Positions 1 through 64,000 of a stretch of 64,000 bases of DNA are shown one piece after another. The DNA comes from Apostichopus japonicus (taxonomy: Eukaryota; Echinodermata; Holothuroidea; Aspidochirotida; Stichopodidae): contig NC_092563.1 in NCBI RefSeq assembly GCF_037975245.1, positions 30,841,960 through 30,905,959 on the forward strand. The letters are read 5' to 3'. The translations under genes and the position numbers were made by a program. The notes under the pieces were generated by a model. That model saw only the letters and a list, made by a program, of their open reading frames with translations. It did no database searches and was not told the DNA's origin. How positions within the stretch are numbered: position 1 is the first letter of the stretch; each line of letters opens with the position of its first letter.

Positions 1-156
1 TACAGATCCCTCGATATATTTCCTTCCTACTTCTTGACTGCCAAAATTGTGAATAATATTTATTTCTAGTGATCACATTGCAATCAGCTCACAAATTAAC
101 CTTTTCACAATATATTTCTTTCAAAATATTTGTCTTTTACAAAAAGAAAAGGATAC

Positions 157-2208
157 AACAAGACAGATCCAGTTAAAAAGCAGCATAAAGATATAATCAG
201 CTGGTCTGCCATCAAAGACACCTGTAGGACAAGAACAAAAAAGCCACATATAAAAATAAAAAAAACTTCCAAAAAGTCCTGATAGGTGACCATTGAGGAT
301 ACTAAACTAACTTGACCAATCTAACTTTCTTGACTAATTAGTGTTTGTTTTTTTACTTTCATCAGAGATAGTCTTGCCTTTTCATCGGATGACTTAAAAG
401 TGGTATTTTGAGTTGAATACAGTAGCTACCATCTTGTAGTTCAACACCATTAGATATGGTACCTGAAAACACAAACTGCCATTGTTAGTCTACAAACACC
501 ATACAAGGAATCAGTAAATTAGACTTAAACAGTTTTTAAGAAACATTAAGACAGTGCAACTAATGTGTAAGATGCAAAGCTGGCTTTGTTGAATTTAACA
601 GTTAAATAGATTGCGGGCTATCCAATTGTGTGTGAATATTACATGGCTTGGTAGAGATAATTCAAAGTGTCAACTCAACTCAAACCTGCAAATTTCAGGC
701 AGATGTTAACTATTGACATATCATAATCCGAGAAAAGTGCAACTAATGTATCTAGATCTATTCCAGTTTTCAAGCTATTCATGATCATATACATTTTTCA
801 AAATGTTTGGAATGCTTCTTCAAGGCAAAATCACTAATGAAGTTGGCTCCTCAGTCAAGACCAGAATCATTGCTGTTAATGCTGCTTTATATAACTTTTA
901 ATTCTAAATTCAGCCAACTTTTTATCCTTATCCAATATAAAAAAATGCTTTGCTTTGATCATGTTATTTCAGGTCCTAAAAAGCTTTTCAGGAGCTGCCC
1001 GAAATAGTACAAAAGTTCACAATTTGCAGTGGTCTGTAACATAATCAGATCAATTTTGTACCTAAGTAATCCTTTAAAAACTTTCATGTGAAATCCATTC
1101 AGCCTATTTGAGAGAAAAACAAAGACATGATCTAGATCTGGACTTGCTTATTTAACAGACAATCAAGCACACAATACGTTAAAACTATCCACACAAAAAA
1201 CATAAACAAAAACTAAAATCAAAATAGGAAGTGCTCACTTACCTGTTTCTAATCTTATAGAGTAACTGTACAGAAAATAGAGTTGGATAAGATAATGAAA
1301 GCCAGTCATCGGTGTTATAGGAAAGTAAAAAACTGCAGTGATCAAACGCCATAGCTGCAAAGTATTAGAAACAAATATTGGAATGTCATCTGGAATGACT
1401 TGTAATGTTAATGATACCTAACTGTTAGAAAATGATACAAGAAAAACAGACAGTCACAGTATGGTAGGAATGGCTATTGCCAATAAATACTGGCAGTTAA
1501 AAAAAAAATTGGTTGCAGGAATATTTTGGGGGTTGAGATTGTACATCTCTGCAAATGTAGGCAGTGGGCAAGGGCTGGAACCTAAAGCCAACATCTAGGG
1601 GAAAGTAAAGTCATGGACTCATGGTAATTGCATATTAATGAATATTAATGAATCAATACCAAATGTGACTCTGGCAATGCTTTTGCATTCAAGTTAACTC
1701 TGGAAGTAAGATTAAACACAGTTAAAACATCTGGTATCTCAAACACTTTATTAAACCCACTGAAAATGCATGAAGAAACATTTACCAGTACCTTATTTCC
1801 ATCCATCAACTGTTAAATTTTTATCTTGCATTTTAGATGAAAGGTTAACCAAACATTTATCAGTAATTCTTCCAGTTCATTTCATGAAAAGTAACCTTTT
1901 ATACTGACTTAAACCCAGACACTAAGAAATACACAACAAATTCAAACATATGTACTTTACTTCCAATCTCAGAATCAGCTGAGAGCATTACACACAATGG
2001 GAGACATATCTTATATAATTGTATAATAAGAGACATAATTAACTCGAACCTGAAATCTGTAAAATATATGTGGGAAGCTGAGTATCAAATTCATTGGATT
2101 AATAAGACCAAACCGTCCAACCAGTGGTACCACAATAGAGCCAGTAAACCAAGCTTTGGTTACCATGGGGATACCCCTGTACCAGTCACCAATGTCATTC
2201 TGCGCCAT
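157..2208 (-). CDS. DERL1: Derlin-1 (partial, three 5'-proximal coding exons)
   Basis: Derlin-1 is a multi-spanning ER membrane protein of the rhomboid-like family that works in retrotranslocation of misfolded proteins (ERAD). Three exons are readable on the minus strand. Exon A, 2208-2050, is 53 codons starting MAQNDIGDWYRGIP and ending FYRFQ. Exon B, 1354-1243, is 37 codons plus one base, starting LWRLITAVFYFP and ending SIRLET. Exon C, 221-157, contains VFDGRPADYIFMLLFNWIC. Order and sequence match the N-terminal half of animal Derlin-1 (DIGDWF, PLVGKLG, YRFQ, RLETG, FDGRPADY, LLFNWIC). Splice signals are good (donors gttcga, gtaagt and gtatcc; acceptors ttgcag and ctacag) and phases fit: exon B ends on one base and exon C supplies two. 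The start is the ATG just after an acceptor-like tract (tttctttatctttcag, ending at 2219), so an upstream 5'UTR exon is likely. The remaining exons lie left of the window. Confidence 0.93.
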
Positions 2209-2228
2209 GTTGCAGAGACTGAAAGATA

Positions 2229-3412
2229 AAGAAACAAATGAAGAGAGAGTCATTAATCTGGTATTCCACAGAGAAATATTATGCAAAATGGACAAATTAC
2301 CACACACATAGATAGATGTGTAGCGATAGTTTACATGGCCCGAACCATACTGTAGTATGCTGTAAATTTTCATTTGTTATCCTTAAAACACATGCACTAA
2401 ATAATTGACTTGAACTGAGTTTTGGTACATCATACCTGGACTATATACTATAAAAGAACTACATTTACTACAGCAATATGCACAAATTTGCTAACATTTG
2501 CAATGGAGCCATGTGGTTCAGGGTGCACAAATTTGCTAGCATTTGCAATGGAGCCATGTGGCTCAGGGGGCAAGTGCTCTCGCACTTTTGCGAAAACCAC
2601 AAGAGTCCCTTCCTATGTTGGGTTATAAAAGTACCCTTTTTCATCTTGCTTTGTAAAATATCCCCTATTATTGAAATATTTTACGATAATAGAAGAAAAC
2701 TAAGGTCATTAAAAATGAGCAGTTTTTAGTCTGTAAGATATTATAATATTGAAACTTCTGGTGCGGAATGCACAGAGGATCCAATTTGTTACAAAGTTAT
2801 GAGATCACTTCTTCATTTGTGCCCTCAAATGAAAATCGTATGTCCCACTCCCCTCAATGTTTCTGCCCGTCAATATTGAACACTCTTCCGTCACCCACTT
2901 GCTTGTGTTTGATAGTTATTTTTAAACATTTTAATCTTCTAACTAAACCTTTTACAATTACAAGCAGAACATACAGATATATATGTGTACATAATCATAC
3001 ATATTTAACAGCATGATGTTGCCCACGTCGTTCTCAAAATAGAGTCTTGGACTTTAATTTTCCCCACTCTGCATCTGAGCATCGGTGCATCCACTTCAGA
3101 ATATTACCTTTTGACTAAAGACTCTTTTAATATAAACATGAACAAAATTTTACAATAGCACAATGTTGGGTGGCCCCAAAAATAAAGTCCTGGACAAAAA
3201 TATCCCACTCTGCATCCACTTCAGAATATAAGCCATGGACTTAAATTCTTGTAAAAAATAGTTACTTGGAATATGATGTCAACCTGGTCTATGAGAAAAT
3301 ACTATTAGGATCTGGCAATATTGACTGGGCAACTGGATGATAGGAAAGGTCTCCAAACTGGCCCTTCATTCTGAAGTTACTCAGGAAAGTAACTGAAGTA
3401 AACGTTCCCCAT
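2229..3412. other. Intergenic, no gene seen
   Basis: No conserved coding sequence was recognised. It contains the 45-bp tandem duplication described separately and a loosely repeated phrase around 'ccactctgcatc...cacttcagaatat' near 3,062-3,115 and 3,205-3,232. The short ORFs here have no family features. Confidence 0.5.
2480..2569. repeat. 45-bp tandem duplication
   Basis: Two adjacent 45-bp units (2480-2524 and 2525-2569) share the start gcacaaatttgct and the core gcaatggagccatgtgg, and differ at only a few positions. Because 45 is a multiple of three, both copies stay open in the same frames. That explains the small ORFs here without implying a gene. Confidence 0.85.
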
Positions 3413-3760
3413 GCTTAAAGATCTGCTTTATTGGCTCCAATTATAGCACGCTTTAGCTAGTAAAGTTTTGTGATTACATAATTGAGCTACCACGGTCGCA
3501 AATCCACCACAGGCTCTAATATTAGCCTGCATAGCTTCTTAACACCATTCTGCTCTTTGTGTAAACACTGTGTGGAAATATGTTCATGTCTACAGTGTAG
3601 TTAATCATGCAGCGTTCAAACAAAGACCCTCCTACAAGAAAAAATATGTGGCAGGCATTGCAGATTGATTGGTAAAAAGAGGTCATTTTACGACCAAGGC
3701 AGGTCAATTACGTAATTATCTGAAGAAACTTTTCCATGATAGCGTGTTATAGTTGGGGTC
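3413..3760 (+). repeat. Duplicated segment, uninterrupted copy
   Basis: About 345 bp that align with 9,211-9,393 plus 10,353-10,506. Shared phrases include gcttaaagatctg, aaacactgtgtggaaatat, ttcatgtcta, aatatgtggcagg and atagttggggt. Here the sequence runs straight through the position (about 3,598-3,606) where the second copy carries a 959-bp element, so this is a paralogous empty site. Whether it is a segmental duplication or two copies of an older dispersed repeat cannot be decided from one window. Confidence 0.8.
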
Positions 3761-4470
3761 TAATATCTATACTATATCCTTCAACATGTTGCCATGCAAC
3801 AATGAAGATACAGTAAGCTAGCACAGATAGGCCTAACAACAACTTTCGGTCAACTTAGTTTGTTGACCATGTTTCTATCTGCAGTTTAAAGAAAAGCCAT
3901 AATGAAAATATCTACCCTGTGATTACTATCCATGAATTAACAACATACTCTAGTACGGACTCACAATCAATGAAAGACATAATAAAGTTATGGTGGTGTG
4001 ACGTAACTTTGGTGTGTCCCCTAAATTCGCTAACTGTGTTATACAGGGTAGCTGCACTATTAGAAACTGTAGTTGCTGTGTTCAAAAATCAAATTGCAAC
4101 CACTTTATCATCACAATTTAGATCTACAAAGCCTTCACGAAAATGGCCAAAATTGTCACAGCGAAACATCAAGTTTTTATTTTGAGATAATTTTGTGGTT
4201 TATTCGACCCATTTAGCGGAATTACAGAGTAATGTTAAATGCATACGTTAAGTCAGTGATATTTTTCCTTTCTTTGAGCACTTTGCCTGCCGACCTTTAT
4301 AAGAATAAATCTTTCTTTTTTCTGGCAGAATCTGGTCAACCATCAATGAAACTACATCTAGCTGAAGGATAGTTCTAACTAAACCACTGAGCAAAATCAG
4401 CGAGATTGTCACCAGCGCTATGCTTTTTAAGGAACATTAATGCCGTTACGATCGCAAATTTACTGTATAC
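3761..4470. other. Intergenic, nothing recognised
   Basis: Unique-looking AT-rich sequence without a convincing coding region, RNA gene or repeat. Confidence 0.45.
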
Positions 4471-4478
4471 CCTCATAC

Positions 4479-5262
4479 TAGGGATGCACCGGATATCCGG
4501 TCCGGCCGGACTATCCAGCCGGATAGTGAGCAATTATCTGGTTCCGGTTCCGGCCGGATATTTTTCAAAATCTGGCCTGAATTATTCCTTAAAAAGGTGT
4601 TGGTATTAACTTAAATCAATGTAAACTATTTCCAAAAATTAATAAAAACATTCAAAGTAAGGAAAAATTAGGTTTAACATGTTTAATTTAATTTTCTCAA
4701 TGGTCTGACCCACTGTTTCTAAAGATCAACCAAAATCATACAACTACTGTAATAATATGAAGCTATATACAACAAATACAGTTTGCAGTGAAATCATTTC
4801 TTGCAGCCTTCATCAGTTTAATATTGTGCAGTTAAAATAGACCATTCATATACTTATCAGTCAAAATACTGTTCCATTGAATCTTTACTTTCCCATTATT
4901 GTTGGCATTCATGTTTTCTCTGAATTTTTATGTGTGAAAACAATCTCTTATATGGGTAAATATGTCTGAATTTTTTTTAATTCCACAAACACGACTTCAT
5001 CTTAGTTATAGTATGTAGATTACACCACTTCAAGTCATATTTAATCTCATAAATGGGGTCTACATTTCACCTTCTTTATAATATGCGGATACCTCAACTA
5101 AGATTTGCTCCTTGTTTCATACTTCTACTTCTTATTAATGATTTTCTTTTGTGTAATGAAAAAATCCGTTTCCGGCCGGATTTTATCCGGCCGGATTTCA
5201 TGTACTATCCGGCAATATCCGGTTCCGGCCGGATCCAAAAATTTGGATCCGGTGCATCCCTA
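4479..5262. mobile_element. Non-autonomous hAT-type DNA transposon (784 bp)
   Basis: The element starts TAGGGATGCACCGGAT and ends with its near inverse, ATCCGGTGCATCCCTA. It is flanked on both sides by cctcatac (4471-4478 and 5263-5270), a perfect 8-bp target-site duplication as made by hAT transposases. Subterminal regions are dense in palindromic CCGGCCGGAT words, in both orientations. The interior (about 4,600-5,150) is AT-rich and carries no transposase, so it would depend on a partner elsewhere. The superfamily comes from TSD length and TIR style; no protein supports it. Confidence 0.9.
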
Positions 5263-5270
5263 CCTCATAC

Positions 5271-6059
5271 CATAATTTCATAAACCTACCATCACCAATA
5301 ATAGTTAATATTCATGGTCTAGCCGACTTGCTTGGTTGTGGCAGACCTAGGCCTGTGCGTAATCAGTAAATCGTGGAACTGAGACCAATGACATAGGCAT
5401 AAAATGTTTCGCAACTCAATCGGAGCTGGAGACAACATTTAGTTTAATAATATAATGCTACAGCATGATAAACAAGCTTAAAAGCTGGAGATGTCAACTT
5501 ACTTGAAGAAAAATGATAAGTACTTGGTTTTCTCACGGTAGTAACTGGTTTACAGACTCCTTAACAAATGGTTATATATTATTTATTAGGTTTCAGTAGT
5601 TTACTGCACTTACTAAACAGTAACAAGCACTGGTCTGCGATACGTGTCTATAGCTAAGGTGTACAGGCTTATGAGATGCCGATTGTGTCAATGTTTCGAC
5701 ACACTTTTACTTCCTTTATGGCCCAACAACTTGCATATCCAACAACTTGTATCTCAAAGAGTAGGCCTAACGGAAATAAAGTTGATCCTGTTGATCAATT
5801 TTCCCGTTGATAAATTTGAGCATTTGTATAACCGTACGAGAAATACACAGAGATTACTCCTTTATTAATGAAGATTGGAACGTGACTTTTGATCTTTCGG
5901 TCTGAGTACTAATTTGCGATTTCCATGATTCCATCTCCTGGACAGCGATTATAGCTTACTACGCATATTATTAAAACTTGACACAAAATATTAACCAGAA
6001 TGCAAAATGCATTGAGGTTTCGATGACGTCAGTGCACTAGACTTCTGGTTGTAAGTATA
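5271..6059. other. Intergenic, nothing recognised
   Basis: No conserved coding sequence or clear repeat was seen between the hAT-type element and the palindrome at 6,060. Confidence 0.45.
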
Positions 6060-6092
6060 ACCATGGAGGTAAAACAGTTTTACCTCCATGGT
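6060..6092. repeat. Perfect 15-bp inverted repeat (hairpin)
   Basis: Arms accatggaggtaaaa (6060-6074) and ttttacctccatggt (6078-6092) are exact reverse complements around a 3-base loop. Outside them ctggtt (6047-6052) and aaccag further extend the symmetry with a small offset on the left. It may be the remains of a foldback element end. Confidence 0.85.
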
Positions 6093-6304
6093 ATAACCAG
6101 AACCAGCTGTTACAATAGAAATGGCCCGAACCACCATTTTGATACAATATTACACTATGGCATGATAATAAACACAACACAGGTCAATCTACCGTACGTG
6201 GCTATACACCCAAAACAATCGGGGTCTACACAATGTTATGAATCCACACACCAAGTGTTGAAGGTATCCACGATTTTCATCGTTAGATATCATGTAAAAG
6301 GTTT

Positions 6305-6352
6305 ATCAGAGTTTGACCTATGGTGACCTCAAAGGAGATTTGACCTCACAAG
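6305..6352. repeat. Fragment of a GACCT-rich dispersed repeat
   Basis: Contains tttgacctatggtgacctca followed by a second tttgacctca. Similar GACCT phrasing recurs at 61,668-61,800. I regard both as old fragments of one dispersed family; the assignment rests on phrasing only. Confidence 0.35.
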
Positions 6353-7018
6353 CAACAGGATTCTTGTACTCAATATGCCATGTAAACACATTAAAAAAAA
6401 ACAATAATGAGTCAAACAAAGTTTAGTTAGAAATAACTTGTTAAATTAATAAATGTATAATAGTTGTTAATGTTAAAGATGTAGCTCCACTGAGAAAAGA
6501 GCATCAAAGCGAGCCCTCGACATCCGGAAGTAGCGATGGTGGGTTTCTTCATCATAGTAGTCTCATTTCATTAATGAGAGCATGGAATTTCACCCTTTTC
6601 ACTTCTTTGCTGATTCAAAGGGTGGATATACCATCGCCGCGGCCCTTTTGGTCTTGACTGACGTCGCTGATGAACCAGCCACAGTAGTGACAGAAGCAAC
6701 ATTTCCTCATACCATCCATTTTCACCAATAAATATATGACAGGTCTACAGGAAAAGTATAGCTGAAAAGTGATGCACCCTGCACTTGGCCGTCGTACGTA
6801 TACGATTTTTAAAATAAAGTATGAACGCAAGTAACGCGTGGGTTTCCACACGCGAACGCAAATTAATGCGTATCAATTTTTTATTTTGACAAAGTATGAA
6901 CATTGAATCCGACATTCCCATTGTCGGGTGCGTGCGCGCAGTCGCATCAAGTATGAACCGGCCTGTAGTCTTGCTTACGTTAGACAAGTGTTAACATATA
7001 GGCCAAATCACGTAATAG

Positions 7019-7196
7019 AACACGTTCGTACGTACGTAGGCCTACATTTGTTATAATTATTACGTACTTAGTGATCATTACGTACATACGTAGTAATTAT
7101 CACGTACGTAGGCCTACGTGGTACATACCACGTACGTACGTACCACGTCCGTACTTACCACGTACGTACGTGATATTATTACGTGCGTATGTAATC
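7019..7196. repeat. ACGTACGT palindrome cluster
   Basis: A dense run of self-complementary words: cgtacgtacgtagg, acgtacatacgt, cacgtacgtaggcctacgtg, taccacgtacgtacgtacca and ttacgtgcgtatgtaa. The sequence is close to self-complementary over most of the 180 bp and alternates purine and pyrimidine. It lies just upstream of the LINE fragment. It could be a simple-sequence expansion or a degraded foldback element. Confidence 0.7.
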
Positions 7197-7229
7197 ATTA
7201 TTTGTTTTACCATGTCCTCCCTAGAGCTT

Positions 7230-9114
7230 CGTATAAATATGGTATAAAAAAATATGTTATGCAGTCGCAAACTCTCCGTCGGTGGATTAAGAGGAGAGGA
7301 TGGTGTACGCCACCAAGTAGTGCCATTCCAATTTGTAAAAAAGGACGATGATTAGGGAAACAACCCTTTAGTTACTGATAGTCAGGATCTTGCAGATCTT
7401 TTGAACGACTATTTTGTGTCGGTTTTCACAAGGGAAGATACGAGTAGTATTCCAGATTTTCAGGGGGGCAGTGATAGGCCTAAACTGGATACGGTCTTAT
7501 TTTCGGATGACGTTGTCTTAAAGGAGCTGCTTCGTCTAAATGTTTCTAAAGCTTCTGGACCGGATGCAATCCAACCGTATTTGTTGAAGACTTTTGCACA
7601 CTATTTCTGCGTTCCACTCTCGTTGATTTTTAGTAAATTTATGGATGAAGGTTATGTTCCTAGGGACTGGAGATGTGCTAATATTACCCCAATTTTCAAG
7701 AAGGGTGATAAGACTAAGCCCTGTAATTATAGGCCCGTTAGTCTCACTAGTGTAGTTTGTAAGGTCATGGAGTCTATTGTTAAAAAGTCTTTGGTCTGTC
7801 ACTTCAGCAGTCAGTCTTTGATCAGAGAGTCTCAGCATGGCTTTTGTCAAAAAAGGTCTTGTCTCACTAATATCCTTGAGTTTATGGAAGATGTAACAAG
7901 CTCACTAAATAGGCAGATGTCTGTAGATGTTGTGTTCCTGGATTTCCAGAAGGCCTTTGATAAAGTTCCCCACCAGCGTCTTTTACTTAGGCTGAAGAGC
8001 ATGGGTGTCATAGGGAATTTACTGTCTTGGATCGGGAATTGGCTTGGTAATAGGGAACAGAGGGTGGTAATTAATGGCTGTGCTTCTTCTTGGCAGAACG
8101 TTACTAGTGGGGTTCCACAAGGGTCTGTATTAGGTCCCCTGTTGTTTGTTGCCTATATAAATGACATCGACGGAGATATTTTGTGTACAGCTAAGAAGTT
8201 TGCTGATGACACCAAATTGTATTCTGAGGTCTCTTCCAAAAGCGATTCTGAGAAATTTCAAGCGGATTTAGATAAGATTTTTTCCTGGTCTCAGGGGTGG
8301 CAAATGCTTTTTAATATTGATAAATGTAAGGTAATGCACATTGGTAGTAGTAACCAAAAGTTTACATACAATCTAAATGGTGTGGAGTTACAGGAGGTCT
8401 CTGTTGAAAGAGACCTAGGTATCTACATTGACTCGTCTCTGCAACCTTCCAAACATTGTCTTGAAGCTGCTAAAAGAGGTAATAGGGTTTTAGGTATGAT
8501 CAAGAGGAACTTCAGTTTTCTGAAAGAGGACATCGTAGTTAGGCTTTATAAGCAGTTGGTTAGGCCTCATCTGGAGTATGCTGTGCAGGCTTGGAACCCT
8601 TATTTTGCTAAGGATAAGGAAGTACTTGAAAAGGTCCAGAGGAGGGCTACTAGGATGATTAGTTCCTTAAAGAGGGTTCCTTATTATAGGCGGTTACAAC
8701 TGTTGAATCTCACCACACTGGAGCTTAGGAGGTTACGTGGGGACTTGATCCAGGTTTTCAAGATTGTGTATGGTTTCGACAATTTATGCTTTACCGACTT
8801 TTTCATGTTTGCAAACAGTAGTTGTACTAGAGGTCATTGTCTTAAACTTCAAAAGTCGCATAGTAGGATTAATATTCGGCATAAATTTTTTTCTAATAGG
8901 GTTGTGAATGAGTGGAATAGTTTGCCTGAGAAAGTTGTACTTGCAAGTAGTGTCAATGGGTTTAAGAATGCTTTGGACAAGCACTTTAAGCATTGTAATC
9001 GGGTCTGAGTGTTTGTGTCTTCAGTTTTTTTCCCTCTCTTTATAGGGTCCTTGATGGGGACTTAAGTGTCCCTCCTGATCCTTTTTTCTACTAAACTAAA
9101 CTAAACTAAACTAA
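7230..9114 (+). mobile_element. 5'-truncated Jockey/CR1-like LINE
   Basis: The unit holds a reverse transcriptase ORF, a short 3'UTR (9,009-9,087) and a simple-repeat tail of four CTAAA units (9091-9110). A short tandem repeat at the 3' end is typical of non-LTR retrotransposons of the CR1/Jockey/I group. The endonuclease domain is missing, as expected from 5' truncation during target-primed reverse transcription. The 5' boundary is approximate; coding similarity to the EN-RT linker can be followed back only to about 7,300. Confidence 0.85.
7401..9008 (+). CDS. LINE reverse transcriptase (Jockey/CR1-like), truncated
   Basis: An open frame of 535 codons covers the reverse transcriptase and C-terminal domain. 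Visible RT blocks in order: SKASGPDAI (block 0/1), ANITPIFKKGDK and NYRPVSLTS (block 2), QHGFCQKRSC, VFLDFQKAFDKVPH (first catalytic Asp), SGVPQGSVLGPLLF, and FADDTKLYS (catalytic Asp pair, Phe in place of the usual Tyr). The C terminus has the WNSLPEKVV / FKNALDKHFK pattern common in Jockey/CR1 proteins. The first codon shown is TTG inside a longer coding frame: the same frame continues upstream as linker-like sequence (NPLVTDSQDLADLL) to an in-frame TAG at 7353-7355 and beyond it, so this is a fragment and not a complete gene. The catalytic core itself looks intact. Confidence 0.92.
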   Translation: MNDYFVSVFTREDTSSIPDFQGGSDRPKLDTVLFSDDVVLKELLRLNVSKASGPDAIQPYLLKTFAHYFCVPLSLIFSKFMDEGYVPRDWRCANITPIFKKGDKTKPCNYRPVSLTSVVCKVMESIVKKSLVCHFSSQSLIRESQHGFCQKRSCLTNILEFMEDVTSSLNRQMSVDVVFLDFQKAFDKVPHQRLLLRLKSMGVIGNLLSWIGNWLGNREQRVVINGCASSWQNVTSGVPQGSVLGPLLFVAYINDIDGDILCTAKKFADDTKLYSEVSSKSDSEKFQADLDKIFSWSQGWQMLFNIDKCKVMHIGSSNQKFTYNLNGVELQEVSVERDLGIYIDSSLQPSKHCLEAAKRGNRVLGMIKRNFSFLKEDIVVRLYKQLVRPHLEYAVQAWNPYFAKDKEVLEKVQRRATRMISSLKRVPYYRRLQLLNLTTLELRRLRGDLIQVFKIVYGFDNLCFTDFFMFANSSCTRGHCLKLQKSHSRINIRHKFFSNRVVNEWNSLPEKVVLASSVNGFKNALDKHFKHCNRV

Positions 9115-9210
9115 GGTACACACTGAAGGTATCATTCCAACTCAACTGACACAGAAAGAAATCTTCAGCACCCGCGACGTAAGAGTTGTAAATTTCACTA
9201 ATACTTTCCG

Positions 9211-10506
9211 GCTTAAAGATCTGATTTATTGGCTCCAATAAAGCTAAGAAAGTTTTGTGATTACGTAATCGACCTGCCATGGTCGTAAATCGACCTCAGA
9301 CTCAACAATTAGCCAGCATAGCTTCTAAACACCATAATACTCTTATTGTAAACACTGTGTGGAAATATGTTCATGTCTATAGTGTAGTTAGTCCAAGGGC
9401 GGCGGAACCGGGGGAGGGGGGGGGGCACAAGGGGCACGTGCCCCCACTTTTCCTCAGGTTAAACATGTGCCCTTTTTCTACATAAAAATTGTACTCTTGA
9501 TCACCTTATAAGATCAGCGATATTTCTGGTGAGTGCCATTATGCATATTCAATTTGCCAAAAATATTCTAAAACATTTCCAAAAATGCATTGCTATATTA
9601 CGTTGTGACTTTGTAATTGGCAGAAGCCATTTAAAGCCTACTATAAATAATAATTATAGTTTTAATATCCCATAATCTACCCCATTCTTTTGTATTTTGA
9701 TATATTTCATTGCTTCCATAAATGTATCGATCGCGTGTCAGTGGCGTAGCCAGTATGTAGCAATGTAGGCCCGAGCCAACACTTTTTTGGGCCAAGTTAT
9801 CTTTACATATACCTTGCTAATTTAAATACATTATGTATAGTGTTGAATAACGTACTATTTTAACTCGTTTGTTTTTTGGGGATTAAAAGTGATATCGAAT
9901 GAGGTGTCTCAAGTTAGCAAGAGGCCAGGAAACCAGATTGAACACTTGGGAAGGGCTGTTTCCGGCTATCTGGGGGTTTGTAAATTAACCACAAATTTCT
10001 TGTACGCGCCGCGCCAACTAATGGTGGCGCTCCGCTCAGATAGTTTTGCCTACAACTTTGAAAATCTTGGCAGGGACTTGGACTTTATAATGACTTCACC
10101 TAATTTTGTCTCGAAAGAAAACTTGTTCCTTGTTTCCCAATATGCACATTGGATATTGCAGTGCTAGTATGCATTTTTTCCTTGAGAGCGGGGGGGGGGG
10201 GGGGGGGTTGGATTGATGTGTATACGCAAATAAGATAATACAATAAGAGTTATAAAGGTTACTAAATATCAGTCCAATCGAATTTCTGCAAAGTGCCCTT
10301 CGACGTCGGTGCCCCCCCCCCCCCCAGATTAAAAGTGCTTCCGCCGCCCTTGAGTTAGTCAAACAGCGTTCGCACAAAGACCCGCATACAAGAAAAAATA
10401 TATGTGGCAGGCGTTGCAGACTAATTGGTAAAGAGAGGTCATGTTACGACCAATGCAGGTCGTTTATGTAATTTCAAGAAACATGATATTGTGCTATAGT
10501 TGGGGT
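9211..10506 (+). repeat. Duplicated segment, copy interrupted by a hAT-type element
   Basis: The second copy of the 3,413-3,760 segment is split into 9,211-9,393 and 10,353-10,506 by the element described next. Flanking similarity resumes exactly after the duplicated target site. Confidence 0.8.
9394..10352. mobile_element. Non-autonomous hAT-type DNA transposon (959 bp)
   Basis: Terminal inverted repeats are CAAGGGCGGCGGAA (9394-9407) and TTCCGCCGCCCTTG (10339-10352), a perfect 14-bp match. The target-site duplication agttagtc occurs at 9386-9393 and 10353-10360. Long G and C homopolymers lie just inside both ends. The middle (about 9,948-10,045) carries a module ending in GGTGGCGCTCCGCTCAGATAG that is shared with the elements near 24 kb. 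No transposase is encoded. The empty-site copy at 3.4 kb supports the boundaries. Confidence 0.93.
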
Positions 10507-11683
10507 ATATACAGCAGACCTTTAAACTCATACTACAGTTTACTGTAATTGCCGCACATTGAATGCACATATACTACCCAAACCAGATATGTTCCCTCCT
10601 GTATTGTGACGATGCATCACGTCTCATACTTGAACATACGATATTGGTTTCCTGGAACTTAGTTATTTCTTTTAATTTTTGTTCTATTATTATTTCCCAG
10701 TGTAATGGCGATGCGATATGCAGATCTGGGGATTGCACTCTTGTCTATATTTTGACTTTTTTTTCAAATGATCAATTTCGAAATTACCAGAAGTGAATTA
10801 TCTTAAGCTCAAAAAGCTGCAAAATCTTTTCATAATACTGTAATATACTGTAGTAAATGAAAGAAATTATTTCAGATTGATGTAGGTGTAAACAGGGTGA
10901 ATAGGTGGATAATACCTTGGATTCCAATTAGTACTTTAAGCATCGGTTGTGATGCCAGCCAGTGTCGCATCCACTATTGGTGGAGGATGTCCAAAGTGAG
11001 GTCCTTTTAGCTCCCAAGGCTTTTTAGCCATATCCCGGGATTGAGGGTAATTTTCCAAATATGTTTTCTGTGTCTTTTTCTCCATATATATATGTGTTTG
11101 ACAAAATCAATAACAGCGCCCTCATTTTATGATGGCTTATAGCCATTACTTTTGCTCAATATGGAAAAAAATGAATTTCTAAGAGCAATGGCATCGCAAC
11201 TGATGGGTAAAAATATTCTTTTGACGAGGGAACCAGGAATAGGGGGTGGTCGAATTGGAAGTGTCCTTTGTGAATAATTCCATTTCCAAAATTAACTGGT
11301 TAAGCTAAGTGAAGGGGAGAAAGCAATAATGACAAGGTATACTAGATGTGAAAGGATGGGGTGGACCATTGTGAGTCCCAGGAGAAACGTTGAAGTGCTG
11401 TTTGGTCTTTCTTCGAAGTTCAAGCGTCAAAAATATAACACAGATTTTTCGTGCATTCATGCTTTGTTCTTTTGATTATTATATCATTTGCAATGACCAA
11501 CCAATTAAAGTTATACTTAAACAACTTTTCAATTAAGAGAGATTTAACGACTATAGACCTATAGAAACCACATATACTGCATGATATAAAGAGATAATAT
11601 ATGCCATAAAACTGGCTGACTTTTCTGAAGCACAAAAGTATAAGTCCTGTATTTGCATGTGCATGTGTATGTACGCTTCTAGT
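10507..11683. other. Intergenic, nothing recognised
   Basis: No convincing gene or repeat. The short ORFs on both strands lack family features. Confidence 0.45.
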
Positions 11684-11752
11684 ACATGTCCCATGTCTGT
11701 AGGTGAGCGTGCCAAAACTGTCTTTGATTTGCGTGTGCGGATCCTCTTTGTG
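11684..11752 (+). repeat. 69-bp block, copy 1
   Basis: This block aligns without gaps to 12,467-12,535, with about 56 of 69 bases identical by eye. In one forward frame both copies read as TCPMSVGE.AK.V.DL.VRIL, so it may be a duplicated exon, a pseudogene pair or part of a repeat. No family was recognised. Confidence 0.6.
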
Positions 11753-12466
11753 CGTGTTTCTATTTTTATTTTCTGTTTTGCTTTCATTTCTCTTAGTCAA
11801 GCAACCATAACAACATTATTCTGTGTTTGGATCGTGTATTTACTGTTATTATTAATTTCATAACTATGTCCAGGTCAAGCTGGAACTAGATTGCCATCCA
11901 TGTCATCAGCAGCGTAAGACGGCCCAGAGTCTCATCCTTGAACATACATCAACCAGAAAACATATTTCACATGTAAATAGGTTTGCCTCAAAGACGTTCA
12001 ACCGATATACTGTAATATGAAAAGATTCTTTTTGGTCTCGCTTGCAGTTTATTACCGTACATATTGCAACAGACTTCAATTCAAATTGCAACAGCTCAGG
12101 TTGTTACAAATTGGGACAAAGTATATTCCAATTGCGACAAGAATTATAACAAATTTCGATAGTGACTACTTTTGTAGGCCGGCTACTTCAGGTTGAAACT
12201 GCCACTGCACCAGGTTCGAGGTTCAGCCAACTTTCGGCTCTTGAGATACCGTATTAGCAAGCTGTTAATGTTTCACATTCAACTACGCAAGCAGATACCA
12301 ATTGCGGACCCACAGGATGACCAAATGTATACGATCGGGTGCGTATCTTTGTTGCAGTTGAAAAAAAACAACTACAGCTAAATTATTCTGATTATCGAAT
12401 ATAAAATGTCATCATGTCGCCATTGACTCGAGTGGGTTTTATCCTTTATTGAATGTGTTTCAGCAT

Positions 12467-12535
12467 ACATGTCCAATGTCTGTAGGTGAAATGGCCAAAA
12501 TTGTTCTTGATTTGCAGGTGCGTATCCTCCTAGTG
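12467..12535 (+). repeat. 69-bp block, copy 2
   Basis: Second copy of the block at 11,684; see that entry. The differences contain no indels, and the shared frame stays open through both copies. Confidence 0.6.
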
Positions 12536-12937
12536 AGTGGTCTTAGTTTTTCCTCATATGGTCTTAAAGTCAAGCAAATCAAACAGAATCGTGTGTTTAT
12601 GCGCGCGTATGTGAATGTGAGGGCGGGTCAGGGGAATACAGCCAAGGGACAGATAAAGTCATAAAGTAAGACATTTGACATAACCGCACAGGGGTCCGAA
12701 TTGGTTCTGTACGGGACTAACTGGTGTTTTCGGAAGTTATCGGGCGAGCGATTGGATTTGAGAATCGAATCAATTTTCCTTTACTATTCTCTTTGTTGAC
12801 CTTCACATGATGAACATTTTTTAAAAGGTCTTACTTCGAACGATAACTATCTTATCTTGAGTAATCTTCGATGGGTCTTATAAAAATGTTGAAAACCGCA
12901 ATACCGTTAAACAATAATGTTACCAGCCATCCATTGA

Positions 12938-14615
12938 GCTAGAAGTATCCAACAACTATATAGGACATTCAAAACTATTTTTCACGGACCTCGAGATCAC
13001 AAAATCTTTAAATGTTGAGGATGCTAATAAATGTGATGGGCTGTTAACGGAGGATGAATGTAGAGCCGACCTCTTTTCTATGAGTAAAAGCAAAAGCCCT
13101 GGTAATGATGGATTGTTTGATTGAATTTGATCAGCATTTTTGGCCTCTAATTGGTACTGTTGCAACAGACCCTTTAAATTTCTCGTAAACTCACTTGGGT
13201 CTCTCGAAAGAGCACGTAGTAATATCATTCTTATTCCTAAGCCTGGAAAAGATCATAACTTTGTTAAAAATTATAGGCCTATTTTTTTATTGAATATGGA
13301 TTATAAGATTTGTTCAAAAGCATTAGCTACTTGAATTAAGAAAGTTTTGCCTATCATTATTGGTCACAATCAAACGGGTTATATTAAAGGACGTTTCATC
13401 GGGAAAAATATTCGTTGTATTCTAGATTCGATCGATTTCTGTAAGCTGAATTCAATCCCTGGTCTTTTAGTGTTAACTGATTTTGAAAAAACGTTTGATA
13501 GACTGAATTGGGATTTTATTTTTCATTGCATTGAATGTTTTAATTTCAATTGTAGTTTTTGTCGTTGGATTCGTACGTTATATTCAAACTCTTCTGCTTC
13601 AGTTTTTAGTAACGGTATTTCCTCGGCGCCTTTTGACATTACTAGGGATGTGAGACAAGGTTGTCCTCTCAGCCCTTACATTTATATACTTTGTGTGGAA
13701 TGTCTAGCAATTAACATCAATGCAAGCTTAAATGTTAAAGGTATTTCTATTTTAAATAACGAATTAAAAATCCTCCAGTATGCTGATGATACTATTTTAT
13801 TCCTTGATGGTTCTCATGAGTCATTGAGAGAGGTTATTCTTATCCTGAAAGATTTTAAACTGGCTTCTGGGCTTAAGATTAATTTTTATAAGTCTAGTGT
13901 TTTTCCACTAGGTTCTTTAATTAATCATAAGCCACACTTTATTGACCAGTATGATTTTAGGTGGACTGATGGTCCAGTAATTGTTTTAGGTATTGTTATC
14001 AGCAATGATGGAGATGAACTTTTTCGGTTAAATTTCATGCCCAAGTTGTCTCGACTAAAGTAGTCATTGAATTTGTGGTCTTGTAGAGACCTTACACCTA
14101 TTTGTAAAATCATTTTGGTGAAAACGTTTGCTTTATCTCAATTGGTGTATCTATTTCAATGCCTGCCAAATCCTCCCATTTATTTTATTAAGCTGGTGGA
14201 TAATGTTTTGTATAACTTTATCTGGGCGGGAAAACCCAATAAAATCAAACGTACTGTTATGATTAAATCAATTTCAGAGGGAGGATTAAACGTTACTCAC
14301 ATAAGCAGTTTTATTAATGGTTTAAAATGCACACGGGTTAAGAGATATACTGACACTACTGAGGATTATTGGAAAATGTATTTTTCCTATTATCTTAAAA
14401 AGTTTGGTAAAAAATATCTATTTGAATGTAATGTTATGCCAGGCGACGTTAAAACGGAAAACCATTTCATAAATGACGTACAATATATGCTTGTTCTCTT
14501 TTTGCTTTTAAGAACCCTTCTGGCAATTTTATTGATCAAATTATCTGGAACAACCACAATATTAAAGAAAACAAAAATGTTATTTTTTACAAACATTGGT
14601 ACGAGAAAAATCTGA
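12938..14615 (+). pseudogene. Tx1/L1-like reverse transcriptase, disrupted
   Basis: Coding blocks seen in order: LLTEDECRADL and SKSPGNDG (about 13,030-13,115, ended by TGA), IPKPGK and NYRPIFLLNMDYKICSKAL (about 13,230-13,327), HNQTGYIKGRFIGKNIR, LLVLTDFEKTFDRLNWDF (first catalytic Asp), DVRQGCPLSPYIY, LQYADDTILFL (YADD catalytic pair), ASGLKINFYKS, then CLPNPPIYFIK and FIWAGKPNKIKR from the C-terminal connection region. Longest open pieces are 13,347-14,063 and 14,067-14,615, separated by one TAG. The breaks at about 13,124, 13,334 and 14,061 and the downstream frame changes show it cannot make a full enzyme. Confidence 0.9.
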
Positions 14616-15024
14616 TTCATATTCATAATCTTTTAGATGCAAATGACCGGTTTTTAAGTTTTCTTGATTTTAAACAGAAATTCGATATAAATTGCCCTTT
14701 CACATTTTACTGTGGCATTATAAATGCTATCTCAGGTCATTGGAGAAGGTCATTAGATGCCTGCAATGGTGTCGAGGAAATTCCTTTGAAGATAATTCAT
14801 AACAAAGCATCACTATCTCGTTTCAATTATAAGCAGCTTATTCATGGACACGTACCGTAACTATTCCAAAGTGTATTGTTAAGTGGAATGTAAACTTTGA
14901 TTATCGCTCTCTACATTGGCGTGTTATCTTTCAAATTCCTTTCAAGTCGTTAAGGGAGACAAAATTACAATACTTTCAATATCGTTTTCTTCATCGTATA
15001 CTTGGGACAAACCATCTTCTGAGT

Positions 15025-15207
15025 TTGATGGGTTTAATTGACAATTTACGATGTACATTCTGTGGCCTAAAGGAGGAAACTATTGAACATTTGTTTTGGG
15101 AGGGTAAAATTATTTCTGATTTTGTTTTAGATGTTGGGCAACATATTTTTAATAGACAATTTTTTTTTTCCAAGTCGGATATTTTTTCGGCTATCAACTA
15201 TCATTGA
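15025..15207 (+). pseudogene. zf-RVT-like C-terminal fragment of the Tx1/L1 LINE
   Basis: Contains LRCTFCGLKEETIEHLFWE, matching the C-x2-C...H-x-F-W pattern that follows the RT in plant and animal L1/Tx1 elements. It lies in the expected place, downstream of the connection region, and in the same orientation. Confidence 0.75.
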
Positions 15208-15540
15208 AGCATCAGTTGAATTTTTTAATTTTTTATATCAAATACTATATATTCTAGAAGAAAGTAAATTTGAGCATTCCCAACGTTAACGAATTTTTGT
15301 ATAAATTAAAATTTCTGTTACAAGTTGAGAAACATTTAGATCATGGTAAACATCGAGGACCTCTCTCATACAATCTCCTAAGAGACACTTTTAGTAATTG
15401 TGCTATGCTCTTTGAGTATTGAATATTTGTAATCAAACAGTTATTTAGTGTCATAGATATGTTTTTATATAAGTTTGTTATTATGGCAAAAGATTTGACA
15501 ATAAATGATGGCTAAAAAAGAATAAAAACGAAAGAAATAT

Positions 15541-15884
15541 GGTTCCACACATCACAGTAAGGATCACAGGGTGCATATCCTCCCATTTTCTCTTACAAAT
15601 CCTCTTGTGTTGTTCGATGCATGTCTTACATGGAACAACAAATTTCATACAATTTATTACTTATTATTGTAAATTAGAAATTTAATAACCAAATGACAAC
15701 ATAATTTAAAATTGTAATATGTAGGCAATCCTGTACATCACTTTCATAGTTAAAAACTTTAGTTCTGGACCACGTACAGCTCCTTATACATATAATCATG
15801 GTGAGAAATCATCAAACTTATTTATTTTTTTGATGTAATTGGACTTGAAGTATCAGGAACTTCTGAAGAGTTAACACACCAATA
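15541..15884. other. Spacer, nothing recognised
   Basis: AT-rich sequence between the LINE tail and the next MITE. Confidence 0.4.
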
Positions 15885-16258
15885 CAAGGGCGTAGGTACG
15901 GGGGGGGGGGGGTGGGGGGCGCCAGCCCCCCAGTGAAAAATGTGGAGGGGCGGAAGTATCATTCCGCCCCCCGCTCCGCAAGTCAGAAACCCCTTTTTCA
16001 TTTCCAAATGAGAAAAAAAATCTCATTTGGAGCACCAAATTGCATCTAAGGCCAGGTGAAAATACAAAATTAAGTTTACAAAATGGAGTGGGTGTTGAAG
16101 TGTGCTATATTGCACCAAATTGCATCTGATGCCACCTGGAAATGCAAAAAATTCCAAAGGGGAGGGGGACACCCCCTCCCCTTAGACCCCTCCCCCAGGC
16201 CGGCCATCAGCCTTCAGCCCCCCCCCCCCCCACTCAAAAGTACCTTCCTACGCCACTG
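15885..16258. mobile_element. hAT-type MITE (374 bp)
   Basis: Ends are CAAGGGCGTAGG (15885-15896) and CCTACGCCACTG (16247-16258), inverted repeats with two mismatches. The target-site duplication caccaata occurs at 15877-15884 and 16259-16266. Poly-G and poly-C tracts lie inside both ends. It is too short to encode a transposase. Confidence 0.92.
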
Positions 16259-16849
16259 CACCAATACCACAGGTGTGGGACAGCATTACCGGATCCTTTG
16301 AAGCCACTTTACTGGGTAACATTTTGTAACTTGGGGAATAATGACGGACTTAAAAGGAAACATAGTGAAATATGGTTTAGCAGAGGAACATGGAGGGAAC
16401 AGGCCGTATAATTACTCACATGTTGGCCAGTTTTTGTTTCCGATCTGCACCTATGTGCTGTATGTAGTGTAAATCCTTTTGAGCCATTTTTTCTTTTCTT
16501 TTATTCGTATGACACATATGTGATCTTCATTGACATTAAAACTATAAATTATTGTAAACAGGTTTTGAGGATTGTCAGCTATTTATAGTTTGATTGGAGA
16601 GAGCCAGCCTGTAATATTTTTTATCAAATGAGACATTGATATTGAAAAACTACATAGGCAAAATAATTTGGTGTGAACATCTCTGACTTCCAATTCAAAT
16701 TTCTCCAGTAAAGTTTAGAAGGGCAGTCATGTGGCACCTACTTATAATCCACCTGATTTGCTTAGAATGTATGGATTTTTCATCAATCTATGTGGTGTAA
16801 AAACATATTTAATCATAGGAATAAGGTCTATATCACTATTATCAGTCTA

Positions 16850-17960
16850 CTATGTTCAGCTGAAATCAGCAGAGTAGCAGTAGTGTCACTATGGGAATGT
16901 AAAATTATATAATAATGAATGAATCTAGAACATTATTTAAGGACAATATAGTACATATCGTATGGCAACTCAATGGAATGCAAAGAATACAATTGGGATT
17001 CAGTACTGGAAGATTTTTCATATTCATGTATATTGGAACTGAGGATAAGCAATATTCAATGATTCTCATGGGCATTCACTGACCTTTTATTTGAGGGCAT
17101 CTAACATCATTTCATCTGCAAAGTTTTGAAAGAAGTGGAGGAGGCGAGGGGAAGTTACTGTTACACAGAGTAGCAGTAATGATCAATAATGGGCACTCAT
17201 GCTTAGTAATTGATATAAGATTTGTTGAGATTAATTTCTCTGCAACAATACTTTGATCAATCTATGGCAACACAATGGAAAGTAAAGGAGACAATTGGGA
17301 TTCAGCACTGGTAGATTTTTCATAATCATGTATATTACAGTGTGTACATCCGCAATAATTACTATTTGATATTCAGTATTAATGGGCATCCTTGTGTATC
17401 TGAAATTACATTTTGGAATATTTCTTAAGGTTATTAGGTTATATAACATAATAACACTATGGGAATCTGAAAAAAATATTCAAGTGAATGGATCTAGAAC
17501 ATTATTTGGGGAGTACATAGTACCCAAATTAAGGTGTCGGTTCAAACAATGATTATACCTACATTATACTCACCGTACATCTCTGCAGATATACTTTAAA
17601 AGGACTTTTATACAATTGCAGTGGATCTAGAGTTTGATTACTGTAAAGAGGGGGTCAGGATGTGGGTAGGGAACTGAGGATAGGCAATAATCAATGATTC
17701 TCATGGGCCTGAAAAAAAATATTCAAATGAATGGATCTGCAATATTATAATTATGTATATTACAGTATGTACATTGGCTACGATTACCATTAAATTTTCA
17801 ATGTTTACATGCATTGGGATCTTGGTGTATCTGAAATTGCATTTAAGTTATATGATGTTATTTCACAATGTAAAATTACTCAAATGAATGGTTCTAGAAC
17901 ATTATATGGGACAACATAGTACCCAAATTAAGGTGTAGGTTCAACAATGATTATAGTTAT
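16850..17960. repeat. Diverged tandem duplication (about 300-400 bp unit)
   Basis: Phrases recur in order: aatgaatggatctagaacat near 17,485, with variants near 16,913 and 17,885; gtacccaaattaaggtgt near 17,521 and 17,921; gaactgaggata followed by caatgattctcatgggc near 17,036 and 17,669; gggattcag followed by gatttttcat near 16,990 and 17,297. Spacing varies, so the copies have had indels. It directly precedes the satellite array. Confidence 0.6.
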
Positions 17961-20900
17961 CGCATTTTCGATTTAACGGTACCGCACATTCTATATAACG
18001 GTACCGCACATTCGATTGAACATTACAGCACATTCGATTTAACGGTACCGCTTTATCGATTGAACGGTACCGTTCAATAGAATGTGCTGTACCGCACATT
18101 CGATTAACCGGCACCACACATTATATTTAACGATACTACACATTCGATTTAACGGTACCGCACATTCGATTTACCGGTACCGCACATTCGATTTACCGGT
18201 ACCGCATATTCGATTGAACCGTACCGCATATTCGATTGAACTGTTTGGCATATTTTTTTTTAACGGTACCGCATATTCGATTTAACTGAACCGAACACAC
18301 TATATAACGGTACCGCACATTCGATTAAACGGTACCGCACATTCTATTTAACGGTACTGCAAATTCTATTGAACGGTACCGCTCAATCAAATGTGCGGTA
18401 CCGCATATTCTATTTATTGGTACCGCACATTCTATTTAGCCGTACCTCACAATCTATTTACCGGTACCGCACATTCTATTTAACGGTACCGCAAATTTTA
18501 TTGAACGGTACCGCTCATTCAAATGTGCGGTACCGCATATTCTATTTATTGGTACCGCACATTCGATTGATCCGTACCTCACAATCTATTTACCGGTACC
18601 TCACAATCGATTGAACGGTACAGCACATTCGTTTTAATGGTACCGCATTTCGATTGAATGGTACCGCTCAATCAAATGTGCGATACAGCATATTCTATTT
18701 AACGGTAACGTACTTTCGATTGCACGGTACCGCATAATCGATTGAACGGTACCGAACATTGGATTTACCTGTACCGCACATTCGATTGCACGGTACCGCA
18801 CATTCCATTTACCGGCACTGTACTTTTGATTGCACTGTACCGCACATTCGATTGACCGGCACCGTACTTTCGATTGAACGGTACCGCACATTCCATTTAA
18901 AGGTACCGCATTTCAATTGAATGGTACCGCACATTCGATTGAACGGTACCACACATTCCATTTTCCGGTACCGCACATTCTATTTCCGGCACAGTACTTT
19001 TGATTGCACTGTACCGCACATTCGATTGACCGGCTGCGTACTTTGATTGCACGGTACCGCATAATCGATTGAACGGTATACCGCACATTGACTTTACCTG
19101 TACTGTACATTCTATTTATAGGTAGCGCACAATCGATTGAACGGTACCGCATATTCGATTGAAGTGTTCCGCTTATTCTATTTAACGGTAGCGCATATTC
19201 AAATTAACGGTACCGAACACACTATATAACTGTACCGCACATTCTATTGAACGGTACCGCATATTCGATTCAACGGTACCGCATACTCTATTTAAAGCTA
19301 CCGCATATTCTATATAACGGTACCGATCATACTATTGACCTGTACCGCACATTCCATTGAACAGTACCGCACATTCGATTTAACGGTATCGCACAATCGA
19401 TTTAACTGAACCAAACGTTATATTTAACGGAACCGCTTTTTCGATTAACGGTACCGCTCTATCGAATGTACTGTACCACAAATTCGATTTAACCGTACCG
19501 CATATTCGATTGAGCAGTACCGCACATTCGAATTAACGGTACTGCAAATTCGATATAACGGGACCGCACATTCTGTTTAACGGTATCGAAAATTCTATTT
19601 AACGGTACCGCACATTCGAATGAACGGTACCGCAAATTCTATTCACAGGCACCGCACTTTCGATTTCACTGTACCGCTCAATCGAATGTGCTGTACCGCA
19701 CAAAAGATTTAACGGTAACGCACATTCGATTTAACTATATCACACATTCCATTTAACTGAACCATACATTATATTTAACGGTACCGCACATTCGAATGTG
19801 CTGTATCGCACATTCGATTTATTGGTGCCGCACATTCGATTGGGCAGTACCGCACATTCGAATTAACGGTACCGCACATTAGATTGAACTGTACCGAATA
19901 TTCTATTCAACGGTACCGCTTTTTCAATTAAACGGTACCGCTCAATCGACCGTTCTGTACCACACATTTTATTTAACGGTACCGAACATTCGATTAACCT
20001 GTACCGAACATTTGATTGCACGGTATCGCTAATTCGATTGAACGGTACCGCACATTCGATTTACCGGTACCGCATATTCGATTGAACCGTACCGCATATT
20101 CGATTGAACTGTTTGGCATATTTTTTTTTAACGGTACCGCATATTCGATTTAACTGTACCGAACACACTATATAACGGTACCGCACATTCGATTAAACGG
20201 TACCTCACATTCTATTTAACGGTACCGCAAATTCTATTGAACGGTACCGCTCAATCAAAATGTGCGGTACTGCATATTCTATTTATTGGTACCGCACATT
20301 CTATTTAACCGTACCTCACAATCTATTTACCGGTACCCCACATTCGATTGAACGGTACAGCACATTCGTATTAACGGTACCGCATTTCGATTGAATGCTA
20401 CCGCTCAATCAAATGTGCGGTACAGCATATTCTGTTCAACGGTAACGTAATTTCGATTGCACGGTACCGCATAATGAATCGATTGAACGGTACCGAACAT
20501 TGGATTTACCTGTACCGCATATTATATTTACCGTCACCGTACTTTCTATTGCACGGTATCGCACAATCGTTTTAACGATACCGCACATTCTATTTATAGG
20601 TAGCGCACAATCTATTGAAGATACCGCATATTCGATTGAACTGTTCCACCCGTTTCTGTTTAACGGTAGCGCATATTCGATTGAACGGTACCCTACATTC
20701 TCTTGAACGGTAGCGCATATTCGATTGACTGATACTGCACATTCTATTTACAGGCACCGAAATTTCTATTGTACGGTACCGCACAATCGATTTAACTGTA
20801 CAGCACATACGATATAACGGAACGGCAAATTCTATTTCACTGAACGATACACTTTATTTCACGGTACCGCTTTTTCGATTGAACATTACAGCTCAATAGA

Positions 20901-22988
20901 ATGTGCTGTACTGCATATTCTATTGAACGGTACCGCACATTCGATTGCACGGTACCGCACATTCCATTTTTCGGTACCGCACATTCCATCACCGGAGGCA
21001 AGGGAAAGTGCACGAGCCAGGGACAAGTTGAAACAGAGCGTGATGGCCTTATGTGCCACAAGGCACGAAGAGGATAGTTGAGTTGTGACATTCCATTTAC
21101 CCGCACCGTACCTTTGATTGCACTGTACCGCACATTCGATTGACCGGCACCGTACTTTCGATTGCACGGTACCGCAAAATCGATTGAACGGTACAGCACA
21201 TTCGATTTAACGGTACCGCATATTCTATTTAAAGGTAAAGCATTTCAATTGAATGGTACCTCACATTCGATTGAACGGTACCACACATTCCATTTTCCAG
21301 TACCGCACATTCTATTTACCCGCATCGTACTTTTGATTGCACTGTACCGCACATTCGATTGACCGGCTGCGTACTTTGATTGCACGGTACCGCATAATCG
21401 ATTGAACGGTATACCGCACATTGACTTTACCTGTACTGTACATTCTATTTATAGGTAGCGCACAATCGATTGAACGGTACCGCATATTCGATTGAAGTGT
21501 TCCGCATATTCTATTTAACGGTCGCGTATATTCAATTAAACGGTACCGCTTTATCGATTGAACGTTATACCGCTCAATAGAATGTGCTGTACATTCTATT
21601 TAACGGTACCGCATTTTCGGTTTAACGGTACCGCATTCCTTTTTCTGGTACCGCACTTTCTCTTTACCGGTACTGCACATTCGATTCTACGGTACGGCAC
21701 ATTCTATTTACTGGCACCATACTTTCGATTGCACTGTACCGCACATTCTATTTACCGGCACCACACATTATTTTTAACGGTACTACACATTCTATTTAGC
21801 GGTACCGCACATTCGATTTAACGGTACGGCTAAGTCGATTTACAGGTACCGCATATTCGATTGAACCGTACCGCATATTCGATTGAACTGTTTGGCATAT
21901 TCTATTTAACGGTACCGCATATTCGATTGAACTGTACCGAACACACTATATAACGGTACCGCACATTCGATTGATACCGCACATTATATTTAACGGTATC
22001 GCAAATTCTATTGAACGGTACCGCTCAATCAAATGTGCGGTACCGCATATTCTATTTATTGGTACCGCACATTCTATTTAGCCGTACCTCACAATCTATT
22101 TACCGGTACCGCACATTCTATTTAACGGTACCGCAAATTTTATTGAACGGTACCGCTCATTCAAATGTGCGGTACCGCATATTCTATTTATTGGTACCGC
22201 ACATTCGATTGATCCGTACCTCACAATCTATTTACCGGTACCTCACAATCGATTGAACGGTACAGCACATTCGTTTTAACGGTACCGCATTTCGATTGAA
22301 TGGTACCGCTCAATCAAATGTGCGGTACAGCATATTCTTTTTAACGGTAACGTACTTTCGATTGCACGGTACCGCATAATCGATTGAACGGTACCGAACA
22401 TTGGATTTACCTGTACCGCATATTATATTTACCGTCACCGTACTTTCTATTGCACGGTACCGCACAATCGTTTTAACGATACCGCACATTCTATTTATAG
22501 GTAGCGCACAATCGATTGAAGATACCACATATTCGATTGAACTGTTCCACCCATTTCTATTTAACGGTAGCTCATATTCGATTGAACGGTACCCTACATT
22601 CTCTTGAAAGGGTACCGCACATTCGATTGACTGATACTGCACATTCTATTTACAGGCACCGAAATTTCTATTGTACGGTACCGTACAATCGATTTAACTG
22701 TACAGCACATACGATATAACGGAACAGCAAATTCTATTTCACTGAACGATACATTTTATTTCACGGTACCGCTTTTTCGATTGAACATTACAGCTCAATA
22801 GAATGTGCTGTACTGCATATTCTATTGAACGGTACCGCACATTCGATTGAACAGTACCGCACATTCGATTTAACGGTATCGCACAATCGATTTAACTGAA
22901 CCAAACGTTATATTTAACGGAACCGCTTTTTCGATTAACGGTACCGCTCTATCGAATGTACTGTACCACAAATTCGATTAAACCGTAC
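17961..22988. repeat. 22-bp satellite array, left part
   Basis: Consensus unit GGTACCGCACATTCGATTTAAC or its ...GATTGAAC variant; 22 bp between successive GGTACC starts. Units are diverged from one another but in good register. Many single units occur in the opposite orientation between two GGTACC palindromes, for example 18381-18396 between GGTACC at 18375 and at 18397. The marker ctgtttggcata recurs at 18,241, 20,109 and 21,888, showing a higher-order repeat of about 1.8 kb. Numerous apparent ORFs here are a by-product: three 22-bp units make 66 bp, giving a 22-residue periodic peptide. Confidence 0.95.
20990..21087. other. 98-bp non-satellite insert within the array
   Basis: Unrelated sequence (starting accggaggcaaggg) sits between acattccat on the left and acattccat on the right. 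The flanks could be a target-site duplication or simply the satellite phrase. On the plus strand it reads as 30 codons beginning PEARESARARDKLKQSV and ending in TGA, which looks like the end of a coding sequence. No family was identified. Confidence 0.7.
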
Positions 22989-23585
22989 CAGTGGCGGAGA
23001 AACAGGGGGGCTGGGGGGGGGGGGGTTTAACCCCCCACTTTTTGAAGAGGGGGGGGGTTGGCCCACACAATCAACCCCCCTAGTTTTTGCCAGTAATGTT
23101 CTGTTATAGCCTATGTTATGTGCTCCAAATGGCATAATAAATCAAATTATTAATTTGAAATTGTTAAAGTCATTTCAACCTTTTACCTGGTAGGCTACAT
23201 CAACAATTAACGACCGAAAACCGAGTTAGAATTGACCCACATCTTATTTCTAGCCCCTTTCCCCCACCTTGCGCATTCGAACTTGTAGCCCATAGCGCTA
23301 ACTTCACCCCACAACAGACATACACAAAATAACGTTTTGTTGCTGTTGAATAGCTTTGGAACTGTATACACTTGCCAACTTCAACGAGGTGAAGGAAGGA
23401 AAAGAAAAAGAAGAAAGAGAGAAAAGGAGAAAAGGAGAAAAGGATGGAGTAGAAAATACGGCAAGAAAACGGGAAGAGAAAGAGGAACAGTGACAAAATT
23501 ATTCGAATTTGTAAAGCAAACAGCAGATATCACATCATATTCAGTGAGCATGAAAATGGCGTTCCACGATAAACAGCCTCCAAAC

Positions 23586-24142
23586 CATGGGCGCAGATCC
23601 TGGTGAGGACAGCGGGACGCGTCCCCACCAACTTTTTCAGTAGTGGGGACATGATATACCGTGGCCCCACCAATTTGTCTTGACCAATAGCTGCATTTCA
23701 AGTTCCCCTGTATTAAACTTTGGCGCAGTTTGATCCAGCATTGTGCAAATGACATGCAGCAGTTCTCATTTTATTGTATTTTATCCACAGTTGTTAAATA
23801 TAGGACGGAAATCGCATTTGCGGCAGTCTATATTTGTTTTCTGGGAGAGGACCCCAGACCCATCGTATATACATAAGTCTACTTGGATTATTTGTCCCTG
23901 TTTTCTTTCTGCAGACGCCCATGTATTTCTCCAAACTAAATTTTTAAGCCATGAGATCTAAAACTTTAGGAGGTTTAGGAGCATCATTAGGTCTGGGAAG
24001 TGTTATTTCCGGCGATCTGGGAGGTATATTTGCCCAAAAAAAATCCCACGCTACGCGCGAACCCATGGTCGCGCTCTGCTTAGATAGTGTCATAGAACAG
24101 ACACGCGTCCCCACCATTATCCAAGACTGATCTGCGCCCATG
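23586..24142. mobile_element. Nested non-autonomous element (557 bp)
   Basis: Inverted termini CATGGGCGCAGATC (23586-23599) and GATCTGCGCCCATG (24129-24142). Flanks ctccaaac and ctcaaac look like an 8-bp target duplication with one base lost. A sequence at 62,140-62,316 (opposite orientation) matches both flanks and is continuous across this point, giving an empty site. A terminus of the same family is also present at about 62,043-62,114. Confidence 0.88.
23997..24090 (+). repeat. Shared hAT-internal module, copy in the nested element
   Basis: About 95 bp: tttccggcgatctggga, a variable middle, then cgcgaacccatggtcgcgctctg and cttagatagt. Related copies lie at 9,948-10,045, 24,614-24,706 and 24,775-24,868. 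Confidence 0.75.
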
Positions 24143-24613
24143 CTCAAACTGTCGATGTGTGTAGTGTTCGGTTTCGGAAATATCTGGTATATTTTTATTT
24201 CCTTCAACGAAATTTTTTAGAAGCCGTCTGAATATTCGAAAATTCCCTAACCAACATTCTTCATCATACTTCATCATACTCGTGCAATTTTGACCCGTCT
24301 GTTAGGGTTTGAAGGAGGTTTTTCTATATCTGTTGTCCGTAGATGATATTTTGTGCAACATTATGGGTATGTTTTGAAGTGAATTTATTCACGAGAATTG
24401 TGAATTTTCAAATTCTGAACAGTGGGGCTGACGGATATTGTGGGCCGCGATGAAGAATCACCTACAAAAGCAATGATCCACAGGATATGTGATGAAGTCG
24501 AACGTGATGTGTGACTGGTGACAATCTTCAAAAAGGTTAGATGAGAAAAAAGTATTTGGAAAAACTTGGTTCTCAGGCAAAAGTGTACATATGGTTGTCA
24601 GTTTCAAGCCCGA

Positions 24614-24706
24614 GAAGTGCCATTTCCGGTGATCTGGGGGTACCAAAACCAGAAATTTGCTTGTACGCTGCGCGCCAACCAATGGTGGCGCTCCGCTTAG
24701 ATAGTA
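24614..24706 (+). repeat. Shared hAT-internal module, second copy
   Basis: Reads tttccggtgatctggggg ... gcgcgccaaccaatggtggc gctccgcttagatagt. It is followed at 24,709-24,748 by cgcgccccccgggttag ... catacgcccctg, which resembles the end of yet another element (inverse of CAGGGGCGTATG). Confidence 0.8.
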
Positions 24707-24774
24707 ATACGCGCCCCCCGGGTTAGAAAATCCTGCATACGCCCCTGGTTAAATGCAGCTTTTCAAGGCCTGGG

Positions 24775-24868
24775 CAGTGCCATTTTACTGCAATCTGGGA
24801 GGCAATATTTGCCAACAAATTCTTGTGCACTTCGCGCCAACTTATGATGGCGCTCCACTTAGATAGTG
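24775..24868 (+). repeat. Shared hAT-internal module, third copy
   Basis: Reads cagtgccattttactgcaat ctgggagg ... cgcgccaacttatgatggcg ctccacttagatagtg. It is more diverged than the copy at 24,614 and in the same orientation. Confidence 0.75.
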
Positions 24869-24951
24869 AGCCAGCAGTTATGACTTTTTATTTCATCAAT
24901 GGCCTGCAACCCCCCCCCCCCCCCTCTTCTGACAAGAAATCTCCGCCACTG

Positions 24952-26612
24952 AACCGTACCGCACATTCGATTGAGCAGTACCGCACATTCGATTTAACGG
25001 TACTGCACATTCGATATAACGGGACCGCACATTCTGTTTAACGGTATCGAAAATTCTATTTAACGGTACCGCACATTCGAATGAACGGTACCGCTCAATC
25101 GAATGTGCTGTACCGCACAAAAGATTTAACGGTAACGCACATTCGATTTAACTATATCACACATTCCATTTAACTGAACCATACATTATATTTAACGGTA
25201 CCGCACATTCGAATGTGCTGTATCGCACATTCGATTTATTGGTACCGCACATTCGATTGGGCAGTACCGCACATTCGAATTAACGGTACCGCACATTAGA
25301 TTGAACTGTACCGAATATTCTATTCAACGGTACCGCTTTTTCAATTAAACGGTACCGCTCAATCGACCGTTCTGTACCACACATTTTATTTTACGGTACC
25401 GAACATACTATTAACCTGTACCGAACATTCGATTGCACGGTATCGCTAATTCGATTGAACGGTACCGCATATTCGATTTAACGATACCGCTCATTCTATT
25501 TAACGGTAACGCACAATCTAATTAACGGTACTGCACATTCGAATCCGCGGTTTCGCCCATTGGAGTTAAAGGTATCGTACATTCGATGGAACGATACCTC
25601 ACATTCGATTTAACTTTACCGCACATTCGATCGAACGGTACAGCACATTGGATTGAAAGGTACCGCACATTCAATTTAACAGTACAGCACTTTCCATTGA
25701 ACGGTAACCCACATTCGAATAAACGGTACCGCACATTCTATTTAAAGGAACCGCATATTCGATTGAACAGTACCGCACATTCGATTTAACGGAACACCAT
25801 ATTGTATTTTAGGGTATTGCACATTCGAATGAACGATACCGCACATTTGAATGAAGGGTACCGCAAATTCGAATGAACGATACCGCACATTCGAATCTGA
25901 GGTGTCGCACATTCTATTTAATGGTACCGTACATTCTGCTGAACGTTACCTCACATTCGAATAAACGGTACCGCATATTCTATTTAACGGTACTGCATAT
26001 TCGTTTTTAAGGTACTGCACATTCTACTGAACGTTACTTCACATTCATTTAACGGTAACGAAAATTCGATTTAACGGTACGGCACTCTTGATTTAACGGG
26101 AACCATACATTCTATTTAACGGTAACGCAGAATCTAATTAACAGTACCGCACATTTTGATTGAACGGTACCGCACATTCGATTGAACGGTACCGCACATT
26201 GGATTTAACATTATAGTTAACGGTACCGCACATTCTATTTAACGGTACTGCACATTCTATTTAACAGTACCGCACATTCGAATGAACATTACTGCACATT
26301 CATTTAACCGTATACCACAAATTCTATTTAACGGTATCGCACATTCGAATGCATGGTACCGCACATTCTAGTTAACGGTACTGTTCATTTGATTTAAAAT
26401 TCTATATAACTGTACCGCACATTCGATTCAACGGTACCGCACATTCCATTAACGGTACCGCACATTCGATTTAACATTCTAGTTAACGGTACCGCACATT
26501 CTATTTAACGGTACCGCACATTCTATTTAACAGTACCTCACATTCGATTGAACGGTACCGCACATTCGATTGAGCGGTACCGCACATTCGATGTAACGCT
26601 ACCCCACATTCG
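24952..26612. repeat. 22-bp satellite array, right part
   Basis: The same GGTACC-based satellite continues after the hAT-type insertion. Its first roughly 500 bp match 19,491-20,040 closely (for example gaacgggaccgc-like and gggcagtaccgc variants in the same order), so this belongs to the duplicated block that was split. Toward the right edge units become more regular (several near-consensus copies between 26,150 and 26,600). The array stops abruptly at about 26,612. Confidence 0.95.
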
Positions 26613-26687
26613 CTGAAGTAATTCGCCTCACTACTGAAGTAATTTTTATAGGGCAGATAGTGGCGAATTCCTTTCTAGAATATCTAA

Positions 26688-27075
26688 TATGACACTTGTC
26701 ATTTTGTGTTGAGTCCTTCTGTTTCTAATGCAGCATTAACTTGTGCAAGTTGTTGATTTTGAGCTGTTGCAAGTAATGAGTGTATATCTTTCAATAGTTT
26801 ACTTACTGTTGTCCTTGGCAAGCTGTGTTCTTCTGTTAGTTCAATGTGAACAAGCCTACGGCATCCTGAATATGTTGTCCTGTATGTCCTAGTTATTCTT
26901 CATTATCTAGGTTTGAACCTATACTAATGACATGAATGAGGCTGTCCACAGAATATCCTTCCTTGACCACTAATGAATCAGCAGCAATGGCACATGTACT
27001 TTCACTGATCATAATTTTGGGGGTTGACACTGAATCTGCAATCTTTTGAAATTCGTTTGAAGTCTGAAATGAATA
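26688..27075 (-). pseudogene. Unrecognised coding remnant
   Basis: On the minus strand an acceptor-like tract (tttattcatttcag, ending about 27,065) is followed by an open stretch containing SNEFQKIADSVSTPKIMISE and ending at TAA (26,893-26,895). In another frame, immediately downstream, an open stretch contains RITRTYRTTYSGCRRLVHIE and SLPRTTVSKLLKDIHSLLAT, ending with TGA near 26,688. Composition looks protein-coding, and the abrupt frame change suggests decay or a missed intron. I do not recognise the family. Confidence 0.35.
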
Positions 27076-27186
27076 AAAATAACAAATAAATACATACAAA
27101 ATGTCATAATGCAACAGGTGTATAATGACAGGATCAAACATGTCTTTCTCTTTACAGTGCATTACACTTGGTCCATGTGTGGACAA

Positions 27187-29024
27187 TTATCCTTCCCATA
27201 CCTTATATGTGCGCATCCCTATATGACTCATTGGTGCTTCTATGGTACTTTGTACTCATAGTAAGGATCTATACAACCAACTAAACTTTAATCTTAAAAT
27301 GGGATGTAGTTCTGTTGTCATTCTGGAAGACTATAACTAAAGAATACACAAGAAAGGTTATGATTTTCACACAAACGCTTTAAGTCCTTGAGGAGTTGAC
27401 TACAATGGATGCAATAAGTATATTGTAATATTTGACAACAGGAGCAACACCTTGGCTACAGTTGCAAATTATAAATACCAGAAATATTACTTGCTATACT
27501 CATCTTGCCGTAAGGAATAATATGAGAGACATAAATCCCTCTTGTAAAGATTCAGTTTGCTTTGCTTTGATAATTGCTAATGACAAGTTAAGCCGGCCTG
27601 CTCTTAGGTGGCAGACACCATCTGCAGACCACTGGAACAGCACATCAAAGTGGCAGCCTCGTCAAAATTAACATAGCTGGGCTTTCCTTTCACCAATCAT
27701 GCGTAAGTCATAAACGATCAATAGATTTACAATACATAGGGATATTAAATAAACTAGACAAGATAATTAAATAAAGATGATCACTTAAGTGCATGAGTTT
27801 ATATTGAGCTAATATCACTACAAGATTGTTTGTAACCCCAAATGACATCTACTACAATAGATGTGTTCAAGTTATATACACATTGGTATAATCTGGTAAA
27901 TTTGTACAGCCCTGCTGACAAAGAACACTGTACATCTACCCTACACATATCATTAGATGCACCAAGTTGACACTGGCGTAAAGCCTAAATGCCTAGGTTT
28001 GAGATACTTCAAAGATATCATGTTGAAAACTGTTCAATGCAATAAGACTAAACATGGCCTACAATTAACCTTTTAATTAAATTCTGCATCCATTGAAGCA
28101 TGACATGACACTTGACATGACGCACGTCAGAGGCAGGTTCTGTAGAAAGTGGCGGGTGGCCACAAGAGCACCGAAGACTTGCCTGTTGTCGGGAGTCCTG
28201 TGAGTCTTCTGCCAGAATTTTAAAAGTAAAGAAGCCCATTTTAAATGCAATTTCCTGGATACTGACTTATAATCATAATCAGGTTAACGAAATTTTAAGC
28301 ATTTTCATGAGCATGTGAAGGTGGAAGGGGCTTGGGATGGTAAATCCCACCTGAATCTACACCTGCATAAGATATTCTAAAATACTCAGAACATGAAAAC
28401 AGGTGATACCAAACATGCCAAGATCACAAATATTCTTTTCCAACTTTGATCTTACATTTGTGTAGGAAACGAAGTCTTCTTCATTTTCACGTAGCAGCAT
28501 TGGTAGCAACTGTAATCCTGCTTTATTCTGTTCCTATGTTCTGTCTACCTCAGAGCTTCTAATATTCCTGGAATAATAACAATGTATGTGAAGAACATGA
28601 TATGACAGTTTGCATCATGTAGTTTTACGTTTGATACACAATTCATGATATTAAGAACGGTAAAAAATGTCTTAACTACGCGCAATGAACGTACCACAAT
28701 GTAAGCCCACTATTGAGAAATGTGGTCTTTGACTTTGTAACGTTTTGGATTTCCTCAGTCGCAACAAAAACGAACATTTTGGCACCCTTAGGGGACTAAG
28801 ATTTCATGTAAGGGTTAAGAGATGAAAGGTTGTTGAAAGGTACTAGATCTGTTTGTGATTAAGAAAATAAATATGAAGGTAAAAGAACACTCTATCAACG
28901 CATGCCATTACTTTTTATTTACCTTTGAACGGTTTCTTGGGGTCGGTGGGGGGGGGGGGGTATAGTCTGTCTACACTGGAGTGGAGATCGTTGGGAGCGT
29001 TAAGCTTTTGAAGGGGCATAAGGC
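27187..29024. other. Intergenic, nothing recognised
   Basis: No clear gene. A 12-bp G tract occurs near 28,950. Small ORFs at 27,432 and 28,048 have no recognisable features. Confidence 0.4.
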
Positions 29025-30014
29025 TTAATACCCAAGCCTCCTGGTAGGTCTACAACACTGGTAGAGATTTAATCTGACTGAAATTAAAGTTGAAGATTTA
29101 CTTATCACACCTGTGTAGAATTTCTTTAATCTTGTCATGTTTAGGACCACTCTTGACACTCTTGAGGTAGCATCTTCCCAGTAAGGTGATACTTTTGGAC
29201 AATCTAGGAAACTTCTCACTGTTAGTAGAAGTGCAGGATACTTTTGGAGTAAGTCTATAACAAGTGGTTTATTGGTTAAATATGCCCTTCGTTGTAGATA
29301 TGTTTTATCCATAAGTTCCTCGATCAAAATCAAGTTTATGGCCCCTTTCTTAGACATCTCCTTTTTTATGGTTTCTTTATGTATTTTCAGAGAGGTATTA
29401 TCTTCAGTGGATGGTATCACTGAAAAGTATCCAAGATGATTGAGTAGTTTATGCTTTTGGGCTCATTTTCAAGCTTGTTCTGCAAAGTCATGCTAAACTT
29501 GATACAGAGTAACTGAATGTCCCAACTATATCATCAGAACTGCCAGCTTTTTCAGTTACACTAATCAGTTTGTTTGATTCTTCAGTGGTCTCTTGTTTGG
29601 TATTCGGAACATCTTTAATCACACCTGCACAAAGTTCTGGTGGAGTCATATCTATACCAAATTCTAGTGATCCAACTGTAAGCTAAAAGGAAGCTTTATC
29701 ACTCTCATCATTAGACACACAAGAACTAGATGCACTAGTTGCAGAACAATTAAAATTGACTTTATCAGCTCATATCAAGGGCTCTAAAGGTTGAAAAGGG
29801 CAAAGTTTAATGTTGCTCTTTTCTAAAATTTTGTTTCCAAGCTCAAGGTCAACCCATGACTGAAAATCCTCATCAAAGTACTGGAAACATGTTTCTTCTA
29901 ATAAAAATGGAACACCTATCATTATGCAGAGAGTAATGTATAATGACTCAGTGAATCTTCATTTTCTAGTTCAATTACTTTCTTAGAATGACCATACTCC
30001 ACAAGAATTTTCAT
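29025..30014 (-). pseudogene. PB1-like / SAMD3-like multicopy protein, degraded 5' half
   Basis: Minus-strand remnant of a protein family common in aquatic animal genomes. From ATG at 30,014 it reads MKILVEYGHSKKVIELENED, then two stops, then (frame-shifted) CFQYFDEDFQSWVDLELGNK, a pair that resembles the two halves of a PB1-like domain. Further on, the 29,420-29,025 frame has STEDNTSLKIHKETIKKEMS and LMDKTYLQRRAYL, then LLQKYPALL, matching the S(T)ED...H...L/F-K...M-x-R-T-x-x-x-R-R pattern I associate with SAMD3-like and transposon-linked proteins. Multiple stops and frame changes show it is not functional. The family name is my recollection, not a search result. Confidence 0.55.
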
Positions 30015-30172
30015 GGTGGTGGGTAATGTTGATAACGCTCAAAGTGGTGATAGTTTTAGCTCCAACACCTGTTTTGGGAACAAAATGAAACACCAAATTT
30101 TGAAATATACCTTGGCAAACTGACACCTCATGAAATACCAGCAGAAGTCAATTCCTAAACAAATTTCTCTAG

Positions 30173-30512
30173 TCAGATTTTACTTTGATTACTCCAAGCA
30201 TATTCTATGTTTAAGGACCACAAAACACTGGCCAAAACATTGTAAATGCTTAAAAGATAAAAATCTTTCAGATCTTCTATTCCTACAAAGCACAAACCTT
30301 TCCTTTGTTCCAGTTTGTATAACCTAACATTTTGAACATGTTGGACTGCATACTTTTCAACAATTAACAACATATCTTCTCCTTTTGACAGCAACACCCT
30401 GATTAGACCAATGTCAAACAAATCGTTATTGTTGTCTCCATTCATAACAACTGACAGATGCTTTTGATACTCTACACCACTAATCTTAATAGACTGACAA
30501 ATTTCAAAGTCG
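30173..30512 (-). pseudogene. C-terminal domain fragment of a multicopy transposon-like protein
   Basis: Open on the minus strand: ISGVEYQKHLSVVMNG, then FDIGLIRVLLSKGEDMLLIV, YAVQHVQNVRLYKLEQ and GIEDLKDFYLLSIYNV. This is the 'GVEYRK...F-G-I...VEKY...LKDYYPLSxY' type C terminus seen in repetitive C2H2/SAM-associated proteins of marine animals. It begins after a possible acceptor (gaaatttgtcag, ending about 30,502). The Penelope-like element directly upstream has replaced whatever preceded it. Confidence 0.55.
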
Positions 30513-30530
30513 TGTGTAAAAGTAAGTTGG

Positions 30531-30575
30531 CCTGACGTTTCGATCCTAGCAGGATCTTCTTCAGAGGCTAATAGG
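30531..30575 (-). ncRNA. Hammerhead-ribozyme-like motif of the PLE (probably degenerate)
   Basis: On the minus strand: TTAGCCT, CTGAAGA, A, GATCC-TGCTA-GGATC, GAAA, C, GTC, AGGCCAA. TTAGCCT can pair with AGGCCAA (6 of 7) as stem I; GATCC/GGATC forms stem II; GAAA and GTC fill the remaining core positions. The canonical CTGATGA is CTGAAGA here, with one extra A, and stem III is minimal, so self-cleavage is doubtful. Hammerhead motifs are known in Penelope-like elements, which fits the context. Confidence 0.55.
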
Positions 30576-30892
30576 CAAGTAACAGTAACAGAAGGGTCAA
30601 AAACACGCACAGAATATAGACAGGTTGTGGGCACGGTAAACACAAAAAGATAGATAGATGTAAGGGGATTAGTAGACAAGGGACGGAGAGAAGAAAGAAA
30701 CCAACAGTGGAAGAGGAGAGGTAGGAGATAAAACAGTGGAGGAACAAAGAGAGGTTTAAGGGAATGGGGTAGGGAACATCTGGAGAAGGACAAAGACAGA
30801 AAGGTGTGGAGCAAAAAGAGTGGAAGAGAGCTATGAGAAAAGGAGTGATAGGGGGAACAAGGGGAGATGGAGGGGGTTGGGCAGAAGAAAAG

Positions 30893-31967
30893 TTAGTCAT
30901 GTCTTTCCTGAATGTTGAAGCCATGAGGTTGACTGGTGCGAAGGAGTTGCATCCACAGCCTCTCTATGCTGATTCGTACTAGGTCAGGGCGGCTACCTAA
31001 GGATTCAATCCCTTGTAAGGACATGTCGTTAATGGTATGGTTGGGAAGGTTAAAGTGTTCTCCAACTGGGGGTTTCAGTCTTCATGGTGTTTACTATGGA
31101 TCTGTGACCATAGAAACGCTTTTTGAGGGTGGTTTTGGTTTCGCCAACATACTGGATGCCGCAAACTCTACAAGAGATCATATGTATGACATTAGTGGTT
31201 GTGCAAGTGATGTGACTCTTAGTCTTGCTTGTGAGTTGCATGCTGTGGCTGGTGATGGAATTGGATTCAACAATGTGGAGGCTGCAGATGATGCATCTCG
31301 AAGTACGATCACATTTGAAAGTACCATGCTGAATGGGTGTAGGGTTAGAAGTTACAGGTGGAACAGCATCACGCACAAGAAGGTCTCGTAGATTGCGTGG
31401 ACGTCTGTAGGCGATGGTGGGTTTTTCAGGGACGGCTCGTTGGAGTCCATTTGAAGTGAGGAGAATGTTGTGGTTGGTAAAGGTGATATGCTGAAGAGGA
31501 GGAAGATTTGGGTGGAAAGTCACAACTAGGGAGAGCTTGTCGTTGCAATCTTGTCCCTTTTTGTCCTTCACTGCCACAGTAGATGATCTGGATAGGGAGC
31601 GGACTCTCTGAATGGCTTCACGAACCCTTCTGGCACTATGGTCCTGGCAGTAAGGTGTTTTTCCAAAGCATCTGTATGGCGAATGAAAGAGGAATTGTTA
31701 GAGCAAATGCGACGAAGACGAAGTGCCTGACTGTAGGCAATTCCAGACTTGCAGTGACGGGGATGGTAGCTTGAAAATTAGAGATACTGGTGTGTGTCTG
31801 TGGGCTTGGTTTATAAGTCTGCAGAGAGAACCGTGTTCCTTGCGAACAGTCACATCGAGAAATATAACCTGTTGGTGAGAGAAATCAGAGGTGAATTTGA
31901 TGGTGCTGTGGAAAGAATTGATGTGATTGATGAAGGTGATCAGGCTATCCTGGGGCAGGGGTTTCAC
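30893..31967 (-). pseudogene. PLE RT C terminus plus GIY-YIG endonuclease, frameshifted
   Basis: Blocks in minus-strand order: FINHINSFHSTIKFTSDF and VIFLDVTVRKEHGSL (31,967-31,800); TKPTDTHQYL then SSYHPRHCKSGIAYSQALRL and HLTARTIVPEGFVKPFRES in a second frame with one TAA; LSLVVTFHPNLPPL and RRPRNLRDLLVR; a Cys pair (RCIIC); VIHMISCRVCGIQYVGET followed by LKKRFYGHRS, the GIY-YIG core of Penelope-like elements (31,577-31,050); then, after another frame change, PVGEHFNLPNHTINDMSLQG, ending with TAA at 30,893-30,895. At least three frame breaks make it inactive. Confidence 0.9.
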
Positions 31968-33598
31968 TCTTGGATCACTAGGTAAATCGTTGCTAGTAGA
32001 CTGACGGTAGACATTGGATGCAATGTGGTGATGAGATTATTTATTTCAAATAATGGTAACATATAATAGTTGTATATATTTACATTGTATGATTGTTTGT
32101 TCTTGCTTCATATGATACTTTGTTGTATACCAACTATTTTGTCTCTGGGGAGGAGTACTCTTGGTTAAACTAAGAAAATAGTTGCGAGTAGACAGGTGGT
32201 ATTTATAAGGTGTTCGGTGGCTTTGTTATTCCCACCCTCCACCAGATATGAAGATCTTTTTCATTTTGTTTATAAATTTAAATAATGCTTAACACATAAT
32301 CTTTGTGAATATTTTAATTGTAATTGATTGTTTGTTCTTGCTTCAAATAATAGTGTTTGCATACATGTAGTCTTGGGTAAACAAGAAAAGAATTGTTGGT
32401 TAGATGTGAAATATGGTTGTGATAAGGTGACCTGAGATGAATCAATATTATATCGAGAAGCTTATTTGAATTTTTGATTGTATGGTCACCTCATCCTAGA
32501 CCGCATTTGAAGGGATTTTCCATGCTGTATTTTTATTTTAAATAATTTATGAATGTTTGTATATTATAAAATTGAAATTGATTTATCTCTTCTTATCTTT
32601 ATAATTTGTAGTTGGTTATTTTTTAACTTGTTTGAATTCGTTCTTTTTGCTTTATGGGTGAGGGGTGTAATGCTTACATTCCCTTCATTCTGACACTACC
32701 AAGGCATGAAATGATGTCAATGGAACGGTTTTACTCAGTCATGTATATAAGATGGGTGTTAAAGCTTAAGGTGGTTGGAGTTAAAATAAGGAGAAAAGTA
32801 TTGGAGACGAATTTTGTCAGTTTCACTGTCAGTTTCAAAGCAGCCCACCCTCCACCACATATATGGTGCTTGTTCCATGTGTTTGTTATCTTTAGTGATA
32901 CATATACAATACTACCTGAACATTTAAACATTTTTATTGATTATCTTTGCATGGTATTATTTGTTGGGTTTTAATAAATATTTCTTACTTTAAAATAAAG
33001 TTTGTATCATTTTCAGTCTCACAGCTTTTAATATTCATTGTTATTATTCTGTAAATCAATCTTTAAAGGCAGAGAATTCCATCATACATAATTTTCCACG
33101 CAAATATATGTACTGTGTAAATAGTATTTTGAAAAGATAATTGAAAGATAATCTCTAAATTCTCAATAAGGAAGACTAAAACTGAATCCGTTGAGGTAAC
33201 TCTAAAAGTGGTAATATTTCACGAAACACTTGAGTTTTTAAGGAGAAAACACCGTTTTCGGTTGCAGCAATTCAATAATGATGAAACACGCAAACCAGGA
33301 TGAACGTTTAAGCAATATACGGTTAACATCTCATGGATTAATCTGAGGAAACCCAACTTTTGGTTGCAGCAACATTAAATTTCCATTTTCCAGTAAACGT
33401 TTACAATTTTGTTTTACTGTGTAGTATTGTAACTATTTTATGATCATAAAAACTTTACAAATCTAACGGAATTTCTAATGTTGAGAGACTGGCCTTTATC
33501 ATCCCTGTAAAGTCAGAACGCGACGGTGGTTATTTCAGTCACGGTTGGTAGCCCTCTTAGGGTTTTAATCAGGAGCTTTCTATTTTATAGCTGTTGTA
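31968..33598. other. Intergenic, nothing recognised
   Basis: AT-rich DNA with loosely repeated phrases such as gattgtttgttcttgcttca (about 32,091 and 32,325) but no gene that I can support. Confidence 0.45.
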
Positions 33599-33980
33599 CA
33601 CTCTTAAAAAGTTGGGTAAAAATATTGACCAACTTTTAACCAACACTGGGTACATATGTAACCGCTCAAAAAATGGGCAAAGTTTGCCCAACAGCAGTTG
33701 GGTAATGCATTTACCACGTAGTTGGGTAAATTATTTTACCCATTATTGGTTAATCCATAAAGTTAGTTGGTCAATTTTTTGCCCAAGATTGGTTAATGAA
33801 TGAAATTGTATTGGATTGTTTTTACTCAATGTTGGTTGATTGTTACAATTAGTTGGGTAATTTGATACCCAATATTGGTTAATGAATCTAATTATATCTG
33901 AGTGATTTTACCCAATGTTGGTTGATTGATACAGTTAAATTGGGCAATTTGTTACCCAATATTGGTCGATGAATGAATGA
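33599..33980. repeat. CACTA/EnSpm-like terminus with subterminal repeats
   Basis: Begins CACTCTTAAAAAGTTGGGTA, the style of EnSpm (CACTA) ends in animals, followed by many ttgggtaa / ttacccaa words in both orientations. From about 33,781 an 87-bp unit (cccaatattggttaatgaat ... ttgggtaatttgata) repeats at least twice. I found no matching right end within the window, so this may be a solo or truncated end. Confidence 0.55.
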
Positions 33981-36900
33981 AATGAAATGCACACTAGGGT
34001 TTAAAAATATTAACACATAAAATAGTATTAAATTCTCATTTTATTGATGAAAACAGCTTCAAAAAGCTTCACTAGAACTAACAACACATAAAATGGTTTC
34101 ACAGAATTTAGCAACATGGTATTGTTGGTTACAGTAATCTATTAACTTACTTTATATCATATTGTGTCAATATGTTCATCATGAAAATGTATCAATGTAT
34201 GCTTTGCAAATTTGCTTTAGGACTTGGAACATGAATATTAACATACAAGTTAATCATTAAACTACAATCTATTCTCTTCATGGATAAAATTAACCTTAAC
34301 ATACACAACGTTGTTTGGTTCTTGCCCACTGACCAATTTGTAACAAGTGTTGTTTACAGCTGAGCCTTTTTTGCAGTTATAGGTGATTGTTTTCACTAGA
34401 CACTCCATTACATGCTAAGAAATTTGAGTACATAAGCAAGAAGTTCAACAGGAAATGGCAAGTCCTCATAATTATATCATAATAATTATATAGATATTAC
34501 TAGTAGTGGAAAACAAATATGGCTCAATGTTTAAAAGGAGGACTATTTATGATATATCAATGGCTAAATTCCAACATAAGCAGTCTTGTGCAGCTACACA
34601 TATTCTTCATTTTTAAACATATTACCTATACAATGCAAACTGACTTGAATGTAACACACATGGTATCACACATACAAACCTCTCATATGTCTTTAATGTC
34701 TCAATTGTTGGAATTTGAGCACAATTTGTAAGTGTAATGATATGAAATTTACAGAAATAAAAGGAAAGGTTAATGATGGTGCAGGGTTACCTAGTTCTTC
34801 AAGCCAATGCACATAGTAAACATATCAAATATTGTATATTTCACAGGTTCCAAGGAATTTTCACACATATCAAATATGAATCCCTAACCAGTTCTCTTTA
34901 TAAAACTTATTTTAATGTTAAACATTGCATACAGCATGAAAAAGCATGACAATCACAAAACTGTTTGAAATCTAGCCCTAGTAGTTAAAGTGTAAATTTT
35001 TGATTGCCTGCTTCCCTTCTCAAGAATAGTCAGATCTGTACATTTGTCTTAAAAATGACCCTCAACTCTGTCATAAGTAGGATCAAACAACATCAATGTG
35101 TACATGTTATCGAAAAAAATGATAAGATGAATTTTATAAGCAAACGTATACAAACATTTCAAGTCATATTTAAGTAAAGTTTCACATAAAGACACATACA
35201 GTCAGTGCATGTTTATGAAAAATGATAACATGCAAAGAAGTAAAAGAATTTTAAGTTACATAAACCAACTTAATTATTGAACCAATGAAATGAGTAAAAG
35301 CAGCAAGGTTCGGATCCAAGAAGTAAGTCATAAATTATTGATTGAAGAAAAACTGTAACAAACAGATTAAACTATCCAGTACGCTGAAAAGTCATTGCTT
35401 GGAAGAAATAAATACCATAAGATCTCTGATGCTGCTTGAAATGTTTGCGTCCAAGAATTCGTATATGAAGGTTTGAAGAAACTTCCATGTCAGCTTGCAA
35501 TGTCGCTGGAATTCACTATCGAAAATATACACAGCCTTATGCATTGAAGACTCGCCCCAAACCGTGTGCAACCATCTGAAAAAGTTAACTTTCTGTTGCT
35601 TGCAAGTGACGTTTTGTTTGTGTCGCTACATAATGCAGGCAGTACAGTAATAAAACGTGATACGTTTTTATCTTTAGCTGGACCTGAGATGTCCATCGCT
35701 GTATCGATTATACACTGCTGTGGGTAATGACCGCAGCTGTATGTACTGACTGTATACTAGTGTCTAATAACCGACGGTAGCAAGCTTTGTGTGTATTTTC
35801 TGGGATCGATGGTGGTGCCAAACACTTCTGTTACACCTCATTCGAAACTAGGTCAGATTACCGGCATTAGACGTTTCTCTTTGCGCGAGTCTTCACACCC
35901 TTTAAAGCAATCACCTATTTCTGTCAGTAGGGATGGTTGTGGCAGAGCATGTCTCTCGAGAATAACATAGGCCTGGGATGGTGTTAGGTGGGTGCCTCTG
36001 CACTTCAAGGGCTGTGGCGTCATGTCCATATCGATAGTCCTTTGCGTATTCTTCTATGTAAACATCCTCCTACAGGTATGAAAGAAAAGATACCATTTAT
36101 TTTTGATTGTGACTGTAATTTATTCCTATCTGTGACAGGGACATTTCAAATCAAGAAAATGCAATGCAGAATATGACCGTGACACCTTTTTACTAAGTAG
36201 TATTAGCCTTAGTTAGACAGGACAAGAAAGAATGTAACTGCTGAGCACACACAGCTAACATCATCTCTGACCAGATTCCAGAATAGACAAATTATGTGAA
36301 CGTGGAATTTCCGTCACATGAAGCATGAGATATTTTCTCTCATAATAGCCGTAAATTCACATTCATAAAATAAGTGACCTTGCAACTTTAAACAGATTCA
36401 GAATAAACTTTTGGTCATGATGCCATTTTAGTATTAATTTCATGTAGCAACTTTGAACATTCATACATTACAGTAATCTTACTAGTTTTTCCTCAACCAA
36501 ATACTTAGACTCTGCAGTGAAGGTCAAGCGAGACATCAACATGCCTAACAGTTTTGGTATGACACGGCTGGGATTGGAAATTGAGCCCCCGCCTCCTGGC
36601 TGGCTCTGACCACTCGGTTTTTCCCCCATTATGTAGCTTATATACAGTAGGTGAGCGTGGGACATGATAAATTTTTGGTGGGGGTGGGAGGGGAAGGTTT
36701 CCCAGCATTTCAGACAACAAAGTTCCCTGATGAATTTTCAATATTCCCTGATGATTAGTTCAACCTATTTCTACAGTAGTGTGATATGTCTTCGCACTGT
36801 TTGGACAGCCAATATATGAGACTGACTGCTCTCTTGGGCCAATCAAATTCCCTAGCTTTTCCCTGATTTTTGAAGCATTTTTCTCAAATTCCCTAACTTT

Positions 36901-37119
36901 CCCTGACTGGAAAAAGGGAAACTAATTTTCAAGGTTCTGCTCCCATTTTCCAGGATGGCTGGCAACCCTGGCTAACCAATCTGCCCTCACAGACCCCCCC
37001 CCACACCCAGGAAAATAGTTCTCAATGACCCCAGGGTTGAGAAACTATGATTTAATTGTTGTCTGTTTATTCCCTCTCAAAAAAGGATGATGTGTACAGT
37101 TTTTAGACCATCTAACTGG
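33981..37119. other. Intergenic, mostly featureless
   Basis: No gene that I can support. A small minus-strand ORF at 35,490-35,696 follows a possible acceptor but lacks any family feature. At 36,700-36,970 a stretch rich in 'ttccctgat' and 'tttccctgactgg' phrases looks like a common dispersed repeat. Confidence 0.4.
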
Positions 37120-37185
37120 AGAAGTTTCTTAAAAGTTGGTCATGAAAGTGAAAGAAGTTTCTTAAAAGTTGGTCATGAAAGTGAA
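37120..37185. repeat. 33-bp tandem duplication
   Basis: Two identical 33-bp units starting agaagtttcttaaaagttgg, at 37,120-37,152 and 37,153-37,185. Confidence 0.9.
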
Positions 37186-37819
37186 ACACAAATAACATAA
37201 AGTTTATTACTAGTTGACTACATGATCTCTGTCAAATTATATATACCTAATTTGCAATGGGAATCAGATCATGAAGCAATTCCAAATAAAGATCACAAAA
37301 TCCATTAATTCATGCATGATTCCAACAAATTTTACCTTTTTGAATAAACTACTTACCGGCTGAACAGTGATGAAGCTTTTCATGGATTGCTGTGCCGAGC
37401 TATGGCCCCTTTAACCCTCCACACCTTGTAGTATTATTGGTAGCATGAAGAATGCAAGGTTCTTCTTTTGATCTGTGAATTAGAGCAAATCACATTACCA
37501 GTGTTTGTAGGTAGGTACTTAAGTTTTATGGGTCATTTTTCTCAACAAAGGTTTAATAATGCCATCCACAGCTTTTCATCCAGTTTTGGAGTGCTAAAAT
37601 AAGTTTCCCTGTTACTTATCGCCTTTTCCCTGTTCCAGTTGGTGTGTTTTACGTAAGAACATGTAACATTTCTCAAAAGAGCATTGCATGTACATAAATT
37701 GGAGCACAGTACCTGTAATGGGAATGAGGCCAAATTTAAATATAAAACATAGAATTTTGTAATTCCTTGGCACATAAAATGGGTTATTTTCTCTCTTATT
37801 TAGGTAAGAACATTCATCA

Positions 37820-39531
37820 CTATAAAATGTCTGATATATGTTTCTCCACATCATCAACAAAATTGCCTATCGGGTCATTCCATATCAAATCACCAGATTT
37901 TGGGGTATGTTGTAGTTCGACATTTTTGAAAAATTCCCAAATTTATTGTAAAAAATAATATTGCATAAAATAAGCATATTCTGAAAATTTCAGTTGCATT
38001 GCTTTACAATTGGCCGATTTAAAATTCTTTGAAATTCCGCAATTTGTCGCCACCATGGCAATTTGGCATTTTCTTGACTTTTGGGGTCTCATTTCTCAGC
38101 AATTACACATTCTACTACCTTTCTATTACAGATGCCTATAGAGTCTAACCCATAGAACAGGAAAATAAAAAATAGGCTACAAATATATTGTCTTGTGGAG
38201 TTAGGTCAAACTTAAAAGTGTCAAAATATTAAATTTTTGTACTTTTCACTAAAAAATGTGCTATTTTGAGTGATGAATTGCTCCTAAACCATTGCTTCAG
38301 GGTACTTGATTCTTTCAGAGGTTATTATGTCTAGTACAAACATTACAAAATAATGATTACAATGCTTTCCTAGAATATGTTTGCAAGTTGTGCAACTCTA
38401 AAGTTGCTATTTCATGCTGCGATTCAGCATGAGTTAGGGGTTTTGATGCCAATTTCTTACCAAAGTAACCATGTTAGAGGTGTCAGGGTTTACACTTTAT
38501 TAATAAGTATAAAGTTCTTACACATTAAGAAATTTCAGGGTTCTAGCTGTTCTCAATATTAATTTATGAAGTTGTTAAGTTGCTCCGATGTACAAAAGAG
38601 GTCGTTTTTGACGGCCAATAACTCAAAACGCGTCAAAGTAAAAAATGTCTATGTTTAAACTAACACTAATATACACACTGTAATTGGTTGAATTAGACTT
38701 TACTATAGAATTAATTTCAACCAGTACATAGATGTATGTACAGTACAAAACTGTACTGGGTGTACATGTGCAGTGTGTTAGTGTTGTTTTAACATAGTCT
38801 TCTGGCACTCATTTTTCAATTGTTTTTTTTTTCAATCAAATTCCAATTGTAAAGCAATGCAACTGAAATTTTCAGAATATGCTTATTTTATGGTGGTCCA
38901 ATCATACAATAAATTTGGGAATTTTTGGAAAGGGTGCAGCAACAGCCATCCGTGATTTGACACGGAATGACCCTATCAATACTTTTGTGTCACAAATAAT
39001 GGTCTGCACAAGTGATGATGGTATATTTGAGGCTTTCAATCTCTCAATGAAAATTGCAGCAGGGTCATTACTTTGGTCAATTTCAAGATCTCTATCTTCT
39101 ATGTCACCGCATGAATATGCATCACCGCCACTCTCAGTTTCTTCCAATAATTCAAGTTCATTTTGAACATTGTTTTCATTTACTGTTAGTTCCGATGGCA
39201 AACTATGTTTTGTGAGCAGATGCCTTTTGTAACCATAGCATTTTCCAAATTTTAATTCACAGTTTTCCTGACTACAAATAATATTTGACCTATGTTGAGC
39301 ATTAATGCCATGGGCATGTTTTAAGTGAAAGAAAAAAGTCCTAATGTTGCCATCTACAACCCTGAGACACTTGAAAATGTATATCCCATTTAGTTTCTTT
39401 AAAGTACCTTCTGTCACCAACCCTTCAAAACTGTCATCATGGTGCAAATCTTTGGTATGAGCTCCTTTATAGTACCTTCATCCAACAAGGACAATGCAGC
39501 GTTGTCTATCTCATTCTCTGAAATAACAACA
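37820..39531 (-). pseudogene. C2H2-type multicopy protein exon, disrupted by a transposon
   Basis: A minus-strand exon starts after an acceptor (ttgttgttatttcag, ending about 39,519). The first reading frame gives NEIDNAALSLLDEGTIKELI, matching the second half of a SAM domain. In the next frame: LNGIYIFKCLRVVDGNIRTF, FHLKHAHGI and CSQENCELKFGKCYGYKRHL, a C2H2-like zinc-binding region, then an acidic linker and FIERLKASNIPSSLVQTIIC. The coding sequence is then cut by the transposon at 38,973-37,872. Past it the frame resumes as GNFVDDVEKHISDIL and stops at 37,820-37,822. Removing the insert and one tatc copy restores a continuous frame, so this was an expressed-type exon before insertion. The frame change near the start may be an older lesion. 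Confidence 0.65.
37872..38973. mobile_element. 1.1-kb DNA transposon with long terminal inverted repeats, TSD TATC
   Basis: Ends GGGTCATTCC and GGAATGACCC. The inverted similarity extends about 150 bp inward from both sides (aaaattcccaaatttattgt and ataagcatattctgaaaatt on the left have inverse partners on the right), with a few small gaps. Flanking tatc at 37868-37871 and 38974-38977 is a 4-bp target duplication. The interior (about 38,040-38,820) has no transposase. Superfamily not assigned; a 4-bp duplication would suit several cut-and-paste groups. Confidence 0.9.
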
Positions 39532-39539
39532 ACAAAAAA

Positions 39540-40424
39540 CTAGCATTTAAAGAAAATAGCATAAAGTTTCAAAATCAAAACAGTGCCAAAAAGCAATAAG
39601 GGAGGGGAGAATTCATTTAAAAAAAATGTTGCACCTTCGTCAAGTAGTGTGTTTTATGTTTTTCAGTGTAAGCAGATAGAGTCTTAATCTACATGGTTGT
39701 ATGTGGTTATTGTGAAGAAAGTTACAACCGTTTTTGATACCCAAATGACACAGTTTGGGCCAAAATGTTTTTTCAAAGAACTACATTACCTTCCATAACA
39801 CCCTTCTAAACGGGAATGGTTTTTTTCATTTCCTGACAACGAGACATGATTACCACGGGTCAGATATTTGGCTGTGAGCCAGCAAAGTGATGAAATATAT
39901 AAAATATATCAATGCAAAATTACCAAACAATTTTTTTATTATGCCACACAACTTGGTTAACCAAACCAAAAGGTCATCGAAAGTTCATTATGGTTTTAAT
40001 ATTTTGGATAAATGCATACACCTAGCCTTAGCATAGGCCCCTTTAAGTTTTATCACTCAATTCATTTATACCTGAAAAAGAAAATGATAGAATGAGGAGA
40101 CATATTTTTACATGTCAAAATCTTGTCTTTCTTATCACATAGTCTCGGGCCTACAGATACGCTTACTGTACAATTTTGTGAAAATTTTGCAGACGTAGGA
40201 TTTACACTTAAATCATAAATTTATGAATATTGTGAGCCCCAATAAAAATAAAAATTTGTAATACTAAGGCGAGGTATAAATAAGTAGTTTCTTGTCCTGC
40301 CTGCATCCTTTTGCCCACTGGGTCAATTTCCTTCCCTTTTTTATTTTTCAAATTTGAACAACCAATTTACCCAAATTTTTACCACAGAAATTTCCCTTCT
40401 GGTCGCACTCTATGAGGCGCCATG
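39540..40424. other. Intergenic, nothing recognised
   Basis: Immediately upstream (in minus-strand terms) of the C2H2 exon; presumably intron or intergenic DNA. No further exon could be identified. Confidence 0.4.
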
Positions 40425-40598
40425 TGTGACAAAATTATATACCAAATATATTGATTATAACTCCTCATATATATTAGTTATGCCACAATATATATATAAC
40501 TTACTCGTACACCTCATATATATAGGTTATGCATAACCTATTTTCATTATGCATAACATATATATCATAGTAAGTCATATATTTTGCTATTATAATCG

Positions 40599-40693
<95 letters not shown>

Positions 40694-40725
40694 GTCCGTA
40701 CGGCTTTCCGTATAATTTTGTCACA
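40425..40725. mobile_element. TA-rich foldback element / MITE
   Basis: Perfect 15-bp inverted repeats tgtgacaaaattata (40425-40439) and tataattttgtcaca (40711-40725) enclose about 270 bp of AT-rich, self-complementary sequence. This includes cataacctattttcattatg and a (TA)n tract at about 40,600-40,686. Similarity extends a few bases beyond the arms (ggcgccatg versus ctcggcgag). No clear target duplication was found, so exact ends are uncertain. Confidence 0.65.
40600..40686. repeat. (TA)n microsatellite
   Basis: About 85 bp of almost pure TA dinucleotide, broken by one short ttta; it forms the centre of the foldback element. Confidence 0.95.
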
Positions 40726-40774
40726 CTCGGCGAGCTCATATATATATAGGTTATAGACACACGAGCAGCACGCG

Positions 40775-40835
40775 AATGGGCGGTGCTATGTTAGACACTT
40801 GTGATACGTGGGCGGGGCGTATGCAAATTCGGCAA
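40775..40835 (+). promoter_or_regulatory. Possible promoter: GC boxes and octamer-like site
   Basis: A local GC-rich island in AT-rich DNA contains atgggcggtgc, gtgggcggggcg (Sp1/GC-box type) and tatgcaaat (octamer ATGCAAAT) within 60 bp. It is followed about 60-120 bp later by a candidate first coding exon. Function is inferred from motif content only. Confidence 0.35.
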
Positions 40836-40895
40836 AGCGCGGCAAAGTAGCTGGACGAATATCTTACACTGGGATTGAGAGTGTGTTTGAGAGAA

Positions 40896-41138
40896 ATGAG
40901 AATTGGGAATGATATGGGATTTACCCAGAAAGGAGATCCACCTGCGTATGAGGTAGACCATGAAATACAAGTGCCCGAAACTCAGTATTCACTTAGAAGA
41001 GATCAACTTGCAATACTGAGGGAAACAGGCAATCCACTTGAGGACGCTGGAAGCCATGGGTATCAATTGTATACCACAACTCGCTTACTTGTAAGAGAAC
41101 TGGTTGCAGAAAATGATGTAGACATTCAGAATTGGTAA
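40896..41138 (+). CDS. Possible short ORF or first exon, unknown
   Basis: An 80-codon reading frame from ATG at 40,896 (MRIGNDMGFTQKGDPPAYEV...) ends QNW-stop. Its residue mix (acidic and polar, few low-complexity runs) is more protein-like than surrounding ORFs, and the last codons overlap a possible donor (aattg/gtaatt). It lies downstream of a GC-box region. No domain was recognised, and no continuing exon was identified. Confidence 0.3.
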   Translation: MRIGNDMGFTQKGDPPAYEVDHEIQVPETQYSLRRDQLAILRETGNPLEDAGSHGYQLYTTTRLLVRELVAENDVDIQNW

Positions 41139-43296
41139 TTAATGGATTTCATTTCAGTCCAGTTCACCTTAAAACAACTTACACATGCCCAGATCAAAAT
41201 AATTGAGCAAACAGATCTGTTGTCATGTTTACAGACACAAGAAGTCTTTTTATGCATTAAAAAGGGTATTATTTTATCCTGAAATATGAATTATTGGAAT
41301 CCAAATTTTGTTTAGATCGCCTGTTAGGTAATTTAAAATTATTAAAGAACATAGACTCGGCGTATCTGATACATCACATATGTTTGCTCAAGTAATTTCC
41401 TCCAGATATGAACAATTTATTTGTTTTGCTGGAAATAAAAACCGTTCCAAAGTATGACTATCCTGAATACAGGACAAGATGTAAAGATAAGTTGCAGCTA
41501 TCGTACCGTGTTTGTTCAATGGGTATGACACGGCAATGTAATGCTTCTTGAATTTCTAGTACATCACTAAAAGGAATTATTTCAAAACTCATATTTTCTG
41601 TATTTGGACTTGTGCACTGTAAATACTATAATCATAACATAATCACATTACAATTTGGATCACTCTAGATTTTGGAAGCAAATCTATGGTAAGTTGCATA
41701 CAGCTATTTTACATGTTTAAATTATGGTAATGAACATTATGAATGAATGATTAAGAATTAGGACATACAGACTGCAACATAGGCCTATGCAGAGTTCAAC
41801 TATGATCCATGTCCTTTTGGTGCATATGTGATACATTTTTCCACAATGTTATTAACCTCATGAAGTATTTTATGTGTCCAGACATGTGTGAAATGATTTG
41901 TGAAATGATATGTGTGTGACACAGGGCCATAGTCACAATATCTCATTAAGCTCCTCGCGGTATATGATCCCTATTGATTTTGGTGCTGATGTCATGAATA
42001 TTACCAACCTTTCTACCAGAGTAGTGTTCAACCGATTATGCATAACAGAAAATACCGATTACCGATTATTTTTTCCATAATCGTACCGATTCCGATTCCT
42101 ATTATTTGAAAAATGAGAAAATATCCCGTTTATACGAAATCGGCAATAAAGTTTGACAGAAACAATAATTGTTGTGATTTACCCCTGTTTCATTTTGCTT
42201 CGTTGTTATACAAGGCTCTAAGGTATCATTTTGTATGTACCAAATTACCTCTGGAGTTTCTCGGAAAGAAAAAAAAAGTTTTTTTTTTTTTTTAAATTTC
42301 CAAAATACGGAAATATGACATCCTACCTAGTCAGTACTGTGCTAAGCGAATGGCCTAACCACCTCGACGTGAATGTCACTTGTTAATGGCTTGAAATGGG
42401 CTAAGAATAGTTACTCAAAATATCCATCTCAAAAAGTATCTCAGACAAACCATCCATCTTCAATCTTTACCAAAGTGTAAATTTTAGTGACATGTTGCCT
42501 TCATTCCGACATTATTTTCTACTTATTTTCAGTATTATACTGTTTATGAACAAATAGAAATGTTACGAACTTCAAGTTAAACATACCTATTCGTTACCTA
42601 ATTAACTCTATTCAGGTTCAATAAGAAAATGTAAGCTTAGGCCAATCAAACTGAAAAGCAAATTGTACCATCGTAACTTGTTTAAAATTACTCTAAAATG
42701 TAATACCAGATTGATGTAAAGAAATAATAACAACTAGAAACTACTCCAATATAAAATATAACATTCCCTCTATAAGACATATCACTTACAGTACCTTCCA
42801 AACAAATGCCGATTTCCAGCAAATTGAAAGTTTGCTACGCATTTTTTTTTTTGGCAAACCGATGGTTAGGCTACATTTCTCATTGACTTAGTGTGGTTGT
42901 TAGGCTAACATGTGGTCGAAGATTGCAGTTTCCGTGGATGTTTTTATTTTTTATTTGCGACACAACTAGAGCGCATAAACAGATGGCAAGGTTAGATTTC
43001 CATGCAGTTGACTTAGTGTGAAGTAAGGCTACCATGTGGTAGGAGATTTGTGAGGAGTTTAGGTTATTTTCGCTGGTACTGAAATTGCTTCGTGCACGCC
43101 GTAATTTTCCACGGTAACTTCCCGGGGATTGTGCGCGACCCTTCCGCACTGCTTCAAATTTGATGCGAGATGTGAAAACTGTTTGCGCAATTCGCGCTGC
43201 AACTGCAATTCCTAGCTAAAGCAAGTGCATGTCACAATTAATTTTACACAGACACCTGATATAACGAGGGCGATTTTCTTATATTTCTTTTTCACA
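41139..43296. other. Intergenic; one solo transposon-end-like sequence
   Basis: No gene seen. At 42,018-42,110 the sequence gtgttcaaccgattatgcat followed by repeated taccgatt words resembles a hAT-type terminus with subterminal repeats, but I found no partner end. Confidence 0.4.
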
Positions 43297-43309
43297 CTCC
43301 CCATACAAA

Positions 43310-43920
43310 AAAGTCCTGTAGGAATCCTGCAGGAATCCTATAGGATTCCTGTATATGGAACAGGATTCCTTACAAATGGAGATTGAACTATACACCACTA
43401 AGTGTTAGAAACTTGATTTATTCATTGTAGAGCAGGATTCCTTTTACAAAAATACATGATTCTTGAATTCACTATAAAAAATCTACTTTAACAAACATGA
43501 ATCCTTCACATGCAAGCAGGAATCCTTCAGCCACAGTCTGGAATCCTTCATACACATGCAGGATTCTTTCATTTACGTACAAGAATCCTTCATATGCATG
43601 CAGGATTCCATGATGCATGTACAGCAATCCTTCATAAGCATGCAGGATTCCTTTATTTATGTACACAAGTCCTTCATATGCATGCAGGGTTCCTTAATAC
43701 ACATACAAGAATCCTTCGTACACATGTAAGAATCCTTCATTAACCTACAAGAATCCTTCACTCAGCCTATACACATGCAGGAATCCTTCATACACATGTA
43801 GGAATCCTTTATACAAAATAATTAGTCATATGCATGCAGGAATTTTTTATCCTGCATACAAAAATCCTTCACATATGCACACAGGAATCCTTCATATATA
43901 TGCAGGAATCCTTCATTCTC
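43310..43920. repeat. About 22-bp tandem array (aggaatccttcatacacatg type)
   Basis: Units of about 21-22 bp such as caggaatccttcatacacat, diverged, run for roughly 400-600 bp. The first portion (43,310-43,375) has the same ggattcct word in both orientations. The array gives spurious ORFs rich in HAGFL and ILHT on either strand. Confidence 0.85.
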
Positions 43921-44029
43921 GTTGTACATGTGTGAGTTTTGAGGTTTAGAGAAATTTTTCTAAATTATTACCTTTATAGAGGCTCCCCATGACATAGTTT
44001 ACTAGAAATCTGGGAGAATATATTTACAT

Positions 44030-45525
44030 TGTACTCATGATTTTTAAAAGACTGTGCAAGATAATTTACAGGATTGTACAGGATTACTAAAATGTAATGC
44101 AGGATAACATACAGGACTTTTAAAAGACAATGCAAGAAAAATTACAAGGTTTTACAGGAGTTTTGTAAGACTATTTACAGAATTGCATTGAACTTTTAAT
44201 ATAATTTCATGAGAAATTACAGGATTGTGCAGAATTGTTAAAGGATTATGCAAGATAATATACAGGATTGTACAGGACCTTTAGAAGACTATGCAAGATA
44301 ATTTACAGGATTGTGCAGGATTATTAAAAGATTATGCAAGATAATATACAGGATTTAACAGGACTTTTGAAAGACAATGCAAGACAATTTACAGGGTTGC
44401 ACAGGACTTTTGTAAGACTATGCAAGATAATATACAGGGTTGCACAGGACTTTTGAAAGACTATGCAAGATAATATACAGGATTTAACAGGACTTTTGAA
44501 AGACTATGCAAGATAACTTACAGGATTTAACAGGACTTTTGAAAGACTATGCAAGATAATTTACAGGATTTAACAGGACTTTTGAAAGACTATGCAAGAT
44601 AATTTACAGGATTGTACAGGACTTTTGAAAGACTATGAAAGATAATTTACAGGATCGTACAGGACTTTTACAAGTTTTTGCCCAAATATTACAAGATTTT
44701 ACATGAATTTTAAAAAGCTATGCAAGAAAATATACAGCATTGCACAGGATTATTAACAAATTTTGAAAGATAATATACAGGATTGTACAGGACTTTTAAA
44801 AGACTATGCAAGATAATATACAGGATTTTACAGGGCTTTTGAAAGATTATTAAAGATAATTTACAGGATTGTACAGGACTTTTGAAAGTCTATGCAAGAT
44901 AATTTACAGGAAAACAACAGGACTTTGGAGAGACTATGCAAGATACTTTACAGAATTGTAAAGGACTTTTAAAAGTATATGTAAACAAATTTCAAGATTT
45001 TACATGAATTTAAAAAGTTTATGAAAGATAATATACAGGATTGTACAGGACTTTTGTAAGACTATGCAAGATAATTTACAGGATTGTAAAGGACTTTTGA
45101 AAGACTATGCAAGATAATTTACAGGATTGTACAGTACTTTCGAAAGACTATGCAAGATAATATACAGGGATTAACGGGACTTATGAAGACTATGAAAGAT
45201 AATTTACAGGATTATACAGGATTTTTGAAAGACTATGCAAGATAATTTACAGGATTGTACAGGACTTTCGAAAGACTATGCAAGATAATATACAGGGATT
45301 AACGGGACTTATGAAGACTATGAAAGATAATTTACAGGATTATACAGGATTTTTGAAAGACTATGCAAGATAATATACAGGATGGTACAGGACTTTTGAA
45401 AAACTATGCAAGTTAATTTACAGGATTGTACAGGATTTTTTAAAAGACTATGCAAGATAATATAATGGATTGTACAGGACTTTTGAAAGACTATGCAAGA
45501 TAATATACAGGATTGTACAGGAAAT
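44030..45525. repeat. 43-bp tandem array (acaggattgtacaggacttt type)
   Basis: The 43-bp unit runs acaggattgtacaggacttt, ttgaaagactatgcaagata, then att. About 34 copies by length, with small indels and a larger duplicated block near 45,130-45,360. The same unit recurs in the transposase introns at 48,340-48,480 and 49,020-49,290, linking array and gene as one element. Confidence 0.92.
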
Positions 45526-45775
45526 GAACAGCTATAAAGAAATAACGGAATAATTAAATTTTGTCAAATTCATTATTGTATTTCCATCACCTTCACATTC
45601 TAACAGAGTGTAGACCAGTTACATTGCAACTTACTCAATTTAAAAAAAAATCAAGAATATCTTTTTCAACTCTGTAATCATCAATAACCAGTGTTCAATA
45701 AAAGCATATATGCATGAAAAATGTATTTCTGAACACTCTCAAATGATTTTAATAAGCATGAATGTACTTTGAAGA

Positions 45776-48700
45776 TTATGATATTTCAAAATTATTTGCA
45801 AGGGAACAAGCAATTAAATCTGGGAGGCTATGATGAATATTATCCATTAGTAATACTGGTTTGTAAAGTTCAGAAGGTACAACTATCCTGATACCTTCCT
45901 TCATTGGAGAAACTGCAAACATCCATGAGAGTTTTACACTTTGCTGTAGACGACTTGAAATGAAGCTGTGTTTCTTAGAAAGAGGGTATCCAGTGAAAAT
46001 TGTTCCATCGACATCAAATACATGTAAAATACGCTTGATTATAAAGATCTTCCCACTGTCTAACTCAAACACATAATTACACCTCTTTTTTGAACTGTTC
46101 CATTCTTTTGAATTCACAACAAACCCATTGACAATAGCCCTGCCGTACTCTAAACAGGTCGCTCGTGGAGCATCATAACCAAGCTGGTGCAGAAGTTTCT
46201 TTTCACGTGGGGTCAAAATATGTAAATGTGATTTCCCACACAAAGTTACCTTAGCTTCCCTATACACTGTTCTACTCGTAGCAAACGAACACCCTAGTTT
46301 TTCAAAAAAATTGTCAAATTCTTCAGTCTTTTCATGACTGTTCACAGAAGTGAAAAATTTTGGAATTTGCTGTAGTAATGAAAAATACGAAGTAATTTGT
46401 ACAGATACCCCCTGAGTGCCATGAAAAAGTTTCATGAGCATCCTATTACCATCTTCATACCCAAAAGAACTGTTAGCCCAGAGAGGACCCCAATCAAGGA
46501 CACACTGAGCAATATGGTTGAGCAAGTGCAGGTTGTATCTCATATTTCGAAGTCCATATAGGTCCTGAAACTGCTTGTGAAATGTGCTTACAGAAATGTG
46601 TGCTGTAGTTAACTCTTCAATCGACATGGACCCTTTTAGCAATGTATAAATACCATGTACCAAAAACAGCAGGTGGTTGTAATATTCTGTAGGAAGTATC
46701 CCTCTTAAGCAAGGTACTGAGTAATACAACAAAAAGTTCCTGAATTCAGAAGCTTTCCAATATTTTCTGCATGTCACTGAACGAGGTAATCTCAACATAC
46801 TGTCAGGAGGTGACATAGCCAATAACCTCCTATCAACTTTTGCCATATTCCTACCAATATACCAAGGCTGGGCATGGTTCTCTGTATCAAACCACAGCTG
46901 AAACAAGTGCCTACATGTGCCCAATAGCACACAATGCATGTAATCCACTGAAAAGCCAGATATCATATTGAAGTGTGTAAGCAACATAAGAGGGCTTACA
47001 CCCTTAACACCCATGTGACAATCTTTGCCATTCAATGCAGCTGTTGAGGCATCCCTAATAAAACCTTCATGAGTTCTCCTTAGTGCAGGAAATTCTTGAC
47101 ATGGATAAACCCTACATGTACCATTTCCACTCTCAATAAGATCCCCTTTTTGGTAGCACTAGTTACATCCGTACTCGCCATTGAATTGCTTTGTATTCTG
47201 GACCAAGCACCTTGCAACTGAGTCACAAATACAGAGAACAGAGAAAACTCTTGTACAAATTGTGTCACCCTGTCTGTTTATCCAGGTTATGCCTTTCCTT
47301 TCCAAGTTGTAGCATTCTTTAATAAAAGGTTTGAAAAATGTGTTCATGTTAGGCTTAGAGTTATTGAACCAGAGCCCTGGAAGCAACTTATGTCTTTGCC
47401 GTATCTTTGGAGGAAGTTCATTTACACAGCACTGTATTGGCCAAATTGAAAAATTGGAGGATTTAAAAATTGGAGCGCCATCTGTGTTCCAACTTAATGA
47501 AAGATTATTAGACTTTGGGTCATTGAGAGGCTTAATGGCCTTGTGCATTTCCCCATCATAGATATCTTCAATATTACTATCTTCTAACTTTTTTCTCTCC
47601 CACCTATAGTTCATGTTAGCAACAAAATCATTATCGGCAAATTTGTTAATAAGTTGTGATGCTATAGGGAGCACCATAAAAAATGAATTTTTCTGTCTCA
47701 AAAACCCAGGCTCATATTCCACTTCACAAATATGACACTTCAGATTCTCAACGTTGGTGGTTCCAATGTAACCCTCACAAGTAGGACAAAAATAATGTTT
47801 TTCAGTTGCATCATCAGAAGGCAAATTTAATTCCTTATAAAAGAGATAACGAGTAGATGGTATAGCAGCAGTGACACCTGTGGGTGTGAACAGGTTGACA
47901 AGCGTAAGCAGGTCTTCAACTGCTGCTTTAGTTAAAGCATGGCATATGATGAAACATATTAATAACAACAGTCCCTGACATACAGTTATTTTTGATCCTT
48001 CATACAATGGTTTCTCGAACTTCTCGAAATCACAGTTACCATCTTTACTGTCACCGTTTTGCGGATTATGGCCAACATTGTCATCATTTAAACCATCGGG
48101 AGGATCTGGATTCAAACTTCCACTGTTAGCAGCTTCTCCAGTTCGGTGCGTGTTTTCCACTTCATCTCCATTAGTATCAGCTGAATCCACCTGTAAACAT
48201 AGAAACATCATACCAGTTACATCCACATGAATGCCAGATATTTTCTATTAATTGTTATATCCCATATATACATATGTCATATATATTACAATCCAATCTG
48301 TACAACTAGAGCATCAACTAATACTTATCTACACGATTGTTCACGTTTTTTGAAAGACTATACAGGATAATTTCCATGGTTGGACAGGACTTTTTTACTG
48401 CTTTGCATAATAATTTACAGAATTATGACAGACTATTTCTTTCAATTTACAGGATCAATTTAATTAATGTAGGTTTTTGAAGAAAAAAACAATCCTTTCT
48501 ATTTTTTCTTTTTTATAACAGATTTTTTACACTGAACATTTTTCTTTTCTTGAAAAAATGTTTATATTCTTGTTATACAAAGTGGAATTAACCCCTCTAA
48601 TCACAGTGTGTTAATTGAAGTACTGCAGTTAGGTACAGTGATGCCAAGAAAGCCACTGTCCTGAGTCTGGATGGTTTTCACTATTAATGCTTAGGAAAGA

Positions 48701-49403
48701 ATTCTTCTACAGTTACGTATACATAAGGCTTCCATAGGTACCGTTGAAAAATAGTAGAAACATGTGGTTAAACTTACAGGATTAAACTCATGATTATTTT
48801 CTTCTGGACCTTGGGGCTGCCTGTCACAAAGTTGGTCTCCTTCTAGCAAAGAATCCTCACTCAATATGCCCACAGAATCGGTGTTGTTTCTGACACCTCT
48901 GCAAGGATTACATCCTTCCTGTGCCAAGGGAGGTACTACGGTGCTTGCACCATTGATGTGTTCAATTGTTTCACCTAGATTAGAAAAGAAGAGAATTTTT
49001 AATTTCCAGGGATTTTATTCATTATTATATGTAAGAAAATCTACAAGACTTAACAGGATTATTGAAAGACTATTTAAAGGATTGCATAGGACTTAAAAAA
49101 TATTTTGCACGACAAATTGAGGATTGTACAGGACTTTAAAAGACTATGCATGACGATATACAGGATTGGATAGAATTAGTACACCAACATAACAGGATTG
49201 TGAAGGAATTTTTAAAGATTATGCAAAATAGTTAACAGGATTTTACAGGACTTTTGGAAGACTATGCATGAATATTTACAGGATTGTATAGGTGTGTATA
49301 TCATACCTGCTCCATTAACGTTCTGGTACCGCCTCTTTGAACGATCAGGGACTGGGAAACTGTCATCTTCGAGATATCTCTTGTAAGATACTGCTCTTCT
49401 AGC
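45776..49403 (-). CDS. TNP2-like (CACTA/EnSpm) transposase, three exons, one internal stop
   Basis: Minus strand. Exon 1, 49,403-49,307 (97 bp), after acceptor atatgcag: ARRAVSYKRYLEDDSFPVPD, or it starts at the ATG two codons earlier. Exon 2, 48,974-48,778 (197 bp): ETIEHINGASTVVPPLAQEG onward, acidic. Exon 3, 48,190-45,776. Phases agree: 97 bp leaves one base, 197 bp completes it and ends in phase 0. Exon 3 has a zinc-ribbon pair (FCPTC, LKCHIC), NIEDIYDGEMHK, SWNTDGAPIFKSS (likely first catalytic Asp), LLPGLWFNNSKPNMNTFFKP, CDSVARCLVQNTKQFNGEYG (likely second Asp), GVKGVSPLMLL, FSVDYMHCVLLGTCRHL, YWKASEFRNFLLYYSVP, LNHIAQCVLDWGPLWANSSF and LFHGTQGVSVQI. This is the usual TNP2/transposase_21 order. 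One TAG at 47,159-47,161 sits where relatives have Trp; otherwise the frame is open for about 900 codons. Confidence 0.88.
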
Positions 49404-50380
49404 CTGCATATGAAAAGAGAAAATTCCATTACCAGTTGCAAAAAGACACAATTTACATTTTTGTTAAGTTCAGATGCAGAATGACAAATAACATCATAAC
49501 AATAAGACTACGTCTTTTAAAAACTCAAACACGTTCACATTAATTAACGCTAGATCTACATCATGAGTTGTAACACTTCAAATGTTACTTGTTAGGTGCT
49601 GGACTAGTAGTAGTACTAGTAGTACTTAGCCTATTCCAACTTCAACTTATGTAGGCTACAGCATTTACAATGATGCCGCGCCTAGCCAAGTAACGAACAA
49701 TATCATTGCCTTTGTGTTGTAACTTGTTCTTGTACAAGTTTTGTAGCAGCCTAACACTGTTCAGTATGTAAGAATTTTAAGCCTTAGTAGATAAATGCGA
49801 TTAAGAATAATTTTTCAACCAACCATCGTAGGAACGTCCCGGTCCGTTTACAGGATAAAAGTTCATCGAAGTTTTCTTGTTGTCGTAACCTTTTGGAACT
49901 TTTCTCAATATTCAAAGCAACGTTGCGTAAAAACCACTCAGGACAGTGAGTCGCCTATTCATATACTCGCAAATGTGTGGCGTAACTTATAGTACGCAGA
50001 GCTACAGTTAACAGTGTGATTAACGCATGTTGCCAATCTACACCATTATACGTGTCGTAGCTCGATATATTTATGTACAAGTCATTGACATTCTCTTTAT
50101 ACTTTTTTGTTTTTATTTTAGTGAAATAATATTTTTTTTTCTATTTTAAAGAGCAAGAACGTTTTTTTTTTTTGATGGAAGAGGTAAAGAACTAACACAC
50201 CGAGCATAACAAGTAAGACTTTCGCACGGCCACCTTTTATGCATATAGTGACGTAACACTAATCCGTCTACTTCCGAGAAGTGGGAACCAAGCGTGCCCA
50301 CGCTAACCGTACCGCCGGTTAACAATTATACTTCATTTAAACACCGTAGTAGAAACATCGTCAACACAGCACAACGCAAA
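49404..50380. other. Intergenic, nothing recognised
   Basis: Unique-looking sequence upstream of both the transposase (minus) and the 50.4-kb exon (plus). It could contain a divergent promoter region; no conserved element was recognised. Confidence 0.4.
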
Positions 50381-50558
50381 ATGTCTGCAAATTCAAAGGT
50401 GAAAGCAAGATTCTTTTTTATCAGATGGGAAGAAGAACCTCCGAAATGGGATGTCGTGGAAGAAGCAAAAATTTTATCAAAAAATAAGACGATTGGGGCA
50501 ACCGTTGATGTCGAATATGAAGACGAAAGCGGACCGGCAACTATTTTGAACATCGATC
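50381..50558 (+). CDS. Probable first coding exon, unknown gene
   Basis: ATG at 50,381 (acgcaaaATGTC) opens 59 codons: MSANSKVKARFFFIRWEEEP, WDVVEEAKILSKNKTIGATV, DVEYEDESGPATILNI. It ends at a good donor, gatc/gtgagt, in phase 1. The 'FxxxRW...E...V...V...Y.....ATIL' pattern resembles the short N-terminal segment that precedes BEN or transposon-related domains in some invertebrate proteins, but no such domain was found downstream in the window. The next exon is not obvious; the CXC-type gene from 52.3 kb is a candidate, though the phases do not obviously match. Confidence 0.5.
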
Positions 50559-52337
50559 GTGAGTACCAGCCTTGTTTATTGGCAGTGCACATATGAGAAA
50601 CATCGTTAGGCTCCACAACCTAGCTTAGGCCGTGCCATTAATTTACAGCATGGCGCAACATTTGTAGTATAAACATCGTACAATTGATGGTCATGTTTAA
50701 GCAAATAAGATTGAAAGTCTAGGCTGGGAAAAATAAGGCTAAACTGATAGTAATTTAGCTGGATATGAAGTGATGTACTGTTTGATGGTGGTTTCTGTCC
50801 CGTAAAACGTTGGTTTCTTCCCCTACGACACTTGGTTGAAACTACCGTTTTCAATTTCAGGGAAGGAAAGTATCGTTTTTGGTATGAAGCTGATGATGTC
50901 ATATTGCTAGGCTATGTGGAAAGAATAAAGTAAATGGAATTACCACAAATGATTGAATTGAGTAAAGTAATGCTTTCACTTAAATTTCAGTTTTAGAAAC
51001 CAGCACGTTTAAGGAAGGATATGCTACTGCTCTTCTGGTGTAGGCCCAATTACTATAGGCATACTCATAAGACGTATTTTAGTTACAGGGAGAGGTTTCA
51101 TGTTTGTTCACCAATAGTAATTGTGTCAAATCGTGCAGCTAATTTAATGGCCCTGGTGATGGCTTTTCTGTAGCTTATTTGCCGTACGTGTACACGTTAG
51201 GTTATTTACTGTGTGACCTACATGAAGCACAAGCCTAGCGTTAAAATTAACTCAACTTAGGCCTAATGTAATCTTGCGTAGGCCTAGCCTAGTCGAATTG
51301 TCGCTGGTAAGAGAACTTCAGTCTTCAGATCTACAACTTTGTAATAGTTGGACTGTTTGAATCTCGTCAAACTAAAACTGATTGACAACTGAATGCATTT
51401 ATTAATTAACCTTAGCACAGTGTGGTCAAGCTTTAACACAGCATAACTTACCGACCGAGAGAATTACAAAAGGGTCGGCCATAGCAAATTCTAGTATTCT
51501 TAGTACTAGTACTTACTCATATTCATAACTACGAAGGAAAGTCCTTGACTAGGCTTAGCCTAGCTTATACTGAACTGTAACTCATCAGACGCGTTCGGCA
51601 CCTTAAAACCAAAACTAGTAGTACATTCCCAACCGTAGATAAAATTTAGTTGTGACTGTATATTTTTTTCTTAATTTCTTGCACTTGTTAAACTTAGGCT
51701 ACAATATGTTCTAATCGTACCACTGTGGCCTTTTTTTTCTGAAGACCTAGGCCTATGCCTACTGTGTTGAGCTTCGTATAAGACTAGGCTAGTAATGTGC
51801 AACATTTTTAAAGTGTCATTAATGGCATTGTGGACTTAGATTTATTTATAGATTTATTTCTACTCGTGTAGCAGATGCTACAAATCTGGATGCCTTCTTA
51901 AAACCTTAGAAGTAAGAGGCTTATGCTTAGGCAAACATTGCTGTTAATAGTGTTATGCATACTGTAGGCTCCTGGTAGCTTTGTAGCACAAGCTCTAGCC
52001 TAGTAGCCTAGTATGTTCTGAAGTCCTATTTAGAGTGCATGGGTTTGTACGTCAGGACAATAACTTGTATTATTGATATATTGTGTTAAGTTGATGTGCG
52101 AGGCCGTATAGAGAACAGTTTTCGTAATTGGCTGCTCAAACAATTCAGTAAGCCATTCTCACCATCATAGCTATTACATCTCCTTGTTAGTGTACTTAGT
52201 GCACATATTTATGGTAGAGTGCATTGCAATCATTCATTCTTTTTTTAACATAACTTTTAACGGAAACTATAATGAAGGTATAATTAAGTTTTGACATTCT
52301 AGTTTTGTAACAGGTAAGTACTACTTTGTCAGCTTCC
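50559..52337. other. Intron-like or intergenic DNA
   Basis: No coding sequence recognised. Rich in 'taggcct' and 'cctagc' words, as is much non-coding DNA here. Confidence 0.4.
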
Positions 52338-55300
52338 ATGCCTAAGGACAGTTCTTGTAGTTTATACCACCCTGATAGGGCTCCAGGTCCCTGTGCTGTT
52401 TGCCATGATCGAAAACTCGCTATTGGCATACTGAACAGGCAATGCCAAAGCACACTAAATTATTCATCCTGTTACGAGAAAGAGACATATCTGATCACTC
52501 ATGTATATGTTATGCATGCCAAAAGAGATTGATGAAATCAAGTGAAATTGCAGCAAATAAACGGAAAGCCTCAAATTTTTGCTAGATTCCTAATTGTTGT
52601 AAAAAAGAAGAAAGAGTGCATCAAACTGCCAACATAATTAAACCTAAATTTGTCAATTCCTGACCTAAAGAATGCAGTTTCTCAAGTTTATGCAACAGAT
52701 CCAGTAAAGTCTACCATTCAGTTTACATGCATTCTGTCAGAACCAGCAGATAATGCTGAAACCATTAGGCATGTCCTTGATATCCTACATGAGAAACATT
52801 CAATTGGCAATGGGACACAGCATCTCATTGTTGCGGGAGATACAAAGACGTATGAATACCTTCTTGAGGCAAAGAGGTTGTATGGGGATGACTTAAATTG
52901 GCTCTTGCCTTATATTGGAAAATGGCGTCTGCTAAAAAATACACAGGGACCCTTCATGAAAATTTATCTTGATGCTGGTCTGAAGCAATTGCTTGGGTTA
53001 TTTCACAAGGGCAGTACTCTTACAGCTGTTGCAACTGCATCAGGGTTCAGGAAAACCCACGAATTCCTCATGCAGTCATGGGAAGCTATGTACAGACACC
53101 AGATGCAAATATTTAATTCCCATTATGCATTCACAACCAACAGGTGCAGGGCAATATCAGAAGTTATATTCATGTATTGCATCAAAACGTAGGTCCCATA
53201 GATCAGATATATTCAAGCACTTACAGGATGAACTTCAGTTGTCTGGTACCTGCTATGAGGATTTTTTCTTTGCATGGGTCAGACAGATGCTACATCACAA
53301 TTTTGGATAGACTTTACACATAGGGATATGCTCCATTATACCTGTGTGTTTTTAGCCATTAGACTAAGACAGTTTCATTTGTGCACTGTTTCAGTAAGGA
53401 GGCTTGCTCCTATTTTCCATGCCCTGGACCGTCCTACTTATCTCAAACTTGTTCCTTATCACATGGCGAGTGTTAAGCAGTATCCTCCAGAAATTCTTAA
53501 ACATCTTGAAAGTGGTGCATTTGCAGTTAGTATTTCTGGTGCACCTGGCTGCTGTGTTTCTTTGGATGAATCACATGAGATGATCATCAACAAGGAAGTG
53601 AAAATGGCTATGACTACCACTGGGATGAGAAGTCTCACACGTCTCCTATCTGCCATATCGCTCTCAACTTCTAAAATATCTGAAATCAGAGTTGCTGCCT
53701 TCGCAAACTACTGGCCATGCACTCGAGTCACATTCATTTTATAGTATGACTGAAACCAATGTGTCTAATTACATAGAGAAGTTGAAAGAGGCAGTAAATC
53801 TGTTCTCTACAACAACTAAATCAACTCTCATAAGCCACATATTCACAGGAGAAGTGGCTTCTCCTTACGTATCTAGTGATCTTCAGAATTTTTATCAGAA
53901 GGGAGAAGAAGATCTGACATCATTTATAAATTGCGTCCTTTTGAACACTTGTGGGAAAAAACCCAGAAGGTCACGCAGAAACATTCGTACCTTTTACTGT
54001 AAAAAAGAAAACAGTATTTAAGCAAAAACAGGAGCTCAAGGATTAAAGATTACAAATTGCTTCATTAAGACGACAGATAGCTTTCTCCAAATCATTACAG
54101 CAGCCAGTGCAGTCAATGATGCAGTTTCTGTGTTTACCACGTGCAATCTGCACTGCTGATGAATTGCCTGTCAAGGCATCTAAGGCTCTCTCAGCAAAGG
54201 AATTCCAGAGCCGCTACCCTCAGTGTTTTCTCTCTGAAGTAACCTTTGAACTCAATGAGCATAACTGTTACATTATTGAGGGAATGTTTTTAATTAATTG
54301 CCCTCCACTCAGAGTTCACACTACTTTTGGTGGGTATGCTAAATTTTTGTACAGGCGATGGGTTGAACGCTCTATTAAGTTGTTTAAGGCAAAGGAAATC
54401 CACATTGTTTTTGATCATCCTCATAGACATGGTATCAGTCCCAAAGATGTTGAAAGAAAGAGGAGAAGGGTGGATGTTACTGGTTGTGATGCTTTCACAT
54501 CTATTTGCAAGGATACTGTATGCCCTGGTCATAAATGAAAAGAGTTCTTGTCAGATCCACTTCAGAAAAGACTCCTGGTAAACTTTTTGTCATCAGAATT
54601 GTTGCAGTTGCATGTTCAAAGTTGTGCAAGTCTGAATGCTTCTTCAACTGCACTATATACTGCAGGGGGTTTTGATAAAGAAAACAAAGACCAAGCTTTT
54701 GTTGCCCATAACTCAGGTGATATTGAAATTGTACCAAGTCTGATGTCCAATCACGAGGAAGGCGATTACCGTGTTTGGTGTCATGCTAAAGTCACAAGTT
54801 GTAGAAATGTAGTGATTTATTCCCCTGACCGAAATACATTTCATGTTGGGTTGCCACTCATGTCACTAATTGTTAGTAAGGTAATCATTGTGCAGTTGCG
54901 TGCAGCAAAAGCTGATGACCTGTTCCTTCACATGAATTTATTTTATGATGCTTTGACAAATGATTTACAACTGCAAAACATTGGGGCTGATATGATTTGT
55001 TATATTCCTACTTTAATACAGTTGCTGTATATTGTAAGTGGCTGTGACTTTACATCGTTCTTTAGGGCCACTCCAAACGTAGTTTTTACAGACATTCTAC
55101 AGAGACTGTGAATTTATTGCAGCTTTGGAGGGAGGGGGTAGCCTTCACAACTACTGTGCTGATTCTTGGGAAAAAGGACTACTGTCATTTTACAGACTAA
55201 TTGGTTCTGTCTACTTTAAAAAATTCAGTAGTGCTTTCCAAAAAGAAGCTCCTGGTGAGTTATTCAGAAAGATTTGCCCTAATCACAGCTCTGTGGATGG

Positions 55301-55882
55301 GCACATAGCATTCCTAGAAAAGATACGTGAAGGTCACTTTCACAGAATTTCTGATGAATCGGAATGGTTGCTATCTACAACTGCATTGAAACTGCATTGG
55401 CAAAGGTGCTGCTGGGTGGCTCGGTTGTGGGCAGAAGCTTGCAATAGCAATGTTAGTGTTCCCCTTATTACATCCCATGGGTGGCCTATATCAAGAGACA
55501 CAATTAGTTTTGTATGGGACACAGATGAAAATATATCCAAGGTGGATTCAAATCAAAGAATGTTCAAAGGGGGTTGCATGTGTACCAAAGGCTGTTTGCA
55601 AAACTGGTGCAAATGTAAGAAGGGTTCAAAACCATGTTCTCTATTTTGTATGTGCAAAAACTGTCACAATGTGTCACTTCAAGAAAGCACTACCAGTCAA
55701 TCAACTTTACCACAAACATCAAGTGGTAGTGATTCATGCTCTGATTATTCTGATGAAACATCCAGTGAATCAGATCAAAATTCGGTAGTCGATCCTGGAT
55801 GGTTACAGCACTAGTGACAGTTTTGATTCGCCTCATGATTTAGAGATACCGTGTATTGATGAAACAGATCCATTTAATTTCT
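52326..55882 (+). pseudogene. Degraded multi-domain gene ending in a tesmin/TSO1-type CXC motif
   Basis: Plus-strand protein family I have seen as multicopy 'uncharacterized' genes in aquatic animals. Order: after acceptor gttttgtaacag, YHPDRAPGPCAVCHDRKLAI and, in the next frame, PKHTKLFILLRERDISDHSC plus CYACQKRLMKSSEIAANKRK (zinc-binding, Cys pairs); 52,650-53,192 (IVAGDTKTYEYLLEAKRLYG, LLPYIGKWRLLKN); 53,180-53,744 (FWIDFTHRDMLHY, GAPGCCVSLDESHEMIINKE); 53,692-54,021; 54,107-54,538 (GGYAKFLYRRWVERS, EIHIVFDHPHRHGISPKDVE, nuclease-like); 54,548-55,111; 55,125-55,814 with GGCMCTKGCLQNWCKCKKGS and CSLFCMCKNC. An acidic tail ends at TAG 55,880-55,882 in another frame. At least five frame changes and one TGA (54,536) break it. 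Confidence 0.7.
55569..55670 (+). other. CXC (tesmin/TSO1-like) half-domain
   Basis: Spacing C-x-C-x3-C-x4-C-x-C-x6-C-x3-C-x-C-x2-C is clear in GGCMCTKGCLQNWCKCKK followed by CSLFCMCKNC. Such cysteine-rich repeats bind zinc and, in tesmin/TSO1/LIN54 proteins, DNA. Only one repeat is present. It is the best preserved part of the decayed gene. Confidence 0.8.
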
Positions 55883-56583
55883 AGTTTTCATTCTTTGTAA
55901 CTAACAAATATATTTTTCCATTTATTTCACAGGTGCTGTCACCAATTTGGAAAATGTCATTAGCAGCGAATTATTGTTAATTATTAGGAAACACTTGTCT
56001 TCTTGTAAGATTTGCCTATAGCATTGAATTCCTTGTCCCTTCCAAAATACAAATTTGAAATATCTTACCCAATTTGAAAGCCTCCAAAAATGTATTTGTG
56101 CGCACTGCAGTTTGTACAGTATTCACTGATATTCATAAGCAGGTTGCTCATTGTAGGATTTATCTCTTGTCAGCCTCCGATTAGTGTAATCTAGTTTGGT
56201 AATGATCACAAGTTAACCAGATAGCGGTATGCCAACTGTGAATGCAAAGCACAATGTTTATGTATGTATTTATGTATATGTGTACATGTGTGTGTATTAA
56301 TGTGTGTATGTACCTTTGTACGTACCATGCTTGTCTGTAAAATTTGTTATGTTTGTCTCTATATGATGCCTTTTATTTTGCATTGATATCAGAGGTTAGT
56401 TGAGCTTAACAAAAAGCAAGTGTGAAACCCTCCTAACCCTGAAGCTTGAGAATTTGAAATGTGTGACACACCTCCCATACAGCATGACTGATTCTTTACC
56501 AAAACTGCTTCATCGAAACCCGAATGCATTTATGTATTCGGGTTTTGTTATGTTTTTTCTTTGTTCATTTTACTGCCAAGGTT
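55883..56583. other. Intergenic, nothing recognised
   Basis: AT-rich, with a TGTA-rich stretch (56,255-56,330). No gene supported. Confidence 0.4.
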
Positions 56584-57645
56584 TCTTACTTGCCATCTAT
56601 TCCTTACCAAAGACTTTCAACGTTTTGTTAGCTTTTAGTCAACTGTATTTTCATTGCTCCCATAGAAAAGGGAAATAGCTATGTGAGTTGTTGACAAGTG
56701 TAAATTCACTTTTGAGTGTTTCATGTATGTAAGAGATCTCTATTTTATATTTGCATGTCTTCAAATTTTCATTTTGCCTCGTCTAAGTACTAACTTAATG
56801 CAATCCATTCCCTACAATTTCTTTCCAAAACTTTCAACGTGTGCTCTTTATTATACTAGTATCTTCTTCACTTTTTAACTTATAATATTGTGTGAAGTGC
56901 GTATGACAAGTGCAGAAAACTGCAAGTTCTTACCTGAGTGTTTCATGCACTATATATTTAAGCTGTAAGTTTAAGAACTTTTTAGCATACTACTTTTCAA
57001 ATTTTACTAGCCATCTATTCATTACATGCCATTTATTCAGTACCGGAAGTTTCCGCTTCTATTACAGTGTTGAATAGTTCATATTGTGGAACTAGCGTTC
57101 AGTTAGAGTATTTTAACCTTTCATTCATTTTTTGCCAAGGTTTCTTAATTATTTACAACTCCATTAAACAGAGAAGTGAATTTATGTTACTCTTTGTTGT
57201 GAAAGAAATTAAAACATGTGATATGCCAAAGTGTACAGTAAATCATTCTTATATATATATATATTTTTACCTTCTACAAGAACTTTCAGTAGAAGTATCT
57301 TACTTGCCATCTATTCCTTACCAAAGACTTTTTAGTGAACTGTATTTTCATTGCTCCCATAGAAAAGGGAAATAGCTATGTGAGTTGTTGACAAGTGTAA
57401 ATTCACTTTTTGAGTGTTTCATGTATTACTGGTAAGAGATCTCTTTTATATTTGCATGTCTTCAAATTTTCATTTTGCGTCGTCTAAGTACTAACTAAAT
57501 ACCATCCATTCACTACAATTTCTTTCCAAAACTTTCAACGTGTGTTTTTTATGATACCAGTATCTTCTTCACTTGTGAACTTATTATATTGTGCGAAGTG
57601 TGTATGACAAGTGCAGAAAACTGCAAGTTTTTACCTTAGTGTTTA
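56584..57645. repeat. Direct duplication, offset about 700-714 bp
   Basis: 56,584-56,945 and 57,298-57,645 match closely (tcttacttgccatctattcc, catagaaaagggaaatagct, tttccaaaactttcaacgtg, gcagaaaactgcaagtt). Small ORFs at 56,400 and 57,067 that end in the same residues arise from this duplication. Confidence 0.88.
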
Positions 57646-57777
57646 GTGCATTATAAAGAGATCACATTAATTACAAATTACTGTTGACATGCTGGTGCAG
57701 TTCCGGTTGCTGCTACATTGATGCCATTCTACTTCATTTATTCATTCTTTTTTTTTAATGATTAACATACTCTTCAA

Positions 57778-58305
57778 ATGCTTTCATAGTAATATATTCT
57801 TGCCATCCAGCCTTCATTACCATGCTTTGCTGTATTATAAGGTCATGGTAGTATGTCTAGATGTCTGTGTGTTTATCCATCCATCAGTCTGCCAACAAAG
57901 TTTTTCCATATTAAAGTCATTTAAAAATATGCTTTCATAGTAATATATTCTTGCCATCCAGCCTTCATTACCATGCTTTGCTGTATTATAAGGTCATGCT
58001 AGTGTATCTAGATGTCTGTGTGTTTATCCATCCATCAGTCTGCCAACGAAGTTTTTCCATATTAAAGTCATTTAAAAATATGCTTTCATATATATTCTGG
58101 CCATCCAGCCTTCATTACCATGCTTTGCTGTATTATAAGGTCATGCTAGTATGTCTAGATGTCTGTGTATTTATCCATCCATCAGTCTGCCAACAAAGTT
58201 TTTCCATATTAAAGTCATTTAAAAATATGATTTCATAGTAATATATTCTGGCCATCCAGCCTTCATTACCATGATTTGATTTAAAGTCATTTAAAAATAC
58301 ATTTT
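57778..58305. repeat. 151-bp tandem repeat, about 3.4 copies
   Basis: Units start atgctttcatagtaatat at 57,778, 57,929 and 58,080, with a partial, deleted copy at 58,229. Internal phrase ccatccagccttcattacca and gtctgccaac are conserved. The ORFs repeating CLDVCVFIHPSVCQ are produced by this array and have no supporting context. Confidence 0.93.
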
Positions 58306-61300
58306 CACATGTTTTTTTTTTTTTAGAAGATTACAAGGAAAAATGAAATGCTAATACACCTTTCTCTTTTTCATTTTTTTAGTGTGTGTTTTTATTTTAA
58401 AGATATTCTTCATAAAACCCCAAATTGTGTTATTCCGAACATTGCTTTTCTCACAATAGTGTTTATTCTTAAGTATAAAGAACTTAAGAATTTAAATAGG
58501 TTTAAATGAAAAGTATTTTGGGCCCTACAGATCTGTTCAAAAATAAGATATAAGGTTTTGCTCCTACCTAAAATGCCACAGTTTAAGAGACTCAATTTCC
58601 TGCTACCACCCGCCCCCAATTCCCACCCCAACCCCCACCCCACTCATGTACACTTTCACACATATACGTATATGTATGTGAGCTAAACAAGTGCCTTAAA
58701 AGTTACTCTTTTTCAAGCTGATGAGGATGGGAAGTACTCTGCTATTTGGGAGTAAAATGCAGGGATGATGCATGAAAGTTATTGTATTTGCAGTAACCTC
58801 TGTTTCAAATGCAATTCAGCAAGATCACCTTCAAGAAAGCTATGGCATACGTGACTCAACACCAAGTATTCAAAGAAAAAGTTTATAAGTAAAATAAACT
58901 CCGTTGAAAAGACAGCTAAAATACGACTGCCTTGAGGCGATTGATTTATACAACAGCAATGGGTCCCATTTCAGCGAATCCATGCTTAGCTACAGTAACA
59001 CGCATTGGCTATGGTCAAAGGGTACTGAGGGCGATCTTGAGCTGTGCTCCCTGAGAGTAAGTGACAAGATGGCCGCGATGCAAACGATGTAGTACCGTCG
59101 TTGACAAAAGATCTGTGACTGGCTGTCCCAGAGAATTTTGATCTCGGAAACAGTGCTCTAATGGATAACAATTACATAAGGAAACTTTTGTTGGTATTTT
59201 TATTTATGTTCACGGAGTAAACAGTTTACACGACCAAATCTTATCAGTGCGTGGTGAAGGGCCCTTGACGTAGGTGTAAATTTACGGTAAGTCTCACCCT
59301 TCTGTTTTCGATAAAACTTTCTCTTACTTTCATATATGGAAAGGTAAGTCATTCCCCGTCATATTTAATATTTATTTAGCGAAAAACAGTAAAGAAACTT
59401 CGAGAATTTTACACTCGAACTCTGCTCTCTGTGTACAGCATTTCGCGGGTAAAAGTTAAAAATGTAAATATCGTGGCGTCACAAATCTTTGAAAATATTG
59501 AGGGTCGCGAGGTCAGCTTTCCGACTGTGTGTATGACGGTCTAGTAAACACTGGTATATAGATCAACGCACACGCACGGAGGTATTCTGTGCGAACAGCA
59601 TTCATGCAGACAAATAATTCGGAGCGCGCGCTTCTGATTTTGTGCTGATATTCTTGTGAGCGCTCTTATATCCCTGTTTGCATGCGCACAAGGACAAGAC
59701 AGACGTCAGACATGATTAGTATGTGATGGAATCCTTTTTTAGTGTTTTCGATCAAATTATATTTTGTTTTTTCAATTTATCCCTGCACATGTCACAAGTT
59801 ACGTAACAAACTATCTAATTAAAGGGTTATTATTAATGACAAAAAATGTATTTTTTTTGATTATCTATGTTTATGAATTGAAACTTCAAAACTTCATTGA
59901 TCTATGTAAAAGTAGCAATTATACAGGTTATCTGTCTCCATTTTGGGATGTAACAATCAACTCACTGTCCTAGTCCAGACCCTCAGAATAAGAGGACATT
60001 ATTCGTTTTAGTGTTTGGCTGTTCTATCCTTCCCATAATAAACACACAACAACAATATACAGGGAACCATGATTTAAGAACGAACGGTGGTGGGGTACTC
60101 AGGAAACTGGAGGTCACCCGAGGTCATGGTGAAATAAGGGGGGGGGGGGGGAGGCATGCTACTAAATGTTAGGTGAGTGCTAGAGCTCTTAATTCATTAA
60201 CGGCAAAGGACAACTAAAACAAGGCAATTTAACATTTTCTAGAAGTTCAGAAATACTATGTATATTAGCGAATTAACCAGGTTCTCTGATAGCAAACAAG
60301 CTGAAAATATTTCTTATTGACTTAAATACAATTCACAAAGTAAATAATCAAGCTCTTTTAGAGCAAATAAAGTCCTTAATTCGCTACAACATAGACATAA
60401 ATTAAAGCATTAACTACACAGGGCACAAGGAATCAATTACTTAGGGAACTAACCTGCCGTGGGGGATCCGCCGACGGGACTCGTTCCTATACGAGGTCGT
60501 ATATATACACGAGGAACTCTTAACTACCTAACTTTAATTTAGCAAAAACTAACTCGTAGCTTCGAGCCTGAACCCTAAGCCCCGGACCCACTCCAGTAAA
60601 TATAACATTGTTTTACAATTAATAAGACTTGCATAGCACGCACGAGTCACGCCGTCGGCCTCCGGAAGTGTCCCTTCACGTACTTACAAGAAACACAATA
60701 ATAAAGGTAATACAATTCTGGAGTTCTCGACTCTAACACAAGCCAACGCCCGCTTCCGTTAGACCTTTTGTAAAACAAAAGAAACGGGATGTTATCTGGC
60801 ATGTAGCTTCACAGCCTGTGGAAAAGAAGCAAAAGTAAAAAACGGTGAGCATAAATAGTACATTACAAAGTCACCCATCGATGAAAATCCTCGCGGCTAG
60901 TATGCAGGTGTGTAGAATAATGCTGACATGATTAATGATTAGTTGTCAGAGTAAGAGCGATCCCAGTCGATCGCTACAATAATGATAAAACTACTACTTT
61001 TCTTGCGTAAAATTTGCATTAAATATTTATAAATAATACTTATTATTATGATTTAGCTAGTCGTCTCGAAGATACAATCACCATCGCTTCTCTCTCTCTA
61101 AGTGAAACTAATAATTCAGTTCACCTTGTCAAAACACAACCAGAATGAAAATATTTCATGGTTCATTGCTGCTGCTCATTTAATTAACAGGGAACACTCC
61201 AAGTATGTAATGATGAAGCATCCCCCTAAGTTAAGTGTACAAACTGTTGTTACCAAAATAATGCTAGCCATTGCCCTTCATAAATATGCATAAACCACTG

Positions 61301-61660
61301 GTCGCACACATCAGCATGTGTCTGCTATCTACAAATATCACTAATTCAAGTTTGAAGATCAGACATATGGTTTCCACATAAGTAACTGCAATATGATATA
61401 TAATTCCTCCCCCGGTAGACTCATCATTAGTCATGACATAAACACCAACAAAAAATTAGGTTCACCTACTCACTAAACATGATAATGATCAATAATTGCC
61501 TTGTGAAGTTATTAATCATACACACTTGTAACACAACCTCCTCAAAAAAACACGTGTTCTCAATTGAAACACACATCGCCATGTGTAGGCTATACGTACC
61601 AATAACACACTCACGTTTGATGAAACTGTGACCTATGATTGTCTAGTCATTGCAATTTGA
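58306..61660. other. Intergenic, nothing firmly recognised
   Basis: No supported gene. A YY1-type word (caagatggccgc, about 59,067) lies in a slightly GC-richer stretch that could be a promoter. A 14-bp G tract occurs near 60,138. Confidence 0.4.
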
Positions 61661-61667
61661 AGATATT

Positions 61668-61805
61668 GACGTTTGGCCCTGTGACCTCATTAATATTCAT
61701 TATATGGGCACCAAAATCAATTGGGTTCATTAGCTTATTATGAACCTCCCACCCACCAAGTATCGTATTGAACAAATATTCCCTTGTTGAGTTATCGTGC
61801 ATATA
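61668..61805. repeat. GACCT-rich dispersed repeat fragment
   Basis: Contains tttggccctgtgacctcatt, accaaaatcaattgggttca, gaacctcccacccaccaagt and ttgttgagttatcgtgc. This arrangement recalls a widespread marine-invertebrate repeat; related phrasing lies at 6,305. Family identity is from memory. Confidence 0.4.
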
Positions 61806-62042
61806 CAAACTAAAAGTGTAAAACACCACAACCTCTTTCTCTCTCGCTCTCTTCAGAACTTGGTAAATTTATAAGTACATCACTTTAAGAAGAGTTTGGT
61901 TACTATTTTAAGATCGGTATGCCAAATCCCAACACAAATGAAAAATGTAAGTGTAAGCATAGATATTCTTGGTTTGAAGATATTTTACTCATCTGTTAGT
62001 TCGTGAAGCAATGCTAGAGTATATAATGGTATATAATACGGT

Positions 62043-62320
62043 ATATAATGTCCCCACCACTGAAAAAGTTGGTGGGGACGCGTCCCGCTGTCCCCGCCAG
62101 GATCTGCGCCCATGTATTGGTGTAAAAACATTAAAACCTCTTATAACGGCTACTATAAAACTTCGTTGAAGGGAATGAAAAAATACCAGACATTGCCGAA
62201 ACCGAACACTACACCCATAGGCAGTTTGGAGGCTGTACATCCTATAACGCCATTTTCATGTTCACCGATATGATGTGATGTCTGCTGTTTGCTTTAGAAA
62301 TTCGAATAATGTAAATGAAC
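62043..62320 (-). mobile_element. Fragment of the 23-kb hAT-type families, opposite orientation
   Basis: 62,043-62,114 matches the first roughly 70 bp of the nested element at 23,586 in reverse and ends GATCTGCGCCCATG. 62,140-62,316 matches the sequence flanking that nested element (reverse of 24,143-24,225 joined to 23,490-23,585) and is continuous where the 23-kb copy has the insertion. Confidence 0.8.
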
Positions 62321-63430
62321 CTGAAATAAATAACTTTGATCTGTTTAATGTGTAATGCCCCACATTCAACTCATTTTGAAAGACGCACAGTTTTAAGTTC
62401 CATTACACACTGAAGGCTTCGATTCTCGACTTATTAGAATAAGATTCATGTATTTTTATTTTTATTTTCATTTTTATTTTTCATTTATTCGCATTTGTGA
62501 AGTGAATTAAAAAAAAAAGAAAGAAGATAAATGTAAAGAAAACGTGAAATAATAAGTATAAATAACGGGACAAGGGTTAATGGAGTCAGCAATTTTTACC
62601 TTATGTACAGAAATATAATAATATTTCGTTGACATGATCAGATTTTGTTATAGCTAGGCAGTCTACTACTGCTATGGGAATCTAATGGTGGAGATTATAT
62701 ATTTTTACATAAATTTAGCTTCGTACCTTTATTGGAGTGAAACGTATCACCATAAAAGTAAAGACACATACAAAGACGGACCATCACAGTAAATACCTCA
62801 TATTTTGGTGCATTTTAACAAAAGCAGAATAGCGTTTATATACTTTAGCATGATGATGTGCTACTACAAGTGATAACGTATTCGCTATACTTCATATAAT
62901 ACCTTCGAGTGAAAAGTAAATATGAACTTTGATATCTTCCATAATTTATTTAGATATTGAAATAGGCCTACTCACAGCACATCCGCGCCATTTTATACCA
63001 GTGTTGAAGACTCTTTGTCAAATAAACTTGGAATTGTATACGCTTTACAGTTTTTCTCCTATATATGACAATGCTGGTTAATTAGTCTTATTTATACGGT
63101 ACGTACGTTTTCTCCCTTATATTTCTGCTAATTTAAATGGCCAGTGTTCTAATGAAGGTTTTGCAGTACGTTTTCGAAAATGCGGGACACAGCTAATGCT
63201 ATCATACAATTACCGTAGTAACACTTCACGATTGATTCAATTTGGTTTTATTTACAATTTTCTCTCACAATGGTGTCAAGAATGTATCTCATGTACGGTA
63301 TTGAAACAGAGAAACACTTCGGAATCATTTTAAACTTGTTTTCATTTCTTCGTTGGCGGAATTAAAGACAGAAGACGGATTATTAACCGATCCGAAAGAG
63401 TTAACTTCACAAACATTCGTGTATGCTTGT
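62321..63430. other. Intergenic, nothing recognised
   Basis: AT-rich sequence without supported genes or clear repeats. Confidence 0.4.
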
Positions 63431-63660
63431 CAGGCGCGTATCCAGGGGGGGGGGCGTTGGGGGCGCGCGCCCCCCGGGTAAGAAAAGAGGAGAGAAAAAA
63501 AAGAGAAGAAAAAAGGAAAAAAGAGGGGAAAAAAGAGGAGGAGGAGAGTAAGGAAGGGAAAAGAAAAAGAAGAAAGAGAGAAAAAGGAGAAAAGGAGGGA
63601 GTAAAAGAAAAACGTCAAGGCACCGGGGAAGAGAATGAGGAACAGTGACATCATTACAGC
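63431..63660 (+). mobile_element. hAT-type element end with purine-rich module
   Basis: Starts CAGGCGCGTATCCAGGGGGG, then ggggcgcgcgccccccgggt, the GC-rich terminus style of the other elements here. It is followed by a purine-rich stretch ending gaggaacagtgacatcatta that matches 23,395-23,500 in the 23-kb element. The other end is not identified. ORFs encoding K/E/R runs here are low-complexity only. Confidence 0.7.
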
Positions 63661-63689
63661 GCTGATCCCTATTATATACACAGGGTAGC

Positions 63690-64000
63690 CAGTGGACGGA
63701 TCAAGGATTTGGAAGGGGCGTGTGCCTCACCCTACCCCTTACACCGACAACTCAATTTTTGACGTTTCCATTTTTCCTCTCTCACTCATGATCTATATAT
63801 ATACTATATCTGGTCTTTCATAACGCGTGTGTGTATAGACGCCTTAACACTTCAATCACTGCCTTTACCAGTGCAACCTTCCTCGGTATCACTTTTGAAA
63901 ATAAATTATCCTTTAACCTACGTTGTAATAGAACTGCAGGACGCTGCTGGTCCCACCTTAAATACATCCAAATCCTCTCACACAAGTATGATTTCCCTGC
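63690..64000 (+). mobile_element. Possible further hAT-type element end, runs off the window
   Basis: CAGTGGACGGATCAAGGATT followed by tggaaggggcgtgtgcctca resembles the CAGTGGCGGA... termini of non-autonomous hAT-type elements. The right end is outside the window, so it cannot be confirmed. Confidence 0.4.

Follow-up and report, generated by a model that had tools for sequence, protein, structure and literature searches.

Inverted units in a 22-bp satellite array of Apostichopus japonicus: probable descent of most from a few duplicated old flips

Do single units of a short satellite repeatedly turn over in place, or have a few old reversals been copied together with their surroundings? This question is raised by a period-22 tandem array of Apostichopus japonicus that lies in the window, the 64,000-nucleotide stretch of DNA analysed here. 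The initial annotation of 17961-26612 described a satellite in which every unit is bounded by the palindrome GGTACC and single units recurrently invert, and considered it unlike the usual head-to-tail satellite.

The array comprises approximately 298 units across 17961-26612 and is interrupted by an insert of 1963 bp. TRF reports a 22-bp repeat over 17967-22989 (228.8 copies) that resumes at 24952, the period-22 row ending at 26209 and the rows of multiples of 22 at 26612. Terminal inverted repeats and an 8-bp target-site duplication are both present in the insert, which we take to be a putative hAT-like element, presuming that such a duplication is the rule in this family; it contains one open frame of at least 120 aa (23381-23770). 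Since AACCGTAC is duplicated on either side of the insert, the array was single before the insertion. The region is therefore a 22-bp tandem array as first described, but not one array as it stands, 22989-24951 being inserted.

17961-22988, forward strand: left part of the satellite array, about 229 units, TRF consensus TTCGATTTAACGGTACCGCACA, units delimited by HMM
22989-24951, no strand assigned: inserted putative hAT-like element, with a 12-bp terminal inverted repeat CAGTGGCGGAGA and the 8-bp target-site duplication AACCGTAC at 22981-22988 and 24952-24959
24952-26612, forward strand: right part of the array, past the insert, from TRF rows and HMM units; 24956-26381 corresponds to 19539-20977 (78.7%)

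The array lies on contig C3 (31,432,100 bases, of which the window covers 30841960-30905959), about 0.57 Mb from its end and far from the main satellite cluster of this contig at approximately 11.0-11.4 Mb. No match to Rfam was found within the window at the gathering threshold. The array is an old, diverged stray patch of an abundant satellite, and it is largely ordinary.

The genome-wide form of the unit agrees with its own reverse complement at 16 of 22 positions (the core GCACATTC|GATTGATC and the boundary GGT|ACC), and 2.5% of shuffled 22-mers are as palindromic at their best phase. Two dyad axes, GGT|ACC and TC|GA, are present 11 bp apart, and any event centred on either of them preserves the register of 22 bp. 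Because the unit is almost its own reverse complement, a flip of a whole unit alters only about 6 bases, and 3 substitutions suffice to convert a half-unit into the opposite half. GGTACC boundaries are less regular than initially stated: 120 exact copies occur in 17901-26700 against 298 units, and several inverted units, including one near 25,087, are followed by TGTACC, TGTACT, GATACA or GGTACA.

Orientation was called with a profile HMM of 11-bp half-units, whose four states combine side (left or right) with orientation (forward or reversed). It divided the array into 298 units (263 with a length of exactly 22 bp) and called 281 as forward, 12 as reversed over their full length and 5 as reversed in one half. 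Our list of 18 inverted units combines the 12 fully reversed ones (that at 20246 being 23 bp long), the half-reversed 18510 and 22152, and the pairs 19453/22943 and 19937/25354, which are reversed by likelihood but forward by HMM call; the half-reversed units at 19783, 25200 and 25882 are left out of it. Reversed units exceed chance and are real. When each 22-bp unit was scored with the profile of forward units against its reverse complement, 17 of the 263 favoured the reversed profile with a log-likelihood ratio above 2 (mean 0.55 and maximum 5 in 2000 column shuffles) and 11 with a ratio above 6 (shuffle mean 0.06), counts that shared descent inflates. Among the places cited in the initial annotation, inverted cores are indeed found at 18381, 22023 and 25093, with the 22-bp spacing kept at these places, whereas at 18513, and likewise at 22155, the right half alone is clearly inverted. 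The form gctcaatcRaatgtgc, said to be invariable, is exact in 7 of the 18 inverted units (18381, 18666, 19676, 20403, 22023, 22308 and 25093).

18378-18399, reverse strand: inverted unit, group A; copies at 20246 and 22020, half-inverted kin at 18510 and 22152
20246-20268, reverse strand: inverted unit of 23 bp, group A copy, offset 1868
22020-22041, reverse strand: inverted unit, group A copy, offset 3642 (block offset 3649)
18663-18684, reverse strand: inverted unit, group C; copies at 20400 and 22305
20888-20909, reverse strand: inverted unit, group D; copy at 22790, offset 1902 (block offset 1893)
22790-22811, reverse strand: inverted unit, group D copy
18069-18090, reverse strand: inverted unit with GTTC in place of GCTC, ungrouped in the context test
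21569-21590, reverse strand: inverted unit, TAGA form, ungrouped in the context test
19673-19694, reverse strand: inverted unit, group E; copy at 25090, offset 5417
25090-25111, reverse strand: inverted unit, group E copy
19937-19958, reverse strand: partly inverted unit, group G; copy at 25354, offset 5417
19453-19474, reverse strand: partly inverted unit, group F; identical unit at 22943, context agreement only at the 96th percentile
19783-19804, no strand assigned: half-inverted (palindromic) unit GCACATTCGAATGTGC; copy at 25200

The surroundings of these units speak for copying. In a comparison of the 44 bp on each side of the 18 units, the unit itself excluded, 17 of 153 pairs reached the 99th percentile of random in-phase pairs (71 of 88 positions, mean 53.8), against 1.5 expected. 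Eight context groups resulted (sizes 7, 3, 2 and 2, and four singletons), 14 of the 18 units being in the four multi-copy groups; the link of 18378 and its kin to 20888/22790 lies exactly at the 99th-percentile threshold. Self-BLAST revealed four internal duplications, the remaining alignments between phases being mostly at 70-75%:

17961-19368 and 21610-22989, forward strand: internal duplication, 82.4% over 1414 columns
19229-20983 and 21122-22885, forward strand: internal duplication, 81.8% over 1782 columns
17979-18910 and 19847-20805: internal duplication, 80.7%
19539-20977 and 24956-26381: internal duplication, 78.7%

Copies of inverted units occur mostly at or near the offsets of these blocks, approximately 1.87, 1.9, 3.64 and 5.42 kb. 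The members of the pairs 19453/22943 and 18069/21569 are about 3.5 kb apart, a distance at which blocks are no more alike than background (73.9%), so that their common descent is less sure and is argued from unit sequence. The mark GCTC, moreover, is present on 17 of the 18 inverted units, while its forward counterpart GAGC is found in 3 of 243 forward units (Fisher p 1e-22, overstated since copies are counted as independent). Most inverted units of the window array therefore go back to a small number of old flips that were duplicated with their neighbours. Given the shared contexts, duplicated blocks and common mark, recurrent inversion of single units in this array is unsupported, and the array comes close to the situation that the initial annotation had itself set against its proposal, an ancestral inversion spread by duplication.

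Perhaps one to three flips founded the full inverted units, together with two half-unit changes; the 99% cut gives 8 groups, and merging these to one to three relies on shared bases. The same inverted core as in the window array, GCTCAATCAAATGTGC, is present at 910-931 of piece L007 on contig C6. Common descent of the two cores is favoured only by two further shared bases, and the core in L007 could stem from an independent event.

Genome-wide, the family 22-mer pattern occurs at 67,808 places with at most one mismatch. At least 20 of 35 contigs are represented among the matches listed, a contig usually having its matches in a single region, and most of the 20 sampled pieces of nine kb are satellite from end to end. 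With its short unit and long tandem arrays on many chromosomes, the satellite is an abundant one, and its arrays look centromere-like by position, a putative assignment. On C7 and C11 satellite stretches apparently occur twice, about 3.2 Mb apart. The mitochondrial contig C35, with COX1 followed by putative ND4L and COX2 genes, translates sensibly under the echinoderm code (AAA as Asn), which points to an echinoderm. Among the papers listed in a literature search none dealt with this satellite, and none of those searchable contained any of four of its unit words; it may still be described elsewhere.

Exact joins between units are overwhelmingly head-to-tail (44,152 + 25,192 = 69,344), as in an ordinary satellite and contrary to the initial description, against 43 reversed joins (4 head-to-head and 39 tail-to-tail); counts from exact patterns are lower bounds that miss diverged flips. 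Exact palindromic units number 2 of one form, both in L007, and 29 of the other. All 43 reversed joins were examined, as well as 6 palindromic units not adjoining one. By our reading the 39 tail-to-tail joins reduce to 9-10 contexts: C1 (4 copies), C10 with C14 (4), C11 (4 + 10), C16 (7), a C16 block (1), C18 (2), C19 (6, in two forms) and C23 (1). Only one of them, L052, is a true orientation switch, a block reversal, and piece L079, which overlaps the end of L052, is reversed along its whole length; the other 38 are single left halves turned to GATCAATC or GTTCAATC.

Three candidate signals were set aside during these searches. A tail-to-tail search with any spacing returned 344 sites, those listed all on C1 and mainly with spacing 14, which represent a two-substitution right-half variant, GATCAATC, and not inversion. 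The first pattern for inverted units allowed GTTC, simply the forward-unit sequence read on the other strand, and its 168 matches are uninformative on flips. Matches to GCTC in the examined pieces of C2, C3 and C10 are forward GAGC units of arrays on the opposite strand.

The spacing at reversed junctions indicates where orientation changes. A search for GAATGTGC followed after 0-30 bases by GCACATTC, which favours no spacing, gave 41 sites (5 non-satellite in our judgement, 7 in the window and 29 elsewhere). With copies collapsed, 17 head-to-head places lie outside the window, 13 in register (spacing 6 or 28) and 4 off the lattice, whereas 1.1 of 17 would be in register under uniform spacing (P 6e-13). 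Half-unit changes are in register by nature, so a fairer subset, chosen by us, consists of the 7 places with a reversed run of at least 1.5 units; 4 of these are in register (L062, L068, L072 and L073, not L075, L076 and L078; P 0.0005). Fifteen of the 17 places (all except C11:5864799 and C12:34357023) were examined in sequence, with one copy per multi-copy place. Both sets support a tendency of orientation changes to fall on palindromes in register, in line with the suggestion that a palindromic boundary permits inversion without a change of spacing.

Inverted runs of 3, 4, 10.5 and 18 units and of whole blocks were found. An inversion of 3 units on C11 has TCGA at both ends and exists in 4 copies (L064-L067), one of 10.5 units (L072) is bounded by GGTATC at its left end and by TCGA at its right, and the block reversal L052 has its junction at GGTACC. 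Orientation changes use the GGTACC and TCGA axes alike; GGTACC does serve as an axis of inversion, as had been suggested, but is not special. In a test of flank copying, the inverted segments of L010 and L064 were about equally similar to several forward segments.

Flips are also unevenly distributed. Inverted halves are absent from 15 of the 20 nine-kb pieces at the stricter setting, L012 gaining one half at the looser setting. Reversed runs rise with divergence (Spearman rho 0.50, p 0.026, n=20), in pieces that were chosen via pattern matches and not randomly, and with higher divergence also making weak calls likelier. The window is the most diverged piece (20.4% from the genome unit) and has the most inverted runs (17), and all 19 reversed halves of L007 lie in its first 3 kb, on the whole its more diverged part; L020, at 17.1% divergence, has zero flips among 114 halves scored. 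Forward units with GAGC occur in L004, L005 and L012, where flipped halves are absent at the strict setting and number one, in L012, at the looser one, so that longer palindromic arms do not visibly promote flipping.

We consider it probable that rare in-register flips, or template-switch changes at the quasi-palindrome, were spread by duplication and kept where homogenisation had stopped. This explanation draws on the pair of axes, on exact reversed joins being rare and mostly in register, on block copying, and on the larger number of reversed runs in diverged pieces. A few founding flips would have arisen by small inversions or by replication template switching between palindromic arms; an event centred on an axis would keep the 22-bp register and change 3 bases per half-unit. 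Unequal exchange or segmental duplication would then have multiplied them. They would persist in the window patch because homogenisation with the main arrays ceased there; in those arrays themselves, homogenisation would remove rare flips or carry them to fixation.

It is very unlikely that single units are instead inverted recurrently by cutting or recombination at GGTACC, in a process still active in the window array. The kept 22-bp lattice, junctions that are in some cases exact GGTACC palindromes and the 17 inverted runs would agree with such activity, but the inverted units share contexts and marks mostly within duplicated blocks, TCGA also serves as an axis, and exact reversed joins number 43 against 69,344. 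The two satellite regions of C11 bear on the same point: one half-flip lineage (5864799, 5867473) is found in the first region only, as active flipping might produce, while three lineages (L029-030/L035-036, L031-034/L037-042 and L064-066/L067) are common to both, as inherited marks would be. This sharing fits slow inherited marks better than fast flipping. None of the results, which bear on cutting at most indirectly, gave a sign of site-specific cleavage. An assembly artefact has almost no probability in our view. Such repeats are hard to assemble, and the doubled stretches of C7 and C11 could be uncollapsed haplotypes; however, the window array is about 20% diverged from the genome unit, which should allow unique placement of long reads, and flips are seen in different contexts on different chromosomes.

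Somewhat less improbable, though still unlikely, is that no inversions took place and that inherited substitutions in a near-palindrome, shuffled by exchange, mimic reversed units. A half flip equals 3 substitutions. Forms one step along the way are frequent, GAACATTC occurring in 493 contexts and GAATGATC in 87. Palindromic half-forms are not unique among 3-substitution variants either, ranking 2 of 71 on the left and 2 of 118 on the right, the latter dropping to 10 of 104 without L007; their over-representation is suggestive, and inherited variants yield similar counts. Substitution would equally leave no templating by neighbours, and none was detected: 12 distinct half-flips matched their neighbours at 9.75 of 11 positions against 9.62 for random halves of the same piece (p 0.34), a comparison of low power. 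Full inverted units, however, hold 5-6 linked changes, as reflected in the 11 units with a log ratio above 6 (a number inflated by copies), and the multi-unit runs and whole blocks described above could hardly be made by substitution.

Within the favoured explanation of rare, duplicated flips, inversion in register is seen directly, while template switching is what we infer. Around the core at 18374-18403, GGTACC or CGGTACCGC...GCGGTACCG form inverted-repeat arms, and the flipped stretch 18354-18423 is predicted to form a DNA hairpin with z -4.6, against z -3.3 for an unflipped trimer. Template switching between inverted-repeat arms leads to arm homogenisation and spacer inversion, according to a study in yeast (PMC8604942). 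By analogy, half-flips look like arm homogenisation and unit flips like spacer inversion, and GGTACC or CGGTACCGC arms around a core of 12-16 bp would allow in-register inversion of the core. The yeast events were deduced from strains with reconstructed ancestors, and spacer inversion was seen only for arms longer than 9 bp; here the arms are approximately 6-9 bp and no copying from neighbours was detected.

A bolder proposal, which we regard as possible but doubtful, is that in-register flips of half, single and multiple units arise repeatedly genome-wide by template switching at either axis, their marks forming a slow recorder of such switching inside putative centromeric arrays. Template switching is hard to detect in homogeneous repeats, and a short unit that keeps its register would turn flips into countable, datable marks of orientation. 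Since block copying multiplies each mark, these need reduction to independent events first.

Dyad symmetry has been treated as a property of centromeric satellites that deserves attention by itself, for instance in an account of Tribolium madens, whose major (~110 bp) and minor (704 bp) satellites show macro-dyad symmetries (PMC13081366). As in the satellites described there, ours is abundant and (peri)centromere-like, with orientation changes within arrays, short inverted repeats in the unit and multi-copy inversion points. In Tribolium, however, the account reports alternating subarrays of many units and thousands of conserved inversion sites, whereas our satellite has a unit of 22 bp and only rare flips, almost all of the sampled arrays running head-to-tail. 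An ordinary head-to-tail satellite is matched in the 69,344 exact joins and in places clustered mostly in one region per contig among the matches listed, but not in the near-palindromic unit and the small minority of reversed units and blocks. A near-palindromic abundant satellite with rare flips on two axes is an example of known behaviours. Orientation switches of 10 units to whole blocks exist (L052, L072, L075, L076 and L078), yet 15 of the 20 sampled pieces contain no inverted half. Likewise, a sequence shared by inversion sites is seen in the window, where GCTC marks 17 of 18 inverted units, but exact reversed joins in the whole genome amount to 43.

Outside the window, orientation changes also at the end of the array on contig C22 (piece L021, ~3806-3858), where the final unit lies in opposite orientation to its neighbour. 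This place and a reversed unit at 1216-1243 of L007, a piece of contig C6, have in common the sequence AACGATAACTCTCAATC (written in the forward orientation of the C22 array), and L021 and L007 possibly share a common array end. On C7 and on C11 (L029-L042 and L064-L067), the satellite places recur with equal spacing at a second location on each contig, ~3.2 Mb further on, which can be read either as a large duplication or as uncollapsed haplotypes.

The window holds the following further features, from retroelement frames to tandem repeats found by TRF:

7356-9008, reverse transcriptase frame of a retroelement (RVT_1, E 6e-34)
13335-14060, reverse transcriptase frame of a retroelement (RVT_1, E 4e-23)
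22989-24951, hAT-like insertion inside the satellite array, its ends read from the sequence
43495-43916, tandem repeat of period 21/42/84
44217-45522, second tandem repeat, 43-bp period, 30 copies, consensus TTACAGGATTGTACAGGACTTTTGAAAGACTATGCAAGATAAT
47159-48241, (-), weak Transposase_21 match, below Pfam's cut-off
52638-53189, (+), weak DUF6589 match, below Pfam's cut-off

As read from the sequence, the TIR of the insertion is CAGTGGCGGAGA and the 8-bp duplication beside it is AACCGTAC; a G run and a C run lie immediately internal to its two ends. Because AGGAATCC occurs in the 42-bp consensus of the period 21/42/84 repeat together with GGATTCCT, the reverse complement of AGGAATCC, inverted symmetry is a property of this repeat too. 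TRF also reported a small array at 49190-49292 that resembles the 43-bp-period repeat. The frames adjoining those of Transposase_21 and DUF6589 (45776-47155, 53259-53741, 54539-55108 and 55083-55811) had no match in Pfam.

Elsewhere in the assembly, pieces of COX1 with TGA codons occur at several places of C29 (31,219 bp), which is separate from the mitochondrial contig C35 (16,099 bp) and is perhaps a second, rearranged mitochondrial assembly.
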